Translations under genes and position numbers: made by a program
Shown: positions 1-64,000 of the stretch, piece by piece
Position numbering within the stretch: position 1 is the stretch's first letter
How the letters are laid out: each line of letters begins with the position of its first letter
Notes under the pieces: generated by a model
What the model was told of the DNA's origin: nothing
Seen by the model: the letters and a program-made list of their open reading frames with translations, nothing else
The model's database searches: none
Assembly (NCBI GenBank): GCA_035772405.1
Contig: JAYKKM010000439.1
Span: 3,613,501 to 3,677,500, forward strand
Source: Chrysogorgia sp. JL179-B06
Taxonomy: Eukaryota > Cnidaria > Anthozoa > Scleralcyonacea > Chrysogorgiidae
DNA length: 64,000 nucleotides
Reading direction: 5' to 3'

Positions 1-396
1 AATCTTGAAACGAGAGTTGATTACGCGGTTTGAATAATTCCGAACCTGCCCAACATTTGAAGAAGTTTCGTACCCACCCTTTTAATTGGAAAACCACAGA
101 GGCGGTCTATTGCAAGAGGAAGATTACTGAAGGTCTTTTCATCAAATCCAAACCTCCATCACTAAACTGAACATTTATATATTGTTTTGACCTAAACATT
201 TAATTGATGGTACACATCTTATAAAAATATTAACGAACGAACGAACGAATGCATGAATGACTTTTTAGTCGAAAACGGTCGGTCTTTGTAACCGCTTTAA
301 ACGTTTTAACCTTTTTGTATATAACTGTTATAGGTGAATATCATGTCATCAATAAATAATAAATGTAGTTACTTAAATGATTAAATATTGACTTAC

Positions 397-626
397 CAGC
401 GAAAAGATTACTTTTAGACATCGGTGACAAGGTCATTTTATCAGTTGTGTAAGTCCATGATCCAAATGTCAACTCACAAATCTGGACATCAAAAGGAAAA
501 AACGAGACATCAAAACGACACGAGCTATAAAATGTTGCTGGTGACATCCAAAGGTTCTGTCCGTCGCTAGTTAAAACTATCAACGTTTTGTACTTGGTTC
601 GAGATCCAGCAAAGTCTTTTTCTGCA
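397..626 (-). CDS. nAChR-like gene, exon 5 (loop E and Cys-loop)
   Basis: The exon lies between acceptor TTATTTAG and donor GTAAGTC and encodes about 76 residues. It carries the Cys-loop itself: two cysteines separated by 13 residues, with the invariant FPFDVQIC core, followed by LTFGSWTY. Upstream is the TSDGQNLW strand. All hallmark residues are intact, so this looks like a functional exon. It ends in phase 1; the next exon, with loop C and the first membrane helix, is not in the window. Confidence 0.97.
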
Positions 627-797
627 CTAAATAACAAATAAAGAAGGTTTTATTAAAATAACATTACCTCTCCAAAACCTGTTTTAATTTATGCTCTCAG
701 TTATTTATGCAGCTACCTCTAATCGAGTACAAAAAATCGGGGATAGTCTTGAACAAGCTGTTAACCTACGACGTCTGCAGGGTAAAATATTGCAGAC

Positions 798-840
<43 letters not shown>

Positions 841-984
841 GACGTATTAGGAGCATTATACAATAGTCTCAATGCTCTTACAACAATGTATTCTTAATTT
901 TACTTATAAAACTTATCACAGTTTCATTATAAGACAAAGCCCACTACATATATTACCACTATGAACAAAAAAAACATTAATTTT

Positions 985-1112
985 AAAAAAGAAAAGTCTT
1001 AAGTGCTGACTTAAAATTACTTAACATATCAAAGCTTCTAATTTCCTGTGGTAATGATTCCACAGTTTTGGTGCGGCAACCGAGAACGCTCTGTCTCCAC
1101 GAGTCACCGTTT
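985..1112 (-). pseudogene. LINE 3' end fragment (C-terminus of reverse transcriptase ORF)
   Basis: In intron 4, minus-strand frames read RGDRAFSVAAPKLWN, then after a one-base shift LPQEIRSFDMLSNFKSALKT and a stop. This is the C-terminal tail of CR1/Jockey-type LINE ORF2 proteins (R-x-F-S-x-x-A-P-x-x-W-N-x-L-P). Only the tail survives, as expected for a 5'-truncated insertion. Confidence 0.72.
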
Positions 1113-2087
1113 TGAATTTTGGCTCAAGTAGCAGATATAGCAGATATATGACTGCAGGGAACATTTTCGCGTCTTCGACTAGATCACAATAGTACTGCAT
1201 ATACTTCGTAGATATAGGAAGCTAAATCCCATCAATATAGTTTTTCAAAATAAATAAAAGTTTCTATTTTGGCAACATTGGTAATAGACGCACCACGCTA
1301 CATGTCTCAAAAACGGTCCTAGCGAAAAGTGGTGGGACGACCACCCCCCTCCTTGAACCCCCTTGCCGGCGTCTGTGAATAGGCTTTGACAATGGTCCTA
1401 TGATAATGATCCTATACAGGATTATATCGACATTGGTATGTTGACACTGACTATGTTAGCAGAAATTGTTAGGGATTGAACAAATACTGTGTCAGCTAGA
1501 TCACTGGCAACAAGTAGGCGAAGCTTGAATATAGGTTATATGTGCATTGTGATATAATTTATATATTGTAGTACACAATGCAGTGCTTTGTTGCACATGA
1601 CTTTTGTATTAATTATCATCGAAATACGGTATCCATGTTAATTAATATTAGGAAAGCAAGAGAGGTGTTCCGGAAGAAAAAGTTCATCACATTTATTAAT
1701 ACCGGGGTACACATGACAACACTCTGGGATATATTGGGGAAAGTTTAGGCATTATAGTAATAATAAATAGAAATATGTATCCCCGTCACTGGTCCCCAGA
1801 CTTCGCACGCCGTGTATTTGTAGTTAACAAATTGCAAACGCGGTTTGTCGTATATTTTGAACGTTATCTCGGCCAATATATAACCGTTTTTAATTTTGAA
1901 AACAGATTTGGAATAATGATAATAATAATGGAAACTTTATTAAATGACTTTTTAGATAATATACAACTGTAAATCTCGCTTATTTAAGGTAACTTACAAT
2001 CGGCTACTTGAATCAACACTAACAATATATAACTAATAACTATACATAACAACATAAAACAAATATATAGCACAATAATTTTAAAAA

Positions 2088-2122
<35 letters not shown>

Positions 2123-2164
2123 TAATAATAATAATAATAATATAATAATGATAATAATAATGAA
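1113..2164. other. Intron sequence without recognisable gene; AAT microsatellites
   Basis: I see no exon or conserved domain here. Short ATA/TAA microsatellites occur at about 804-838 and 2092-2160, and G/C runs lie near 1330-1370. Apparent ORFs in this stretch are short and match nothing I recognise. Confidence 0.6.
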
Positions 2165-3435
2165 GAACATATATGCTTGGTAGGCAATCCAGTGATGAGA
2201 GATTATTATATGAAAAGGCAGGTGGGATGATGTGGATTAAAGAGCCGGAAAGAAGTATACCAGGAAACCAAAGTCCGACTAGTAACATATATCTACATGC
2301 CAAAGAGTAGGTGGATTGAAGTAGCATGGAAGAGCAGAACAGACGTTAGCGGAATGCGGAATGGAAGTAACCTTTAATGAAAAAGGAATTATGACCAATG
2401 AAGAGAGTATGACGGGCCCTTGGAAAACTTGCTGGAGGAATCTGAAAGGAAAGACTGAATAAAGGAATGGTAAACAACAAAAAATCTGAGTATATGAAGA
2501 AGGAAATCCAAAGCAATGTCTATAAGAACCAGGAGATGGAACGTAGTGAAAGGCTTAAATGCAATCTTGACTCTAGGAAGAAAGGAGCGATAATAAATAT
2601 GCAAGAGCAGATGATCGAGACTGAATGTCGAACCAATACTGTGTAAATTATGTGGACAGTACGAGTACGACGAGACTGTCCAACATCTCTTGGCAGGGTG
2701 TACGGCATTAGCAGGGACGGAATATATGTGAGGAGACATAACAATGCATTGATGGTACTAGCGGTGCAATGAGTAAGAAACATTATTATTATAGAGGAAG
2801 GAACACTGTGGCACCAACAGCGATGGATGAAAGGGCGTGTAATGGAGGATGGCAAGTTTAAGTTGGTGTGGGATTTTGAATATAAACTGAGGAAATATAG
2901 TACAGCCAGGAGGTCAGACCTCACACTGGCGGATATCGATGTCGCGTCGTCAGGATATGGCGTGTCCTCAGGAGCAAAATATCGAAGCAAAACATCGGGA
3001 AAAGTTTGAAAAGTACCAACAGTTAGCGTTTGAAACGAGAGAGAAGCGACCGGGATTCCGGTAGAGATAATACCACTAATAATAGGATGTATGGGAAGTG
3101 GTCTCAACAAATTGCAATAACAAATCCAGAAGTTGATACGACATGAGGAGGAAGCTCAATGGATAGTGGGAACTATACTATGGAAAGTGAAACACCGCTG
3201 CGTAAAGTAATAAGCATAGTTGTCCAAGAGGATTGATATATTTTTTTGTAGTGTTGAAACATGTAATCTTAGCAAATTTTGATAAGAGGAGCTACTATGT
3301 AAATACAGTAGCAGCTATTGGCCGCCACGAATAGATAAGTGGATTGAGAAATTGGGAATACACATAAGAATAGAACTTCTTCAAAAGACAGCATTATTAG
3401 GGACAGCAAGAATACTGAGAAAAAGCTTGGAAGGC
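2165..3435 (+). pseudogene. R2/NeSL-like LINE, 3' half of ORF, frameshifted
   Basis: Plus-strand frames carry CKLCGQYEYDETVQHLLAGC followed by an A-G-T-E-Y / R-H-N-N-A-L block, the CCHC-type motif downstream of the reverse transcriptase in R2/NeSL-like LINEs of invertebrates. Next come the endonuclease-like region with RRSDLTLADID, then EKFEKYQQLAFETRE, and at about 3385-3435 LLQKTALLGTARILRKSL, the usual C-terminus. Several frameshifts and stops separate these blocks, so this is a dead copy. It lies antisense to the host gene in intron 4. Confidence 0.72.
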
Positions 3436-3525
3436 TAAAACCTTTGGGACCTTAGGCTACTGGTTGCAGCCAGCTCCCAAGGAAAAACATAACCAGCATA
3501 AGAACAAAGCTGTGAAAGATATGAC

Positions 3526-3566
<41 letters not shown>

Positions 3567-3864
3567 TAATAATAATAATAGGTTGGGCTACCCTTGCCAG
3601 ACAGGTTGATGGACAGAGGCCCGACTAAATGTAGCGAAACCCACCTATGGATTAAATAGGCCCAACCCAAGGTGTAGACCGTGCTGATTGATGAAAGGCT
3701 ATTGTGTTAAGTAGTCAAGAACGTTTTCCTGTTCGGAAGTAGCGACCTCGGACAGTATTAGCTTTGTTCTCTGCGGCAGGTAACAGAGAATGGACTAAGT
3801 ACCTGCCTAATAAAACTCTAGTAAAACTTTATGATTAATGAAACCAACTCAAAAACGGCGTAAA
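3436..3864. repeat. LINE 3' tail region with AAT microsatellite
   Basis: A run of ATA/AAT triplets (about 3524-3581) follows the LINE fragment and probably derives from its tail. The rest (3590-3860) looks like LINE untranslated sequence joining to the next copy, which starts about 280 bases later. No host gene is seen. Confidence 0.5.
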
Positions 3865-4475
3865 TGGAACCCAAACCTACGGTGAAGGTTCTTCGCCCGG
3901 TACGGCAACTGGGGGACAGCTGCCAGTACCAAGCCGTCAACAAACTTTCCTGCACAGAGAGTTAGAAGGAAGTGGTCTCGAGAATATAATCGAAGAATTC
4001 CGGAATGCTATTATCGGAGTGTGCCATCTAGAAATGGATATAGAAAACGAATGCTGCAAACATGGGTTGAGAAGGGAATGTGCCAAGTAACTGAGCAAAG
4101 GCTTGTAGACCAGGCAAACCAAATACGCAAGAAACAATGGTTAAGTGAGAATTGGAAGAAACCAGACGATTGATTGAAGAAGGATAGTATATTGGTGATT
4201 TTTGAGGAAGATCAAGAGATAGATCAAGAGGAGTGAACAAGAAGTACGAGCTGATTCGCAGTTAGATGAACAGAATGCACAAAGTCGAAAACTGAAGACA
4301 GTCGAAGGGTGTGAATTTAGTCCAGAAGAGGTTGATGTGATTGGAAAATTGGAGGAAATATTACAAAAAGAAGGAGAAATATTACCATCACTTAGAGAAA
4401 TAGATAGAAAAAAATTGAAAGAGGTTACAAAGAAAGTAGATGCGGTTCTGGAAAAGATAGAAACCAATTACATCT
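3865..4475 (+). pseudogene. R2/NeSL-like LINE, 5' part of ORF, degenerate
   Basis: Plus-strand translation near 3990-4140 reads YYRSVPSRNGYRKRMLQTWV and then VTEQRLVDQANQIRKKQWLS. This is the E-Q-R-L-x-D-Q-A-x-x-I-R-K-x-x-W block found near the N-terminus of R2-like LINE proteins in corals and other invertebrates. The following acidic/basic stretch has frameshifts. With the 3' half just upstream, this suggests two copies in tandem or one rearranged copy. Confidence 0.62.
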
Positions 4476-4485
4476 TCTAAATAGC

Positions 4486-4830
4486 CATATCTCACATTTA
4501 CTATTTCGAATATATTTTATCACTATTTAAATCCTGTTTTGTATAATGCTCCACAATTACAAATAAAGTTAAAACAGGATTAAACCACTACTATGCAAAT
4601 ATAGTTTTGAATAACTAAAACAATGTATTAGCCTGAAATCTGAATACGATTTCAAAAACATTTATAAAATAGTCGAGCTGGAAACTAGGTTTAAACCAGT
4701 TTTAAGCTATATTTTAAGTAGTAATTTCCCACATTTCCTATTTTGAATATATTTTATCACTATTTGAAATCTGTTTTTCGTACTGATCCGCAAGTGAAAA
4801 TTGTGCTTTTGAAAGTTAAAACAGGATTAA
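4486..4830 (+). repeat. Two direct copies of a ~100-bp AT-rich repeat
   Basis: The stretch at 4486-4585 (CTCACATTTACTATTTCGAA through AAACAGGATTAAAC) recurs at 4727-4830 with substitutions and a small insertion. Both copies share TATATTTTATCACTATTT and GTTAAAACAGGATTAAA. A fragment of the same end (AAAACAGGATTTAAAT) appears at 62861. This indicates a dispersed, non-coding AT-rich element. Confidence 0.65.
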
Positions 4831-5999
4831 AATATTATAAAACTAGTTTTAAATAAGATTAAAACTATAATTAAAAAAATTTAAAAATAGGGTTGATCAA
4901 TGACAATAAAATACAATTAAAATAGTAAATGAACTAGATTTACAGTAGCTTTTTAAAATAGCATTAAACTACTTTCTAAATAGTGTCTGGTTTTGTAAGG
5001 GTTATTTGGTACTACCGCAAATCTCTCTAAAAAGTAACAAGCTATCAACTTTTAATAAATGGATTCCCATTGAAGCAAGTATCTAAATTTAGATATCTTT
5101 GTGTTGTTTTGAACGAAAATTCAAAAGTTATATAAATCCTGCACGACTTGTCATTAAGGCAATAGATAATGCTTTTATATGTATGTATGAACACTGCAGA
5201 TTCATTGAAATGAAAATAGTTCTTTAGATATGGTGGTAAAGCCTTTAAGACATTTCTTAACTAGCATTACACAATGTAAATTTCTTCTATTTACAAGATG
5301 TACCAATCCTAGGGTTTCTATTAACAGATCAGTTTCAAGTCCAGACTTAGGAAGATCAGTTTCTCTACCCTGTGTTGATACCTCTCAAGAGCATCAATAT
5401 TAAGTTATCCACAACCTTGCTAGCTCTCATGGCCTCTGCAATGTGGGTAGAATTGGTTTTTAAATGCTGTAAAGCTGTGCAACAAGTAATTTCTTTCTTA
5501 GTGATTGATGGTAGAAACAGCATGCAGTTACACTTCCCTACTGTTCTGTTCTGTTCTGTTCAGTGCAATACCTGCACCCAAAAATTAAAGAGCTTGGGCT
5601 ATTTAGTTATTTAGTTTGATATCCTATATGAAACAATTAAATTCACACAACACAAAGCTCTCAGAGATATTGTCCACTGAAAATCTATTCAGTTTGGCAA
5701 ATGAATGGGCTGTAAGAACTACTGTAAGCAACTACGCTATAAAAGTTTCAAACAGTAAGCGGGCGAGGAGTTGTTGCATACATGTATTTCTAGTTTTAGT
5801 ATCTTAAAAGCTCAGAGACAAATAGTCTCTGTCGCCCACAGTAAAACTATATAGCGTGGTCTATTCAAGATGGCCGGACTGCAAGATTCTAGTATTGACA
5901 TTCAGGTCGCGGCCTCACAACCCAGTGACGTGGCGAGGATCAATACGTTGTCATGACAGGGCACGTGAATCAAATTGGTCTCGTACAGGTTTTTTTGTT
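4831..5999. other. Intron stretch without clear gene
   Basis: AT-rich sequence with short open frames. A frame at about 5070-5130 resembles the weak F-R-Y-L-x-V-x-L-N-E motif of LINE C-termini, but nothing around it supports that. No splice-bounded exon fitting the receptor gene was found. Confidence 0.5.
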
Positions 6000-6003
6000 A
6001 TTA

Positions 6004-6170
6004 CAGGGTTAGTATATTAGGGTTAGTATTTTGGTTAGTATTATGGTTAGTATTAGGGTTAGTATTATTGGGTTAGTAAAAGAGTTAGTAAAAGAGTTAG
6101 TATTTGGGTTAGTATTTGGGTTAGTATTTTGGTGAGTATTAAAGTTAATATTAGGGTTAGTATTAGTAAC
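6004..6170 (+). repeat. GGTTAGTATT minisatellite
   Basis: A degenerate 10-bp unit (GGTTAGTATT and variants AGTTAGTAAA, GGGTTAGTAT) repeats about 15 times. It ends about ten bases before the exon 4 donor, on the intron side. The unit resembles a telomere-type GGTTAG core but is a local minisatellite. Confidence 0.85.
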
Positions 6171-6181
6171 TTTCTACTTAC

Positions 6182-6291
6182 TTGTTCACTAATGCTGTAT
6201 CTGGAACCCATACATCTTTCGGATGAACGTGAATTTTTGCTACTCCTCCATACTTTTCTGGATTCCAAGTTAAAAAAGGATTTGACCATTT
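6182..6291 (-). CDS. nAChR-like gene, exon 4 (110 bp; loop A region)
   Basis: The exon runs from a TTTTCAG acceptor to a GTAAGT donor and reads KWSNPFLTWNPEKYGGVAKI, then HVHPKDVWVPDTALVN. It shows the family's W-x-P-E-x-Y-G-G-V strand and the W-x-P-D-x-x-L-x-N signature. The length, 110 bp, equals the conserved fourth exon of vertebrate nAChR genes. The last two bases and the first base of exon 5 make an Asn codon, restoring the usual V-N-N-A order. A GGTTAGTATT minisatellite begins about ten bases inside the downstream intron. Confidence 0.96.
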
Positions 6292-6915
6292 CTGAAAAGA
6301 AAATCAACAATAACTTGAAAATAAAGTAAAAAGCAGAGTAAAGGTAGAAGTAATAATAAGAAGCTGTCCTTACCCAAACCGAAAACAATAATGCCATGAA
6401 AAATAAGTTTTAGTTATAATTCATTAAATTAAATTCTAAAATTAAATTCTAAAATTATCTTAACTTGTATTATATAGTTAGTTTTTTAGTAATAGTCATA
6501 TATTTGTGTTGTTATAGTTTTTATTATTTTAACCTATTGAATTGTAAGTAATTTAGTTAGTTAGTTGGTTGGTTAGAAAATTAGTTGGATAATTAGATAC
6601 ATGGCCCTTTGAAAAACAGCTTTTTAATTTTGAAATATTTTCTTATAATATAGCTGATAAGCCTACTGTGTATAAATAACATTACATAAATAAATAAATA
6701 AATAAATAAACCTGAATCTCGCAATTACCGCCCCTTTTGTTAGACAGTCTTTTTCAAGCCGCTCAAATATTCATGTGAAGTTTAATAAAACGAAATAAAC
6801 CAGCAACCTTTGATATAGCCAGAGTTGATAGTCATTTAACTTACGAAGTCAGACATGGAAAATATAATATATAGCATGGATGGTGTATGGATTGTTTTGA
6901 TTCATGCACATTTGA

Positions 6916-7103
6916 GGCTGACGTTTCATATAAGTATCCCGAATTTAAAACATAGTCCAAACCCAAACCTTACCTTAATCCTAATCATAATTCTAACTCT
7001 TACGATAATGCATTATTTTAGCAATAACAGCTAATTTTAATTTCGAATTTTACCACCGTCGACTATAGGACGTCATTTCGGAATTTATATGAAACTTCCG
7101 ACC
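6916..7103. mobile_element. MITE with 9-bp target duplication (Mutator-like), copy 1
   Basis: The 188-bp element has ends GGCTGACGTTTCATATAA and, inverted, GGTCGGAAGTTTCATATAA. It is flanked by CACATTTGA (6907-6915) and CACATTTGT (7104-7112), 8 of 9 identical. A second copy with its own perfect 9-bp duplication lies at 59099-59311. Length and duplication size fit a non-autonomous Mutator-like element. No coding capacity. Confidence 0.85.
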
Positions 7104-7965
7104 CACATTTGTACTGTTTCAGGAGCGGTCTCATTGTCGCAAACCAATATCTGAGTCTTATAAACTGTCTGTCAGCATCTGAGATTTCGCATGTTCGAGT
7201 ATTAAGATACGAAGCTAAGTAATAATTGTTTGATGTACCTAATCTGTGTTTGTTCATGAATGTTTTTTTTCTTATACGTACATCTTCTTGATACCACAAT
7301 TGACCGCTATCACGATTATGCGCCTACGGTGTTTCGCAATTAAGAATATTTTCCAGTTAAATCTGACTTTTCCTTTCAATATTCTTTCTTCGATTCTCGT
7401 CATCCACTTCACAATCGTCCGCCATAATTGTTGATTGTATAGAACGCCAAAGACTGGTAGCCTGAGGTTTTCATTCGAAAATCATTGTGTGTGAACAATC
7501 GTACAAATGGTCTATTCCCCAAAATACAAGTTGAGTTCATATATAAAAGATCTTACTGACTTTAGTTTATTTCCAAAGTTTCATAATTCAAATTAATTAA
7601 GTTAAGAAGATATCGCAATATGAAGTTGGAGAATTTATCCAATTTCGACGCCATGTTTGTTTCTCATTTATGACGTACACTGATTGCTTCCACTCGTATT
7701 ATGTTACCTCCACTACTCTCCCGTGTGAGAACTAAAAATGTGTCGAAATAATAATAAATAGTGTCGAAATAATAATAGTGTCGAAAAAGCACTCACAACA
7801 GCTATAACTATGTGATCTCCATCAAAACAACTCCACTACCGATAAAGAAGCACTCAATGACGCGTCATATTTTCATAACAAATATGACGTGAAAATCCTC
7901 AAATTTTCAACTTTATCTAGTCATATGTTCTCAACTAAATTGATAGGAATGCTGAAACTTTGGAA

Positions 7966-8001
<36 letters not shown>

Positions 8002-8165
8002 TTGATATTTAAACAGGTTAACTTCGTCAGCTATTAAAAGCTGTTATCAATGAAGGACCTTAAGATCTAAAGTCAGTATAAAATATTTCATATGAACTTC
8101 CTTTATATTTTGGCTGCAGAAGTACCCTTTAAGATATTATATTATAGACAGAGGGTCTTCGTTAC

Positions 8166-8210
8166 CTGAGTGACCCATACATCTGTGACAAGTGTTGTCT
8201 CCCTAGAATT
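8166..8210 (-). CDS. nAChR-like gene, exon 3 (45-bp micro-exon, loop D)
   Basis: A 45-bp exon lies between acceptor CTTTAG and donor GTAACG, and reads NSRETTLVTDVWVTQ. This matches the family pattern D-E-x-x-Q-x-L-T-x-x-V-W-x-x-Q, which includes the loop D tryptophan of the complementary binding face. It starts and ends in phase 0, so it joins the exons on both sides. Its length equals the 45-bp third exon known from vertebrate nAChR genes. It is too short for ORF callers. Confidence 0.87.
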
Positions 8211-8355
8211 CTAAAGATAATAGAAAGACTGTATTAAAATCAATTCAAGATTATGATGTAATCATGTAAATATACAAAACCTATAATATATCTGTCGTAT
8301 TGGAATGATTACGTCATTAATAACTAACTCGGACACGAGGGGGAGCTGATTTACT

Positions 8356-8586
8356 CAGGGCCGTAGCAAGAGAAAGTCAATTGGGGGGGGGGAGGATCCC
8401 CCCAGCAGTCCAGTCTCATTACCGGGGTATGCCACCACGGAAAGTTTTTGCAATTAGGATCTCTGAAATAGGATTTCCTGACTTCTGAGAGTAATTTCCA
8501 GCAAGTTTTAAGGGATCTAAACTGGAAAGAAATCGCTAGAGCAAATTATTGGGGGGGGGGCGGCCCCACCTCATGCTACGGCCATG
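8356..8586. mobile_element. hAT-like MITE (CAGGGCCGTAGC termini)
   Basis: The left end CAGGGCCGTAGCAAGAG matches the inverted right end CATGGCCGTAGCATGAG. Two runs of nine to ten G (8383-8393, 8551-8560) lie near the ends. The 231-bp size and the CAGGGCC start resemble hAT-type elements, but the flanks do not show a convincing 8-bp duplication. It lies in the intron between exons 2 and 3. Confidence 0.6.
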
Positions 8587-9275
8587 ATTCTTATTGTAAA
8601 TATCACATAATAGATCGTCGAGAGTGTATAGTTTAATGGTAGAAAACAAAGTTTATAAACTACAACTAGAGTCGAGATACTACTAAATCTTACTTCAACT
8701 TTTTTATTATTGCATAATTTTCCATTCAAATGTAAATTTTAGCATTAGAGAAGGAACACGTGATTTATTTAGTGTCCCGAGTTTTATAAAATTCCATCAA
8801 AGAGACGCTAAGTCCCATAAGTCATTAGTTTACATTCTCTAACTGTAAATTATATATAATGTTGCACCACTAAGGAGTACAGTTATTGTAGTTTTTTCGA
8901 CAAGAAATTCAGATAGCTGCATGTAAATGTCTCACAGTTTCTCCGGAGACATTGATTTTATTAATGCAGATTAACATATTAGTGCAGATTTTACACATAG
9001 CATCGTAAAAAAACTTTTATCTGTAATTTTCAGAGCATTTTCATCGCTACTGAAGAAACCGACGAATATATCGTTTACTAAATCTGCGTGGGCGCACATG
9101 GCGCTAGAGTGTAACAAGCGATTCCTGCAGTTAGGCCCGAAGTTTGCTTTGTTTTATTTACAATTTAAAGACATTACGTTATAAAAATGTCGAAACACTC
9201 AAAAAGCTATGAAAACACGTTTTTATTCGCGTCACTCGTGTTTTTTAACTTTTTCCTCGTGCCGTTTCCTCTTAC

Positions 9276-9451
9276 CACTTTGACCAGTCTGCTTAACTTC
9301 ATCTGAAAGCTGACGTTTACTGGATTTAAACTATTTGTCACAGGACGAACAAGTGAGTGGTTATAGACATCGAAGAGATCATGAATCAAGCGATATTCAT
9401 CCGTTTCGTTCAACTTCGTAGGATGCTGCAACGATGATATTTCTTGCACAT
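9276..9451 (-). CDS. nAChR-like gene, exon 2 (N-terminal helix and first strand of ligand-binding domain)
   Basis: The exon follows a TTTTTAG acceptor and ends at GTAAGA. It encodes the classic Cys-loop receptor N-terminus: NETDEYRLIHDLFDVYN, then RPVTNSLNPVNVSFQMKLSR. These are the N-terminal helix and the P-V-x-V beta strand. Three possible N-glycosylation sequons (NET, NHS, NVS) agree with an extracellular domain. The exon enters with two bases of a split codon and ends on a full codon (phase 0). Confidence 0.93.
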
Positions 9452-10354
9452 CTAAAAACAAAAAGGCTATTATAAATTGCCGGGATGTACAAATAACCTA
9501 ATATCATTCGAATAATTTCTGACTACTACAACACGAAATATTTAATTACCTATACTACAGAGCTACAGTCGAGACAGCGAAAAATTTCAATGCAAGATTC
9601 TCAGATTTCCCAGAAAATTAGAGAACGTTAATATTTTCTACTGCAGTATTTTTTGTTCCTTATCAGACTAAAATTTCAAGCTGGATGTAATATTTCAAAG
9701 CCTTCAATGCGGACTGGTCCGTAGGCATCTCAAAGTCAAACAAGTCAGTATTTACAGAGAAATTTGAGGTTGAATTCGACAAAATCCTATGCTAATTAAG
9801 ATCACATATAAAGTTGTCCGTCAGGGGGAGTTGGTTTTGGTTCATGAATTAATAACGAGTTTGAGATTGGAAGCCCTAGTATAAGCAAAGTAACTATACA
9901 AAATACGAACCTAGCCTGTCACGGGGAAAATATCAAAACCGTGGCAATAGAGTGTTGCGAAAATATAAATAAAATATTTGCTTGTGCATAGGAATGTTAT
10001 GATATCCGACCTTCACACTGGCAGAATTGAGATAAAACCACACGGTGACCAAAGTCTCAACATGAACAACAGTTGAAATACGTCATTATTGGTATTATTA
10101 ACGTTTCAATCACAAATATTCAGAGTAATTTTAACCAATTTTAAACAAAACGAGCCGGTTGCACGAAGCCCGGATAACGTTTTCGGTCAATAATTCCTAC
10201 CCATCATATAGTTCATATCAGAAAAATTATTCTAACCATCATTAATAATTCATGAAGAAAATTCAAAATAAATTAATATTTAATCAGTATTTATTACAGC
10301 CGAATTTCCCCAATTTTAATCTCGATTTTCTCTTGAAATATGGATTTGTTTGAG

Positions 10355-10512
10355 AAGAAAGTTCTAACACTCGTACTAAATTGGTCATCCTCTGATTTCT
10401 AAATATGGACAAACCTGTTAGTAAAACTCTGTTGCGCCTCGTATTTTCAACCTGCTTGTCCGTATTTAGAAATCAGAGGAAGAACGCTTACTCGTGTTAG
10501 AACTATTACTTC
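10355..10512. mobile_element. Small foldback element
   Basis: Arms of about 60 bases, sharing GTTCTAACAC and CCTCTGATTTCTAAATA plus GGACAA, face each other around a short loop with GTTGCGCCTCG. Mismatches and one small indel show it is old. No coding capacity; superfamily unknown. Confidence 0.65.
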
Positions 10513-10534
10513 TGAGTCAGGAACAGGAATTTAG

Positions 10535-10890
10535 TAACCTGTAACCTTCTGATAGTCGTTGAAACGCTCTATAACCATTGAGCTATGAGACTCGGATGGA
10601 GAGCGAAGGTTGCAATGATGTGCTGGTTCGATTGATATATGTACTGAAATGCTTCTATGTGTTAATATACTATACTGTAGTGAATGCGCATAGGTTGTAC
10701 ATATATCGATCTCTCAATAGCTCAGAGTCTCAGTAGCTCAATGGTTAGAGCGTCTCACCAGCAATTAGAAGGTTACAGGTTCGATTTATGTACGGGACTC
10801 AGAATCATGAGGGTATGAGCTTAACGATCGTCCATGTATCGTCTGTATACGCCAAGCTCTCCCACATCCCCATTCATTATTAACACATAT
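10535..10890. repeat. tRNA-derived SINE pieces, two heads in opposite orientation
   Basis: At 10725-10795 (+) the sequence GTAGCTCAATGGTTAGAGCG, later followed by GGTTCGATTTA, has the A-box and B-box layout of a tRNA-derived SINE head. A related head lies inverted at 10535-10605 (-). The body with GACGATCGTCCATGTATCGT (about 10828) recurs at 47204 and in a diverged form at 47031. Neither head folds into an intact tRNA, so they are SINE parts, not genes. Confidence 0.65.
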
Positions 10891-11444
10891 AGTTGATCAA
10901 TAATTCCTATCCATCGCATAGTTCTCCGTAAAATAACGCGATTAAAACACTTGCAGTGCTATACATACTTTGAACAACCGCGAACTTGTACACTGGATTA
11001 ATTTTAACAGCAAAATTACCACCAGATAGTGATTATTATTATTTAATATTCAAGTTTTTTTTCTGACTGCCCCATCCGAGAATGGACATGGTCAATTTAC
11101 AACTAGAAGTTAAAAGTTATCAGCTCTACGTCAACTGAAGCTGCGATGTCCGTCCCACTCCCGGTTGCAGCAGTCCGATAAATTTTCAAAAAACACTTGA
11201 ATATATCAAATCCTTTTCCCATTAAATATTATTAAATAATAGTTATCCACTAAATAGTTTATATACCAAGATTCGTACAACCAGTCCAAAATGCGAATAA
11301 ATCTCGCGCGTAAGTTATGTACAAATCTAGTCGCAGCATGATAAAAATTCGAATCGACGAATAAGGTTGTTGCACTCGCTCTATACACTAGGAAAAGTGT
11401 TCTAACTGAAAAACTTATATTCTAATGCAGGTATAATCAATGAG

Positions 11445-11562
11445 AGTCTCCTCCGCAGGCAACTCTGTATCTTCCAACCTGCAACGTTTTCATCTATAAT
11501 GTTTTGGCCATTATATAGACTGAAAACGTCGCAAAACTAAAAACGTTGGAGGCTAAATCAGT
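11445..11562. mobile_element. Diverged copy of the TAGCCTCCTCCGCAG foldback family
   Basis: The fragment CTCCTCCGCAGGCAACTCTG, with AACGTTTTC and AGACTGAAAACGT in inverted positions, matches the elements at 24588-24830 and 28403-28646. It is shorter and has lost the outer end on the right (GGAGGCTAA remains). Confidence 0.6.
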
Positions 11563-12972
11563 GACGGAATTTCCAAGTTTAAGATTATACCACTTTCATG
11601 AGAGAGTTTCTCAAATTATGAAATTGTGGTTGCGGATTTTTGTGACTGCTTTCTGAATTGTTCTATATTTAGATATTTTATATTTGTGCACAGCTTCGCC
11701 ATATATTCTGAACTTGCTATATTTTTTTAGTTATTTTTTTACATACTCGCTATTTGATTTACATTCTCACAATCTCCTATCATCTATCTTGCAATAATTG
11801 GGCTGATTCCACGCAAAGAACTTAAAGAAACGCAATTATGATATCAGAGGGAAGCGTCAAATTCCTTTTGTAAAAACTACTATAATCGACAATATTTCAA
11901 TATCGATGCTCAGATAATTGAAGATTTTGCATGCAGCTGTCAATGTTAAAAAATATCTGTATTTTTCTCACAAACAAATATAAAGTGTTGAAACAAATTG
12001 GAAAAAATGTATTTCAAGCATTTATATGTGACTCAGGTCAAGAGTTATTAATTCTGTGGAAATACTATCTTTAATATAAGGAAACATTAAATCTTAGATA
12101 TGAAAGGTAGGTAAAAATCGTGATGAAGATGTAATTAAAGATTAAATATCAATTTCCGTTTGTATATGTTTGTTTAGATGAATGATTTAACAGTTTACAT
12201 TGCGAAGAAATAATTATAGCGCACTTTGTAATAAACATGACATCACGTAAATTTCGTGACAGCTGAACTTTTGTCCCTTTGACACTGCCATTCCATCCAA
12301 CATTACAGATCACTAAAAATGCCGTGATATATCATTGTAGTGCCAAAAGAAAAAGTAGTGAACTGCCAAAAAAAAACCTATGAGATATACTTTGTAAATT
12401 AACAAAGTAATTATTCAGAACGATGACTGTACTTTCTCAAAACGTCAGTGTTTCATTCCTATATTTTCGAACTTCGTTTCATCTTCGTTCTTCGTTTTTT
12501 GTTATACTTTGTTAATATACTAGTATGTCTTGATACTTATAATATATCTACCCATATCATTTTTTAAAGTTTAGAACAGATAAGTTTTCAACTATGTTAT
12601 GACATAACAAAATAAAAATGACTTGGCTATGTGGTTGATTATTCAAGAGTAATTATTTTTATACATGTAAATATAAAGTATTTTTTAATAATAAACTCCT
12701 TGAAGTCCTCGAACAAGATTGATGGTAAATATATCTGGTGCTGAATCAATACTATAATTATTATGGTGACCTATACTATACAACTTTATGTTAGTGAAAC
12801 CAGTCCCTGTATCACAACCATCGTCATTAAATTTGACATTTGTATGAAAGTTTAAAATCTTTGAAAATTCTTCAGAATATCCTTAAGAGATAATTCTCTG
12901 AGCTCATATATTGCTTAAAAATACGCCCTTACAAGACGAAATATACTAGTAAAAACTAAATAAAACACTCAC

Positions 12973-13006
12973 AGCACAGCAGAAAAATAACACCACAAAA
13001 ATTCAT
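12973..13006 (-). CDS. nAChR-like gene, putative exon 1 (start of signal peptide)
   Basis: A short minus-strand frame starts with ATG at 13006 and reads MNFCGVIFLLC, ending at a GTGAGT donor. It leaves one base of a split codon, exactly the phase required by the acceptor of the next exon at 9451. An in-frame TAG lies six codons before the ATG, so this is the first possible start. The hydrophobic stretch fits a signal peptide, as expected for this family. The exon is only 34 bp and was found by phase and position, so it is an inference; a different upstream exon remains possible. Confidence 0.5.
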
Positions 13007-13645
13007 TGCCTTTGAAGCTTCCTAAAAGTTGGAAAACACCGTTATTTAAACAGAATAATATTAAAACATGAGTTATAAAATAATATAGATGAACAAAGTC
13101 TTACTTAAAACATCACAATGATCTCCGTGCGCATCGTAAAGCAGAACACAGAAAATGAATGTGCGTCCTATTAAAATTTCATTTAAATACCGTGTTATGA
13201 ATTCCTCCCGGTTGGGGTTTGGTACGTCAAATTAAGGTTTAAGAACGTCGTAGTTGGTGAGATCAGATAATTTACGCGCAGTATTCTTTCAAATTATCAC
13301 GTTTAGAATTAGATAACAAAGAGAATAGATCATTTCATAAAATATACGATGGAGTGAAATACAGATTATTAAGTTTTAGCAAATATATTGAACTGACATA
13401 ATCATATATGCTTGGATCAACATGAGTTCAGTCAGACTTTGCACTCTTTAATTATCATATGTTCCCATGAACAATATAATGTCAAAAGGAAATACGGGAA
13501 TAATAACGAAAAAAAAGGCATGAGAACAATTGTGTGAAAGAACACAAGTGTTCAAGGAAATTCCATAAGGAGATCGTGTAAATGTTCTGAACATAAATAT
13601 TTTATGAGATGTGTATATAACCGTAAACCCACCCAAATTCCTCAC
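13007..13645. other. Region upstream of the receptor gene, possible promoter; no gene seen
   Basis: This is the expected 5' untranslated and promoter region if 13006 is the true start. It is AT-rich with no TATA box I would defend. A minus-strand 65-codon ORF (13448-13645) matches nothing I know. Confidence 0.35.
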
Positions 13646-13649
13646 ATGT

Positions 13650-14050
13650 TTAATGAAGTTGCATATTTCTATTCTCTGATTTAATATACACTTTTATTAT
13701 ATGGCTTGGCTCGTAAGCGGTCTTAACGCAGCTTTTCTGCAATATGATTGGTTCCTGAGTGGTCTTTACAAACTGGTGAAAAGATTTAAAAATTACGAAA
13801 AAATGTAAAGTGTTTAATCATATACTTTTATACTTTACGTTTTACAAACTATTTCGGCAGTACACCAAATAATTAGATTTTCTGTACGGCCTACGCAGCA
13901 CAGCACTTTTACATCAATGTTTAATGAAGTTGTATATTGTTATTCATATTTTGTTTTTCTATCCTCTGTTTTTTAATATACACTTTTATTATATGGCTTG
14001 CCATAGCTCATGAGCGGTCTTAACGAAGCTTTTCTGCAATCTGATTGGAC
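13650..14050 (+). repeat. Dispersed ~230-bp repeat, two copies (further copies at 15813-15960 and 16200-16410)
   Basis: The unit runs GTTTAATGAAGTTG, TATACACTTTTAT, ATATGGCTTG, GAGCGGTCTTAACG, GCTTTTCTGCAATCTGATTG, then GGTCTTTACAAACCGGTAAA. Complete or partial copies lie at about 13650-13800, 13920-14050, 15813-15960 and 16200-16410. The large minisatellite sits between the second copy and the third partial one. Confidence 0.8.
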
Positions 14051-14133
14051 ATTTCTTAATCATGTCAGGGATTCAAAATGAATTGGTAGGGATTCATGCA
14101 GGTAATGATCCGCGGTTGAATCCACTTATAATA

Positions 14134-15815
14134 AATATAATGATGAGGACAAAGATAAGGATGAGGACGAAGATAAGGATGAGGATAAGAATAAGGATGA
14201 GTATAAAGATAAGGATGAAGATAAGGATAAGGATAAGGAAAAGGATGAGGATAAAGATAAGGATGAAGATAAGGATAAATATAAGGATAAGGATGAGGAT
14301 GAGGACGAAGATAAGGATGAGGATAAAGATAAGGATGAGGATAAAGATAATGATGAGGATAAAGATAAGGATGAGGATAAAGATAAGGATGAGGATAAAG
14401 ATAAGGATGAGGATAAAGATAAGGATGAGGATAAAGATAAGGATGAGGATAAAGATAAGGATGAGGATAAAGATAAGGATGAGGATAAAGATAAGGATGA
14501 GGATAAAGATAAGGATGAGGATAAAGATAAGGATGAGGATAAAGATAAGGATGAAGATGAGGATAAAGATGAGGATAAAAGATGAAGATTAGGGTAAGAA
14601 TAAGGATAATGAGCATTATAAGGATGAGGATGAGGATGAAGATAAGGATGAGGATAAAGATAAGGATGAGGATAAGGATGAGAAGGATGAAGATGAGGAT
14701 AAGGATTATGATGAAGATAAGGATGAGGATAAAGATAAGGATGAGGATAAGGAGGAGGATAAGGATGAGGATGAAGATAAAGATAAGGATGAGGATAAAG
14801 ATAAGGATGATAATAAAGATAAGGATGAGGATAAGGATAAGGATGGGGATAAAGATAAGGATGAGAATAAAGATAAGGATGAGGATAAGGATGAGGAGGA
14901 TAAGGATAAGGATGAGGAAAAGGACGAGGATAAAGATAAGGATGAAGATAAAGATAAGGATAAGGATAAAGATAAGGATGAAGATAAAGATAAGGATGAG
15001 AATGAGAATAAAGATGAGGATCAAGATAAAGATAAGGATGAGGATAAAGATAAGGATGAGGATTAGGATCGTAAAGATAAGGATGAGGATAAGGATAAGG
15101 ATGAGGATAAAGATAAGGATGAGGATAAATATAAGGATGAGGATAAAGATAAGGATGAGGATAAAGAAAAGGATGAGGATAAGCATGAGGATAAAGATAA
15201 GGATAAAGATAAGATGAGGATAAAGATAAGGATAAGGATAAAGATAAGGATGAAGATAAAGATAAGGATGAGAATGAGAATAAAGATGAGGATAAAGATA
15301 AAGATAAGGATGAGGATAAAGATAAGGATGAGGATAAAGATAAGGATGAGGATAAGGATCGTAAAGATAAGGATGAGGATAAGGATGAGGATAAAGATAA
15401 GGATGAGGATAAATATAAGGATGAGGATAAAGATATGGATGAGGATAAAGAAAAGGATGAGGATAAGCATGAGGATAAAGATAAGGATAAAGATAAGGAT
15501 GAGGATAAAGATAAGAATGAGGATTAAGATAAGGATGAGGATAAAGATAAGGATGAGGATAAAGATAAGGATGAGGATAAAGATAAAGATAAGGATGAGG
15601 AGAAGGAGAAGGATGAGAAGGACGAAGATGAGGATGCGGATAAGGATAAGGAGGATAAGGATAAAGATGAGGATTAGGATAAGAATAAGGAGGATAAGAA
15701 TGAGGATGAGAAGGATGAATATGAGGATAAGGATGATAAGGATGAGAATAAGGATAATTAAGGAGGATAAGGATGAGGATGAAGATAAAGATGAGGATGA
15801 AGATAAAGATGAGGA
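14134..15815 (+). repeat. GATAAG/GATGAG minisatellite array, about 1.7 kb
   Basis: Almost the whole stretch consists of 6-bp words GATAAG, GATGAG and GATAAA, with a dominant 18-bp higher-order unit (GAGGATAAAGATAAGGAT) from 14330 to 14560. The period is a multiple of three, so several frames on both strands stay open by default, giving Arg/Met/Lys/Ile-rich, Asp/Lys/Glu-rich and Pro/His/Tyr/Leu-rich frames. I treat these ORFs as artefacts. A larger unit of about 280 bases is duplicated (compare 15000-15200 with 15280-15490). Confidence 0.95.
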
Positions 15816-16602
15816 TGCTTTTCTGCAATTTGATTGGTTTCTGAGCGGTCTTTACAAACCGGTAAAGACTGGTCATTACAGAACCGCTGAAAATATTTAA
15901 AAAAAGCGAAAAAATGCAGAAATGTGAGAAATGTAAAAGAGCCATATAATGAAAACCTTATTAATCTCGTTTGATCGGTCTATACGGCAAAATATCCTTC
16001 CCTTGCTGTTTTCGCACAGACTTCGCTCTGTATTGAATAAATAATTTTTCCGTAAAGACCTCCCGCTAGGTCAATAAGTGACTGTTTAATACTTTTACAC
16101 TTTACGTTTCACTTTCGCTCGAAATATCAGACCTCCTACAAACTATTTTGGCAGCCAACCGTTTAAAGTATTAGATTTTTTACACGGCCTACGCAGCACA
16201 GCACTTTTATATCAATGTTTAATGAAGTTGTATATTATTATTCATATTTTGTTTTTCTATCCTCTGTTTTTTAATATACACTTTTATCATATGGCTTGGC
16301 TCACGAGGGGTCTTAACGCAGCTTTTTTGCAATCTGATTTGTTCCTGAGCAGTCTTTACAAACCGGTAAAGACCGGTCATTACAAAACAACTCAAAAGTT
16401 TTAAAAATTTCGAAAAAATTAAGGAAATGTGAGAAATTTAAAAGATCCATATGATAAAAACCTTTAGTATTAACCTCGTTTGATAGGCAACATTATCCTG
16501 TCCTTGGTCTTTCAGTACAGACCGCGCGAGCGAGCGACGAATGAAAGACCAAGGTCAGAACAATTTTGCCGTAAAGATCTCCTGTTCGGTCAATAAGTGT
16601 TT
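15816..16602 (+). repeat. Repeat flank and hairpins after the large array
   Basis: Holds two copies of the 230-bp dispersed repeat. It also has a strong hairpin at about 16500-16557, where CCTTGGTCTTTCA pairs with TGAAAGACCAAGG around a CGCGAGCGAGCGACG loop. No gene seen. Confidence 0.7.
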
Positions 16603-17290
16603 AATAATAATAATAATAATATATTTACTTAGACTCTCTGCAGCGTAGCTGGATTACGAGTTTTTACAAAAAAGTTCAGAAAGATAAAAACTATATTACA
16701 CTAAAAGGATAGGAGTATTAATATTTACAAGATATAAAGTCTATAAAGTCACCAGTTTTTGCAACATTTGTAAAATTTTACTAACTTTCAGATCTCAAAT
16801 TATGTCCATGATTAATGCTAGATACGGTTATAATTAAAAAGTTATTTAATAGGTCCAGTTGACGTATTGTTTTTAGCAAATTTCTTACATATATTCAATA
16901 ACTTTTAATATGGGACACCAAGGATGGATTATTTTCATTGCTTTCCTAGTAGCCTTTTTGTTTTAGCATTTATATAATCAGTGATTGCAGACCAGGAAAG
17001 GACAGCATACTCCAGAATTTGTGTCACGGGACTTCATTGCAGGTTTGCTTTCTGCAATGAACGTGGGATGTAAAGCCTCTTGTTAGATTTCTGAATGGTA
17101 TAATGGTTTCATGGAGAAATCCAGGAATAGTCGCTATTTATATACGCACCTAGTAACTTGAAAGAAGTAACTTATATATGAGGAAGTAACATCACGAATA
17201 TGTGCACATTGCGCCTTTTTACAGGTTTTTTTGTAATCGGTTTGCAGTTGGCACTGCAAATTCGGTGTGGTGAAGTTCTTTTGGATACGC
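16603..17290 (-). pseudogene. CR1-like LINE 3' end with AAT tail
   Basis: Minus-strand frames read NKRLYIPRSLQKANLQ and QILEYAVLSWSAITDYINA, matching the R-L-Y-F-L-x-x-L-x-R-A-N and I-L-E-Y-x-x-x-x-W-S segments of the LINE C-terminal region. The 3' untranslated part (TAATCCAGCTACGCTGCAGA, GAGTCTAAGTAAATATTATT) ends in a triplet microsatellite (16603-16622), as in complete LINE 3' ends. Stops and frameshifts are present. Confidence 0.66.
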
Positions 17291-17363
17291 TTTCTTAATA
17301 TTCCTTTGCCTTTACATTGGAGAATTTGAAAATGTATGAACGATCTGCGTTAAGTTTCTTACT

Positions 17364-17880
17364 TACAGCTTAATGTCAGAGATTCAAAATGAATTGGAAA
17401 GGATTTATGAGGGAATCAAAAGGATATGTGATTGAATCCACTTATAATAAAGATAAAGATAATGATGAGGATAAGGATGATGATAAGGAGGATGAAGATA
17501 TAAGGATAAAGGTAATGATAAGGTAGATTAGGATGAGGATAAGGATGCGAATAAGGATGAGGATGAAGATAAAAATAAGTATGAGAAGAATGAGGATGAG
17601 GAGAATAAGGATAATGAAATTATATAAGGATGAGAATAAAGATGAGGATGGGGATGAAATGAGGATAAGGATAAAGATGAGGAAAAGGATGATGATTGAG
17701 ATGGGGGTTTGATTGAGCGCAAGGGCCAAAACAATGATCGGATGAGGGAGGGGAGCTAGATAAGGATTGAGATGGGGATGAGGATGAGGGGACGAGAACG
17801 GGGATAAATTGGGTGGGGTAAGAATGAGGAGATGGAGAGAAGGACAAGGAGTAAGAGTAAGAGGATAATAATGGGGTGTT
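17364..17880 (+). repeat. Second GATAAG/GATGAG array with the same leader
   Basis: The leader GTCAGAGATTCAAAATGAATTG through GAATCCACTTATAATAAA at 17374-17447 matches the leader of the large array at 14062-14133. It is followed by GATAAAGATAATGATGAGGAT-type words to about 17700 and degraded GGGGATGAG words to about 17880. ORFs across it are repeat artefacts. Confidence 0.85.
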
Positions 17881-18021
17881 TTGAGGTGAGATGGTCTCTT
17901 TGGGTAGTAAAATAAAGTAAGGACGGCGTTGAAGGAAAAGAGAAATTTTGAAAAACTAAGAGGGCTGAAGGATGAATAGGATAGTGTTAGGGGTAATGAA
18001 GTAATCTCTAATTAGAAATAT

Positions 18022-18262
18022 CGGATGACTGTTTAGGGCTATCGGAGGACTATTTAAACTATCGGAGGACTAATTAGGATATTTTAAACACTATTGGAGG
18101 ATTATTTAGGACTATTGCGTGACTATTTAAGACTATCGGAGTAGTATTTACTTTAAGGACTACGGGAGGACTATTTTGGATTATCGAATGACTATTGGAG
18201 GACCAATTACGGCATCCGAGGATTATTAGAGGATTATTTAGAAGTATCGGAGTACTATTTAG
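18022..18262 (+). repeat. Minisatellite with unit CTATCGGAGGACTATTTAGG
   Basis: About a dozen degenerate copies of an 18-20-bp unit, with variants such as CTATTGGAGGATTATTTAGG. Non-coding. Confidence 0.8.
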
Positions 18263-18395
18263 GAGTAGACCTTATTGATCTCAATCAACGTAAACATTTG
18301 AAGTGAAATAAATATTGAAAATAATTATGTGTACTAATTATGTGTATATTTGTCTTCCTAAGCGCGCCTCAAGTGGACGACTGAAATTAAAAGAT

Positions 18396-18540
18396 CCAGA
18401 TCATACCGACTGATACAAGAATAAGACCCAGATGATACCGACTGATATGATACCGACTGATATGATACCGACTGATACAAGAACAAGATCCAGATGATCC
18501 AGATGATACCAGATGATACAGACGATGATACCGACTGAAG
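18396..18540 (+). repeat. Minisatellite with unit GATACCGACTGATAT
   Basis: Short imperfect tandem copies of GATGATACCGACTGATA and ACAAGAACAAGATCCAGAT. Non-coding. Confidence 0.75.
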
Positions 18541-18782
18541 ACAATGATTTATGTGAAAGAGAAAATCCGGACACTAACGAATATGAGTAGACAATTAAAA
18601 TACCGAAATATTCCCTGAGATATAAACCTTATTGATGGCAACATTTGAACTAAAATAAAAAAGTCGATATGTGTTTTTCCTTTGTTTCATTCATTCATTA
18701 ATGAATTGTTTAATGACTCATTATAAGAAACGCGCCATTGTGAATTTGTGTCGACATGAGAATTCAGGTATAGGCATATACA

Positions 18783-19156
18783 AGGTTCAAGTATTTCATA
18801 ACCAACAATGTTCAAGTATTTTGTAACCGACAAGGTTCAAGTATTTCGTAACAGACAATGTTCAAGTATTTCATAACTGACAAGGTTCAAGTATTTCGTA
18901 ACCGACAAGGTTCAAGTATTTCATAACTGACAAGGTTCAAGTATTTTGTAACTGACAAGGTTCAAATATTTCATAACCAACAAGGTTCAAGTATTTCGTA
19001 ACCGACAAGGTTCAAGTATTTCATAACTGACAAGGTTCAAGTATTTCGTAACCGACAAGGTGTCAAGGTTCAAGTATTTCGTAACCGACAAGGTCCATTA
19101 TTTTGTAACCGATAAGGTTCATGTATTTCGTAACCAACAAGGTTCAAGTATTTACG
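18783..19156 (+). repeat. 25-26-bp minisatellite (CAAGGTTCAAGTATTTCGTA)
   Basis: About 14 copies of CAAGGTTCAAGTATTTCGTA followed by ACCGA or ACTGA, with few substitutions. Copies abut directly with no unique spacers, so it is a minisatellite and not a CRISPR array. Confidence 0.9.
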
Positions 19157-19439
19157 TTTTTTGAATTTTGCCGTGTTTTCCATGATTCATCTTCAAGACT
19201 AAAAGGGTAGTAGGTAAAACTTTATTTAAACAGCGGGCTCGCGTCACAAAAATGTCATTTAAAGTGAGGGACTATAAAAAATTACATTATGAAAAGTTAA
19301 GAATAAATTACAATAAATAAATAATTCATACAGATTGTAAGTACATATGAAAAATAATAAAACTGGATTTTAAATTGATGCAGTGTATTTCTGCATCATG
19401 GTTGATAAGGTTATTTAGCACGTATTCTGTATGTGAAAG

Positions 19440-19891
19440 TTGATCGGCGAGCAAATACATGGCATACGAACCCTAATCCTAACCCTCGCCTATAGTTTCA
19501 TCCTAACCCTAATCCCTCGCGTTCCAACGACCTTAAACGTAAGACATTAGGTTGTTGGATTAATAGTTGAGGGTGATAATCTCGCCGCGGCAGGGATCCA
19601 CTTCTCACGAAAGGTTTGTTTCGGTGTTGTTTAAAACGTGGGTGTCCTTTAGGTGTCCTTTAAACGTGGGTGTCCTTTAGCGATAATGCAACGCTCACTA
19701 CCCTTGTGGCAGTTTGAGCACTCTGGCCCCGTGCGCACTTCACGCTATCTGGATGTTCTGATTCCTGGTGTTGTCCCACAAGCGGTTGTCAATGACGATC
19801 GTAAGTGTATAATTACCGAGTCAGACTCATTCAGATTGTTCCAAGCTACACTGATGAGCTGTTGTACAGCGAAACACGTGTCTGTAGATTG

Positions 19892-19893
<2 letters not shown>
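19440..19893 (+). repeat. Penelope-type terminal repeat region (left)
   Basis: GAGGGTGATAATCTCGCCGC and GGCAGGGATCCACTTCTCAC (about 19568-19612) recur inverted at 60205-60257; the second part also occurs at 56171. A hammerhead motif (19846-19887) and a TA microsatellite follow. The arrangement resembles Penelope-like element terminal repeats, which carry hammerhead ribozymes. No ORF of note. Confidence 0.6.
19846..19887 (+). ncRNA. Hammerhead ribozyme motif 1 (type I, Penelope-like element)
   Basis: Stem I is CTACA/TGTAG. The core CTGATGA (19851-19857) is followed by stem II GCTGT-TGT-ACAGC, core GAAA (19871-19874), and the palindromic stem III ACACGTGT with the cleavage C at 19882. All catalytic core positions are intact. 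The loop-less stem III is typical of retroelement hammerheads, which are thought to act as dimers. Confidence 0.85.

Positions 19894-19981
<88 letters not shown>
19894..19981. repeat. TA dinucleotide microsatellite (~88 bp)
   Basis: Uninterrupted TA repeat directly after hammerhead motif 1. The Tyr-Ile ORFs on both strands are artefacts. Confidence 0.98.
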
Positions 19982-19984
<3 letters not shown>

Positions 19985-20143
19985 CACTCTAACAGGATGA
20001 AAACCATTGTCGCTTATGCATTGTGCGCACGCTCACTGCTTGCAGTTTGAGCACTCTGGCATGGTTTTTGATGTCCCACATTTGTGTGGCATCAAGGGTG
20101 ACTGTAAATAGCAGTTACCTTCATCCTGCTCATCAGCACTACA

Positions 20144-20177
20144 CTGATGAGGCCCAAAAGGCCGAAACGGTACCGTC
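20144..20177 (+). ncRNA. Hammerhead ribozyme motif 2 (truncated at its cleavage site)
   Basis: Core CTGATGA (20144-20150), stem II GGCC-CAAAA-GGCC, core GAAA (20164-20167), and palindromic stem III ACGGTACCGT ending in the cleavage C at 20177. The 3' strand of stem I is missing: the next base begins the sequence shared with the second duplication unit at 25148. The motif is thus cut exactly where self-cleavage would occur. Confidence 0.8.
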
Positions 20178-20944
20178 CAATATCATATTTTGCTACATAT
20201 AAACTGAAAACAAGATATATACCACGTGGGTTAAAAAACATGTTTTCCTCACAACAGAAGATAAAAATGACAAATCAAACTCGATTGCGTTGCAAATATA
20301 ACCCACGGTATTTCATCCTTACGGTTGCAACGCCCCGCAACCGTCAGATTTTCAGCGTCAAATTTATAATAAATTGATAATCGATAACAGCGAGACTGGT
20401 AGATTTTCGAATCTTACCTAATAAACGCCTAACACCAAAAAAATATTCTCTCACATTCAATGCAAAGTTTCGTTTTCCCGCTTTCTTTCCTTTCAAGTAA
20501 GTATATGACATGATATGACTAACGTTTGGATTACTTGAGTAGCACGCAATCTTCCGTTGGGAATAATTGGCGCGACATCTACGGGGAAGCTCTGTCATTG
20601 GCTTGGAACGTGCGGGTTGCAAGCCAATGGAATTGCTTCTTGATGGTTGCAAACCAGTTATGTTACGCTATTCTGCCACGAAATAGGCTAGAATTCATCA
20701 GTGTTTGCTCGATAAATCATATCGTATAGTCTTACTTTCAACATGGCGAATGATCTGTTAAGAAGTGTAGTCGATTGCTTGGACAATAAATTTTAAAAGC
20801 CTAAATATATAGTTACAAAGTTGTCATAAATTATGAATAATTAACAAATCAAGAGAGGAAACTAAAAATACATATTACAGGATGAGACAACACTAGTATA
20901 CAATGACAAAGAAGGAATTATAAGCTTACAAAAGAAAAAGTGAT

Positions 20945-23330
20945 GCGGTGCCAATATTTACGTTTTAAGGTGGTTTGAGATCGCGAATGAGAAGAGTTTC
21001 GCGCAAAAGAAGTTCTGATTCAAAAATACAACTAGAAATAATCTTAAAATCACTACTAAAAGAGACAGGGTGACCTGCAGTGTCACTGTGATGAGAAAGG
21101 ATACTTGTGAGAGGAGGGTTACTATACTTCTTCCCAGTAAGAGGTGAGATTCCCTGCATGTGGTTAAACACATTTTGTAGATGTTGTATTGTTTCTCCGA
21201 TGTATAAGAAGCTCCGCAGCTTCCGCACGTAAAATTATATATAACATGTGACCTAAGACGTAAGGGAATTTTATCTTTAAAAGAAAAGAAGTGAAAAAGT
21301 CTAACTGAAGGACAAGCGATAAATCTAATGTCAATTTGAGGATAGGCAGATGAGAGAAGTTTTCGGAGTTGGGTTCGGATTTGAACGAAGTGTTGTCCGC
21401 TAAACGGTAGAGAGAAATAAATAGTCCGGTTAGGAACTGTGGGTGGTTTAGGTGATTTGGAGAACACTTTGTCGAGAAAAGCAGTACACAGATGTCGAGA
21501 AATTTCTCTGGATAACCATTATTAATAAGGATGCGTTTTAGTTTTTCCAGTTCAACATTAAAAATAGCATACGTAGAACAAATGTTGAAGCAACGGTTAA
21601 GTAAGGAAAAGATTAGATCTCTTTTGTAAGAAAACGGAATAAAAGAATCAAAAGATGTCAAAAGACCAGTAAAAGTAGGTTTACGGTAAACATTTGTGGA
21701 AAAGCAACCACCTGAGCGATTGACACTTATGTCTAGGATAGATAAGGATTTTTTTACCTCCAATTCATGAGTAAATTTTATTTTTTCATGCTTAGAGTTA
21801 AAGTAATTAAGAAATGGAAGAACGTGATCGGAAGAACGAAATAAGATAAAATAGTCGTCAACATAACGACGATAAAACAAAGGTTTGAACTCAGGTGGAC
21901 ATTCATCTATCCAAGTGCGTTCATGATTGGCGAGAAATACATTGTGTATCAAAAAAACCGCTACCGGAAGCAACTGTGAATTAGCATTTTTTTCAAAGAA
22001 CCCATTGTAATAGTTTGAAGGCTTAGACACCTCTGAGCAACGAATGCGTAAAAAATAACTTGGATTGCATTCGTATTGAAAACTGCTTTCTCTCTTCTTG
22101 ATTAACGCAGCGCTTGGACCATCTTAATTTCCCAGGTGTATAATTTTTTTTTAATTACAATAGGTCTCTTTAAGAATATTCATTTTCTAAGGGTAGCGGT
22201 TTTTTTGATACACACTGTACATTGGCAAAGAGAGGTCCCAGGGGAGAACCCATGGGAACGCCATCTATACCTGTTGATATACTTCGCCGTTGAACAAGAA
22301 ATGGCAATTTTTCACTGTTAAGTCTAAAAGTTTACGAAACTCGAGAATACAAAAGCCGTGAAATTTAGTAGATCCAACGAAAACCTTTTGAATAATGATG
22401 TCGATGGTTTCATCTAATGGAATGTCAGTGAAAAGAGAGGTTACGTCAAAGCTAGCCATAAACACGTTATCCGTGTTGAAATCTAAATTAAGTAGTTCTT
22501 TAACAAAGGAAAAACTATCATAAACAAAGTAAATTCTATTAGAAAATGGTCGAAGTAGTGAGACTAGAAACTTAGCAAAATTTAAAGAATGAGAGCGAAC
22601 AGAAGATAAAATAGGTCTAAGCGGGACGTTTAGTTTATGAATCTTCAGAAGACCATACAAAATACCTGGTCGTGAACCTAAGGGAGTGATATCTCGATAA
22701 CGGCCATCAGAAATGACACCATTCTTATTAAGTTCCTTGAGGAAGTTTTTGACAATATTCTCGTGCTTTAGGGTAAGTTTCACGGGATCATCGTCAAGTT
22801 TTTGAAATTTAGTTTCATCTTTAAGGATATTATTCGTCTTTTGGTGGTAATCGAATTTGTTCAGGATAACTATGCCATTTCCTTTGTCGGGTTTAACAAT
22901 GATGATACCTTGTCTGATCTTTTCTCAGTGTTGTTAGCACTTTGATTTCTCGTCAGTAAAAATAAAGGAAGGAGGCCATGAAATAGCTTCTGAAACCAGA
23001 AAGTGCAATGTTTTTCATTTTAGTTCTGAACGAAATCTTTGTCAAGACCAGATGATGGAGAAATTTTCTTCGTTTTGAATTTTGCGATAAAGTAATTCAA
23101 AAGGAATAAGGAAATCGCATTTCTTCAACTTCTTTGGCGGGATAGAAAAATTGAGTCCTTTAAAAGTATACTGATACTTGTCTCATCCTCTGACAGAATA
23201 CGGTTGGAATAATTGAAGATAACTTCATCGGGTTTAATGCCGTTAGTTGTTTTGAGTGAATCTTTTGTTAGTCGGAACAGTTTCTTTTCCTGAATGGCGC
23301 TTTGGCGTTTGAGGAATGGTTGGCGTTTTC
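20945..23330 (-). pseudogene. Penelope-like retroelement, minus strand, nearly full ORF with breaks
   Basis: On the minus strand, in order: a degenerate N-terminal region (to about 22790); the RT finger block with PGILYGLLKIHK and VPLRPILSS (about 22640); the palm motif MASFDVTSLFTDIPLDET (about 22430); a G-V-P-M-G-S-P-L-G-P-L block (about 22250); the catalytic RRYVDDYF (about 21870); and LDISVN plus VYRKPTFTGL (about 21700). Last comes a GIY-YIG-type endonuclease region with TCGSCGASY and YIGET (about 21210). Frameshifts occur throughout the C-terminal part and a 278-bp MITE interrupts the palm. Not functional as it stands. Confidence 0.9.
21940..22217. mobile_element. Tc1/mariner-like MITE inside the Penelope-like ORF
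   Basis: Ends are CATTGTGTATCAAAAAAACC and, inverted, CAGTGTGTATCAAAAAAACC. Both sides have TA (21938-21939, 22218-22219). Removing the element and one TA rejoins the reverse transcriptase frame, so insertion site and borders are well defined. 278 bp, no coding capacity. Confidence 0.88.
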
Positions 23331-23910
23331 ACGGTCAGAGACGGATTTTAGATGTATTTAGGTATAAGTCATTCCGTTCACTAACACAATGGTAGATTTA
23401 TATTGATAGAATGGTAGACTTTATTGTTAACCCCACCGTTATGTACATCTTTCCACTCACCGCTAATACAAGCCCGGTCGGACGGGGTTATGGATGACCA
23501 TCTGGGAATAACCTCATGTTGATTCGTGAGCTTGGAACTTATTAGTCGATCTCCCCCGTGCTTTGAGGGTTTTCCTCCGGGGTCTCTGGTTTTCCTCCCT
23601 CAGTAAAATCAACACTTAGATCTTAGTTGTGCTCCGTGGTCAGTCATGGTTCTGTGCCAGCCTGCGGCGCCTTGACATACATTCGACTCAGCCATGTTCG
23701 AGCCAAACATTTGTAAAGTCATACGTCTCTTGTGTATTTTAATAAGTTAGCGCTTTAGAATATTTCATAGTTTTAGTGCTATATAAATGTAGATATTATT
23801 ATTATTAAAAGAGCTTAACATTAAAACTTATATCAATATATATATATATATATAAAAGCGTTTAAACATTAAAGTAAGGCGATGAGTTAATCTTCTCTCA
23901 AATAGAGTGA
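23331..23910. repeat. Dispersed repeat with CCTCCGGGGTCTCTGGTTTTCC, plus duplicated flank
   Basis: 23470-23660 contains GGGTTTTCCTCCGGGGTCTC and CTGGTTTTCCTCC, a repeat style I know from invertebrate introns and untranslated regions. From about 23660 the sequence is shared with unit B (26755 on). It includes a short TA run (23839-23853). No coding sequence recognised. Confidence 0.5.
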
Positions 23911-24587
23911 GTGTCAACCGTCGTGCATTGCGCGTTTGTGTTTGTTCCGTACGTGATAACGAAGTGTTTTGAAGTGCTTCGTTGCCAACTTGACGTAGTA
24001 AATACTCCGAAAAAAAAAGTGATCAGACCAAGATAACGTTTCATTAATCAACTGCATATGAGTCGTTTGAAGCCATGCCTGCATATGTAAATTATTAACA
24101 AACACTACAAAGTTCTTGCGTCGATCAATTGATCAAAACACTCTCTTCTTGGATACGAGACAGATAATGGTAAACCAGTGCCGGGATCAGTTGCGACAAA
24201 TCAGCGGCAACTTCAAATCGTTGATACTTTCGATTTTGGATAGTAAAGTAATTTTCAGTTTAATTAATCAAATATTCTGTTAGTTATCCAGTTACAAATG
24301 TTCCATTTAAAATATGTTCATGCAAAATCACTTTACTGTAGGAATAACATTTAGGAATCCATCATTGTAGTCAAATATCGCAAACAAAATCGCCTCCTCA
24401 AGCAGTCAATCAAATTGCTGCAAAGTCTACCGTTTCTTCCACATTGCACAATGAATTAAAATAATGTTTTTTTATTTTGGAAGCTATGCCTACACCAAAT
24501 CAATAATTACTGTGATTGTGAAGCGACCACAATCATTAATATTAAACCCATTGTCCAAACATGAAATATGCTTCCCTTGGCCTGCTG
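23911..24587. other. Duplicated host or element DNA without recognised gene
   Basis: Matches parts of 26998-28402 in unit B. Unit B carries about 600 bases (27120-27700) and about 190 bases (27715-27900) that are absent here. Both copies have short ORFs only. Confidence 0.55.
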
Positions 24588-24830
24588 TAGCCTCCTCCGC
24601 AGAAAACTCTGTGTCTTCGTAGCTGCAACGTGTTCAGTTTTGCAACGTGTTCAGCCTATGATGTTTTGGCCGAGACAAAAAAATAAATAAGAGCATGGGC
24701 CCAAGCTCTTATTTATTTATTTGGCTCGGCCAACACATTATAGACTGAAAACGTTGCAAAACTGAAAACGTTGCAAAACCGTGAAAACGTTACAGTTAGG
24801 AAGACACAGAGTTGCCTGCGGAGGAGGCTG
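24588..24830. mobile_element. Foldback MITE with 9-bp target duplication, copy in unit A
   Basis: TAGCCTCCTCCGCAG at the left faces CTGCGGAGGAGGCTG at the right, with inner palindromes AAATAAGAGCATGGGC / AGCTCTTATTTATTT and repeats of GAAAACGTTGCAAAACTG. The flanks GGCCTGCTG (24579-24587) and GGCCAGCTG (24831-24839) differ at one base. The partner copy in unit B has a perfect 9-bp duplication. Confidence 0.87.
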
Positions 24831-25924
24831 GGCCAGCTGTTTGTATAGAAAAAATATTTCGTTCATCAAATAGAAATTCATTTATATTATTTTACTTATG
24901 TTACACAGGGCTCGACTGAAGAACATTTCGATGATATCCCTGTTTAAATATCATTATTATTTTTTATTATTATTAAGCACAGCGAATATGTTGGTATCAT
25001 GTACTAATTTACAAAATTTAAAGGGCGACTTAATACATGTATCTCGTTATTATATATTTGTCATCATGGTTAGTTATCATGGTTATATATGATTCAGCAA
25101 GCTACTTAATCTCTAAGGATATCTAATCACAACTACAACAATCTCCGCCAATATCATATTTTGCAACATATAAACTGAAAACAAGATATATACCAAGTGG
25201 GTTAAAAAACATGTTTTCCTCACAACAGAAGATAAAAATGGTAAATCAAATTCGATTGCGTTGCAAATATAAGCCACGGTATTTCATCCTTACGGTTGCA
25301 ACGCCCCGCAACCGTCAGATTTTCAGCGTCAAATTTATAATAAATTGATAATCGATAACAGCGAGACTGGTAGATTTTCGAATCTTACCTAATAAACGCG
25401 TAACACCAAAAAAATATTCTCTCACATTCAATGCAAAGTTTCGTTTTCCCGCCTTCTTCTTTCCTTTCAAGTAAGTATAATATCAGGCTCGTCCCTCGTG
25501 AATGACATGATATGACTAACGTTTAGATTACTTGAGTAGCACGCAATCTTCCGTTGGGAATAATTGGCGCCACATCTAGGGAAGCTCTGTCATTGGCTTG
25601 CAACGTGCGGGTTGCAAGCCAATGGGATTGCTTCTTGATGGTTGCAAACCAGTTATGTTTCGCTATTCTGGCGCAGAGTGTTTCACAAAAGATAGCGATT
25701 CAATCATTACTTGTACAGCGGCGATATCCAAAACATAGCTGTTGATAAAGGAAGATAACTTAAGGTTATACTCTACAATACGTCGGGCTGACATTGACTT
25801 TTTTTTGTTATTCATGCATGGGGATTGGAGATAACATGATGCTATATGATTGTTTGCAAGTAGGAGGTCAGGTAAATTTGTAACGAAATAGGCTAGAATT
25901 CATCAGTGTTTGCTCGATAAATCA

Positions 25925-26645
25925 TATCGTATAGTCTTACTTTCAACATGGCGAATGATCTGTTAAGAAGTGTAGTCGATTGCTTGGACAATAAATTTTA
26001 AAAGCCTAAATATATAGTTACAAAGTTGTCATAAATTATGAATAATTAACAAATCAATAGAGGAAACTAAAAATACATATTACAGGATGAGACAACACTA
26101 GTATACAATGACAAAGAAGGAATTATAAGCTTACAAAAGAAAAAGTGGTGCGGTGCCAATATTTGAGTTTAAAGGTGGTTTGAGATCGCGAATGAGAAGA
26201 GTTTCGCGCAAAAGAAGTTCTGTTTCAAAAGTACAACTAGAAATAATCTTAAAATCACTAAAAGAGACAGGGTGACCTGCAGTGTCACTGTTATGAGAGA
26301 TGATACTTGTGAGAGGAGGGTTACTATACTTCTTCCCAGTAAGAGGTGAGATTCCCTGCGTGTGATTAAACACACGTGTATGTAGATGTCGGATTGTTTC
26401 TCCGATATAAGAAGCTCCGCAGCTTCCGCACGTAAAATTATATACAACATGTGACCTAAGACGTAAGGGAATTTTATCTTTAAAAGAAAAGAAGTGAAAA
26501 AGTCTAACTGAAGGACGAGCGATAAATCTAATGTCAATTTGAGGACAGGCAGAGGTTTAGGTGATTTGGAGAACACTTTGTTGAGAAAAGCAGTAACACA
26601 GATGTCGAGAAATTTCTCTGGATTACCATTATTAATAAGGATGCA
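25925..26645 (-). pseudogene. Penelope-like element remnant in unit B (endonuclease end only)
   Basis: About 720 bases match 20745-21545 of unit A, including the TCGSCGASY zinc/GIY-YIG region and the C-terminal LIRDLKPP. The reverse transcriptase is absent; the break lies at about 26645, inside the segment reading NNGNPEKFLDICV. Several small deletions relative to unit A are present. Confidence 0.85.
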
Positions 26646-28402
26646 TTTGGAGAAAGTGTGTAATTTTGCGCTTTGTGCATTGTGGGACATGTACCTCAAT
26701 AATTGAGGTGACTGTCCCATGATGCCTTGTGGTCAACCTCGGAAAACTAACTATCGGCAGCTTGCGGCGCCTTGACATTTTGTAAAGTCATACGCGTCTC
26801 TTGTGTCTGTTAATAAGTTAGTGCTTTAGAATATTTCATGGTTTTAGTGCTATATAAATAGATATTATTATTATTAAAAGAGCTTAACATTAAAGCTTAT
26901 ATCAATATATATATATAAAAGCGTTTAAACATTAAAGTAAGGCGATGAGTTAATCTTTGCTCAAATAGGATTTTCCAGTTCAATTATTTTAAAGAGTGGG
27001 TGTCAACCGTCGTGCATTGCGTGTTTGTGTTTGTTTCCGTACGATAACGTGTTTTGCCGTACGATAAAGTGTTTTGAAGTGCTTCGTTGCCAACTTGACG
27101 TAGTAAATACTCCGAAAATTGTCCGAGTCTTATACCTATAGAGGCTTTCTTATTTATCCACAATCCAAATACGTCGACTCAGAACCTAATTTTCTTTTAC
27201 CTCGTCACTTGGTCTTCCACGTTTCGCGTCAGTCAAGGCTGACATAATTCGAAACGAAAGTCAAGAAAACGTCGAATTTTGTAAAAAATACAGAAATAAT
27301 TACTTTCTAAGGTATGTCTTCTTTCAATTAAAAGACAAAATGAATAATTTATATCAAGAATTGACAAGATATTTACGGATACAGTTCATGCTTCGAAAAA
27401 ATGGCAGACGGAGCGTGCAATGCGTGATCACGGTTGTCACTCCCTCTTTAAGGCTTCTGAAGATAAAGAGAAACTTGATTGTCCCAAGACAAATTTCGCA
27501 GCTTTATTGTGGACAAGTTGGTATTCATAATAAGTGGAACAATATTCCCATTATGCAATATAAGTAAAAGTAGTGTATTAATTAGGAGTTTTCTGGTGTT
27601 AAAAGATAATACATGATTAATCCTTTGGAGCGGCATACTCATGCAGAGTCTTTTCAACTTTGCATATCATGTAATCAACGTGATCAGACCAAGATAACGT
27701 TTCATTAATCAAGATTCCATGATATTTGAAAGTATTTGTCAACACAAGGGTTAATATGGGAAGATAAGTTGCATTTATGTTATTCTATTTCATTCATCCT
27801 AACCATGAGGCATAAAATAATTTGTTTTGAAGAATTTCTTAGTTTGTTAATTGGTGTCGTCTTAGAAGGACTATAGCAGAATTAAATAAGTCTACTGTAC
27901 ATGACTGCATATGAGTCGTTTGAAGCCATGCCTGCATATGTAAATTATTCACAAACACTACAAAGTTCTTGCGTCGATCAAAACACAGTCATATCTTCTC
28001 TTCTTGGACACGAGACAGATAATGGTAAACCAGCGCCGGGATCAGTTGGGACAAATCAGCGGCAACTTCAGATCGTTATACTGTACTTTAGATTTTGGAT
28101 AGTAAAGTAATTTTCAGTTTAATTAATCAAATACTCTGTTAGTTTTCCAGTTACAAATGTTCCATTTAAAATATATTCATGCAAAATCACTTTTAGGAAT
28201 CACATTTATAGGAATCCATCATTGTAGTCAAATATCGCAAACAAAATCGCCTCCTCAGGCAGACCATTCCTCCCACATGCACAAATGTTTTTTTATTTTC
28301 GAAGCAATAGCTACACAAAATCAATAATTATTGTGAAGCGACCACAATCATTAATATTAAACACATTGTCCAAACATGAAATATGCTTCCCTTGGCCAGC
28401 TG
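26646..28402. other. Rest of unit B, no recognised gene
   Basis: Partly duplicated in unit A (see there) and partly unique to B (27120-27900). The unique stretch has only short ORFs (for example 27340-27567 +) that match nothing I know. Confidence 0.5.
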
Positions 28403-28646
28403 TAGCCTCCTCCGCAGGAAACGCTGTGTCTTCCTTAGCTGCAACGTGTTCAGTTTTGCAACGTTTTCAGTCTATGATGTTTTGCCAGAGACAAAAAATA
28501 AATAAGAGCATGGGCCGATGCTCTTATTTATTTATTTGGCTCGGCCAACACATTATAGACTGAAAACGTTGCAAAACTGAAAAAATATTGCAAAACTGCA
28601 AACGTTGCAGCTATAACGAAGACACAGTTGCCTGCGGAGGAGGCTA
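28403..28646. mobile_element. Foldback MITE with perfect 9-bp target duplication, copy in unit B
   Basis: Starts TAGCCTCCTCCGCAGG and ends CTGCGGAGGAGGCTA. The 9-mer GGCCAGCTG flanks both sides exactly (28394-28402 and 28647-28655). The duplication size suggests a Mutator-like or related superfamily. The same insertion at the same site in unit A shows it preceded the duplication. Confidence 0.9.
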
Positions 28647-28871
28647 GGCCAGCTGTTTATATAGAAAAAAAATTTCGTTTATCAAATAGAAATTCATTTA
28701 TATTATTTTACTTATGTTACACAGGGCTCCACTGAAGAACATTTCGATGATATCCCTGTTTAAATATCATTATTATTTTTTATTATTTTTAAGCACAGCG
28801 AATATTTGGGTATAATGTAATATATCAGACAGATTTAGCAAACAGGACGCGGACGTCAAGAGGACGTGAGA

Positions 28872-29880
28872 ATGTGATTTGACCGACGAGGACTGGGTCG
28901 AGGACGCCGTCGTGTTGTGAAGAAAAACAGATTTAGCAAACTGAGGACATCTCGACAACGTTATTCCATACATTTCTTTTTCAACTAAAGGAAACTTTAT
29001 ACAAACAGACAATAAGTGAAATGAGAAAAAAGCAAATTATACACAAAGGTAGATGTGTTTAATATGCCGTTTAACTTAATGTTGGATTGCTGCAAATGTA
29101 AAGTGATGTTGTGAGTTTGTCTAGCCTTCATATTCTACAACACAGAATCTGTCGGGCTTTCTTTCACTGTCGAAGTGTTGTTCGGTGATTTTTTGTTGCT
29201 ACAAGAACAAAATGAATGGTTTCTTCGTGAATATCCTGCCCGACGAGAGGTAAAATAAACATTTTACACCTTTTCCATGTGCTTTTGGTCACTATATATC
29301 TATAAAAGTGTTAATATATATATATACAAATTATACGGAAATTCTCGTTCGCTTTTAGCGTTGCTTTGTATATTTTCGGCCTATTTTTGCAAAATCTTGT
29401 GAAAATTAACATGGAAGATTGCTATATTTTATGATTTGCTTTTTGTGTGTACAAGACCTCAAAAATTAAAAATTCCCGTGTTTGGATAATCAGAGCTCTT
29501 GTGTACATATTTTATAAACACGTTTTCGAATGAAAATTTCCTATTTTCTTGATCTCAACACTCAACAGTTGACCTTATTTTGATCTCGTTTCGATAATAC
29601 TGGTATTCAAGCCATTAATTTTATTACACTGTATATTTTTATGTATGTGTCTTGGAGTTTTTAATCGACTTTTCATGCTTACAAGACTGAAACTTTGCCT
29701 GTTTAATATTTCTTTCACTGCACAAGATTTTCTACACATTTGAGGCAGCAAGGCCTATTTTTTTCTGCAGCCCACTGATCTGGAAAAAAACCGCCTGCGA
29801 AGGAGGTAGCAAAATCTTCCCCGTGAATTTTCCCCGTTTGACACCAATTTAGAACCCACTTCTTTGGGAATTCAGTGGAA
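28872..29880 (+). other. Left internal region of the 13.1-kb insertion; Gypsy 5' leader, LTR not found
   Basis: A second AACAGATTTAGCAAAC (about 28926) repeats the end motif. Nothing here resembles the putative 3' LTR start at 41287, so the 5' LTR is missing, diverged or truncated. The last 150 bases probably form the Gypsy leader. No other gene seen. Confidence 0.4.
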
Positions 29881-30384
29881 GAAATGGCTTCAAAGACTCG
29901 AAAATTTTGTTCGTGGCGCTAGATATCAAGGACAAAGTTCGACAGAAAGCCTTGCTCCTGCATTATGGTGGTCCAAATCTATGCGGTATTTATTACACGC
30001 TTGCTGCGGAAGACGACCAAGAATACAAGCACGTAAAAGAAAAGCTTGATCAGCATTTCGAACCGAAGATAAACGTGACTTTTGAAACTTACAACTTTCG
30101 TCAATTATCTCAGGCTCAAGAGGAGCCAATCGATAAATTTGTTACTCGTCTTCGTGAAGCAGCGGGACGGTGTGTTTTTCACGATGCGGATAGAGAAATA
30201 AAGGATCAGATAGTTCAGAAATGCTTTTCTGAACATCTGCGGAGAAAAGCACTACGCGACGATCCGTCACTGTCAAATTTGTTGAAGGCAGCCAGAGCCA
30301 TGGAAATGGCAGATGTACAGGCCAAGGCGATGGAAGATTCGTCAGTCATTGCTGAAAGTGAGACAACAGCAACGAGGCGCTAAA
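29880..30384 (+). pseudogene. Ty3/Gypsy gag-like region
   Basis: A 158-codon frame (ATG at 29907) reads DIKDKVRQKALLLHYGGPNL, then a Y-x-x-V-K-E-K-L-D-Q-H-F block, F-R-Q-L-x-Q and EEPIDKFVTRLREAA. This is the capsid-like pattern of Gypsy gag proteins in invertebrates. A few codons of the true N-terminus lie upstream in another frame. The frame stops at 30383, just before the zinc-knuckle region. Confidence 0.85.
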
Positions 30385-30700
30385 GACGAGAAGGAACCTC
30401 CCCAAGACGGTTCGTCCCCACAAAGCAGAAGAGAGAGGGATCTGACCAGTCGAGAAAAGAAGGAGTGCTTTCACTGTGGAGGTCAATGGCCGTATCCAAA
30501 AGGAAAAAAATCTTGCCCGGCTTGGGGAGTCGAATGTCGAAATTGTGATAAAAAGAATCACTATGCCCGGATGTGAAAATCAGCCAAAAAGTTAAGAAAG
30601 ATCGGTAATACAAGTAATAGTGAAAGTGAAGAGGAATATCAGGTGTCAGCTGTGAAGAAGAAACCCAAAGTAAGGTGACAATCAAGGTCAACACAGTTCC
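30385..30700 (+). pseudogene. Gypsy nucleocapsid zinc-knuckle region, frameshifted
   Basis: The frame at 30420-30576 reads KKECFHCGGQWPYPKGKKSC and then VECRNCDKKNHYARM before TGA. The C-x2-C-x-K-x-N-H-x-A-R motif is typical, but the final cysteine codon is lost to a one-base deletion. This breaks the link to protease. Confidence 0.85.
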
Positions 30701-31430
30701 AATTCAATTCCAGATTGACTCGCGAGCTGATCAGTTAACATTATTGATGAAAATAGCTTTGAAGATTTGCAAGGACAGGTAACGCTGGAAAAATCTCGGG
30801 CCAAGTTGTTTCCGTATGGTTCCACCAAACCTCTTCCTATTTTGGTCAAGTTTACAGCCACAATTGCTACAAAGAAGCGTTATGACGTAGCAGATTTCTA
30901 TGTAATAAAAGCATCACGATCATCAGGGTGTTTGTTGGGTTCGGCATCAGCTGTCAATCTCGGCATCCTGCATATAGTGAATCGCGTGAAAGCCAAGCCT
31001 ACATCGTCAAAAGCAACCTCCGCATCGGCAAAGCCTGCAGTCTCATTAAACAAGAATATACAGGAGCTGATCAACAATAACCAGGAACTTTTTAATGGCA
31101 TTTGGAAATTAAAGGGGGTGAAGGTGAAACTCCATATTGATGAAGATGTAATTAAGCCCGTACCGTTTCACTTAAGGGATAAAGTTGAAGCCGAGTTGAA
31201 ACGTCTGGAAGAATCAGGTATTATTGAGACGGTGAATTCTGCAACAGACTGGGTTTCGCCGATAGTAATTGCACCAAAGAAAGATTCAGATGAAATCAGA
31301 ATGTTCGTTGATATGGTAGAACCCAATCAGGCTATAAAGAGAACCAGACATCTTATTCCAACGGTGGAGGAGTTACGCCACGACCTCAATGGAGCCAAGC
31401 TATTTTTCAAACTGGACCTACAGTAGCCAA
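30700..31430 (+). pseudogene. Gypsy protease and first part of reverse transcriptase
   Basis: The aspartic protease motif, normally D-S-G-A-D, reads DSRAD here (about 30717), so the catalytic loop glycine is lost. The 219-codon frame from 30767 runs through the protease C-terminus into the reverse transcriptase fingers: VPFHLRDKVEAELKRLEESG, DWVSPIVIAPKKD, HLIPTVEELRHDLNGAKLF. It ends at FKLDLQ followed by a stop, in the middle of palm motif A. Confidence 0.9.
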
Positions 31431-31965
31431 TGGTTTTCACCAGCTCGAGTTGGATGAAGAAAGTCGGAGTATTACTACTTTTTCCACTCATGTGGGGTTG
31501 AGACGCTTCTGTCGACTTAACTTTGGCACCAACTCAGCTCCGGAGATTTTTCATGAAGAGTTAAGAAAGCGATTAGAAGGGATCCCTGGTGTTAGGAACA
31601 TTCACGACGATATTCTGATTGCTGGGAAAGATGAGCAAGACCATTTCCGAGCACTCAGCGCCACCTTCGAGCGTCTTCGTGAGTCATGAGGCTTGACTTT
31701 AAAGCGAAGCAAATGCGAGTTCGGAAAAACGTCAATTAGATTTATCGGACTCATTTTCTCAGATCAAGGAATTAGTCCAGATCCTGAAAAGGTGGAAGCC
31801 CTCCAACATATTTCTCCCCCAAGCAACCAAGCACAGTTAAGGTCATTCCTGGGCATGGCTAATTATTCAGCTCAATTCATCCACAACATACGCGACCATA
31901 GCAGCGCCTTTACGAGAACTGACAAGGAAGAATGTTCATTGGACATGGACACCAGAACATGAGAT
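31431..31965 (+). pseudogene. Gypsy reverse transcriptase, palm and thumb
   Basis: FHQLELDEESR, then RRFCRLNFGTNSAPEIF, then NIHDDILIAGKD with the catalytic D-D pair. After a stop at 31687, KCEFGKTSIRFIGLIFSDQG and LRSFLGMANYSAQFI follow. A further frameshift near 31940 leads into RNase H. Catalytic residues remain but the ORF is in pieces. Confidence 0.92.
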
Positions 31966-32716
31966 GTCGTTCAAGGCAATAAAGGAGAATCTACGCACAA
32001 CTGCCCTCCTGAATTACTATGACCCGAATTTGCTAACTGAAGTCATCTGTGATGGATCACCTGTGGGAGTTGGGGCAATGCTTGTCCAGTATGATCCCAA
32101 GAAGCAAGAACCTCGAGTTATAGCATACAACAGTAGGTCTTTCACCGAAGTGGAGAAGAGATATGGACAGATTGAGAGAGAATCCTTGGCCATACAATAT
32201 GGATGTCTCAAAAACGAGATTTATTTACTCGGGAGAGACTTCAATGTAATCACGGACCACAAACCCCTGGTGAGCCTTTACAACAATCCACGTCGACCAG
32301 ACCCTTTTCGGGTCGAACGTATGCGATTGAAGTTGCAGGGATTTTCATTTAACGTAGTATACCGTTCGGGCAAGCACAATCCAGCAGATTGTACCTCCAG
32401 ACAGCCTCTACCTTTATCCCGGTGTTCACGAGAGGAGCTGAAAGAATACACAGAATTAGAAGCCCACGTCCATTGGATCGTTACAAATGACGTTCCACCA
32501 TCTCTGAAACTAAAGGAACTTCGGTCAGCGACGTATAGTGATCCAATTCTTCATGATCTTTACAGTGTTGTCAAGCGTGGACACAAGATGGATGATCCCA
32601 AATTTAAGCACTTCCGAAACATAGCTGAGGAACTTTCCATTGCAAAAGGGGTCATATTACGCGTGGTAGCAGAATTGTTATACCAACGTCTTTACAAAAC
32701 AAAGTCATCAAGATAG
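31965..32716 (+). pseudogene. Gypsy RNase H and integrase zinc region
   Basis: A 250-codon frame: LTEVICDGSPVGVGAMLVQ (first catalytic Asp), AYNSRSFTEVEKRY, E-R-E-S-L-A, FNVITDHKPLVSLYN, then RSGKHNPADCTSRQPL, the standard Ty3/Gypsy RNase H. It continues toward the integrase N-terminus and stops at 32716 just before the H-x3-H motif. Confidence 0.93.
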
Positions 32717-33321
32717 CTCACTAGGGCCACCAAGGACTGGTCAAAACTAAACAGTTGCTTAGATCTAGGGTATGGTTTCCGAAGATCGATGCCAAAGTTT
32801 CAGCTATGGTTAGTCCTTGTGTTGCATGCCAAGCCACCGTGAATACACCATCAATACAGCCAATACAGTCGACACAGCTTCCAAGTGGCCCATGGGATCG
32901 AGAGCTTAGCAGTTGATTATTATGGGCCTCTGCCATCAGGGGATTATGTCTTAGTCGTTATAGATGAATATTCAAGGTTCCCGGCGATACATCAGCTAAA
33001 GCAACAATTCCCAAACTCGACCGGATTTTTTCATCCTATGGTATCCCACGGGAACTCAAGAGTGACAATGGCTCTCCGTTTAACTCTGAAACGTTTAGCA
33101 AATATTGTGAATTCATGGGTATCAAGCATAAAACCATCACTCCTCTACATCCAAGAGCTAACGGGTTAGTCGAACATTTTAATCGAATGATTAACAAGGT
33201 GGCGCGGACATCCTCTGTTGAGCGGAAATGCTGGAAACAAATTCCTTCGGAACTATCGAGCGACACCCCACCTAACCACTGGCAAATATCCCGCTGATTT
33301 ATTGTTTCAGACCCGACCATA
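32717..33321 (+). pseudogene. Gypsy integrase, zinc finger and catalytic core (split by CACTA-like insertion)
   Basis: HQGLVKTKQLLRSRVWFP and CVACQAT give the HHCC-like finger. The catalytic core shows VDYYGPLPSGDYVLVVIDEY (first D), KSDNGSPFNSETF (second D) and NGLVEHFNRMINK (E). At least three frame changes occur. The frame is cut at LLFQTRPY by the element starting at 33322 and resumes at 40467. Confidence 0.92.
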
Positions 33322-33336
33322 CACTGTAAATGAAAA

Positions 33337-34150
33337 AGGGCCAAAACGACTCCAAAAACGGGGCCAAAACGGTGACCGCAAAATAGATCTTTTTTTGGGG
33401 CCAAAATGGCACCTATAACAACGCGGCCCCTAAGGGGCGTTTTGGCCCTCTCGGGGTAGGGGCTGTTTTAGCTCTAAGTAGGGACCGTTTTGGCAGAAGC
33501 AGGGGCTGAATCGACTTTTGACCAGGATCGTTTCAGAAAACTGTGGGGCCGTTTCGGAAAATCAAGGAGTCGTTTTGGCACGCACGCGGAGCCATAATGG
33601 CCCCTAAAAAGCGTCGATTAGCTTTCTACATGGGGCCGTTTTGGCTCCATTGAGATGAGCTATTTCAGCCACCAAGAGGAGCTGTTATGGAAGAAATAGG
33701 GGCTGTTTCGGCTTTAACGAGGAGCCGTTTCAGATAGCTACGGAGCCGTTTTGAAAAATAAGGAGTCAATTTGACTCCTTTTTTGGAGCCATACTGGCCC
33801 CTAAAACACGTCGTTAGAGCTGTTTTGCCTCTTGTGAAGAAGGGCTATTTCAGCTTTCAAAAGGGGCTATTATGGGAAAAGTAGGGGCTATTTCAGCTTT
33901 TTACCATGCGGCGGAGCCGTTTTGAAAAATAAGGAGTCAATTTGACTCCTTTTTTTAGCCATACTGGCCCCTAAAAAAAAAGTCGATTTAGCTCGGCATT
34001 TAGAGCTGTTTTGGCTCTTGTGAAGAAGGGCTTTTTAGCTTTTTACCATGGCCGTTTCAGAAAGCGGCGGAGCTCTTTTGGAAAGTAAGGAGTCAATTTG
34101 ACTCATTTTTTGAGCCATAATGTCCCCCAAAACGCATCGATTCAGCTCGG
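33337..34150 (+). repeat. Left subterminal repeat array of the CACTA-like element
   Basis: About 25-30 degenerate copies of motifs such as GGGGCCGTTTTGGC, GGAGCCGTTTTGAAAA, GGGGCTGTTTCGGCT and GGGCCATAATGGCCCC, spaced roughly 20-45 bases. The right array shows the same motif mostly inverted. In CACTA elements such motifs bind transposase. Confidence 0.85.
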
Positions 34151-34204
34151 TGTTTAGAAAAGTGACAATATGTTGTGACAATACCATAAAAAATTTAATG
34201 ATTG

Positions 34205-34374
<170 letters not shown>

Positions 34375-34641
34375 AATATAAATATATAAAATAATATAAA
34401 ATACACAAATTAAAGTTTGGCTTTTTGAACAAATATATTTGTATCAATAGATAACATACACATGTATTATAAATCTAACAATTTAACGCAAATCCAACTC
34501 CAAAACAAAAGGTAAGCGTGCAAAATGTAAGCGTGCAAACAATTGGGCCATAATAAATATATTAGGGCCCAATTGTTCAAAGAGCAATAAGCACCGATGT
34601 TGAAATTTAATCGGACGAGCAATTTGATTTCCTAGTCTTAA

Positions 34642-36155
34642 AGTGCTACTGAGATGAAAAATTCGTCTATCTAATTTTGATTTTATCTAAAAGTATTTTG
34701 AAAGAGAAACAGAATGGGCCGGAATGGCTTTCGCAGTTTCTCAATACCTCATATCGTTCCAGAGATATTCAGGTTATTAGATGCCATATGACGTCATTTT
34801 CTCACATAAACTAAAGAAAATTCACAAAATGAGGCATATCTCTACAAATAACATGCAGAAGGTTTTGAAACTTTGCACATGTGTGCCAATGATGAAAGTG
34901 CACACCACCGTGCATGGTATGTTGTTGATATGGAGATCGCTGGGAAGCAGGAGGTTTTAACTAAAAAACTAAAATCTTAGTTTCTGTATCTTTCTTAAAG
35001 TGTTTATGAAACGAAAATTGAGATGACTTTTTATTGATTTAACAATTTATTTGAGAGAACTTCTCAAATGATACAGAATGGCGTTTGTAGTTCTTTAATA
35101 TCTTATCTCGTTCTCGAGTTATTCAAGATTGTGTAATATGACATATGACGTCACTAGATGTACCCACCATTATGATGAATCAGAAAATGAAGCATATCTA
35201 CAAAAATATTGCGCAAAATTGTTTGAAACTTTATACAAGTATACAGGTCACTAAATTAAATATCCACACGTCAACTTTGCCCTACAAAGAGTTTGACACG
35301 AAGTTGCTCTGTTTTGTTGGCAATACTATTGAAAATATACATCACTGATCAACAGTTAAATATTGGTTTAGAAAAGGCAGAATATAAACAAGTTTATGAG
35401 AGGAATAAAAGGAGTCTGGGAACTAATCTGTTACCATGGCAACAATAAAGTTTACGTGGGTTATTCAATTTAGTGACCTGTATACTTGTGCAAAGTTTCA
35501 AGGAATTTTGTTCAATAGTTTTGAAGATATGCTTCATTTTCTGATTCGTCATAATATGGGGTACAACTAGTGACGTCATAGGTCATGTTACACAATCTTG
35601 AATAACTCGAGAACGAGATAAGGTATGGAAGAACTACAAACGCCATTCTCTTTCAAATAAATCAATAAAAAGTCATCTCAATCTTCGTTTCATAAACACT
35701 TCAAAGAATAAGATGGTTTAGACCTCCGCAATACAATATCTACATGTGTACGAATCTTCAACTCTATGCACTACAGTAAACGCTGTTTGATAGAGGAGAA
35801 ATAAACAAATTTTGTTTTACAAGTGGAAGAGATCTGACGCCAAGCGATCTCCATGGCAACAACATACTGTATACGGTGGTGTACCCTTTCATCATTGGCA
35901 TACATGTGCAAAATTTCAACTTTCAAAACATTCCGCTTGTTATTTGCAGAGAAATTCCTCATTTTGTAAATTTTATTTAGTCTGTATGAGAAACTGAAGT
36001 CATATGGCATCTAATTTTCATGTTTCAAAAACCTGAATATCTCTGGAACGAGATGAGGTATTCAAAAACCAAGAAAGCCCATTCTGTTTCATTTTCAAAT
36101 TATTTTTTAGATAAAATCAAATTTGGATAGATGAATTTTTCATCTCAGTGGCACT
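34642..36155. mobile_element. 1.5-kb foldback element with TTAA duplication
   Basis: AGTGCTACTGAGATGAAAAA at the left faces the inverted AGTGCCACTGAGATGAAAAA at the right. TTAA lies on both sides (34638-34641 and 36156-36159). The arms, each more than 600 bases, share blocks such as GAATACCTCATCTCGTTCCAGA, TATGACGTCA and ATTTAGTGACCTGTATACTTG, and nearly meet at about 35270/35450. TTAA target choice points to piggyBac, Kolobok or Sola3-like elements. No transposase. Confidence 0.88.
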
Positions 36156-36159
36156 TTAA

Positions 36160-37915
36160 TATTTTCAAACATGTTTGCAGTCATCTTTATAACTCTGTTC
36201 ACACACTTATCACCCTTTGAACAGCTAGCCCTATGCAGATATATTTATGACAAAGCATTGAAAAATGAAGTTACTCTTATCGGTAATTGGCCTCCTTGTT
36301 TAGTATTACCAAATACAATTGTTTCTAAGAAACATAAAATACCAACATGGCTATATTCAATGTTAAAGGTGTAAAAACTTGCCAACAAGGCAATAATTGC
36401 CTCGAAACAGCTGTTGGCGCTTGCAATTGTGCAGAACCCCTTTCCCTCAATTGAAATAAAAACTCTGTCATATTTGAGGATGCTGCCCAAAGTCACAATA
36501 TGGGGTTGTGCCAAATTTTCTATGCATTTTTGTACTTTTCCAGCATCCTAAAAAAACAAAAACTGAAAATTAGATTTTCTTACTCCAACCACTAATTTAG
36601 GGGCCTGTTCCTATGAGCTTCACCAGGGTGCGATAAATATCAAGTCAATTTCATATGGGACGTATTCGCTTCACTTCCATGGAAAAGCGCTCAGAAGTAC
36701 TGGAGCGAGATCGTCTTAGCAAATCAGAATGCCCCATGAAGAACATTCATCCTTGTTAACCAGGCTACACTGGCTCACCGAATTTTAGTTTATGTGGGAA
36801 ATCTTCATCCCACTTCACTACCAATAAGAGATATTTAATATAAGTCTTTATGTACTGTACAGCTGATAGTTATATACATGTAATTCAAAATGTTCCAAAA
36901 AGGATTATTACCTTTATACAGTGATCCCATACTCTTAGACCCTGTTCATATGAGCCTGGCTGGCTATAACTTATCTGGGTGTGAGAACTAATTTTGTGAT
37001 TATATGTGAAATGAACCAGCCCGGTTCTCACCTTCACAATAATTAACACTTTGTCTTGAGGCGCTGCATTTTTGCTGTTATTATCAGCAAATAAACAAGA
37101 CTGACAGTGAATATCAACATACGGTATGGTAGTGGTACAGTACTTAGAACTACTGTATGATGAAAAATATGGGAAAGAAATTATATACCGGTACAATATA
37201 AAGGCGATGTAAATACATATTACAGCTTGAGTAGCAAAAACTAACAACTTTAATATATACTTGTTGTTTTTATGTACAGGTACATGTATTATTCACTGTA
37301 TCACTGCTTGCTACTGTACTGTATTTATTGACGAGTAGCATAGCCACCAGCCAATGAGATAAAAGTATTAGCAACATATACATATTAGTTTCTACTAATA
37401 TAACAGGTACTGTACTGTAGGTGCAAATCATCTTACAAACGACAAAAAGGATGCAGCTTGACGGGGCCAAGTTGAAGGCAACTAAGGCACCATACTGTAG
37501 ATTAGCACCATATAATATAACCCATGTTTGCATGACCTCGGAGTACAGCTAAGAGGTTAGTGTGAGGGTTGATATTGGAGAGATGGAAAAGTTGGTAGTA
37601 ATAACCTGGAGAAACACTGGAGATAATCAACTACAACTCTACCCACATGAGTCTCGAGCTCAGAAGAGCATCCGTTTGTCATTAACTTTCCAAGCTTGTA
37701 TATCCCACAATATTTACAACAATTGTTATTATAGACACAGTATACTTTAAGAACAAATATACTATAAGAACAAATAACAGTTGCAATGTCATGCATAATT
37801 CTGAAACATTGACACAACCCTATTGTGAACATGTTAAACAAATTCTCAAATTATATTATAAAAGAGAAACATGCATGGATACTGTAAATAGAAAACTCAC
37901 CAGTATGATCGCCAT
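36160..37915. other. Internal CACTA-like region without recognised transposase
   Basis: Holds short ORFs only. Two stretches with CCTGTTCATATGAGCC-like sequence (36604-36620, 36943-36960) suggest another small repeat. A 67-codon plus-strand ORF at 36171-36374 (reads FEQLALCRYIYDKAL) has no match I know. Confidence 0.45.
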
Positions 37916-38020
37916 GTTCATTATCTTCATCCTCGTCTAGTACATGTTCCATTTTGTCAATAATTGGCATTTTCTTTTCTTTTCCACATTTAAAATTTTT
38001 TTGAATCAACATTTTAAAAT
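37910..38020 (-). CDS. Possible minus-strand exon, acidic peptide, in the CACTA-like element
   Basis: The minus strand reads KEKKMPIIDKMEHVLDEDED and then NEHGDHTG before a GTGAGT donor (about 37904). The start could be ATG at about 38012. Codon use and a good donor suggest a real or captured exon, but no acceptor partner or homologue is recognised. Confidence 0.3.
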
Positions 38021-38040
38021 AACTCCCGTGCAGCGATTAC

Positions 38041-39120
38041 CAACAGAGTCAGGCATACCAGCTGTTGTTAACGTGTCTTCGTCTGGCAAAGTAAGTATTG
38101 AAATTACGATATGTTTATAACATCTATATTATAATATTTCAGTCGAGTGTACATAAACATTTATATCACAGTAAGTCACTGGCACAGTCGTCATTGTTGT
38201 TATTAGTTGTACGTAGTGGTGGCACTAAAAATATGAACATAATTGAAACAATTCTTATCATTTTCATATTTAAAATGAACTATAGAGAAGTCTTTAGGCT
38301 ACTAATTTTCTTTTTCCTTTCTGTTTTATAAAGTAATAGTTTCTCCTTCTTCTTTTGTTGCTGTCTTATTTTTCTATCTTTACAACGTTTCTTTTTTCCA
38401 GATTGGTGTGTATTCTATTTTGGGAAAAATATCAGTAATCATATTTCTAATCTGTACAGTTCTGTTCCTACACAACATCTTCGCACCTACACATCGTGTT
38501 TAGGACAGAGTTCCAGAACATGAAAATGTTCAGCGCTACAGCCCTGTAGGTTCCCAAAGAGTGTGCAGCCCATGTATATCATAGTACAGACCGTAGAAAT
38601 GTGATTAAATAATATTTCCCATATAGAACAGGACAGAGGTAAAAATTGCAAGAAAGGTTTGACAGGAAAATTAAATATTTGGACTAAAGGTGTATATATA
38701 AATACACTACTCCTGGTCTCCTCATACACTTTGGCTCAGCATGGATAGTAAAAGTTCTTTTACTATCCATGGGCTCAGATAGGAAGTTAATTTTTATTCT
38801 TTTGCAGTATTTAAAAATGGAACTTGTTGAACCAGTTTGATTAAATGACCATAATTGTTATTCAAAGAATAATTTTTGCCATGGATGAAATGACAAATTA
38901 AAAATTGGAAGAATACTGCCATAAAGTTCTTATTATGTTAATGGCGGCAATGTCCAGTGAGGACTGCTAGTTCCAGTGACTTACTGTGATATAAATGTTT
39001 ATGTACACTCAACTGAAATATTATAATATAGACGTTATAAACATATCGTAATTTCAATGCTTACTTTGTCTTTGCCAGACGAAGACGCGTTAACAACAGC
39101 TGGTATGCCTGACTTTGTTG
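38041..39120. repeat. Inverted repeat with exon-like arms (38041-38182 and 38977-39120)
   Basis: The two 142-bp arms are about 93% identical by eye and face each other across about 800 bases. Each arm contains coding-like sequence (GIPAVVN, S-S-S-G-K) followed by GTAAGT/GTAAGC and, about 65 bases later, TATTTCAG. The minus-strand arm continues outward as an open frame with LLGDSPITPVRRLPTKSGIP (about 39180-39110). A 15-bp perfect palindrome lies at 38740-38771 in the spacer. Function unknown. Confidence 0.6.
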
Positions 39121-39739
39121 GTAGTCGCCGCACAGGAGTTATTGGGCTATCACCTAGTAATGCGGTCGATGGGCTGCCGCTCCTTCGACATCTTGAACTG
39201 TCGAACAGTCAAACTGCTTCGTTTTCACTGAGTCAGTAATAGCATCAGGAACCTAAAAATACGTCGACACAAAGAAGAATCCCAGAGAGATCTGCCACAC
39301 AATATTCTTTAGAATTAGACTGCCCCACTACGAGGCGTTTCTCGAACGTATATATTGACATCTGGTAGTAAAACGAGTGAATGTTTAGCCTTCTAAACTG
39401 TATTCGATTCAAATATCCCTCTTGCAAAGAAATCCAATCCAAACCGTCACTTCCAGAATTGGCGCCAACAGCTAGTGCGCATGCTTCGATATAATGCCAG
39501 GCGCGATTCATCGCGGGCGCGCACTACGTCCCGCAGTTTTCTAGCCAAGTACATGCATTCGTTGTGCATGCATTCGTTGCGCGGTATAAAACAGTAACAC
39601 TATTTATATACATTCATTTTTCACTTATACCATAATGTTGTATAAGACCACCATTTGTCAAATACCTTAAACTGTAATGCGTTTTAGATTTTTAAAATCG
39701 TAATTATATATTATGATAATTATACAACTTCACAGCTGG

Positions 39740-40445
39740 AACATATCGTTTCTGACACGCACAAGAGTCGATTTAGTGAAATAAGATGTGGGATTTGAAA
39801 CAAGAGTCGATTTGATGTCAATTTGAGACAAGTGTCGTTTCGACACGTACGTACAAGATAGAGTCGATTTGTCGCAACAGTCGTTTTGACACAAGGATCG
39901 ATTTGAGGCAAGAGTCGATTTGACGCAAGAGTCGTTTTGACACAAGAGCCGATTTGACGCAAGAGTCGATTTGTCGCAAGAGTCGTTTTGACACAAGGGC
40001 CGATTTGACGGCGTGACGCAAGAGTCGATTTGTCGCAAGAGTCGTTTTGACACAAGGGCCGATTTGACGCAAGAGTCGATTTGTCGCAAGAGTCGTTTTG
40101 ACACAAGGGTCGATTCGACACATACAAGAGTCGATTTACCGAATAGGGCCAAAATGAAGCAAATTAGAGCTGAAATGGCCCATATTGATGGCCCCAAAAC
40201 TTGGGCCAAAATAGACCCAGACGAAGAGTCGTTTTGGACAGGGGGGCTGAATTAGAAAACGGGCGGGCTAATTCAGCAAATGACAGGGCTGAAATGGCAA
40301 GGGATGGGGCTGATTCGGCATTTCCGCATAGCTAAAATGGCCCTGTCAACGCCGATTGAGCTCTCAAATGCCAAAACAGCTCGCGCATAGGGCCAAAACG
40401 GCTTTGACCCCAAAGGAGCTGAAACGAAATTCAGGGTCGTTTCAG
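39740..40445 (-). repeat. Right subterminal repeat array of the CACTA-like element
   Basis: 39755-40135 holds about 17 copies of CAAGAGTCGATTTG and CAAGAGTCGTTTTGACA with a roughly 45-bp higher-order unit. 40140-40445 holds GGGCCAAAATG, GGGCTGAAATGGC and related words, the inverted form of the left-end motif. ORFs across it are repeat artefacts. Confidence 0.85.
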
Positions 40446-40466
40446 CCCTTTTTCATTTACAGTGTA

Positions 40467-41087
40467 CAGAGTACGGTTGCCAGAGCTGTCGACATTTGAA
40501 ACTGATGATCAAGAAGTGCGCGAGAGAGATGCACAGCAGAAATTGAAGGCCAAACAGTATGCTGATAAAAAGATCTATGTTCGACAGTCAAGCATCGAAG
40601 TTGGCGACTTAGTCTTGGTCCGAAATGAAAGGAAAAGAAAACTGCAACCAATATATATGATCCCATACCGTATACCGTGACTGCGAAGAAGGGAACTATG
40701 GTTACTGCTTCTAGACATCACCCAAGACACGTTATAACTCGAAATACATCGTTCTTTAAGAAGTTGAAGACTGCGCAAGCGGACACCGGTGGGATTGGCC
40801 AGGAGGCGCAATCCGATAATGTGGACTCATCCATGAGGTACGGCAACTATCCGGGGAAGATCGTGGGAGAGAAAGAGCATGGTGAGGAACAAGAAAATGC
40901 CAATGATGAAGAAGGAACAGTTGAACAAATTCCCGAACACGAGGTTGGTGTGCGAGACCGAGACGTCCAGGAAGATTCACATGAAACAGAATCTAGAGTC
41001 AACGTTGGTCCACAAGTAGTTGGTCGACCTCAGCGTGAAAGAAGGGCCCCGGGATGGCATGAGCAGTACGAGATTGAAAGAACATAA
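40467..41087 (+). pseudogene. Gypsy integrase C-terminal part (continues from 33321)
   Basis: Resumes as RVRLPELSTFETDDQEVRER, then QYADKKIYVRQSSIEVGDLV, matching the integrase C-terminal domain (V-G-D-x-V-L-V). A frame change at about 40680 leads to a tail with TAKKGTMVTASRHHPRHVITR and later RPQRERRAPGWHEQYE, common in invertebrate Gypsy C-termini. Stop at 41085. Confidence 0.92.
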
Positions 41088-41286
41088 TATAACTGAAGAA
41101 CTTGGAACTCAATATTGCAGTTTTATATAGACCGTTGTATAGTATTACAGTAGGCAAGCAGACATGTCACGCGAGGCTGAATAAGGTTATTAGTTCATGT
41201 TTTGTTTTGTTTTGTTTAATTGTTGTTCAGATATAGTTGTATATAGCGTAATGACCATATTTAGTTTACTGAAAGTTTTGGAGGGA

Positions 41287-41480
41287 TGTAGTGTCCAGGC
41301 CTCCTACGCAAGGGGCGGAGGAGGACTGAGATGGCGTCCATGTTGGATATTATGTAAACAACCACAAGGGATTAATAAAACATTTTAAGAGTGTATTCGG
41401 CTAAGAGCAAACGCTTCCTTTGATGTTCGAGTGTTGTTTTATATCGGGTTAAAAACAACGAGTTTTTAAACAACAAGTTC
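41287..41480 (+). repeat. Putative Gypsy 3' LTR (start only)
   Basis: GGAGGGA (polypurine tract) is followed by TGTAGTGTCCAGGCCTCC, a typical Gypsy LTR start, then AATAAAA at about 41373. The end is uncertain because no second LTR copy was found for comparison. Confidence 0.5.
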
Positions 41481-41901
41481 ATACTGTCATATTTTTGCTT
41501 CGTTTCGTTGACAAAAACTATAGCAAGAACTACATTTACCGGGGTTTTATATTCATAATACAAAAACGAAATTATAGAGGTGCTTATATTCAAATGGAAT
41601 ATCACTAAACCCTTATATTTACCACATTTACGAGCTATTTTTATCTAAAGTATGCACAAAACCTTTATTTACGCTTTTTACGTACACGAAATATTATAAA
41701 TAAAACAAAAGTGTACATAACTTTTATCTCTAATTGTTTCTTTGCTTGTACTCGCCTTGTTACGAACAAAAAAAAATCTAAAACAGTTCACGTCTTAGAC
41801 AGGACGCCAAATCTTGAAAATCACGTCCTAAAAATCGCGAAGACGACGTCGTCTTTAGCGCCGGAAGTGAAATTGACAAAAATCCACGCCATCTTTCGCC
41901 A
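41481..41901. other. Right internal region of the 13.1-kb insertion
   Basis: Non-coding, CG-containing near the end (AGACGACGTCGTCTTTAGCG). Several CACGTC / GACGTC words approach the terminal repeat. No gene seen. Confidence 0.4.
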
Positions 41902-42070
41902 TCTCACGTCCTCTTGACGTCCGCGTCCTGTTTGCTAAATCTGTCTATTATAATTTAAAGGACGACTTAATACCTCGTTACTATATATTTATCAGAATGG
42001 TTAATTATCATGGTTAGTTATCATGGTTATATATGATTCAGCTAGCTACTTAATCTCTAAGGATATCTAG

Positions 42071-42135
42071 GTCATGAAACCCCTTTGAAAAGGTCATGAA
42101 ACCCCTTTGAAAGGTCATGAAACCCCTTTGCGAGG
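42071..42135 (+). repeat. Three tandem copies of GGTCATGAAACCCCTTTGA
   Basis: A 21-22-bp unit repeated three times directly after the end of duplication unit B. Confidence 0.9.
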
Positions 42136-42448
42136 GCAGTAACAAAGTCTCCAATATACTTATTAAAGCAATTAAAATGGATCGCTTTCTAACATTTAAT
42201 CACACATCCTTCTACAAGAGCAGCTAAACGAGAAAGATAATTTTCGACAGAACACTCCTGGCAGGAGATACGCAATACAGGATTATTCTAGACCTTCTAT
42301 CATTCCATGTTTGTCTGATCACTGCAGCTGAATCATCCTCTTTTTCGTTACTCTTCGAAACATATGTAAATGACTCCGTCGCCGTATTGATCAACCTCGT
42401 AATTACCAGCGTTATGATCCATTGGAAGATAATGAAACTATATTCAAA

Positions 42449-42853
42449 ATGGCGGATATGGAGTACGTGCGTGAGTGGTTTTTAAAGCATGAACTTGGAG
42501 AATATGCTGACTAGTTTATTTCAAATGGCTTTGATTCTATGGAGTTAATTCTCGAGTCGGTAGATAAGCAATTCTTGGAAGAACATTTCAGAACAAATCG
42601 GTTTATCTGGAAAACGACACAAGTTGCTCTTGGCCCTTCGACGACAAAAAGAGGGGATAACGCCACACCACATTCATAAAAACATGTACGATTGGTTTCA
42701 TGAAATCGACATTTCACATTATTTCATTGCCTTTAAAGACAAGGGCTATGATGACCTTGATGTTATCATCGAAGTTGTTTCAGAGGAAACACTTAAAGAA
42801 GAATCTCACTTCTGGGTCAGAGAGGAGCATCTGCTCCAGCAGAAACTGGTTTA
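42449..42853 (+). pseudogene. Two SAM domains, frame broken
   Basis: From ATG 42449 the frame reads MADMEYVREWFLKHELGEYA, then D and a TAG at 42512. After it the same frame continues with FISNGFDSMELILESVDKQF. After a shift near 42605, SGKRHKLLLALRRQKEG completes a sterile alpha motif. A second SAM-like unit follows: NMYDWFHEIDISHYFIAFKD and YDDLDVIIEVVSEETLKE, ending at 42853. SAM domains mediate protein-protein binding. Integrase sequence of a BEL/Pao element starts about 120 bases later, so this may be part of that element's gag-pol or a neighbouring gene fragment. Confidence 0.75.
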
Positions 42854-42879
42854 AAGCAAGATAAAAACGTCCCAAACTT

Positions 42880-43945
42880 TCTTAAGTGGACTGATGAAGC
42901 TCTCGGCTCCGAACCATGGAAAAATAAATCCCTTGGTTATATTCTATATCCAAAAGGACCTTTCCAGGAAAATGCGACCGAATTGAAAGTCCAAAAACAG
43001 TTTATGGCGAATCTACCTGCCCAAAGAATGGAACCTTACACGGCGCATTTCCTCTACACATCATGCGACTACTTTGGGCCAATAAAGGTGAAAATTGGTC
43101 GAAATAAAACTGCCAAACACTACGGCGTGATATTCACGTGTTTGAATACCCGATCTGTCCATTGTGAGTTGGCTACCGACGCCATGAGTGCCATGGATTT
43201 TCTCCAGGTCCTGAGAAGATTCTTTCATGCATACCGCGGATACCCAAAATTCAGTGCTCTCGGACAACGGCCTGCAGATGGTTAGAGCAGAGCATGAATT
43301 GCATCTCATGATCGAGAACTGGGACAAGGACAAACTAAAGGCATTCTGCGCTGAGCGTGAAATGATGCAGTTCACCGCACCATTGGCTCCCCATCACAAC
43401 GGTTGCGCAGAATCTATGGTGAATTCCATCAAAACTGCACTCAAGAAGGCAATCGGCTACTCCAATTTAACCCCGTTCGAGCTATACACTAGCCTTCTCG
43501 AAACTGCTAATCTGGGACAAATCAACAGCCCAATGGCAGAATGCTTCAAGATCCCGATGATGGTTTCCATCTGTGCCCTAACGACATTCTCGTGGGAAGA
43601 GCAAAGAATGAAATTCCACAGGGTCCGTTTCGTCACACGAATAATCCACGACACAGATTTGAGTTCTGTCAAAAGATAGTCGAGTCGTTCTGGAAGAAGT
43701 GCAGTCTCGTGACGTTTTCCCACAACTGGTGCCACGAAAGAAATGGACCACAGAAAAGAGAAACGTAAGAGTCGATGATTTCGTTGAAGTAGCTGATCCC
43801 AACGCAGTCCGGGGAAAGTGGAACATAGGAAGAGTAACAAGTGTTTCCAGGAGAAGACGGTAGGGTAAGAAATGTCCAAGTGAAGACTGCCACAGGAATT
43901 TACCTGGGCCCAATCACGAAAATTTGTGATTTACCCAGCTGAAGG
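42880..43945 (+). pseudogene. BEL/Pao retrotransposon integrase and C-terminal domain
   Basis: QKQFMANLPAQRMEPYTAHF, then SCDYFGPIKVKIGRNKTAKH and FTCLNTRSVHCELATDAMSA give the BEL/Pao integrase core start. LSDNG appears in a shifted frame at 43252; PHHNGCAESMVNSIKTALKK holds the glutamate. Later frames show NDILVGRAKNEIPQGPF, FCQKIVESFWKKC, R-V-D-D-F-V-E-V-A-D, RGKWNIGRVTSV and GPITKICDLPAEG, the DUF5641-like end. At least four frameshifts. Upstream gag, protease and RT are absent. Confidence 0.9.
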
Positions 43946-43949
43946 ATAT

Positions 43950-44800
43950 GAATAGGAAAATGGGGAAACTCCATTGCGCGGGGGAATGCTACGTTTGTTA
44001 ATGTTGAACTTTGAACTGTAGCAATACTCGCAAAGACTTATGGACCATGAGTACAATGTGCTTTTTGACCGGCCATTTTTGTTCGCTAGTTTTGTTAAAA
44101 GTTTTATACCTTTTATCAATGTTTATGTATCACAAGCTTTGGACAAATGTAAGTAACGAGCTTTCAAGTTGCTGATCCTGTAAACAATATTAATAACTTT
44201 GTAATTCTTTATTTAGCTTCAGATTATATTATACATATTAAATACTGAGAACCAAGCTTTGTTAATTTCGTCATGATTCATCGCTACAAGCATGTAAAAG
44301 AGACCACGGATAACTGACTAAGCATTGTATACTTGGTGATCACTTAAGGTCTTCCAAAAAGATTCGACGTTTTTAAAATAAATATATTACAGCCTAACAA
44401 CGTAAGTTCACGTGATCCTGAAGACGTGAAAATCCTTTGAGTTTCATTGTATGGAGAACGAGGACAGCGTTTGGATTACTCTTTGTAACGACACTTTAGC
44501 GCCTTCGTTGAAATGTAACCTTTGACCTTAGCGAGAAAGACACGTGACAATTTCTTTTGAGTCAAGGAACACGCGTACTTTTATAGTCTTCAAGTCTTTC
44601 TATTTTGTTCACATATTCCTACACAAACGTACAGGTAGCTTTTTATTGTCATTTTCTTTACTGTACATTTTCTTCACTTAATAACTCTGTATATGTAGTC
44701 CTATATTTAGTAGTAAAAAAGTAAAGTGCTGCGTAGACAGTGTTTTGAATATATAGCAAATTGAAAAAGGTAGTAAACTGCCAAGAATTTTAGTGACGAA
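43950..44800. other. No recognised gene
   Basis: AT-rich DNA after the BEL/Pao end. No LTR pair was found. Short ORFs match no family. Confidence 0.5.
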
Positions 44801-44805
44801 ATACT

Positions 44806-44832
44806 GACGTTTCGAGCGGAGCCATTCATCAG
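44806..44832 (-). ncRNA. Degenerate hammerhead-like motif (Penelope-type end)
   Basis: On the minus strand CTGATGA is followed by a weak stem II (GGC/GCT with a G-U pair) and GAAACGTC, where ACGT is a minimal palindromic stem III. The core is present but stem II is poor, so activity is doubtful. This sequence is a common Penelope-like element end. Confidence 0.5.
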
Positions 44833-44862
44833 AGTAAAACGAGATGAAATAAAATAAATTTC

Positions 44863-44972
44863 GATCGATATTTTCGATCGATATTTCGATCGATATTTTC
44901 GATCGATATTTCGATCGAAATATCGATCGATATTTTCGATCGATATTTCGATACGCTTATTCGATCGATATT
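44863..44972. repeat. TCGATCGATATTT tandem repeat
   Basis: About eight copies of a 13-15-bp unit built on ATCGATCGATATTT. Each unit is itself palindromic around TCGATCGA. Confidence 0.9.
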
Positions 44973-45838
44973 TTTGCCGATGACACTACACTAACTCAAT
45001 CAAGCCATTATTCTGATATCTCTATCCTTCGACGGAACTTACAAGAAGATGTCTCTAACTTAAACACCTGGTCTAATGAGAATTCGATGGTCCTTATAGT
45101 CACACCAAAACGAAAACAATGCTAGTAACTGGAAAAAGACTCGGAAAGAAACTAAATAATGAAGATAAGCCCATAAATATATACTTAAATGACAAACAAA
45201 TAGAGCAAGTTTCCTCCCAGAAACTATTAGGTATTATTATCGACGATGAAGTGTCATTTACGAAACATATAGATAAATTAAGTTGCAAATTGGCTCAACG
45301 TATCGCGCTACTCAAAAAATTAAGGCCTTACCTCCCATTAAAAGAACGTATTGCTTATTATAATGCCACGGTGAAATCCGTCATGATGTATGGGAGTATT
45401 GTTTGGTCAAATACAACAAAACAGAATCTTGACCGTATATCAAAATTGCAAAAGAGAGCAGCAAGAACTATTTTAGGTGTCTCAACCCGAGAACGTAGTA
45501 TTCCCCTTTTCACAAAACTTGGTTGGATACCATTCATCGACGAAGTAGAGATTCGGAAAACTATGATTTGCCATAATCGCCTTTATGGTAGTTGTCCGTC
45601 CTATATAACTGATTTATTACCAACAAACTCAGAACATCACGAAAGACAAACCCGCTACAGCGAACTCACAATCTGTCAACCAAGAATTAAAAGGAAGAAA
45701 GAAGGTGGGCGATCATTTTCTGTGTCAGTAGCAGAAACTTGGAACAAACTGCCGTTATCTTTGCGCAAACTTTCATCGCATAAACTTTTTAAATCATCAC
45801 TTTTTAAATCTGCTATAAACAACATGACTACTTCTTAA
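44973..45838 (+). pseudogene. LINE reverse transcriptase C-terminal half
   Basis: Starts FADDTTLTQS (the RT catalytic A-D-D motif) at about 44973. After one frameshift near 45110 an intact 239-codon frame runs QKLLGIIIDDEVSFTKHIDK, LKKLRPYLPLKERIAYYNAT, KSVMMYGSIVWSN, SKLQKRAARTILG and AETWNKLPLSLRKLSSHK to a stop at 45836. The AATAAA near 45997 and the TTATC tail (46006-46029) mark a true LINE 3' end. CR1/Rex-type by eye. Confidence 0.92.
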
Positions 45839-46005
45839 CCATTATAGCATACTAGATTTTTAATCATTTATAATGTCTTTATATTTTTATATTATTCCGA
45901 TAGTTTATTGTGTATTGTTTATATGTATTAATTATCCTATTGTTATTGAGGGCCACAAGTTTATCATCTCTTGATGTAATGTGTTACCCTCCTTAAATAA
46001 AGTAT

Positions 46006-46029
46006 TTATCTTATCTTATCTTATCTTAT
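46006..46029 (+). repeat. TTATC microsatellite tail of the LINE
   Basis: Five copies of TTATC directly after the LINE 3' untranslated region, as in LINEs that end in short tandem repeats rather than poly(A). Confidence 0.85.
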
Positions 46030-47015
46030 ATATATGCCAAAAGGGTGTCACAAGTAGAAAGTAGCCAATCAAATGCACGGGAGATAAACAAACTAATAAT
46101 TAATGAGATGCGAAAAGTTAAATAATTTGCTATTTTTACAGTCGATCAGCAAACACACTGGGGGGATGACAGGTCCAGTAAGAAACAAAAACTTGAAAAG
46201 GATTGAAAGTGCATAAGCTAATAATAATAAAGTTCCAAGCAAACTACATGTAAAATAACAAAAAACTTGTAGGAAATTAAATAAAAGAAAAACGTTCGTT
46301 AAGACCAAGTGGGTGTGTGGTGCCAAGTTTAAAAATAGGTACGCTTAGGCGTACATGTATCTACTGCCTGCTCAAAGATTGAATGATAACTCATAACTGT
46401 AGGATATAGTATTTTCAAAATTATATATATTATATACATCACTGGTTAAATTTAATGCTGTGGAAGATATAAAGTACTGGTATATACAGGTATGTGTTTA
46501 ACAATTATGCTCTCAATTTATACCGAAAAACAAATTAAGAGATTCAAAGTTTATTTGAAGGACTTTGTTACAGCATTCTAATTTCTAAGTAATATATAAC
46601 ATGTACTGTTATACTCAGATACTTTGCAAAGCTCTATAACACAAAAACTGCAAAAGTTTGCAAAATTGTTTAACTGGTAAAACACACTGCACATTCTGTT
46701 TGGCTGAGAGCATTGTAATTTCAAGGAAATACAATGCAGAAAAAGGAAACACAATGCAGAAAAAGGAAACACAATGCCGAAAAAAGGAAATAATTGGAAA
46801 AGCACTGAAAAACTTTCTTTCTTTGTCATGTGATTCCCGAACTTTCTGCAAAATGTTTCCATGAGTATATATACAATTTGGGGTTAATAGACACTTGTGT
46901 ATTTTTCAAAAGAGCTCAAATTGTGCTCACCCTTCAGGTTTGTGCAATTTGCTTGAAACCGTGTTCTGATACTTATACAAAGTAATAATGTCAACTTGTC
47001 AGAAACATTTTCTGA
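46030..47015. other. No recognised gene; small 20-bp tandem repeat
   Basis: Three copies of AATGCAGAAAAAGGAAACAC lie at about 46732-46790. Otherwise AT-rich and unremarkable. Confidence 0.55.
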
Positions 47016-47430
47016 AGATTTGAGCTTGATGATTGTCCATGTATTATCTTTCTACTCCAAGCTGCCACAATATATCACTACAACAGGTACATATTAACAC
47101 ATCCAAGCATTACTGATATTATAGTGACTGCTGTATAGGCAGTACAGGTACAACATAGCTATATCAATCCATCCAGTACATCATTTTCTTGACTTGAGCT
47201 TGACGATCATCCATGTATCGTCTGTCTAAGTCCCCACATTCTCTACAACAGTGTATATATTAACACACATGGAGTAGACAGGTGATACACAGACTATCAT
47301 CAAGCTCTAATACTCAGAAATTGAAAAGGTTTCTGATTCCAGATGAGCCACTCTAACATTGAGCTACTGTGACTCAGATGGAGGTTACAATAATGTATTG
47401 GTTTGATTGATACAGTATACATAATGCCGA
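47016..47430. repeat. SINE-like repeats (two bodies and a tRNA-like head)
   Basis: GAGCTTGATGATTGTCCATG (47023) and GAGCTTGACGATCATCCATG (47198) begin two copies of a roughly 90-base body ending in ATATTAACACA. A tRNA-like head lies inverted at about 47330-47390 (minus strand GTAGCTCAATGTTAGAGTG). The same family occurs at 10535-10890. Confidence 0.65.
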
Positions 47431-48149
47431 TGCACCAGCCACTATATATCAGTCTCACCCAAGCATTACTGATATAATTATGATGACTGCCACACTACTG
47501 ATATATAAAGCTGTGATTGCTGCAATAAGGCAGTAAATGCCATTGAATAAAAATAAATTTCATTTGATTGTCAGCAAGTAAATAATATAGTGTTACTAAT
47601 CTCTACACCATCACAGGACACTTTTATCAGTCTCAAAATTTTGTCAATGCATACAATTACAATACATAGTCTTGATTTTAACTTGTGTCGTGAATTCTCG
47701 TTTAACACGAATTGTATAAGCTTGGATCTCATCTGGCATTGAAACAAACAGTTTTGAGTTCAACTAAATCACTGAATGTTTGTAAGCCATACGACCACAA
47801 CCAATATTATATTTAGAAATGCCCTAACAAAGAGGTCAATTTATTTTCAATGGACTGAAAAGCCTGCAAGCAACCTCGCAGCAACCACAAACGTTTAACT
47901 TACCGACAGCTGCAAAATATTGGCCCTTGCCGTGACTAGTTGTTCGACATACACTTCGACATATACGTATTCATTTGCGCTTTTAAAAACGTCTTGTTTC
48001 ATAACTGACCAAATTTCGCTCTGGGTGTTCTTGGTATTCGTGTCAAAATACTTAATATTACATGGTATTCCAGCACAAATCGTTGAATTTGAAAAAGTGA
48101 ATAGACCGCTATTTTGAATTTATTGTGATTATGATTTTGCGAGATAACG
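47431..48149. other. No recognised gene
   Basis: AT-rich sequence with short ORFs only. Confidence 0.45.
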
Positions 48150-48640
48150 ATCGGCTTTCGGTCGTTTCATCTTCGTCCCATTCTCTGGTGTTTTGATTGA
48201 CTCCGAAGGCATTCTTTTGTTAACTTACATTACACCACTCGCACGATAGCAATGTATCTACTAGCGCATGCGCAGTAGGCGCAGTAGATACAAAAATGAG
48301 ACGCTTCTCTTGCCGTTTGCGGTTATCGTTACCACCTGAGATGGGAAGGATGGCACAGACTTTCATGTCTGAAACCAAATGGATAGAGCTGTTGAAATGG
48401 CGGGCTACAGGTTTGTCGACATCATTGTTCCTCACCGAACGAAGATGTTCAGCAAACCTGTCTGAAAGGCGTCGCCCAGTTTCGCCGATGTAGATTTTAG
48501 GGCATTTATCGCAAGAAATGCAATAAATGATGTTGGTGGACGTGCATGAAAAAGTATGACGGATTGTGTGGTCGAATTTGGGGGCAGTAATAACTGTAGT
48601 GGGATTGAGAAAAGGGCATGTGTTGCAGCGGGAACGGCCT
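48150..48640 (-). pseudogene. Penelope-like element GIY-YIG endonuclease fragment
   Basis: Minus-strand frames read RCNTCPFLNPTTVITA, FSCTSTNIIYCISCDKC, KIYIGETGRRLSDRFAEH and KPVARHFN. The CxxC motif, the I-Y-C-I-S-C / Y-I-G-E-T core and R-x-x-D-R-x-x-E-H are the GIY-YIG nuclease of Penelope-like elements. The reverse transcriptase is absent. Belongs to a different family from the 20.9-kb and 59-kb elements. Confidence 0.88.
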
Positions 48641-49311
48641 ATATTTAGTAGTTAATTTATAAACAAAAAAATCTTACCTATTATTGACTATGGTTCAATT
48701 GTATGGCACGATTGTGGATCTGTTCTTACCGACCTTGTTGAAAAAATTAAAAATAAAGCAATGAGAATCATCTTACACGCCAACAAACTAACTTGTACAC
48801 AAGAAATGCGTAACCGTCTGGGTCTCCTTACTCTACATATAGTCGACGCCGTTTTCTAAGATATATTTTAGTTTTTGAAATTGTAAATAACATTGATTGT
48901 CCTACGTATTTTAACGATTACTTTCTTTTAAGAAGTTCGTTAAGAGAAAAAACCCTCCGAGATCAAACTTTGATTGACCTTCCTAAAGTAAATACTTCAC
49001 TCGGACAAACTATGTTCAAGTTCGCGGCAGCTCGAGACTGGAACTTGCTCGCGATGTCAATTAGGAACATTAAAGTTCTCCGTAGTTTTAAAAACTTGGT
49101 TTTTAAATATTTGTTAGAAATTGACAATTCTTCACACAATTGTAGTTTATAATATTTTTTTAGTCTTGTTTATTTTTTATATTGTAAATAATATTCTGAT
49201 AAATAATTAACTTTTGTAAATACTGTTCACCCGGGTAAGACCAGCTATTATAGCTGAACGGGTCTTCACAGTTTAAATAAATAATTTATTATTATTATTA
49301 TTATAATTATT
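48641..49311 (+). pseudogene. LINE 3' end, plus strand
   Basis: Frames read ILPIIDYGSIVWHDCGSVLT, KIKNKAMRIILHANKLTC and, after a frameshift at about 48858, FKFAAARDWNLLAMSIR to a stop at 49150. AATAAATAA followed by ATT triplets (49276-49311) forms the tail. 5'-truncated. Confidence 0.85.
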
Positions 49312-49850
49312 TACCGTTATTACCATAATTGGTTCGGATAAAGAAGTCTTTAAACTATCCCGACGCCGTTCTTTGTGCTGTAGGAATTTATCAATAAAGT
49401 TTCACGGTCACCGTCATACTTTGAACTAAAAACTATTTATTTTCTTTGTTTGGATGAAGAATTATATTGTATACTATAGACGGCGTTATCGTGTTTTCTT
49501 GAGGTCCTTTTTCTTTCAACTTATTATTAAATTATTAAACTATGTTTGCATTGCCCGATGCCAATCACTTAATTTGAATAAAAAAGTTCGTTTTCCATTT
49601 CCACATTTAGACCCATTAGCCCATAAAAGGATTATCAACCCGAGACATCAGAGTTCAAGAACAGTGTTGACGCAACCGTTAATGAGTGGCTGTTAATATA
49701 TATGAACTGCTCTACATGAGGTATTAGCTTGACTTACACGCTTGTTTCAAAGTCTCGACACTACCAGCGTATTTACTCTGATGATTTACAAAATTACAAA
49801 TACACAGAAATTACAAAAATATTATGTGATCATAATTAATGATTAAAAAT
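49312..49850. other. No recognised gene
   Basis: AT-rich stretch between two LINE remnants. The 80-codon ORF 49454-49696 (+) matches nothing I know. Confidence 0.45.
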
Positions 49851-51515
49851 GATTAAGCTGAGACTGATTGTCCAAGGCTATTTTAAAAAGAGACAATTTA
49901 AAAAATTTAACAGATGATGAATTCCTAATTTCTACTGGCAGGGAGTTTCATTCCTTAACACTATACGTACAGTACTAAAAGTTCTGCCAGCTTCGGTTTC
50001 AAGACTAACGAGGACATACAAAATTAAGTTCGCTATGTCGAGTAGAGCGTTTATGGATATCACAGTTTCTGATTAATATATATCATTCATATATTCAGGT
50101 AAGTCACCGTGCACTCTCTTGAATAAAATACAATATCTATTGATTTTAATCTCCTCATAGAATGGCAGCCATTTTAGCTTATTAACTAGAGGAACGGAAC
50201 GTGCACGATTGTCCGCATTCAAAATGAACCTTGTTGCACGTTTTTTAAATTTAAAAATAAAATCTAAATTATATTTACTACATGAATTACATACATAATT
50301 ATACTATACTACATGAGTTTCCATACGTCAATACTGATTTACTAATAATTGTAGTGTAAACATTTATTCTTTCTTTCGTGTGGAAGGAAGTTCTTGATTC
50401 TTTTTAAAATCCGTATCCGCTTCGATAGCTTCTTCCCCAAGCTTTCAACATGTTCATCAAAGGTCAGATCATCATCAAGGATGACTCCAAGTACCTTTTG
50501 AGACTTAATCTGGGTAACATAAGTGTCTGACCCAGGTAAAGCGATGTTGGTATCCTGGTTGTCCGGTGCCATCTTTGATCGTAATCTCTTACTGCAAACA
50601 TCATATATTTTGTCTTAGAATGATTAATAGACAGTTAATTATCTGTAGTCCAGTCGGTAATTCCTTCCATTGCCAAGTTCATAATAAAACTTAACTCTGA
50701 AGTTTTAGTCCAATGTGCAGCAGCACTAATGGTGGTATCATCAGCGTAAATGTTAGTACTTGCATCTCCGGTTTCGAAAGGCAAGTCATTACTAAACACA
50801 GGAAATAACAGCGGCCCAAGCACAGACCCTTGCGGAACCCCGGCGACTAAAGGTAGCATAGGAGAGGAATAACCTTTACATACAAATATGTTGTTTTCTT
50901 CCTTCAAGATAGGAGGTAAACCAGGACAGGGATTCAGCACTAAAATCATAAACTTCCAGTTTACTTAGTAAAACACTATTGCTGACTGTGTTAAAAAAAG
51001 CTTTCCCATAGTCAATAAAGACTGCAGAGGTCATAATCATGTTTTTGTCAGCGTTAAATAGCAGTTGGTCCACCAATTTAATGAGAGCTGTTTCAGTGAA
51101 ATGATGCTGTCTGAAACCCGATTGGTGCTTATAAAGCAGGTTGTTAGTAGACAGATAGCTGTACAAAGATGCATGCACATCATGCTTTTCAATGACTTTA
51201 GACAACACTGCAGGCAGAATAGAAAGTCTATAGTTGGTCTTCCAAACACTTGGAACAGATTTCATGGTTATAGAGCTGCAGTTTATTAAACGGCATAATC
51301 TGCTGTACCAGCCAATTTTAGCATCTTAGCCGAGATGTTATCAGCGCCAGCAGCTTTATTCGTAGGAATGGCTAGTAAAAATTCTGCTACATCATTCACA
51401 GAAGTCAGCGGGATGGAAAAAGATCCATATATTAATATTTTTTGATTGGACAAAAGATCGTAATTTGTGTAGCCTTGTGTTGGTATAATCTCCAGTGATC
51501 GAGATTTTGGCAATG
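49851..51515 (-). pseudogene. LINE, minus strand, reverse transcriptase to C-terminus, frameshifted
   Basis: In order on the minus strand: VAEFLLAIPTNKAAGADNIS (51390); YRLSILPAVLSKVIEKHDVH, SGFRQHHFTETALIKLVDQL and VFIDYGKAFFNTVSNSVLLS (51000-51240); GVPQGSVLGPLLFPVFSNDL and the catalytic IYADDTT (50740-50840); QKVLGVILDDDLTFDEHVES (50480); ADNRARSVPLVNKLKWLPFY (about 50200); and the tail near 49860-50000. At least five frame breaks. One of the longest LINE copies here; CR1/Jockey-like. Confidence 0.92.
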
Positions 51516-52090
51516 TTTTAAAATGAATATTAAATGCTTCAACAATCTTGTCTAGACAGGTAATACACTTATATACTGCTTTCCTCTATAACTTTACACT
51601 TACCTTTTTATTTTCCTCGTATTATTTTAAAATATATTGGTCTGTTATATTGACGCGTCAATTTCAATTGTTAACGCTGGAAATTAACGAGAATAAATAC
51701 CTGGGAATAAGAAAAATACTTAATATTTGCGAGTCTGCACTCCGGTAGTTTTACAGTCAAATTGACCCATTAATGCAAGACATGAGCCTAATCTATACCA
51801 ACAGAGCTATAATGTATTTGGAGACTGTTTTTCAACGATATTTAAGACTTTACATCCATGTACTGTAGGTCCGATGTTTTCATTCCATTCATTTTCAGCT
51901 AAGTAACAAAATTACTCTTTCACGTTTGTCGCTTTTTGGACTGTGAAATTTCCATCTGTTTTTTATTATTATTTATTTATATATTTTTAATTTTCTATTC
52001 TTCTATTTATATTTACTTATATCTTTTTAATTTTCACTTACGAGCCAGAAGAGACTATTTTGACGACCTTCAACGACTGTTTTGACGATC
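51516..52090. other. No recognised gene
   Basis: AT-rich, with no conserved frames seen on either strand. Confidence 0.45.
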
Positions 52091-52233
52091 TTTAAAGTTA
52101 AAGTTAAAGTTAAAGTTAAAGTTAAAGTTAAAGTTAAAGTTAAAGTTAAAGTTAAAGTTAAAGTTAAAGTTAAAGTTAAAGTTAAAGTTAAAGTTAAAGT
52201 TAAAGTTAAAGTTAAAGTTAAAGTTAAAGTTAA
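52091..52233. repeat. AAAGTT hexanucleotide microsatellite (~23 copies)
   Basis: Perfect six-base repeat of about 143 bp. Period six keeps frames open; the Leu-Thr ORF on the minus strand is an artefact. Confidence 0.98.
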
Positions 52234-52509
52234 TACTGTATAACCATTATTAAATATTACTGTAAATGAATACTTTGCCGAGATTTTTAACGTATATAAC
52301 AATTAAATAAATTAAAATAACCCATTGACACATAAAGATTTTCAGCAGAGCATTTAGTCTTTATTTTGGTTATTGATTTTCTGCGCGGAAAGCGTAGCGT
52401 AGGATAAAGATAAGAGCCAGCACAAAACTCTAAAATGTAACGCAATAATACAGAGAGAAGTAAAGAGTTATAGTTTAATATACGCACTGAATATACAACA
52501 GCTATCTAA

Positions 52510-53044
52510 AGCCCGGTGTCCATATTCTCGCAACGAGTCGCAACGATCGTAGCCTGCGTGCAGACCGTAGAATTATATACAACGATCGTAAAAATAAAGA
52601 GTTCTGCGATCGTTGCAATCGTTGCGATCATATATAAACCGTAAACCTGGCATCCTTGCATGCGATCGTTGCAATCGCAGAGATAAAAATCTCTGCGATC
52701 ATTTCGATGGAGACGTTTGATATGGAAACCATGCTCTTGCGATCGTTGCGATCCTCGCCAAAGTATGGAAAGCTCCGAGTTCCTCTCTTTTCTCGAAGAT
52801 TTTTCGCACCCAAAAGCGGTGTTTTCTCTTCTTCCTTTTATGTTGTCTTCTACGCTGTTATTAGCAAGAATCAGAAGATAGCACGCTTCAAGAGCATGCC
52901 TTAACATTCGCGCCAAAGATTTGGGCCAAGCCTCATGTTTATCGAATACAGGCCTACTCGACGTTTCATTGCGATCGCTGCGATCATGAGGAATTAAACA
53001 TCAAGGTCACAGCGATCGTTCATAGATCACATGGAAACCGGGCT
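52510..53044. mobile_element. PIF/Harbinger-like MITE, 535 bp, TAA duplication
   Basis: Ends AGCCCGGTGTCCATA and, inverted, AGCCCGGTTTCCATG. TAA flanks both sides (52507-52509, 53045-53047). The interior is rich in the palindromic word GCGATCGTTGC, about ten times in both orientations. A three-base T-W-A duplication suits PIF/Harbinger elements. No transposase ORF. Confidence 0.75.
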
Positions 53045-54750
53045 TAAAGATAGCAGCATGTTCGCAATGAAACGTTACAAACATGTTTGAAAATTTATTC
53101 AGTCAGACTTAATTATTTCTTCAAAAAGAATTTTTTGAGCTGGGCTGTTATATGGGCTGTTATCTTTCGTTTCATCAAGTGTAAGATTAGTAGAACTGAA
53201 TGAAAAAAAGAACAATGGAGCGTTACTTACTATTTGTTGTATTTTACTGAAGACTGTTAGCGCGAACTTTTGACGAGTTGGTTGGGTTTTGCTCTAGGTA
53301 GTGCCAGAAAATTAAAGTGAGTTTCTGAATTGAGATAAATAAACATGAGCCTCGTATTTATGTCCAATCAAATCATGAGGAATAATCATAGTCTATTATA
53401 CACCACATGATTTAAATAGTGACTTTGTTGTGGTGACGCATTTAAATATTGCAAGTTATAAAACGTACTAACCATGGTGATTGGTAATAAGCTCAGAACT
53501 TTCTGAAAACTAAACTGCTTATTTATAAACACATTTACCAAAATCTAATAATGGCGTAATGTTGCAGAGCAAAGGATGAGAAAGAGAAATGAGTTCTTAG
53601 AAGAACTCAACTCAACTAATAAAAGACCAGGGTTTATTGCCAGAATTATTTTGTATTAAATCAGGCAGTCTGCCACAAATTATGAATACAATCCTAATGT
53701 TGAATTGCGCATCACTTTCTTAAAATATAATAGTAACTTCTATTTCAATAAATATTCTCGGCATAAACAATTTCTTATAGAGTTATTTAAATTTGAACAT
53801 GCTATATATTCAGGTAAATGCTATATTGCTATATTGCTATATATTCAGATAAATACTAAAGGACTTTGTTTCCAGTGGGTGACATCATCCTACCTCTTTC
53901 CCTACAAATATGCGCTCTCAGTTTTAGCTTATCAACAGGCGTAGCGCTTGATAAATTGTCTGACGAAATGCATCGTGCTCCTTTAATTTAAGCCTATCTA
54001 TTTCTCAAATCTTTAAACATTACGGACATTTACTGTATAAGAACGATCATTTGCGCAACAAGATGGCGACAATTTTAGGTCAATTTAGTGGGGGATCTAA
54101 CAATGGCCGCTTTTGTAAACTTAGTGAGGTCGTCCGAAGGAAAATAGCGTCCGCGCGAGAATAAGAAGATTATGCTGGACGACAAGGGTACTAATCGCCA
54201 GCTAAAGCACACGGCAGACGGATACTGGAGCTCGATGTTCTGGCAAAAGATCTAGACAGACGACGCTGCCACACTTGTGGAGTCGTTAAAATTGTAAGAC
54301 ATGCAGTTTGCAAGAAACCATGTCAACGTTGGGAAACTATCTTATATTATAATTGTAGCAGTACAGAATGTGGGTAAAATGTGTGTCATACAAATAAGAC
54401 ACACCGGAAAAATAACAGCCTTATTACCGGTAAATATTAATCTTTTATACCCATGCATGTACAGTGAGTGTATTTTTCATATTTTGGATAATAATTAAAA
54501 CTCGAGTCGTTTTAACCTTCGGACTTCAAACCTGCAGGTATTTGCTTTTAATTTTTGCAATTTTCAAATTAAACAAAACTTGAAACGATTTTAGTGAACT
54601 GATATCATATCCCTTGCGTATAAACAACCGGATGGCGGTAAGAGGTTTAATTGATTTGTAAACGCGATAATTATTTCACAATTTCATTGGTTCTCAGTGA
54701 GGACGGAAAGTGATTAGAGAATTCTCTAGAGAATTTAGCATGCGCATATA
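53045..54750. other. No recognised gene; one dispersed repeat
   Basis: 53212-53338 matches 60424-60550 in inverted orientation (shared words GCGCGAACTTTTG / GTTAGCGCGAACTTTTGACG and TTTCTGAATTGAGATA). Possible coding-like sequence near 54060-54320 (many CpG, good codons) has stops in all frames. Confidence 0.5.
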
Positions 54751-55189
54751 TTAGGGATCTTACGCAAACTAAGATGCGACGACAATGAATAAAGAAAGTT
54801 TAGCATTTATAAGAGACCAATGATGGCTTACAAAGCCTTGCATACTTACCGGATCTAAAATGTTGGGCAACTTTAGTTGTTTTTGACACAAAGGCGTGGT
54901 AATCACGCGTTCGGTGAAATCAAAATATTGAACGAATATGTATTTCCTTTGTCTAGCAGCGAACGATACTCAGAATAGATTGAGTCAAACTTACCGTGAA
55001 CCATTTCCAACTCAAAACTGTCAGCCATGATCAGGGCACATGGAATGTATACAGCTGGAGTAAGTGTTCATTACTTTGCTTTATTACATATAGACTTCAG
55101 TTCACTTCCATTGTCCGTTGGTACATCAAGAAAATAGCTTCTTTCAATATTTTTATTTTTTATTTATTATGCTTCGCCAACTCTATACA

Positions 55190-55402
55190 GAGTGTCCCAA
55201 AAAAAAGGCTACCTTTTCAAATTCAAATGAGCGTGTTAATTCAAACAACCTATTGTGTTTAATATCCCATGTGTATAAAACTGTGTGTTTTTACGCATTC
55301 GTAGTTCAAAAGCGATAATGAATTTCAAAGAACTACAATAGGTTGCTTGAATTAACATGCTAATTTGAATTTGAAAAGGTAGCCTTTTTTTGGGACACCC
55401 TG
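55190..55402. mobile_element. Mariner-like MITE, 213 bp, TA duplication
   Basis: Ends CAGAGTGTCCCAAAAAAA and CAGGGTGTCCCAAAAAAA (inverted), with arms of about 70 bases. TA on both sides (55188-55189, 55403-55404). CAGGGTGTCCC termini are usual for mariner-type MITEs. Confidence 0.92.
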
Positions 55403-55489
55403 TAGTACATAATGAAAGTGGCAGGGTTGCCGCAACAGCATACGCCAATTATTGCGGTCCCAGAATTAATTAAATTAAAGTAAAAATTA

Positions 55490-55800
55490 AATAGTTTTAA
55501 ACAGTAGTTTTTTATTTGTTCAAGCGTTGCTAGTTGTTATAGACGCAGCAGCGTTGGATACCAATTAGACTGCGAACATAATTGCATTTTGGGCAAATCG
55601 TTTTCCATGTTCGCGGATCTTTATGGGTCATAATACTCCAATGCCCTGATGTAATATTGCAGGAGGTTGCATTTAAAGTTAGATAATGTAAGTCCCTTCA
55701 ACCGAATTTCGTTCGGGAGCACATTCCACGTTCTGCATGTTCGTGTGAAGAATGATCGCTGGAAAGTTAGTGTTCTACATTAGTTGTCCTCTTTGGTATG
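55490..55800 (-). pseudogene. LINE C-terminal fragment within the foldback spacer
   Basis: The minus strand reads RSFFTRTCRTWNVLPNEIRL and then LSNFKCNLLQYYIRALEYYD before a stop, followed by a degenerate tail. The R-x-F-F-x-R-x-x-x-x-W-N-x-L-P motif is the LINE ORF2 C-terminus. Confidence 0.75.
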
Positions 55801-56356
55801 TATGGAGTAGGTACTGTACAATTTCAGGGTTTATTTTGTTAAAAACACCTAAAGTTGCCCAACTTGGGCAAGTTGGAAATGGTTCACGGTAAGTTTGACT
55901 CAATCTATTCTGAGTATCGTCCGCTGCTAGACAAAGGAAATACATATTCATTCAATATTTTGATTTCACCGAACGCGTGATTACCACGACTTTGTGTCAA
56001 AAACAACTAAAGTTGCCAAACATTCGGTGGTCGCTACGTATCAAGTAAAACAGCTGCAAGTGAGCATTAATGCAATGCTTTGTCAATTATCAGCGGTCTC
56101 TTATAAATGCTAAACTTTAGCCGTCCTTTATTCATTGTCGTCGCATCTTAGTTTGCGTAAGATACCTAATGGCAGGGATCCATTTCTCACTAAAGGTTTG
56201 TATATATATATATATATATATATTAAGGTGTGGCTTACCAACCAACGACGATTTCCAGCAGAAGGATCGACCAGAATTGGATTCCCAGTTACCTCCAGAA
56301 TATGGAATGTAGATACGGAAAGAGAGGCAAACAACTTCTTTACTGGTCCTTTATTT

Positions 56357-56396
56357 GTTAAAACGTTTCGGCATATTCAGCCTTCATCAGTTAAAA
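56357..56396 (-). ncRNA. Hammerhead ribozyme motif 3 (left arm of palindrome)
   Basis: Minus-strand CTGATGA, stem II AGGC-TGAATAT-GCC, then GAAA and a minimal ACGT stem III with GTT as cleavage triplet. UUAA on both sides can form stem I. The core is intact but the stems are short. Confidence 0.7.
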
Positions 56397-56733
56397 AGTA
56401 AAATTATAAAATGTCTCATCGAATGTCCACTTATATAGATATAGAAAAATTTACATAATAAAAACTACAATAATTGACATTCTAAAAGGGAAATGGTTTA
56501 TTCCCAATGGCAACTAAAATTCTTTGTTATAATAATTTATTCGGTTTTTTAATCAACAAGAGAAATGAACTCAGATTAAAAAACCGAATAAATTATTATA
56601 ACAAAGAATTTTAGTTGCCATTGGGAATAAACCATTTCCCTTTTAGAATGTCAATTATTCTAGTTTTTATTATGTAAATTTTGCTATATCTATATAAATG
56701 GACATTCGATAAGACATTTTATAATTTTACTTT

Positions 56734-56773
56734 TTAACTGATGAAGGCTGAATATGCCGAAACGTTTTAACAA
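56734..56773 (+). ncRNA. Hammerhead ribozyme motif 4 (right arm of palindrome)
   Basis: Plus-strand inverted counterpart of motif 3: CTGATGA (56738-56744), stem II GGC/GCC, GAAA (56759-56762), stem III ACGT, and UUAA stem I halves. Confidence 0.7.
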
Positions 56774-56933
56774 ATAAAGGACCAGTAAAGAAGTTGTTTG
56801 CCTCAGCTTTTTCCGTATCTACATTATATATATATATATATATACATATACAAAGTAAAGTGAACAAGAGACACAATACATGGTAGCGACTTAAAGTTTC
56901 ATGTTTATTGCTAGATTATCTATTAAAAGAATT

Positions 56934-57867
56934 CCCTAGGGGAGGTGTGGTTACTTCCTTAATTAGCATTATGTAGTAGGAACTTATTTCTATGACGACA
57001 TTTCTAGATTAATTCGGTCCTTTTGTTCAATAGTTGTTTTGGGTCAGCTCTAACGATAGCAACTTTTTCAGAAAGACAAAGGTTACACTTCCTGTTTCAC
57101 ATTTGTGTGGGCATGCGTATACGATGCGATGATGCTCCATTTGAGGGTGAAATCAATGTTGTTATCCTTAAGCTTCAATATATGTTTTGACAGTTCGGAG
57201 TCATTGCAATATTTCCTTGACCTAAAGGACTTAGTGTGGTTGTTGTATCTGGTCATAATAAATACGTTTACAGGTGTTAGTCTCTACTTCCGCTTTATAT
57301 ACGGTGCACTTTAGAAAGGCACTTTCCATCCATAGGGCATTCACTTCTGACTCTGCAATTGCGTAATCTTGCTAGTGCATGATGTCGGGTTTGGCGTTTA
57401 AAATTTTTGAATTATGTTGCTTGATGATGTTGGCCATATTGGTGGTGCAGCAGCATAACTTGATGGTATTGACATAAAACATCTTATGGAACTTGTGGTC
57501 CGTTGGGAAGTGTTTCTTTACCAGTCGTATGAAATGCTTTCCAATGTTGGTCTTAACGTGTTGGTTGTAAGGAGATTTTAACCATAAGATATTATTTTCT
57601 CTTTTTGTTTCTGTTGCGGTTTAATTGGAGATTATCTTCATATCGTAGTGTGGTGCCAACTTCGCTATCTCTCAAGGCGGATTCATAGGTAAATTTGGCT
57701 TTGTCGAATTCTTCTTGATTGCATGACAGGTCGGAAATCCTTCTGTTAATCATATTAGGTAGTTGCTTTATGATAATAGGGGATGGTTGGACGTTACGTT
57801 AATGCACGAATGTAATAAGTTCCTACTACATAATGCTAATTAAGGAAGTAACCACACCTCCCCTAGG
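56934..57867 (-). pseudogene. Penelope-like element endonuclease region, flanked by 54-bp inverted repeat
   Basis: Minus-strand frames show NRRISDLSCNQEEFDKAKFT, IKLCCCTTNMANIIKQHNSK, RSECPMDGKCLSK and SFRSRKYCNDSELSKHILKL. This is the C-P-x-D-G-K-C-L / E-L-S-K-x-I-x-x-L-K region of a GIY-YIG-type Penelope-like nuclease. Many frameshifts. Identical 54-bp sequences, CCTAGGGGAGGTGTGGTTAC onward, lie inverted at 56935-56988 and 57814-57867. Confidence 0.8.
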
Positions 57868-58686
57868 CGAACTCAGTCTTTCTAAAACTATCATCTTTGA
57901 ACTCTAAAAAGGCGTCTGGTCCGGATAGAATCCCAGTGTGGTTGCTAAAGGAGAATCCAGATTTGCTGATGGATCCCATACGGGACATCCTTAATTGTTC
58001 CTATAGCGAGGGCCGACTAGCTCCATCTTGGAAAATGGCTCTACTGTGAGAGTCGTTTTACTTGATTATAGGAAAGCTTTCGATTTAATCGACCATACAA
58101 TCCTGGCTGGTAAATTAGTATCCTTGGGTATCCCTCATGGTATTATCTGCTGGATTATCGATTTCTTAAAAAATCGTAAACAGAGAGTTAAAATAGAACG
58201 TGACTGTAGATCAGAATGGAGAGATATCCCGGCAGGAGTCCCACAGGGCACTAAGCTTGGTCCTTGGATGTTCATACTTATGATTGATGATATCGACACT
58301 AGCAATACGGAGCTTTGGAAATACGTGGACGACACAACAATTGCCGAGCCTGTAGCAAAAAATAAAACAAGCATGATCCAAAACGATGTCAATGAGCTGG
58401 TCACGAGATCTGAGGGAAATAAGTTCCAACTAAATCAGGAAAAATGCAAGGAGCTCAGAATTTCTTTCGCTAAGAACAAACCCGATTTCGCTCCCATTTT
58501 GATCAATGGAAAAGCAATAGAGGTTGTGCCGAATGTCAAGCTACTAGGTTTGAATATTTCTAACGAACTGAGATGGATCTGTCATGTTACTGAAATCTCT
58601 AAGAAGGTGTCAGTTCGGTTGTATTTTCTGAGGCAATTAAAAAGAGCGAATATTGCAGCAAAAGAAATTCGGTGCTATTTCTAACG
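57868..58686 (+). pseudogene. LINE fragment inserted in the Penelope-like element, internal deletion
   Basis: First SSLNSKKASGPDRIPVWLLK and SEGRLAPSWKMA (RT fingers). Then, after loss of about 100 residues, RVVLLDYRKAFDLIDHTILA, AGVPQGTKLGPWMFILMIDD and WKYVDDTTIAE with the catalytic D-D pair, then NVKLLGLNISNELRWICHV. The frame ends at 58684. The 218-codon frame is intact, so this is a recent, already deleted copy. CR1-like. Confidence 0.92.
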
Positions 58687-59680
58687 GACTTAGTTTCGGT
58701 AAGTAAGGGAGACAGGATGGTGACTAAATATTTGGACAAGGTATAGGTTGGAAAATTGATACAACTTGTTATCGGCCGTAGAGGTACATTGGACTTATGT
58801 ATCTTGGGTAAGCCGTAAAATCTTGACGGATTCGCATCTGTACTGTGTAGGTGACGGTAGAGGTTTTCATTAATTTGGTGACTAAGAGGATTATGGGAAG
58901 ATGGATGAGTTCTAATTTCTTGTAATAATTTATAAATATATATTTCTGCTTTTGACGTCGGATTTCTTCGTCTATCAGTAATCTAATTCAAATAGGTTTG
59001 TTGGTTACATATATAACAAGTCATTCGTTTTGGTTTCATGATCATGAGTATTCATGACAACCACAGCTTTTCCTTTATCTGCGGGTACGACTATTATGGG
59101 TGAAGTTTCATATAAATCCCGAAATAACGTCACATAGACTATCGGTAGTAAAATTCGAAATTAAAATCAGCTGTTATTTCTAAAATAAAGCATTATCGTA
59201 AGAGTTATAGGGTTAGTATAGGTGTAGGGTTAGGGTTAGGGTTATAGGATTAAGGTTATGTTGGGGGTTAGGACTGTTTTAAATTCGGGATATTTATATG
59301 AAACGTCAGCCACTATTATGCTTTGGTCTTTTTTCAGGTTCTGTGTGGCTGATTTCTGTTCTTTGGAAATGTTAGAGGAGTATACTTGGAATGTTTGCTG
59401 TACTTTAGGATGTTTACCACAAAAGCTCGTATTGATGCTTTGGTATTCTCGGGCAGGTTATAAATTCCTGTTTCTATTTTGGCAATCATGTTTTGCGAGG
59501 GAATGGCTTTTGGAGTGGAAGCAAAGTTTAACCCATAATGTAACACTTGAGTTTCCTGGGCATTGAGTTGGCGCTTGGATAAGTCGACAACCCAACGGTT
59601 TTTGTCGACGTGGCGGGTTTCATCGTGGTCGGAAACTTCTAATTCTGTTAATTTGCGTTGATGCATGTGTTAGGAATATT
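58687..59680 (-). pseudogene. Penelope-like element, N-terminal and RT finger region
   Basis: Minus strand: WVVDLSKRQLNAQETQVLHY, GLNFASTPKAIPSQNMIAKI (59480-59590); then, beyond the MITE, IIVVPADKGKAVVVMN (about 59060); then RFYGLPKIHKSNVPLRPITS and INFPTYTLSKYLVTILSPLL (58700-58810). Coding sequence ends at the LINE border (about 58687); the palm with the catalytic motif is missing. Belongs to a different family from the 20.9-kb element. Confidence 0.9.
59099..59311. mobile_element. MITE with perfect 9-bp duplication (Mutator-like), copy 2
   Basis: Ends GGTGAAGTTTCATATAAAT and, inverted, GGCTGACGTTTCATATAAAT. ACTATTATG flanks both sides exactly (59090-59098, 59312-59320). The interior holds a short TTAGGG run (about 59224-59243). 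It interrupts the Penelope-like ORF; removing it with one 9-mer rejoins the frame. Same family as 6916-7103, in opposite orientation. Confidence 0.92.
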
Positions 59681-60599
<919 letters not shown>

Positions 60600-60600
<1 letters not shown>

Positions 60601-61475
60601 TTTATAACTACATACAATAACACAAGTTAAATTACTATGTAGTTTACTATTATATTATATATTAAAACTACAATTATTTACTATCCTAATCGTTCTTTAT
60701 AGTATTAAAAATGTTAATAGCATGTAAAAGTGGACTATTTCTAAATCTATAATTAGTTCTACTAAAAAAGTTATAAAAACAGTTTTTGTTCGCTCTAGTG
60801 TTTCTTTCCGTTACCTCTTTCCGTTACGATCTTTTTGGAGGAAGCAAATGATTAAGCTTGTGATCTTCTTCGGCCATATCAGATATTAACTTTAAACAGT
60901 GGTCTTTTCTTCGTTCTTCTAATGTTGTCAACTTGTTCTCTTTCAATACATGTTCGTAATCTTGTCCTGGATAAATTATACGGAATGCTCGTTTTTGAAT
61001 TATTTCGATGTTGCATCGTTGTTTAGCTGTTAGACCCCCAGACCATAAAACATCACGATATTCTAAAATCGGCCTGATTATTGAGTTATAGGTCCTTTGT
61101 GGGGGCTCCGTAATTATTTAAAAGTTTCAGAAAATACAATCTTTTTCGGCTCTTTTCAATCAATGCCCAACTGTTAGTCTCCCATTTCTGATTACTATCG
61201 ACCCACACACCCAGTAATTTGTAGGAGCTGACACGACTTATTGAAGACTGTCCCGCTTGTAATTGAGGAATTTCAGTTTTCGTGTTTCTGAAGTCTATAA
61301 TCATTTCTTTGCACTTTTTACCGTTAATTTAAAATCATATCTTGGTGTTTCGACCATTCAGTCACCGAGTTTAACTGTTCCTGCATGTTGCCAATCTGTT
61401 CGCCTGAAATATGACGTGACACGTCCAAGATTTCTGATAAGGTGGTGTCGTCCATATAGATGATCGTTCGCTATG
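60600..61475 (-). pseudogene. LINE 3' half, minus strand, with TAA tail
   Basis: From 61472 on the minus strand: the YMDDTTLSEIL catalytic motif, EQLNSVTEWSKHQDM, MIIDFRNTKTEIPQ, SYKLLGVWVDSNQKWE, EKSRKRLYFLKLLNNYGAP, SIIRPILEYRDVLWSGGLTA and IQKRAFRIIYPGQDYEHVLK, with LPPKRS and the tail near 60830. Two or three frameshifts. Ends in a TAA triplet microsatellite. 5'-truncated right at motif C. Confidence 0.9.
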
Positions 61476-61867
61476 TTCGATTGTTCGCTCAGCACAACTA
61501 ATCGTGCACGGCATGAAGATAGCAGCCCAGATAACAGCCCAGCTCAACATTTTTGATAAAGAACAAGTCACTGTATACATTTTAAAACATTTTCTTCTTA
61601 ATGTTACAACCATTAACTCTAATATATGTATATTTTTAGAGATTTCTATCAAATTCATTTTTAAAATGTTGGTACGATTTAAGGATATTTCAAAAGTACA
61701 GGATGCCATAAAATGATTGTGAAACGCCTTATTGAAATATATACAGTGGTAAAGATCTACTTCGCAAACAGTGGCAAGAACAACGCTGTAATGAATTCCA
61801 TAGGGCGAGCAAAAACGACTGAAAAATCAGTGGAATAAACAACAGTTTAATGAACAAAAACATCACA

Positions 61868-61950
61868 AGCCTTGTTACTACTCTACCAGGACTCGAACCT
61901 AAATCATCTCATCAGAAATCAGACGCCTTACCTGAGCTCACTACTGTTCA
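61868..61950 (-). repeat. tRNA-like sequence, probably SINE head or tRNA pseudogene
   Basis: The minus strand reads GAGCTCAGGTAAGGCGTCTG (D-arm/A-box-like), then a possible anticodon arm, then TTAGGTTCGAGTCCTGG (T-arm, B-box). I cannot form a matching acceptor stem, so a working tRNA gene is unlikely. Confidence 0.5.
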
Positions 61951-61975
61951 ATGGTTTTTATAGATAGATGTTTTA

Positions 61976-62386
61976 AGGACATTGGCAACAAAAAATAAGT
62001 TTGTCTAATATGAAAGAACTCGTAAAATGATAGAGTAACACCTTTTACAACTTTTCCGGATTTTACTTCGTTTTTGAAATATCTCAGTTTGTTTGATATG
62101 TAAATGAGATGGTCTCTGACGTCAGGTGCAGTAGTAGAGCATTTTCACTCATTAAAATATTAGTTACATCGTCAAGTTTGTTACACAAATTTACTTGAAA
62201 ATATGCGTATAATTTGTGAAAATTCTCTACACTGCACCTGACGTCAGAGACCATTCATTTACATATTAAACAAACTGAAATATTTCAAAAACGAAGTAAA
62301 ATACCGAAAAGTTGTAAAAGGTGTTACTCTATCATTTTACGAGTTCTTTCATATTAGACAAACTTGATTTTTGTTTCCAATGTCCT
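61976..62386. mobile_element. Foldback MITE with ~190-bp arms
   Basis: AGGACATTGGCAACAAAAA faces the inverted AGGACATTGGAAACAAAAA. Shared blocks include TTACGAGTTCTTTCATATTA, GTAAAAGGTGTTACTCTATC and GGTCTCTGACGTCAGGTGCA. Flanks TTTTA and TTAA suggest a TTAA or TA-type duplication, now imperfect. Confidence 0.85.
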
Positions 62387-62431
62387 TTAAGAGAAAATAC
62401 ACCTCCAAACCAATATATATATATGATATGG

Positions 62432-62660
62432 GATTTATGGTGAAGGAAAATTTCGAGTGTTAGAATACATACATTTTAAGACCAAACCGGGACCAGTTGC
62501 GAAAAATGCAACTTCAAGGCCTTCCGGCTGTAATTGAACCCGCGACCCTGCGATGCTAGTGCATTTTGTTGTATAAAAGTTGCATTTTTCGCAACTGGTC
62601 CCGGTTTGGTCTTAAAATGTATGTATTCCAACACTCGAAATTTTCCTTCACCATAAATCC
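62432..62660. mobile_element. Hairpin element with tRNA-like loop
   Basis: About 75-base arms (GGATTTATGGTGAAGGAAAA, then CATTTTAAGACCAAACCGGG, and inverted) enclose a loop with GGGTTCAATTACAGCC on the minus strand, a B-box-like T-arm. Flanked by TA runs (62419-62428, 62703-62720). Confidence 0.75.
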
Positions 62661-62761
62661 TTTCAATATGTAGTTTGATCGAGTGAAATGCCAAATATTA
62701 CCCATATATGATATATATATCAGATTCACAACATTCACAACAGATTCACAACACAACATAA

Positions 62762-62809
<48 letters not shown>

Positions 62810-63267
62810 TATAGCGGGTTCAATTCCAATATATATATATATATTATACCTTCTAGAATTAAAACAGGATTTAAATATTTTCAAAAATTTTCTAAACCAT
62901 TAACACTCACTTTTCTCAATAATGCCACTGGTTAAATCTACTAATTACAATCTTAGAAAAAAGAACTACCCAAAGTAAATGCAGCCCGCTATAAGAACTC
63001 TATTATTAATTGCTTCATTTTAAAATATGACTTGGAAATTTAGTTATTGTTGGAGTTTTCAACTTTTTAATCCAATTTGTTATAATCTAATATTTGTATT
63101 ATATATTTACATGATTTTTCGCTTATAAATATGTCTTTTGTCTTTTGTACAATAAAGATTAATTATTGTTATTATTATTATTGTGTCATTGATATTCAGA
63201 TACTAGATAACTCCAGAAGTTACACTGCAGCTCATGTGAAAATATCTCGTCGAATTGATATTGAATG
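62661..63267. other. 3' flank of the hemopexin gene; AT microsatellite, no gene recognised
   Basis: TA repeat at 62766-62802; TATATA also at 62830-62846. An AATAAA on the plus strand at about 63149, followed by TTATTATTATTATTG, looks like another truncated LINE tail. No clear minus-strand polyadenylation signal for the hemopexin gene. Confidence 0.45.
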
Positions 63268-63863
63268 TCAGTACTTTGCAGAACATACGTTTTTCCACTT
63301 GTGTTTGATTTCTCCTGCTAGATGCGCAATGTTTTTGTCTGCATTATACTCCCAGTATTCCGTTCCTTTAAAGAAATATGTTCTACCAAACCACTCAGAG
63401 TAGAAAGCAGCGTCAAGTTGATTTGGGACACCAGGCCAACCTGAACTGATTTTTTTGGGATAGCCAACTTCAACATGGAAGAATACATCATTAAATTTCC
63501 AGTATTGGTCACCTTTGAAAAAATATGTCACAGCCTTATCCTGGTATGATACACTAGCATTTGGATCGTTAGGAATGCCAGGCCAATCATATGCCATCGT
63601 GTTATCGTATGTTACTTGTTTTAAATAAGGATCATAGCCAATTGATTTGCCATTTTTAAGAAAGTAGATATTGCTATCAGACCAAATGAGAGATGTGTCG
63701 ACAGAATCCGGGACTTTTGAAGAAAATTCTTCAGAGATTGTCTTAGGGTAACCATCCACAACCTTTAAATCGAAGTCGTCGATTTTCCAAACTAATTTAC
63801 CGCGGAAAAAATACGTCGTTTTCCAAACTGCAGCTGCGCCATCAAGTATTGTATCACAAGTTC
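63268..63863 (-). CDS. Hemopexin-domain protein, terminal exon (matrix-metalloproteinase-like C-terminus)
   Basis: After acceptor TTTATGTTCCAG the frame runs about 197 codons to TGA at 63268-63270. It encodes a four-bladed hemopexin domain. Blade starts are CDTILDGAAAVWKTTYFFRG, VDTSLIWSDSNIYFLKNG, NASVSYQDKAVTYFFKGDQY and LDAAFYSEWFGRTYFFKGTE, with WPGIPN and WPGVPN linkers. The first cysteine (TCDT) and the last (WKNVCSAKY) are the expected disulfide pair. Such domains close matrix metalloproteinases and bind substrate or inhibitors; the catalytic part would lie past 63998. Other hemopexin proteins are possible. Intact frame, unlike its surroundings. Confidence 0.93.
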
Positions 63864-64000
63864 CTGGAACATAAATGTAACATAGACATTGCAGATCGCA
63901 ATCAGAGTCACCATCACTACCACTGTTACTGACCTAACACTCACCCTTATCATCACCCACACTATTGCTCTCGCTCGTACTTTTACTCTCGGTATCAATA
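63864..64000 (-). other. Intron upstream of the hemopexin exon
   Basis: Pyrimidine tracts and TTTATGTTCCAG precede the exon. The 68-codon minus-strand ORF here crosses the splice site in another frame and is not a gene. Confidence 0.6.

Follow-up and report, generated by a model that had tools for sequence, protein, structure and literature searches.

A nested stack of transposable elements in Chrysogorgia sp. JL179-B06 holds more layers than it had insertions, and the depth of its inner layers is not their order of arrival. The stack lies in a 64,000-nucleotide stretch of the genome (C439:3613501-3677500, hereafter the window). Comparison with related copies elsewhere in the assembly indicates that it is composed of six layers, counting the host unit B, and that three insertions took place at this locus: an outer inverted-repeat transposon, a Gypsy retrotransposon, and a CACTA-like composite. 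The inner three elements arrived together, and on the same evidence both foldback insertions took place in an ancestor of the CACTA-like family. Taken as a whole, the history is very probably one of a local duplication, three insertions, and a CACTA-like element that arrived already loaded with two foldbacks.

The original prediction, made from the letters of this region, described a five-layer stack whose entire order could be read from its borders. The nest is real, most of its borders are where they had been placed, and its layers all belong to many-copy repeat families. The count of five missed a second TTAA foldback at 34999-35700, and the complete order could not be upheld, as the inner foldbacks arrived inside the CACTA-like element. 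Apart from the order of these inner layers, the stack is an ordinary, well-bordered transposon nest.

Approach and integrity of the locus

Two questions were put to each layer: does the interrupted element have an empty site in its other copies, and is the content of the interrupting element the same in its other copies? Every step was judged from unit A and from family copies elsewhere in one assembly (781 Mb, 522 contigs), not as a polymorphism at the stack locus. Counts from genome searches refer to the best 40 candidates scored (the best 34 in one search with a unit end and the best 150 in the search for Transposase_21). Layers 1 to 5 and the Gypsy LTR are given on the plus strand; the host units, target duplications, filler, and empty site carry no strand.

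Every layer turned out to be a member of a repeat family with at least a dozen other places in the genome. Assemblies misjoin at many-copy repeats, and the stack could for this reason be suspected of being an assembly artefact. We regard this as scarcely credible. The stack sits within a contig of 11.8 Mb, the window is free of N, and both the CACTA-like element and the first foldback stand between matching flanks of the kind their families make (TA and TTAA, respectively), a match that a misjoin would not produce.

Host units and the outer transposon

Unit A (20178-25125) and unit B (25148-42070), which holds the stack, had been described as paired units of which A lacks the outer insertion, and their alignment bears this out. 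The K2P distance between them is 0.041 over 2493 bases, with 92-96% identity over the first 1.2 kb and about 88-91% near the insertion. Among the matches listed, partners of the unit ends above 90% were confined to A and B. A short piece of unit B right of the stack had an 81% match, and the remaining rows were short pieces at 70-89%. Since no other listed ends are this similar, the pair looks like a local tandem duplication rather than two arrivals of a mobile unit. A broken reverse transcriptase (RT) region lies on the minus strand of unit A, and 733 homologs of its pieces were found. PF26215 was present in nearly all of the 120 homologs listed and RVT_1 in many of them; together with a GIY-YIG match in unit B (E 0.0088, below the cut-off), this suggests that the element broken in both units is probably Penelope-like.

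Layer 1 (28827-41946) is a non-autonomous inverted-repeat transposon with 1551 bp of its own sequence (28827-29818 and 41388-41946). Its predicted inverted-repeat ends were confirmed, with 45/45 bases identical between the 45-bp termini at 28827 and 41946. The empty site expected in unit A at about 24985-25000 also exists, but the A-B comparison and the 3-bp ANT duplications of family copies place it a few bases rightward, at the ATT of 25007-25009. The left end of the element matches at least 39 other genome places and its right part at least 42 other rows, some at shared places. Twenty of the 39 places were fetched, and both ends could be found by pattern in 12 of these copies, ten of which measure 1.57-1.85 kb; the other two measure 3.3 kb (L024) and 0.6 kb (L026). 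Identical flanking 3-mers of the form ANT border nine of the 12 two-ended copies, and 23 of their 24 flanks have this form. No likely transposase of an autonomous partner was seen among the open frames of six long or one-ended copies, judged by eye.

We also considered that the inverted repeats and the Gypsy sequence might together make up a single retroelement with the unusual feature of inverted ends. This was rejected, as Gypsy-free inverted-repeat copies are common, including the ten of about standard length mentioned above. The outer element of the window has ATC on its left and ATT on its right, such that the target duplication matches at two of three bases; this mismatch weighs against the reading of the stack given here.

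A Gypsy element with a deleted left border

Layer 2 (29825-41387) is a broken Gypsy LTR retrotransposon whose own sequence occupies 29825-33321 and 40467-41387. Remnants of gag, RT, RNase H, and integrase follow one another in this order; RNase H and rve scored above the Pfam cut-off, gag and RVT_1 below it, and the coding region is split over many short frames. The right border of this layer is intact and the left is not. On the right, comparison with relatives delimits a 101-bp 3' LTR (41287-41387), followed by a 5-bp flank that has no partner on the left. The left border is a deletion, marked by a 6-base filler (29819-29824) that was recognized by comparison with layer 1 copies and Gypsy relatives. 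Missing there are the 5' LTR, about 55 bp of leader, and about 60 bp of layer 1.

Seven of the 20 layer 1 copies could be aligned across the Gypsy site, several others having lost the stretch by deletions of their own. All seven contain the approximately 60 bp that are absent from the window after 29818. Six of them run on, free of Gypsy sequence, into the counterpart of window position 41388, and the seventh (L013) has a 30-base gap of its own before resuming. From the Gypsy side, nine relatives were compared at the left end. In eight of them, a 5' LTR and a leader of about 55 bp precede the position that matches 29825; the ninth (L037), like the window copy, is missing this stretch. Target duplications of 5 bp were found in seven other Gypsy copies (those of L033 and L035 were read by eye, and L030 and L031, which share flanks, represent one insertion). 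A direct-repeat search of the stack for two Gypsy LTRs found none, because the 5' LTR has been lost; the window copy retains the 3' LTR only, with no target duplication. Given relatives with two LTRs and 5-bp duplications, it can be understood as a damaged member of the Gypsy family. In the simplest reading, its left border is not an insertion border but a later deletion repaired by end joining, a mechanism and a relative date that we infer.

The CACTA-like element

Layer 3 (33322-40464) is a CACTA-like transposon without a recognized transposase. Its borders were correctly predicted: it has CACTG ends, a 20-bp perfect terminal inverted repeat (20/20 terminal bases identical), and a 2-bp target duplication consisting of TA at 33320-33321 and again at 40465-40466. 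Eleven Gypsy loci were fetched, of which L033 and L038 fall outside the site; all nine copies that cover it run through the TA without an insert (L030 and L031 again being one insertion). The family shows the same behavior elsewhere. Of 18 further CACTA-like copies of which both ends were read, 17 have identical 2-bp flanks (12 TA, 4 TG, and 1 CA) and the 18th has lost three terminal bases; CACTG ends stand at 35 of the 36 termini. One of these copies (C34) lies inside a TA repeat and is uninformative, and two (C473 and C385a) share flanks and thus represent one insertion.

The element had been proposed to cut the Gypsy integrase in such a way that its removal rejoins the reading frame. The insert does lie in the Gypsy frame, but downstream of the Pfam integrase core match rather than inside it. 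On the open frame of copy L030, the left piece reaches residue 225 and the right piece picks up at residue 226, so that the two indeed meet; the window copy, however, shifts frame about 80 bases upstream. This shift, together with the many short frames, indicates that the integrase of the window Gypsy is broken apart from the CACTA-like insert too.

The one open reading frame of the element that was scanned gave no match. Transposase_21 has at least 150 matches elsewhere in the genome, none of which falls within the listed copies of the CACTA-like family when coordinates are compared by eye.

Two foldbacks carried as cargo

Layer 4 (34642-36155, foldback 1) is a TTAA foldback element, with TTAA on both sides exactly as predicted, and layer 5 (34999-35700, 702 bases, foldback 2) lies inside it, flanked by TTAA and TCAA. 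TTAA flanks, long inverted arms, and copies standing alone, as expected of such elements, were all found; their targets may be of the piggyBac or Kolobok type.

Clean TTAA borders inside a CACTA-like element are what a series of successive insertions at this locus, ending with the foldback, would leave behind, and this was the order originally proposed. The copies elsewhere make it extremely improbable. The left end of the CACTA-like element and the foldback, used as separate queries, found matches at shared places, and these matches were paired by position and strand. Among the matches listed, the 30 other close CACTA-like copies (91-100% identity over the matched left end) all contain foldback 1. 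In 28 of the 30, the match crosses the left junction at the same TTAA, and in 25 the right flank follows within 14 kb. The 46 rows listed for a query made of this junction comprise the window, 39 rows that span the junction with 30 bases or more to either side, and six short extra pieces, which were left out. When the two flanks were joined into one query, no empty site was found; none of the 42 rows (best 40 of 87 candidates scored) joins the flanks, and the rows start or stop at the TTAA or end short of it. All four CACTA-like copies that were read over the stretch carry both foldbacks at identical sites. Arrival of the foldback as the last insertion would need tens of independent insertions at one TTAA. 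As the junction is common to other close copies, we conclude that foldback 1 was in the CACTA-like family before the window copy jumped, and that it is a passenger. With the best 40 candidates scored per genome search, a close copy free of the foldback could be missed.

A presence in all 30 other close copies would also be expected if the foldback had been inside the CACTA-like element from the start, perhaps with a function there, and were not an insertion. We consider this very unlikely, since related foldbacks occur free of CACTA-like flanks. Three copies of foldback 1 (about 82% identity) stand outside any CACTA-like element; TTAA borders the end that was read in L041 and both ends of L042, and CTAA the end that was found in L040. 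Moreover, the site of foldback 2 is empty (TTAA once) in these three copies and in the CACTA-like copy L083, which contains foldback 1. A weaker point is that neither foldback is among the matches listed for nine diverged CACTA-like copies, whose left ends have 83-84% identity. Also among the matches listed, foldback 2 occurs in 23 of the 30 close copies, and a CACTA-like neighbor is lacking at 12 of the 39 other places that it matched.

Copy L083 differs from the window by 5.7-7% in foldback 1 and by about 2% in its CACTA-like flanks. Its foldback 1 may have undergone conversion, in which case its missing foldback 2 is perhaps not ancestral. Foldback 1 also occurs at 86% identity in C498 and C363, where the CACTA-like flanks match too.

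Order of events

For the outer part of the proposed order, namely duplication, inverted-repeat element, Gypsy, and CACTA-like element, each step has an empty site in its support (in unit A, in six of seven layer 1 copies, and in nine of nine Gypsy copies). Distances to the nearest copy agree with this outer order, although they are not insertion dates: 0.041 between units A and B; 0.040 for the left part and 0.022 for the right part of the outer element, not counting copies of which less than half was covered; 0.019 for the left and 0.021 for the right part of Gypsy; and 0.009-0.014 for the foldbacks. The spread among carried copies of foldback 1 (the window and L083 differ by up to 7%, and C498 and C363 have 86% identity) exceeds the distance of about 2% between the Gypsy and its nearest copy. 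The first foldback capture may therefore be older than the Gypsy insertion, if rates are equal, an assumption that L083 calls into question.

The following course of events would account for the stack. Tandem duplication of 5 kb that contained a broken, probably Penelope-like element would have given units A and B. Unit B would then have received a short non-autonomous inverted-repeat transposon at an ATT, followed by a Gypsy element with LTRs of about 100 bp inside that transposon. A later deletion, sealed with a 6-base filler, would have taken the 5' end of the Gypsy and 60 bp of its host transposon, and the CACTA-like composite would have inserted into the Gypsy at a TA. At an earlier time, in the family ancestor, one TTAA foldback would have entered the CACTA-like element and a second TTAA foldback the first. 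The whole composite would then have been copied to tens of places by its CACTA-like ends, with a transposase presumably supplied in trans. Of this course, the borders, the empty sites, and the foldbacks at matching sites in other family copies are directly observed.

It is conceivable, though a long shot, that the doubly nested foldback helped its carrier family spread, and so turned from a captured passenger into a working part of a composite transposon. If so, its role might be, for example, that of a hairpin helping CACTA-like copying, or of hiding the element from silencing.

Comparison with known systems

Short term searches of the literature found no paper plainly about a family met here, which is not proof of absence. 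Penelope-like elements are defined by an RT with a GIY-YIG endonuclease; nearly all of the RT homologs listed for unit A carry PF26215, and the GIY-YIG match of unit B lies below the cut-off. The Gypsy layer resembles Ty3 elements in its gag, RVT, RNase H, and rve in the usual order, its short LTRs, and the 5-bp duplications of its other copies, and differs in being broken, with the 5' LTR gone. CACTA (EnSpm) elements make short target duplications of 2-3 bp. The window element shares with them its CACTG ends, a short perfect terminal inverted repeat, repeated subterminal motifs (seen by eye), and a 2-bp duplication, but lacks a recognized transposase. The foldbacks are similar to TTAA foldback or MITE-like elements in their TTAA flanks, long imperfect inverted arms, and many copies; no coding sequence was recognized in them here, and we leave their superfamily unsettled.

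Relative age is often taken from nesting depth, and this stack is a clean counter-example that would be invisible from a single window. Its inner borders look like those of fresh insertions, yet the deepest layers would be older associations, because they travelled as cargo. Before a nested stack is dated, its inner junctions should be looked for in other copies of the carrier, a check that tells local insertions apart from shared cargo.

In the parts of their descriptions that concern nesting, REANNOTATE (PMC2672092) and TinT (PMC3014933) deal, as we do, with elements inside elements, and derive order from which span lies within which. The tandem COPIA2/INVADER1 case presented for REANNOTATE (PMC2672092) draws on the same shared-site argument that we used for the foldbacks. 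As far as that part of its account goes, REANNOTATE takes the level of nesting as temporal order (PMC2672092); here, this equation would fail for the inner layers, which arrived together, and would misdate them.

Additional features within and around the nested insertion

Many other genomic copies of the outer element (L011-L028), the non-autonomous inverted-repeat transposon at 28827-41946, carry approximately 150-170 bp extra at the point corresponding to position 29062, which the window copy lacks. Within the stack, the CACTA-like element (33322-40464) includes a long (TA)n tract at 34208-34370; another long tract of this type lies at 59984-60138. A further CACTA-like copy, L083 (C149:3295480-3296640), also harbors foldback 1, the TTAA foldback element located at 34642-36155 in the window. 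While the CACTA-like flanks of the two copies differ by about 2%, their foldback 1 sequences differ by 5.7-7%, a mismatch that may reflect conversion or an independent history.

A 21-22-bp unit (AGGTCATGAAACCCCTTTGAAA) occurs three times in tandem (42069-42133) directly at the outer edge of unit B, the right half of the local tandem duplication, and may be a remnant of the breakpoint of that duplication. Elsewhere, we observed a large tandem repeat array (14131-15817) with strong strand skew and long open frames on both strands, and two near-palindromes, 56300-56831 and 61972-62390, which are 94% and 89% similar to their own reverse complements, respectively.

Open frames at 42797-43679 returned zero Pfam matches at a threshold of 0.001; by eye, they resemble a BEL/Pao-type integrase. 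An open frame on the minus strand (63268-63933) contains repeats that appear hemopexin-like on visual inspection.
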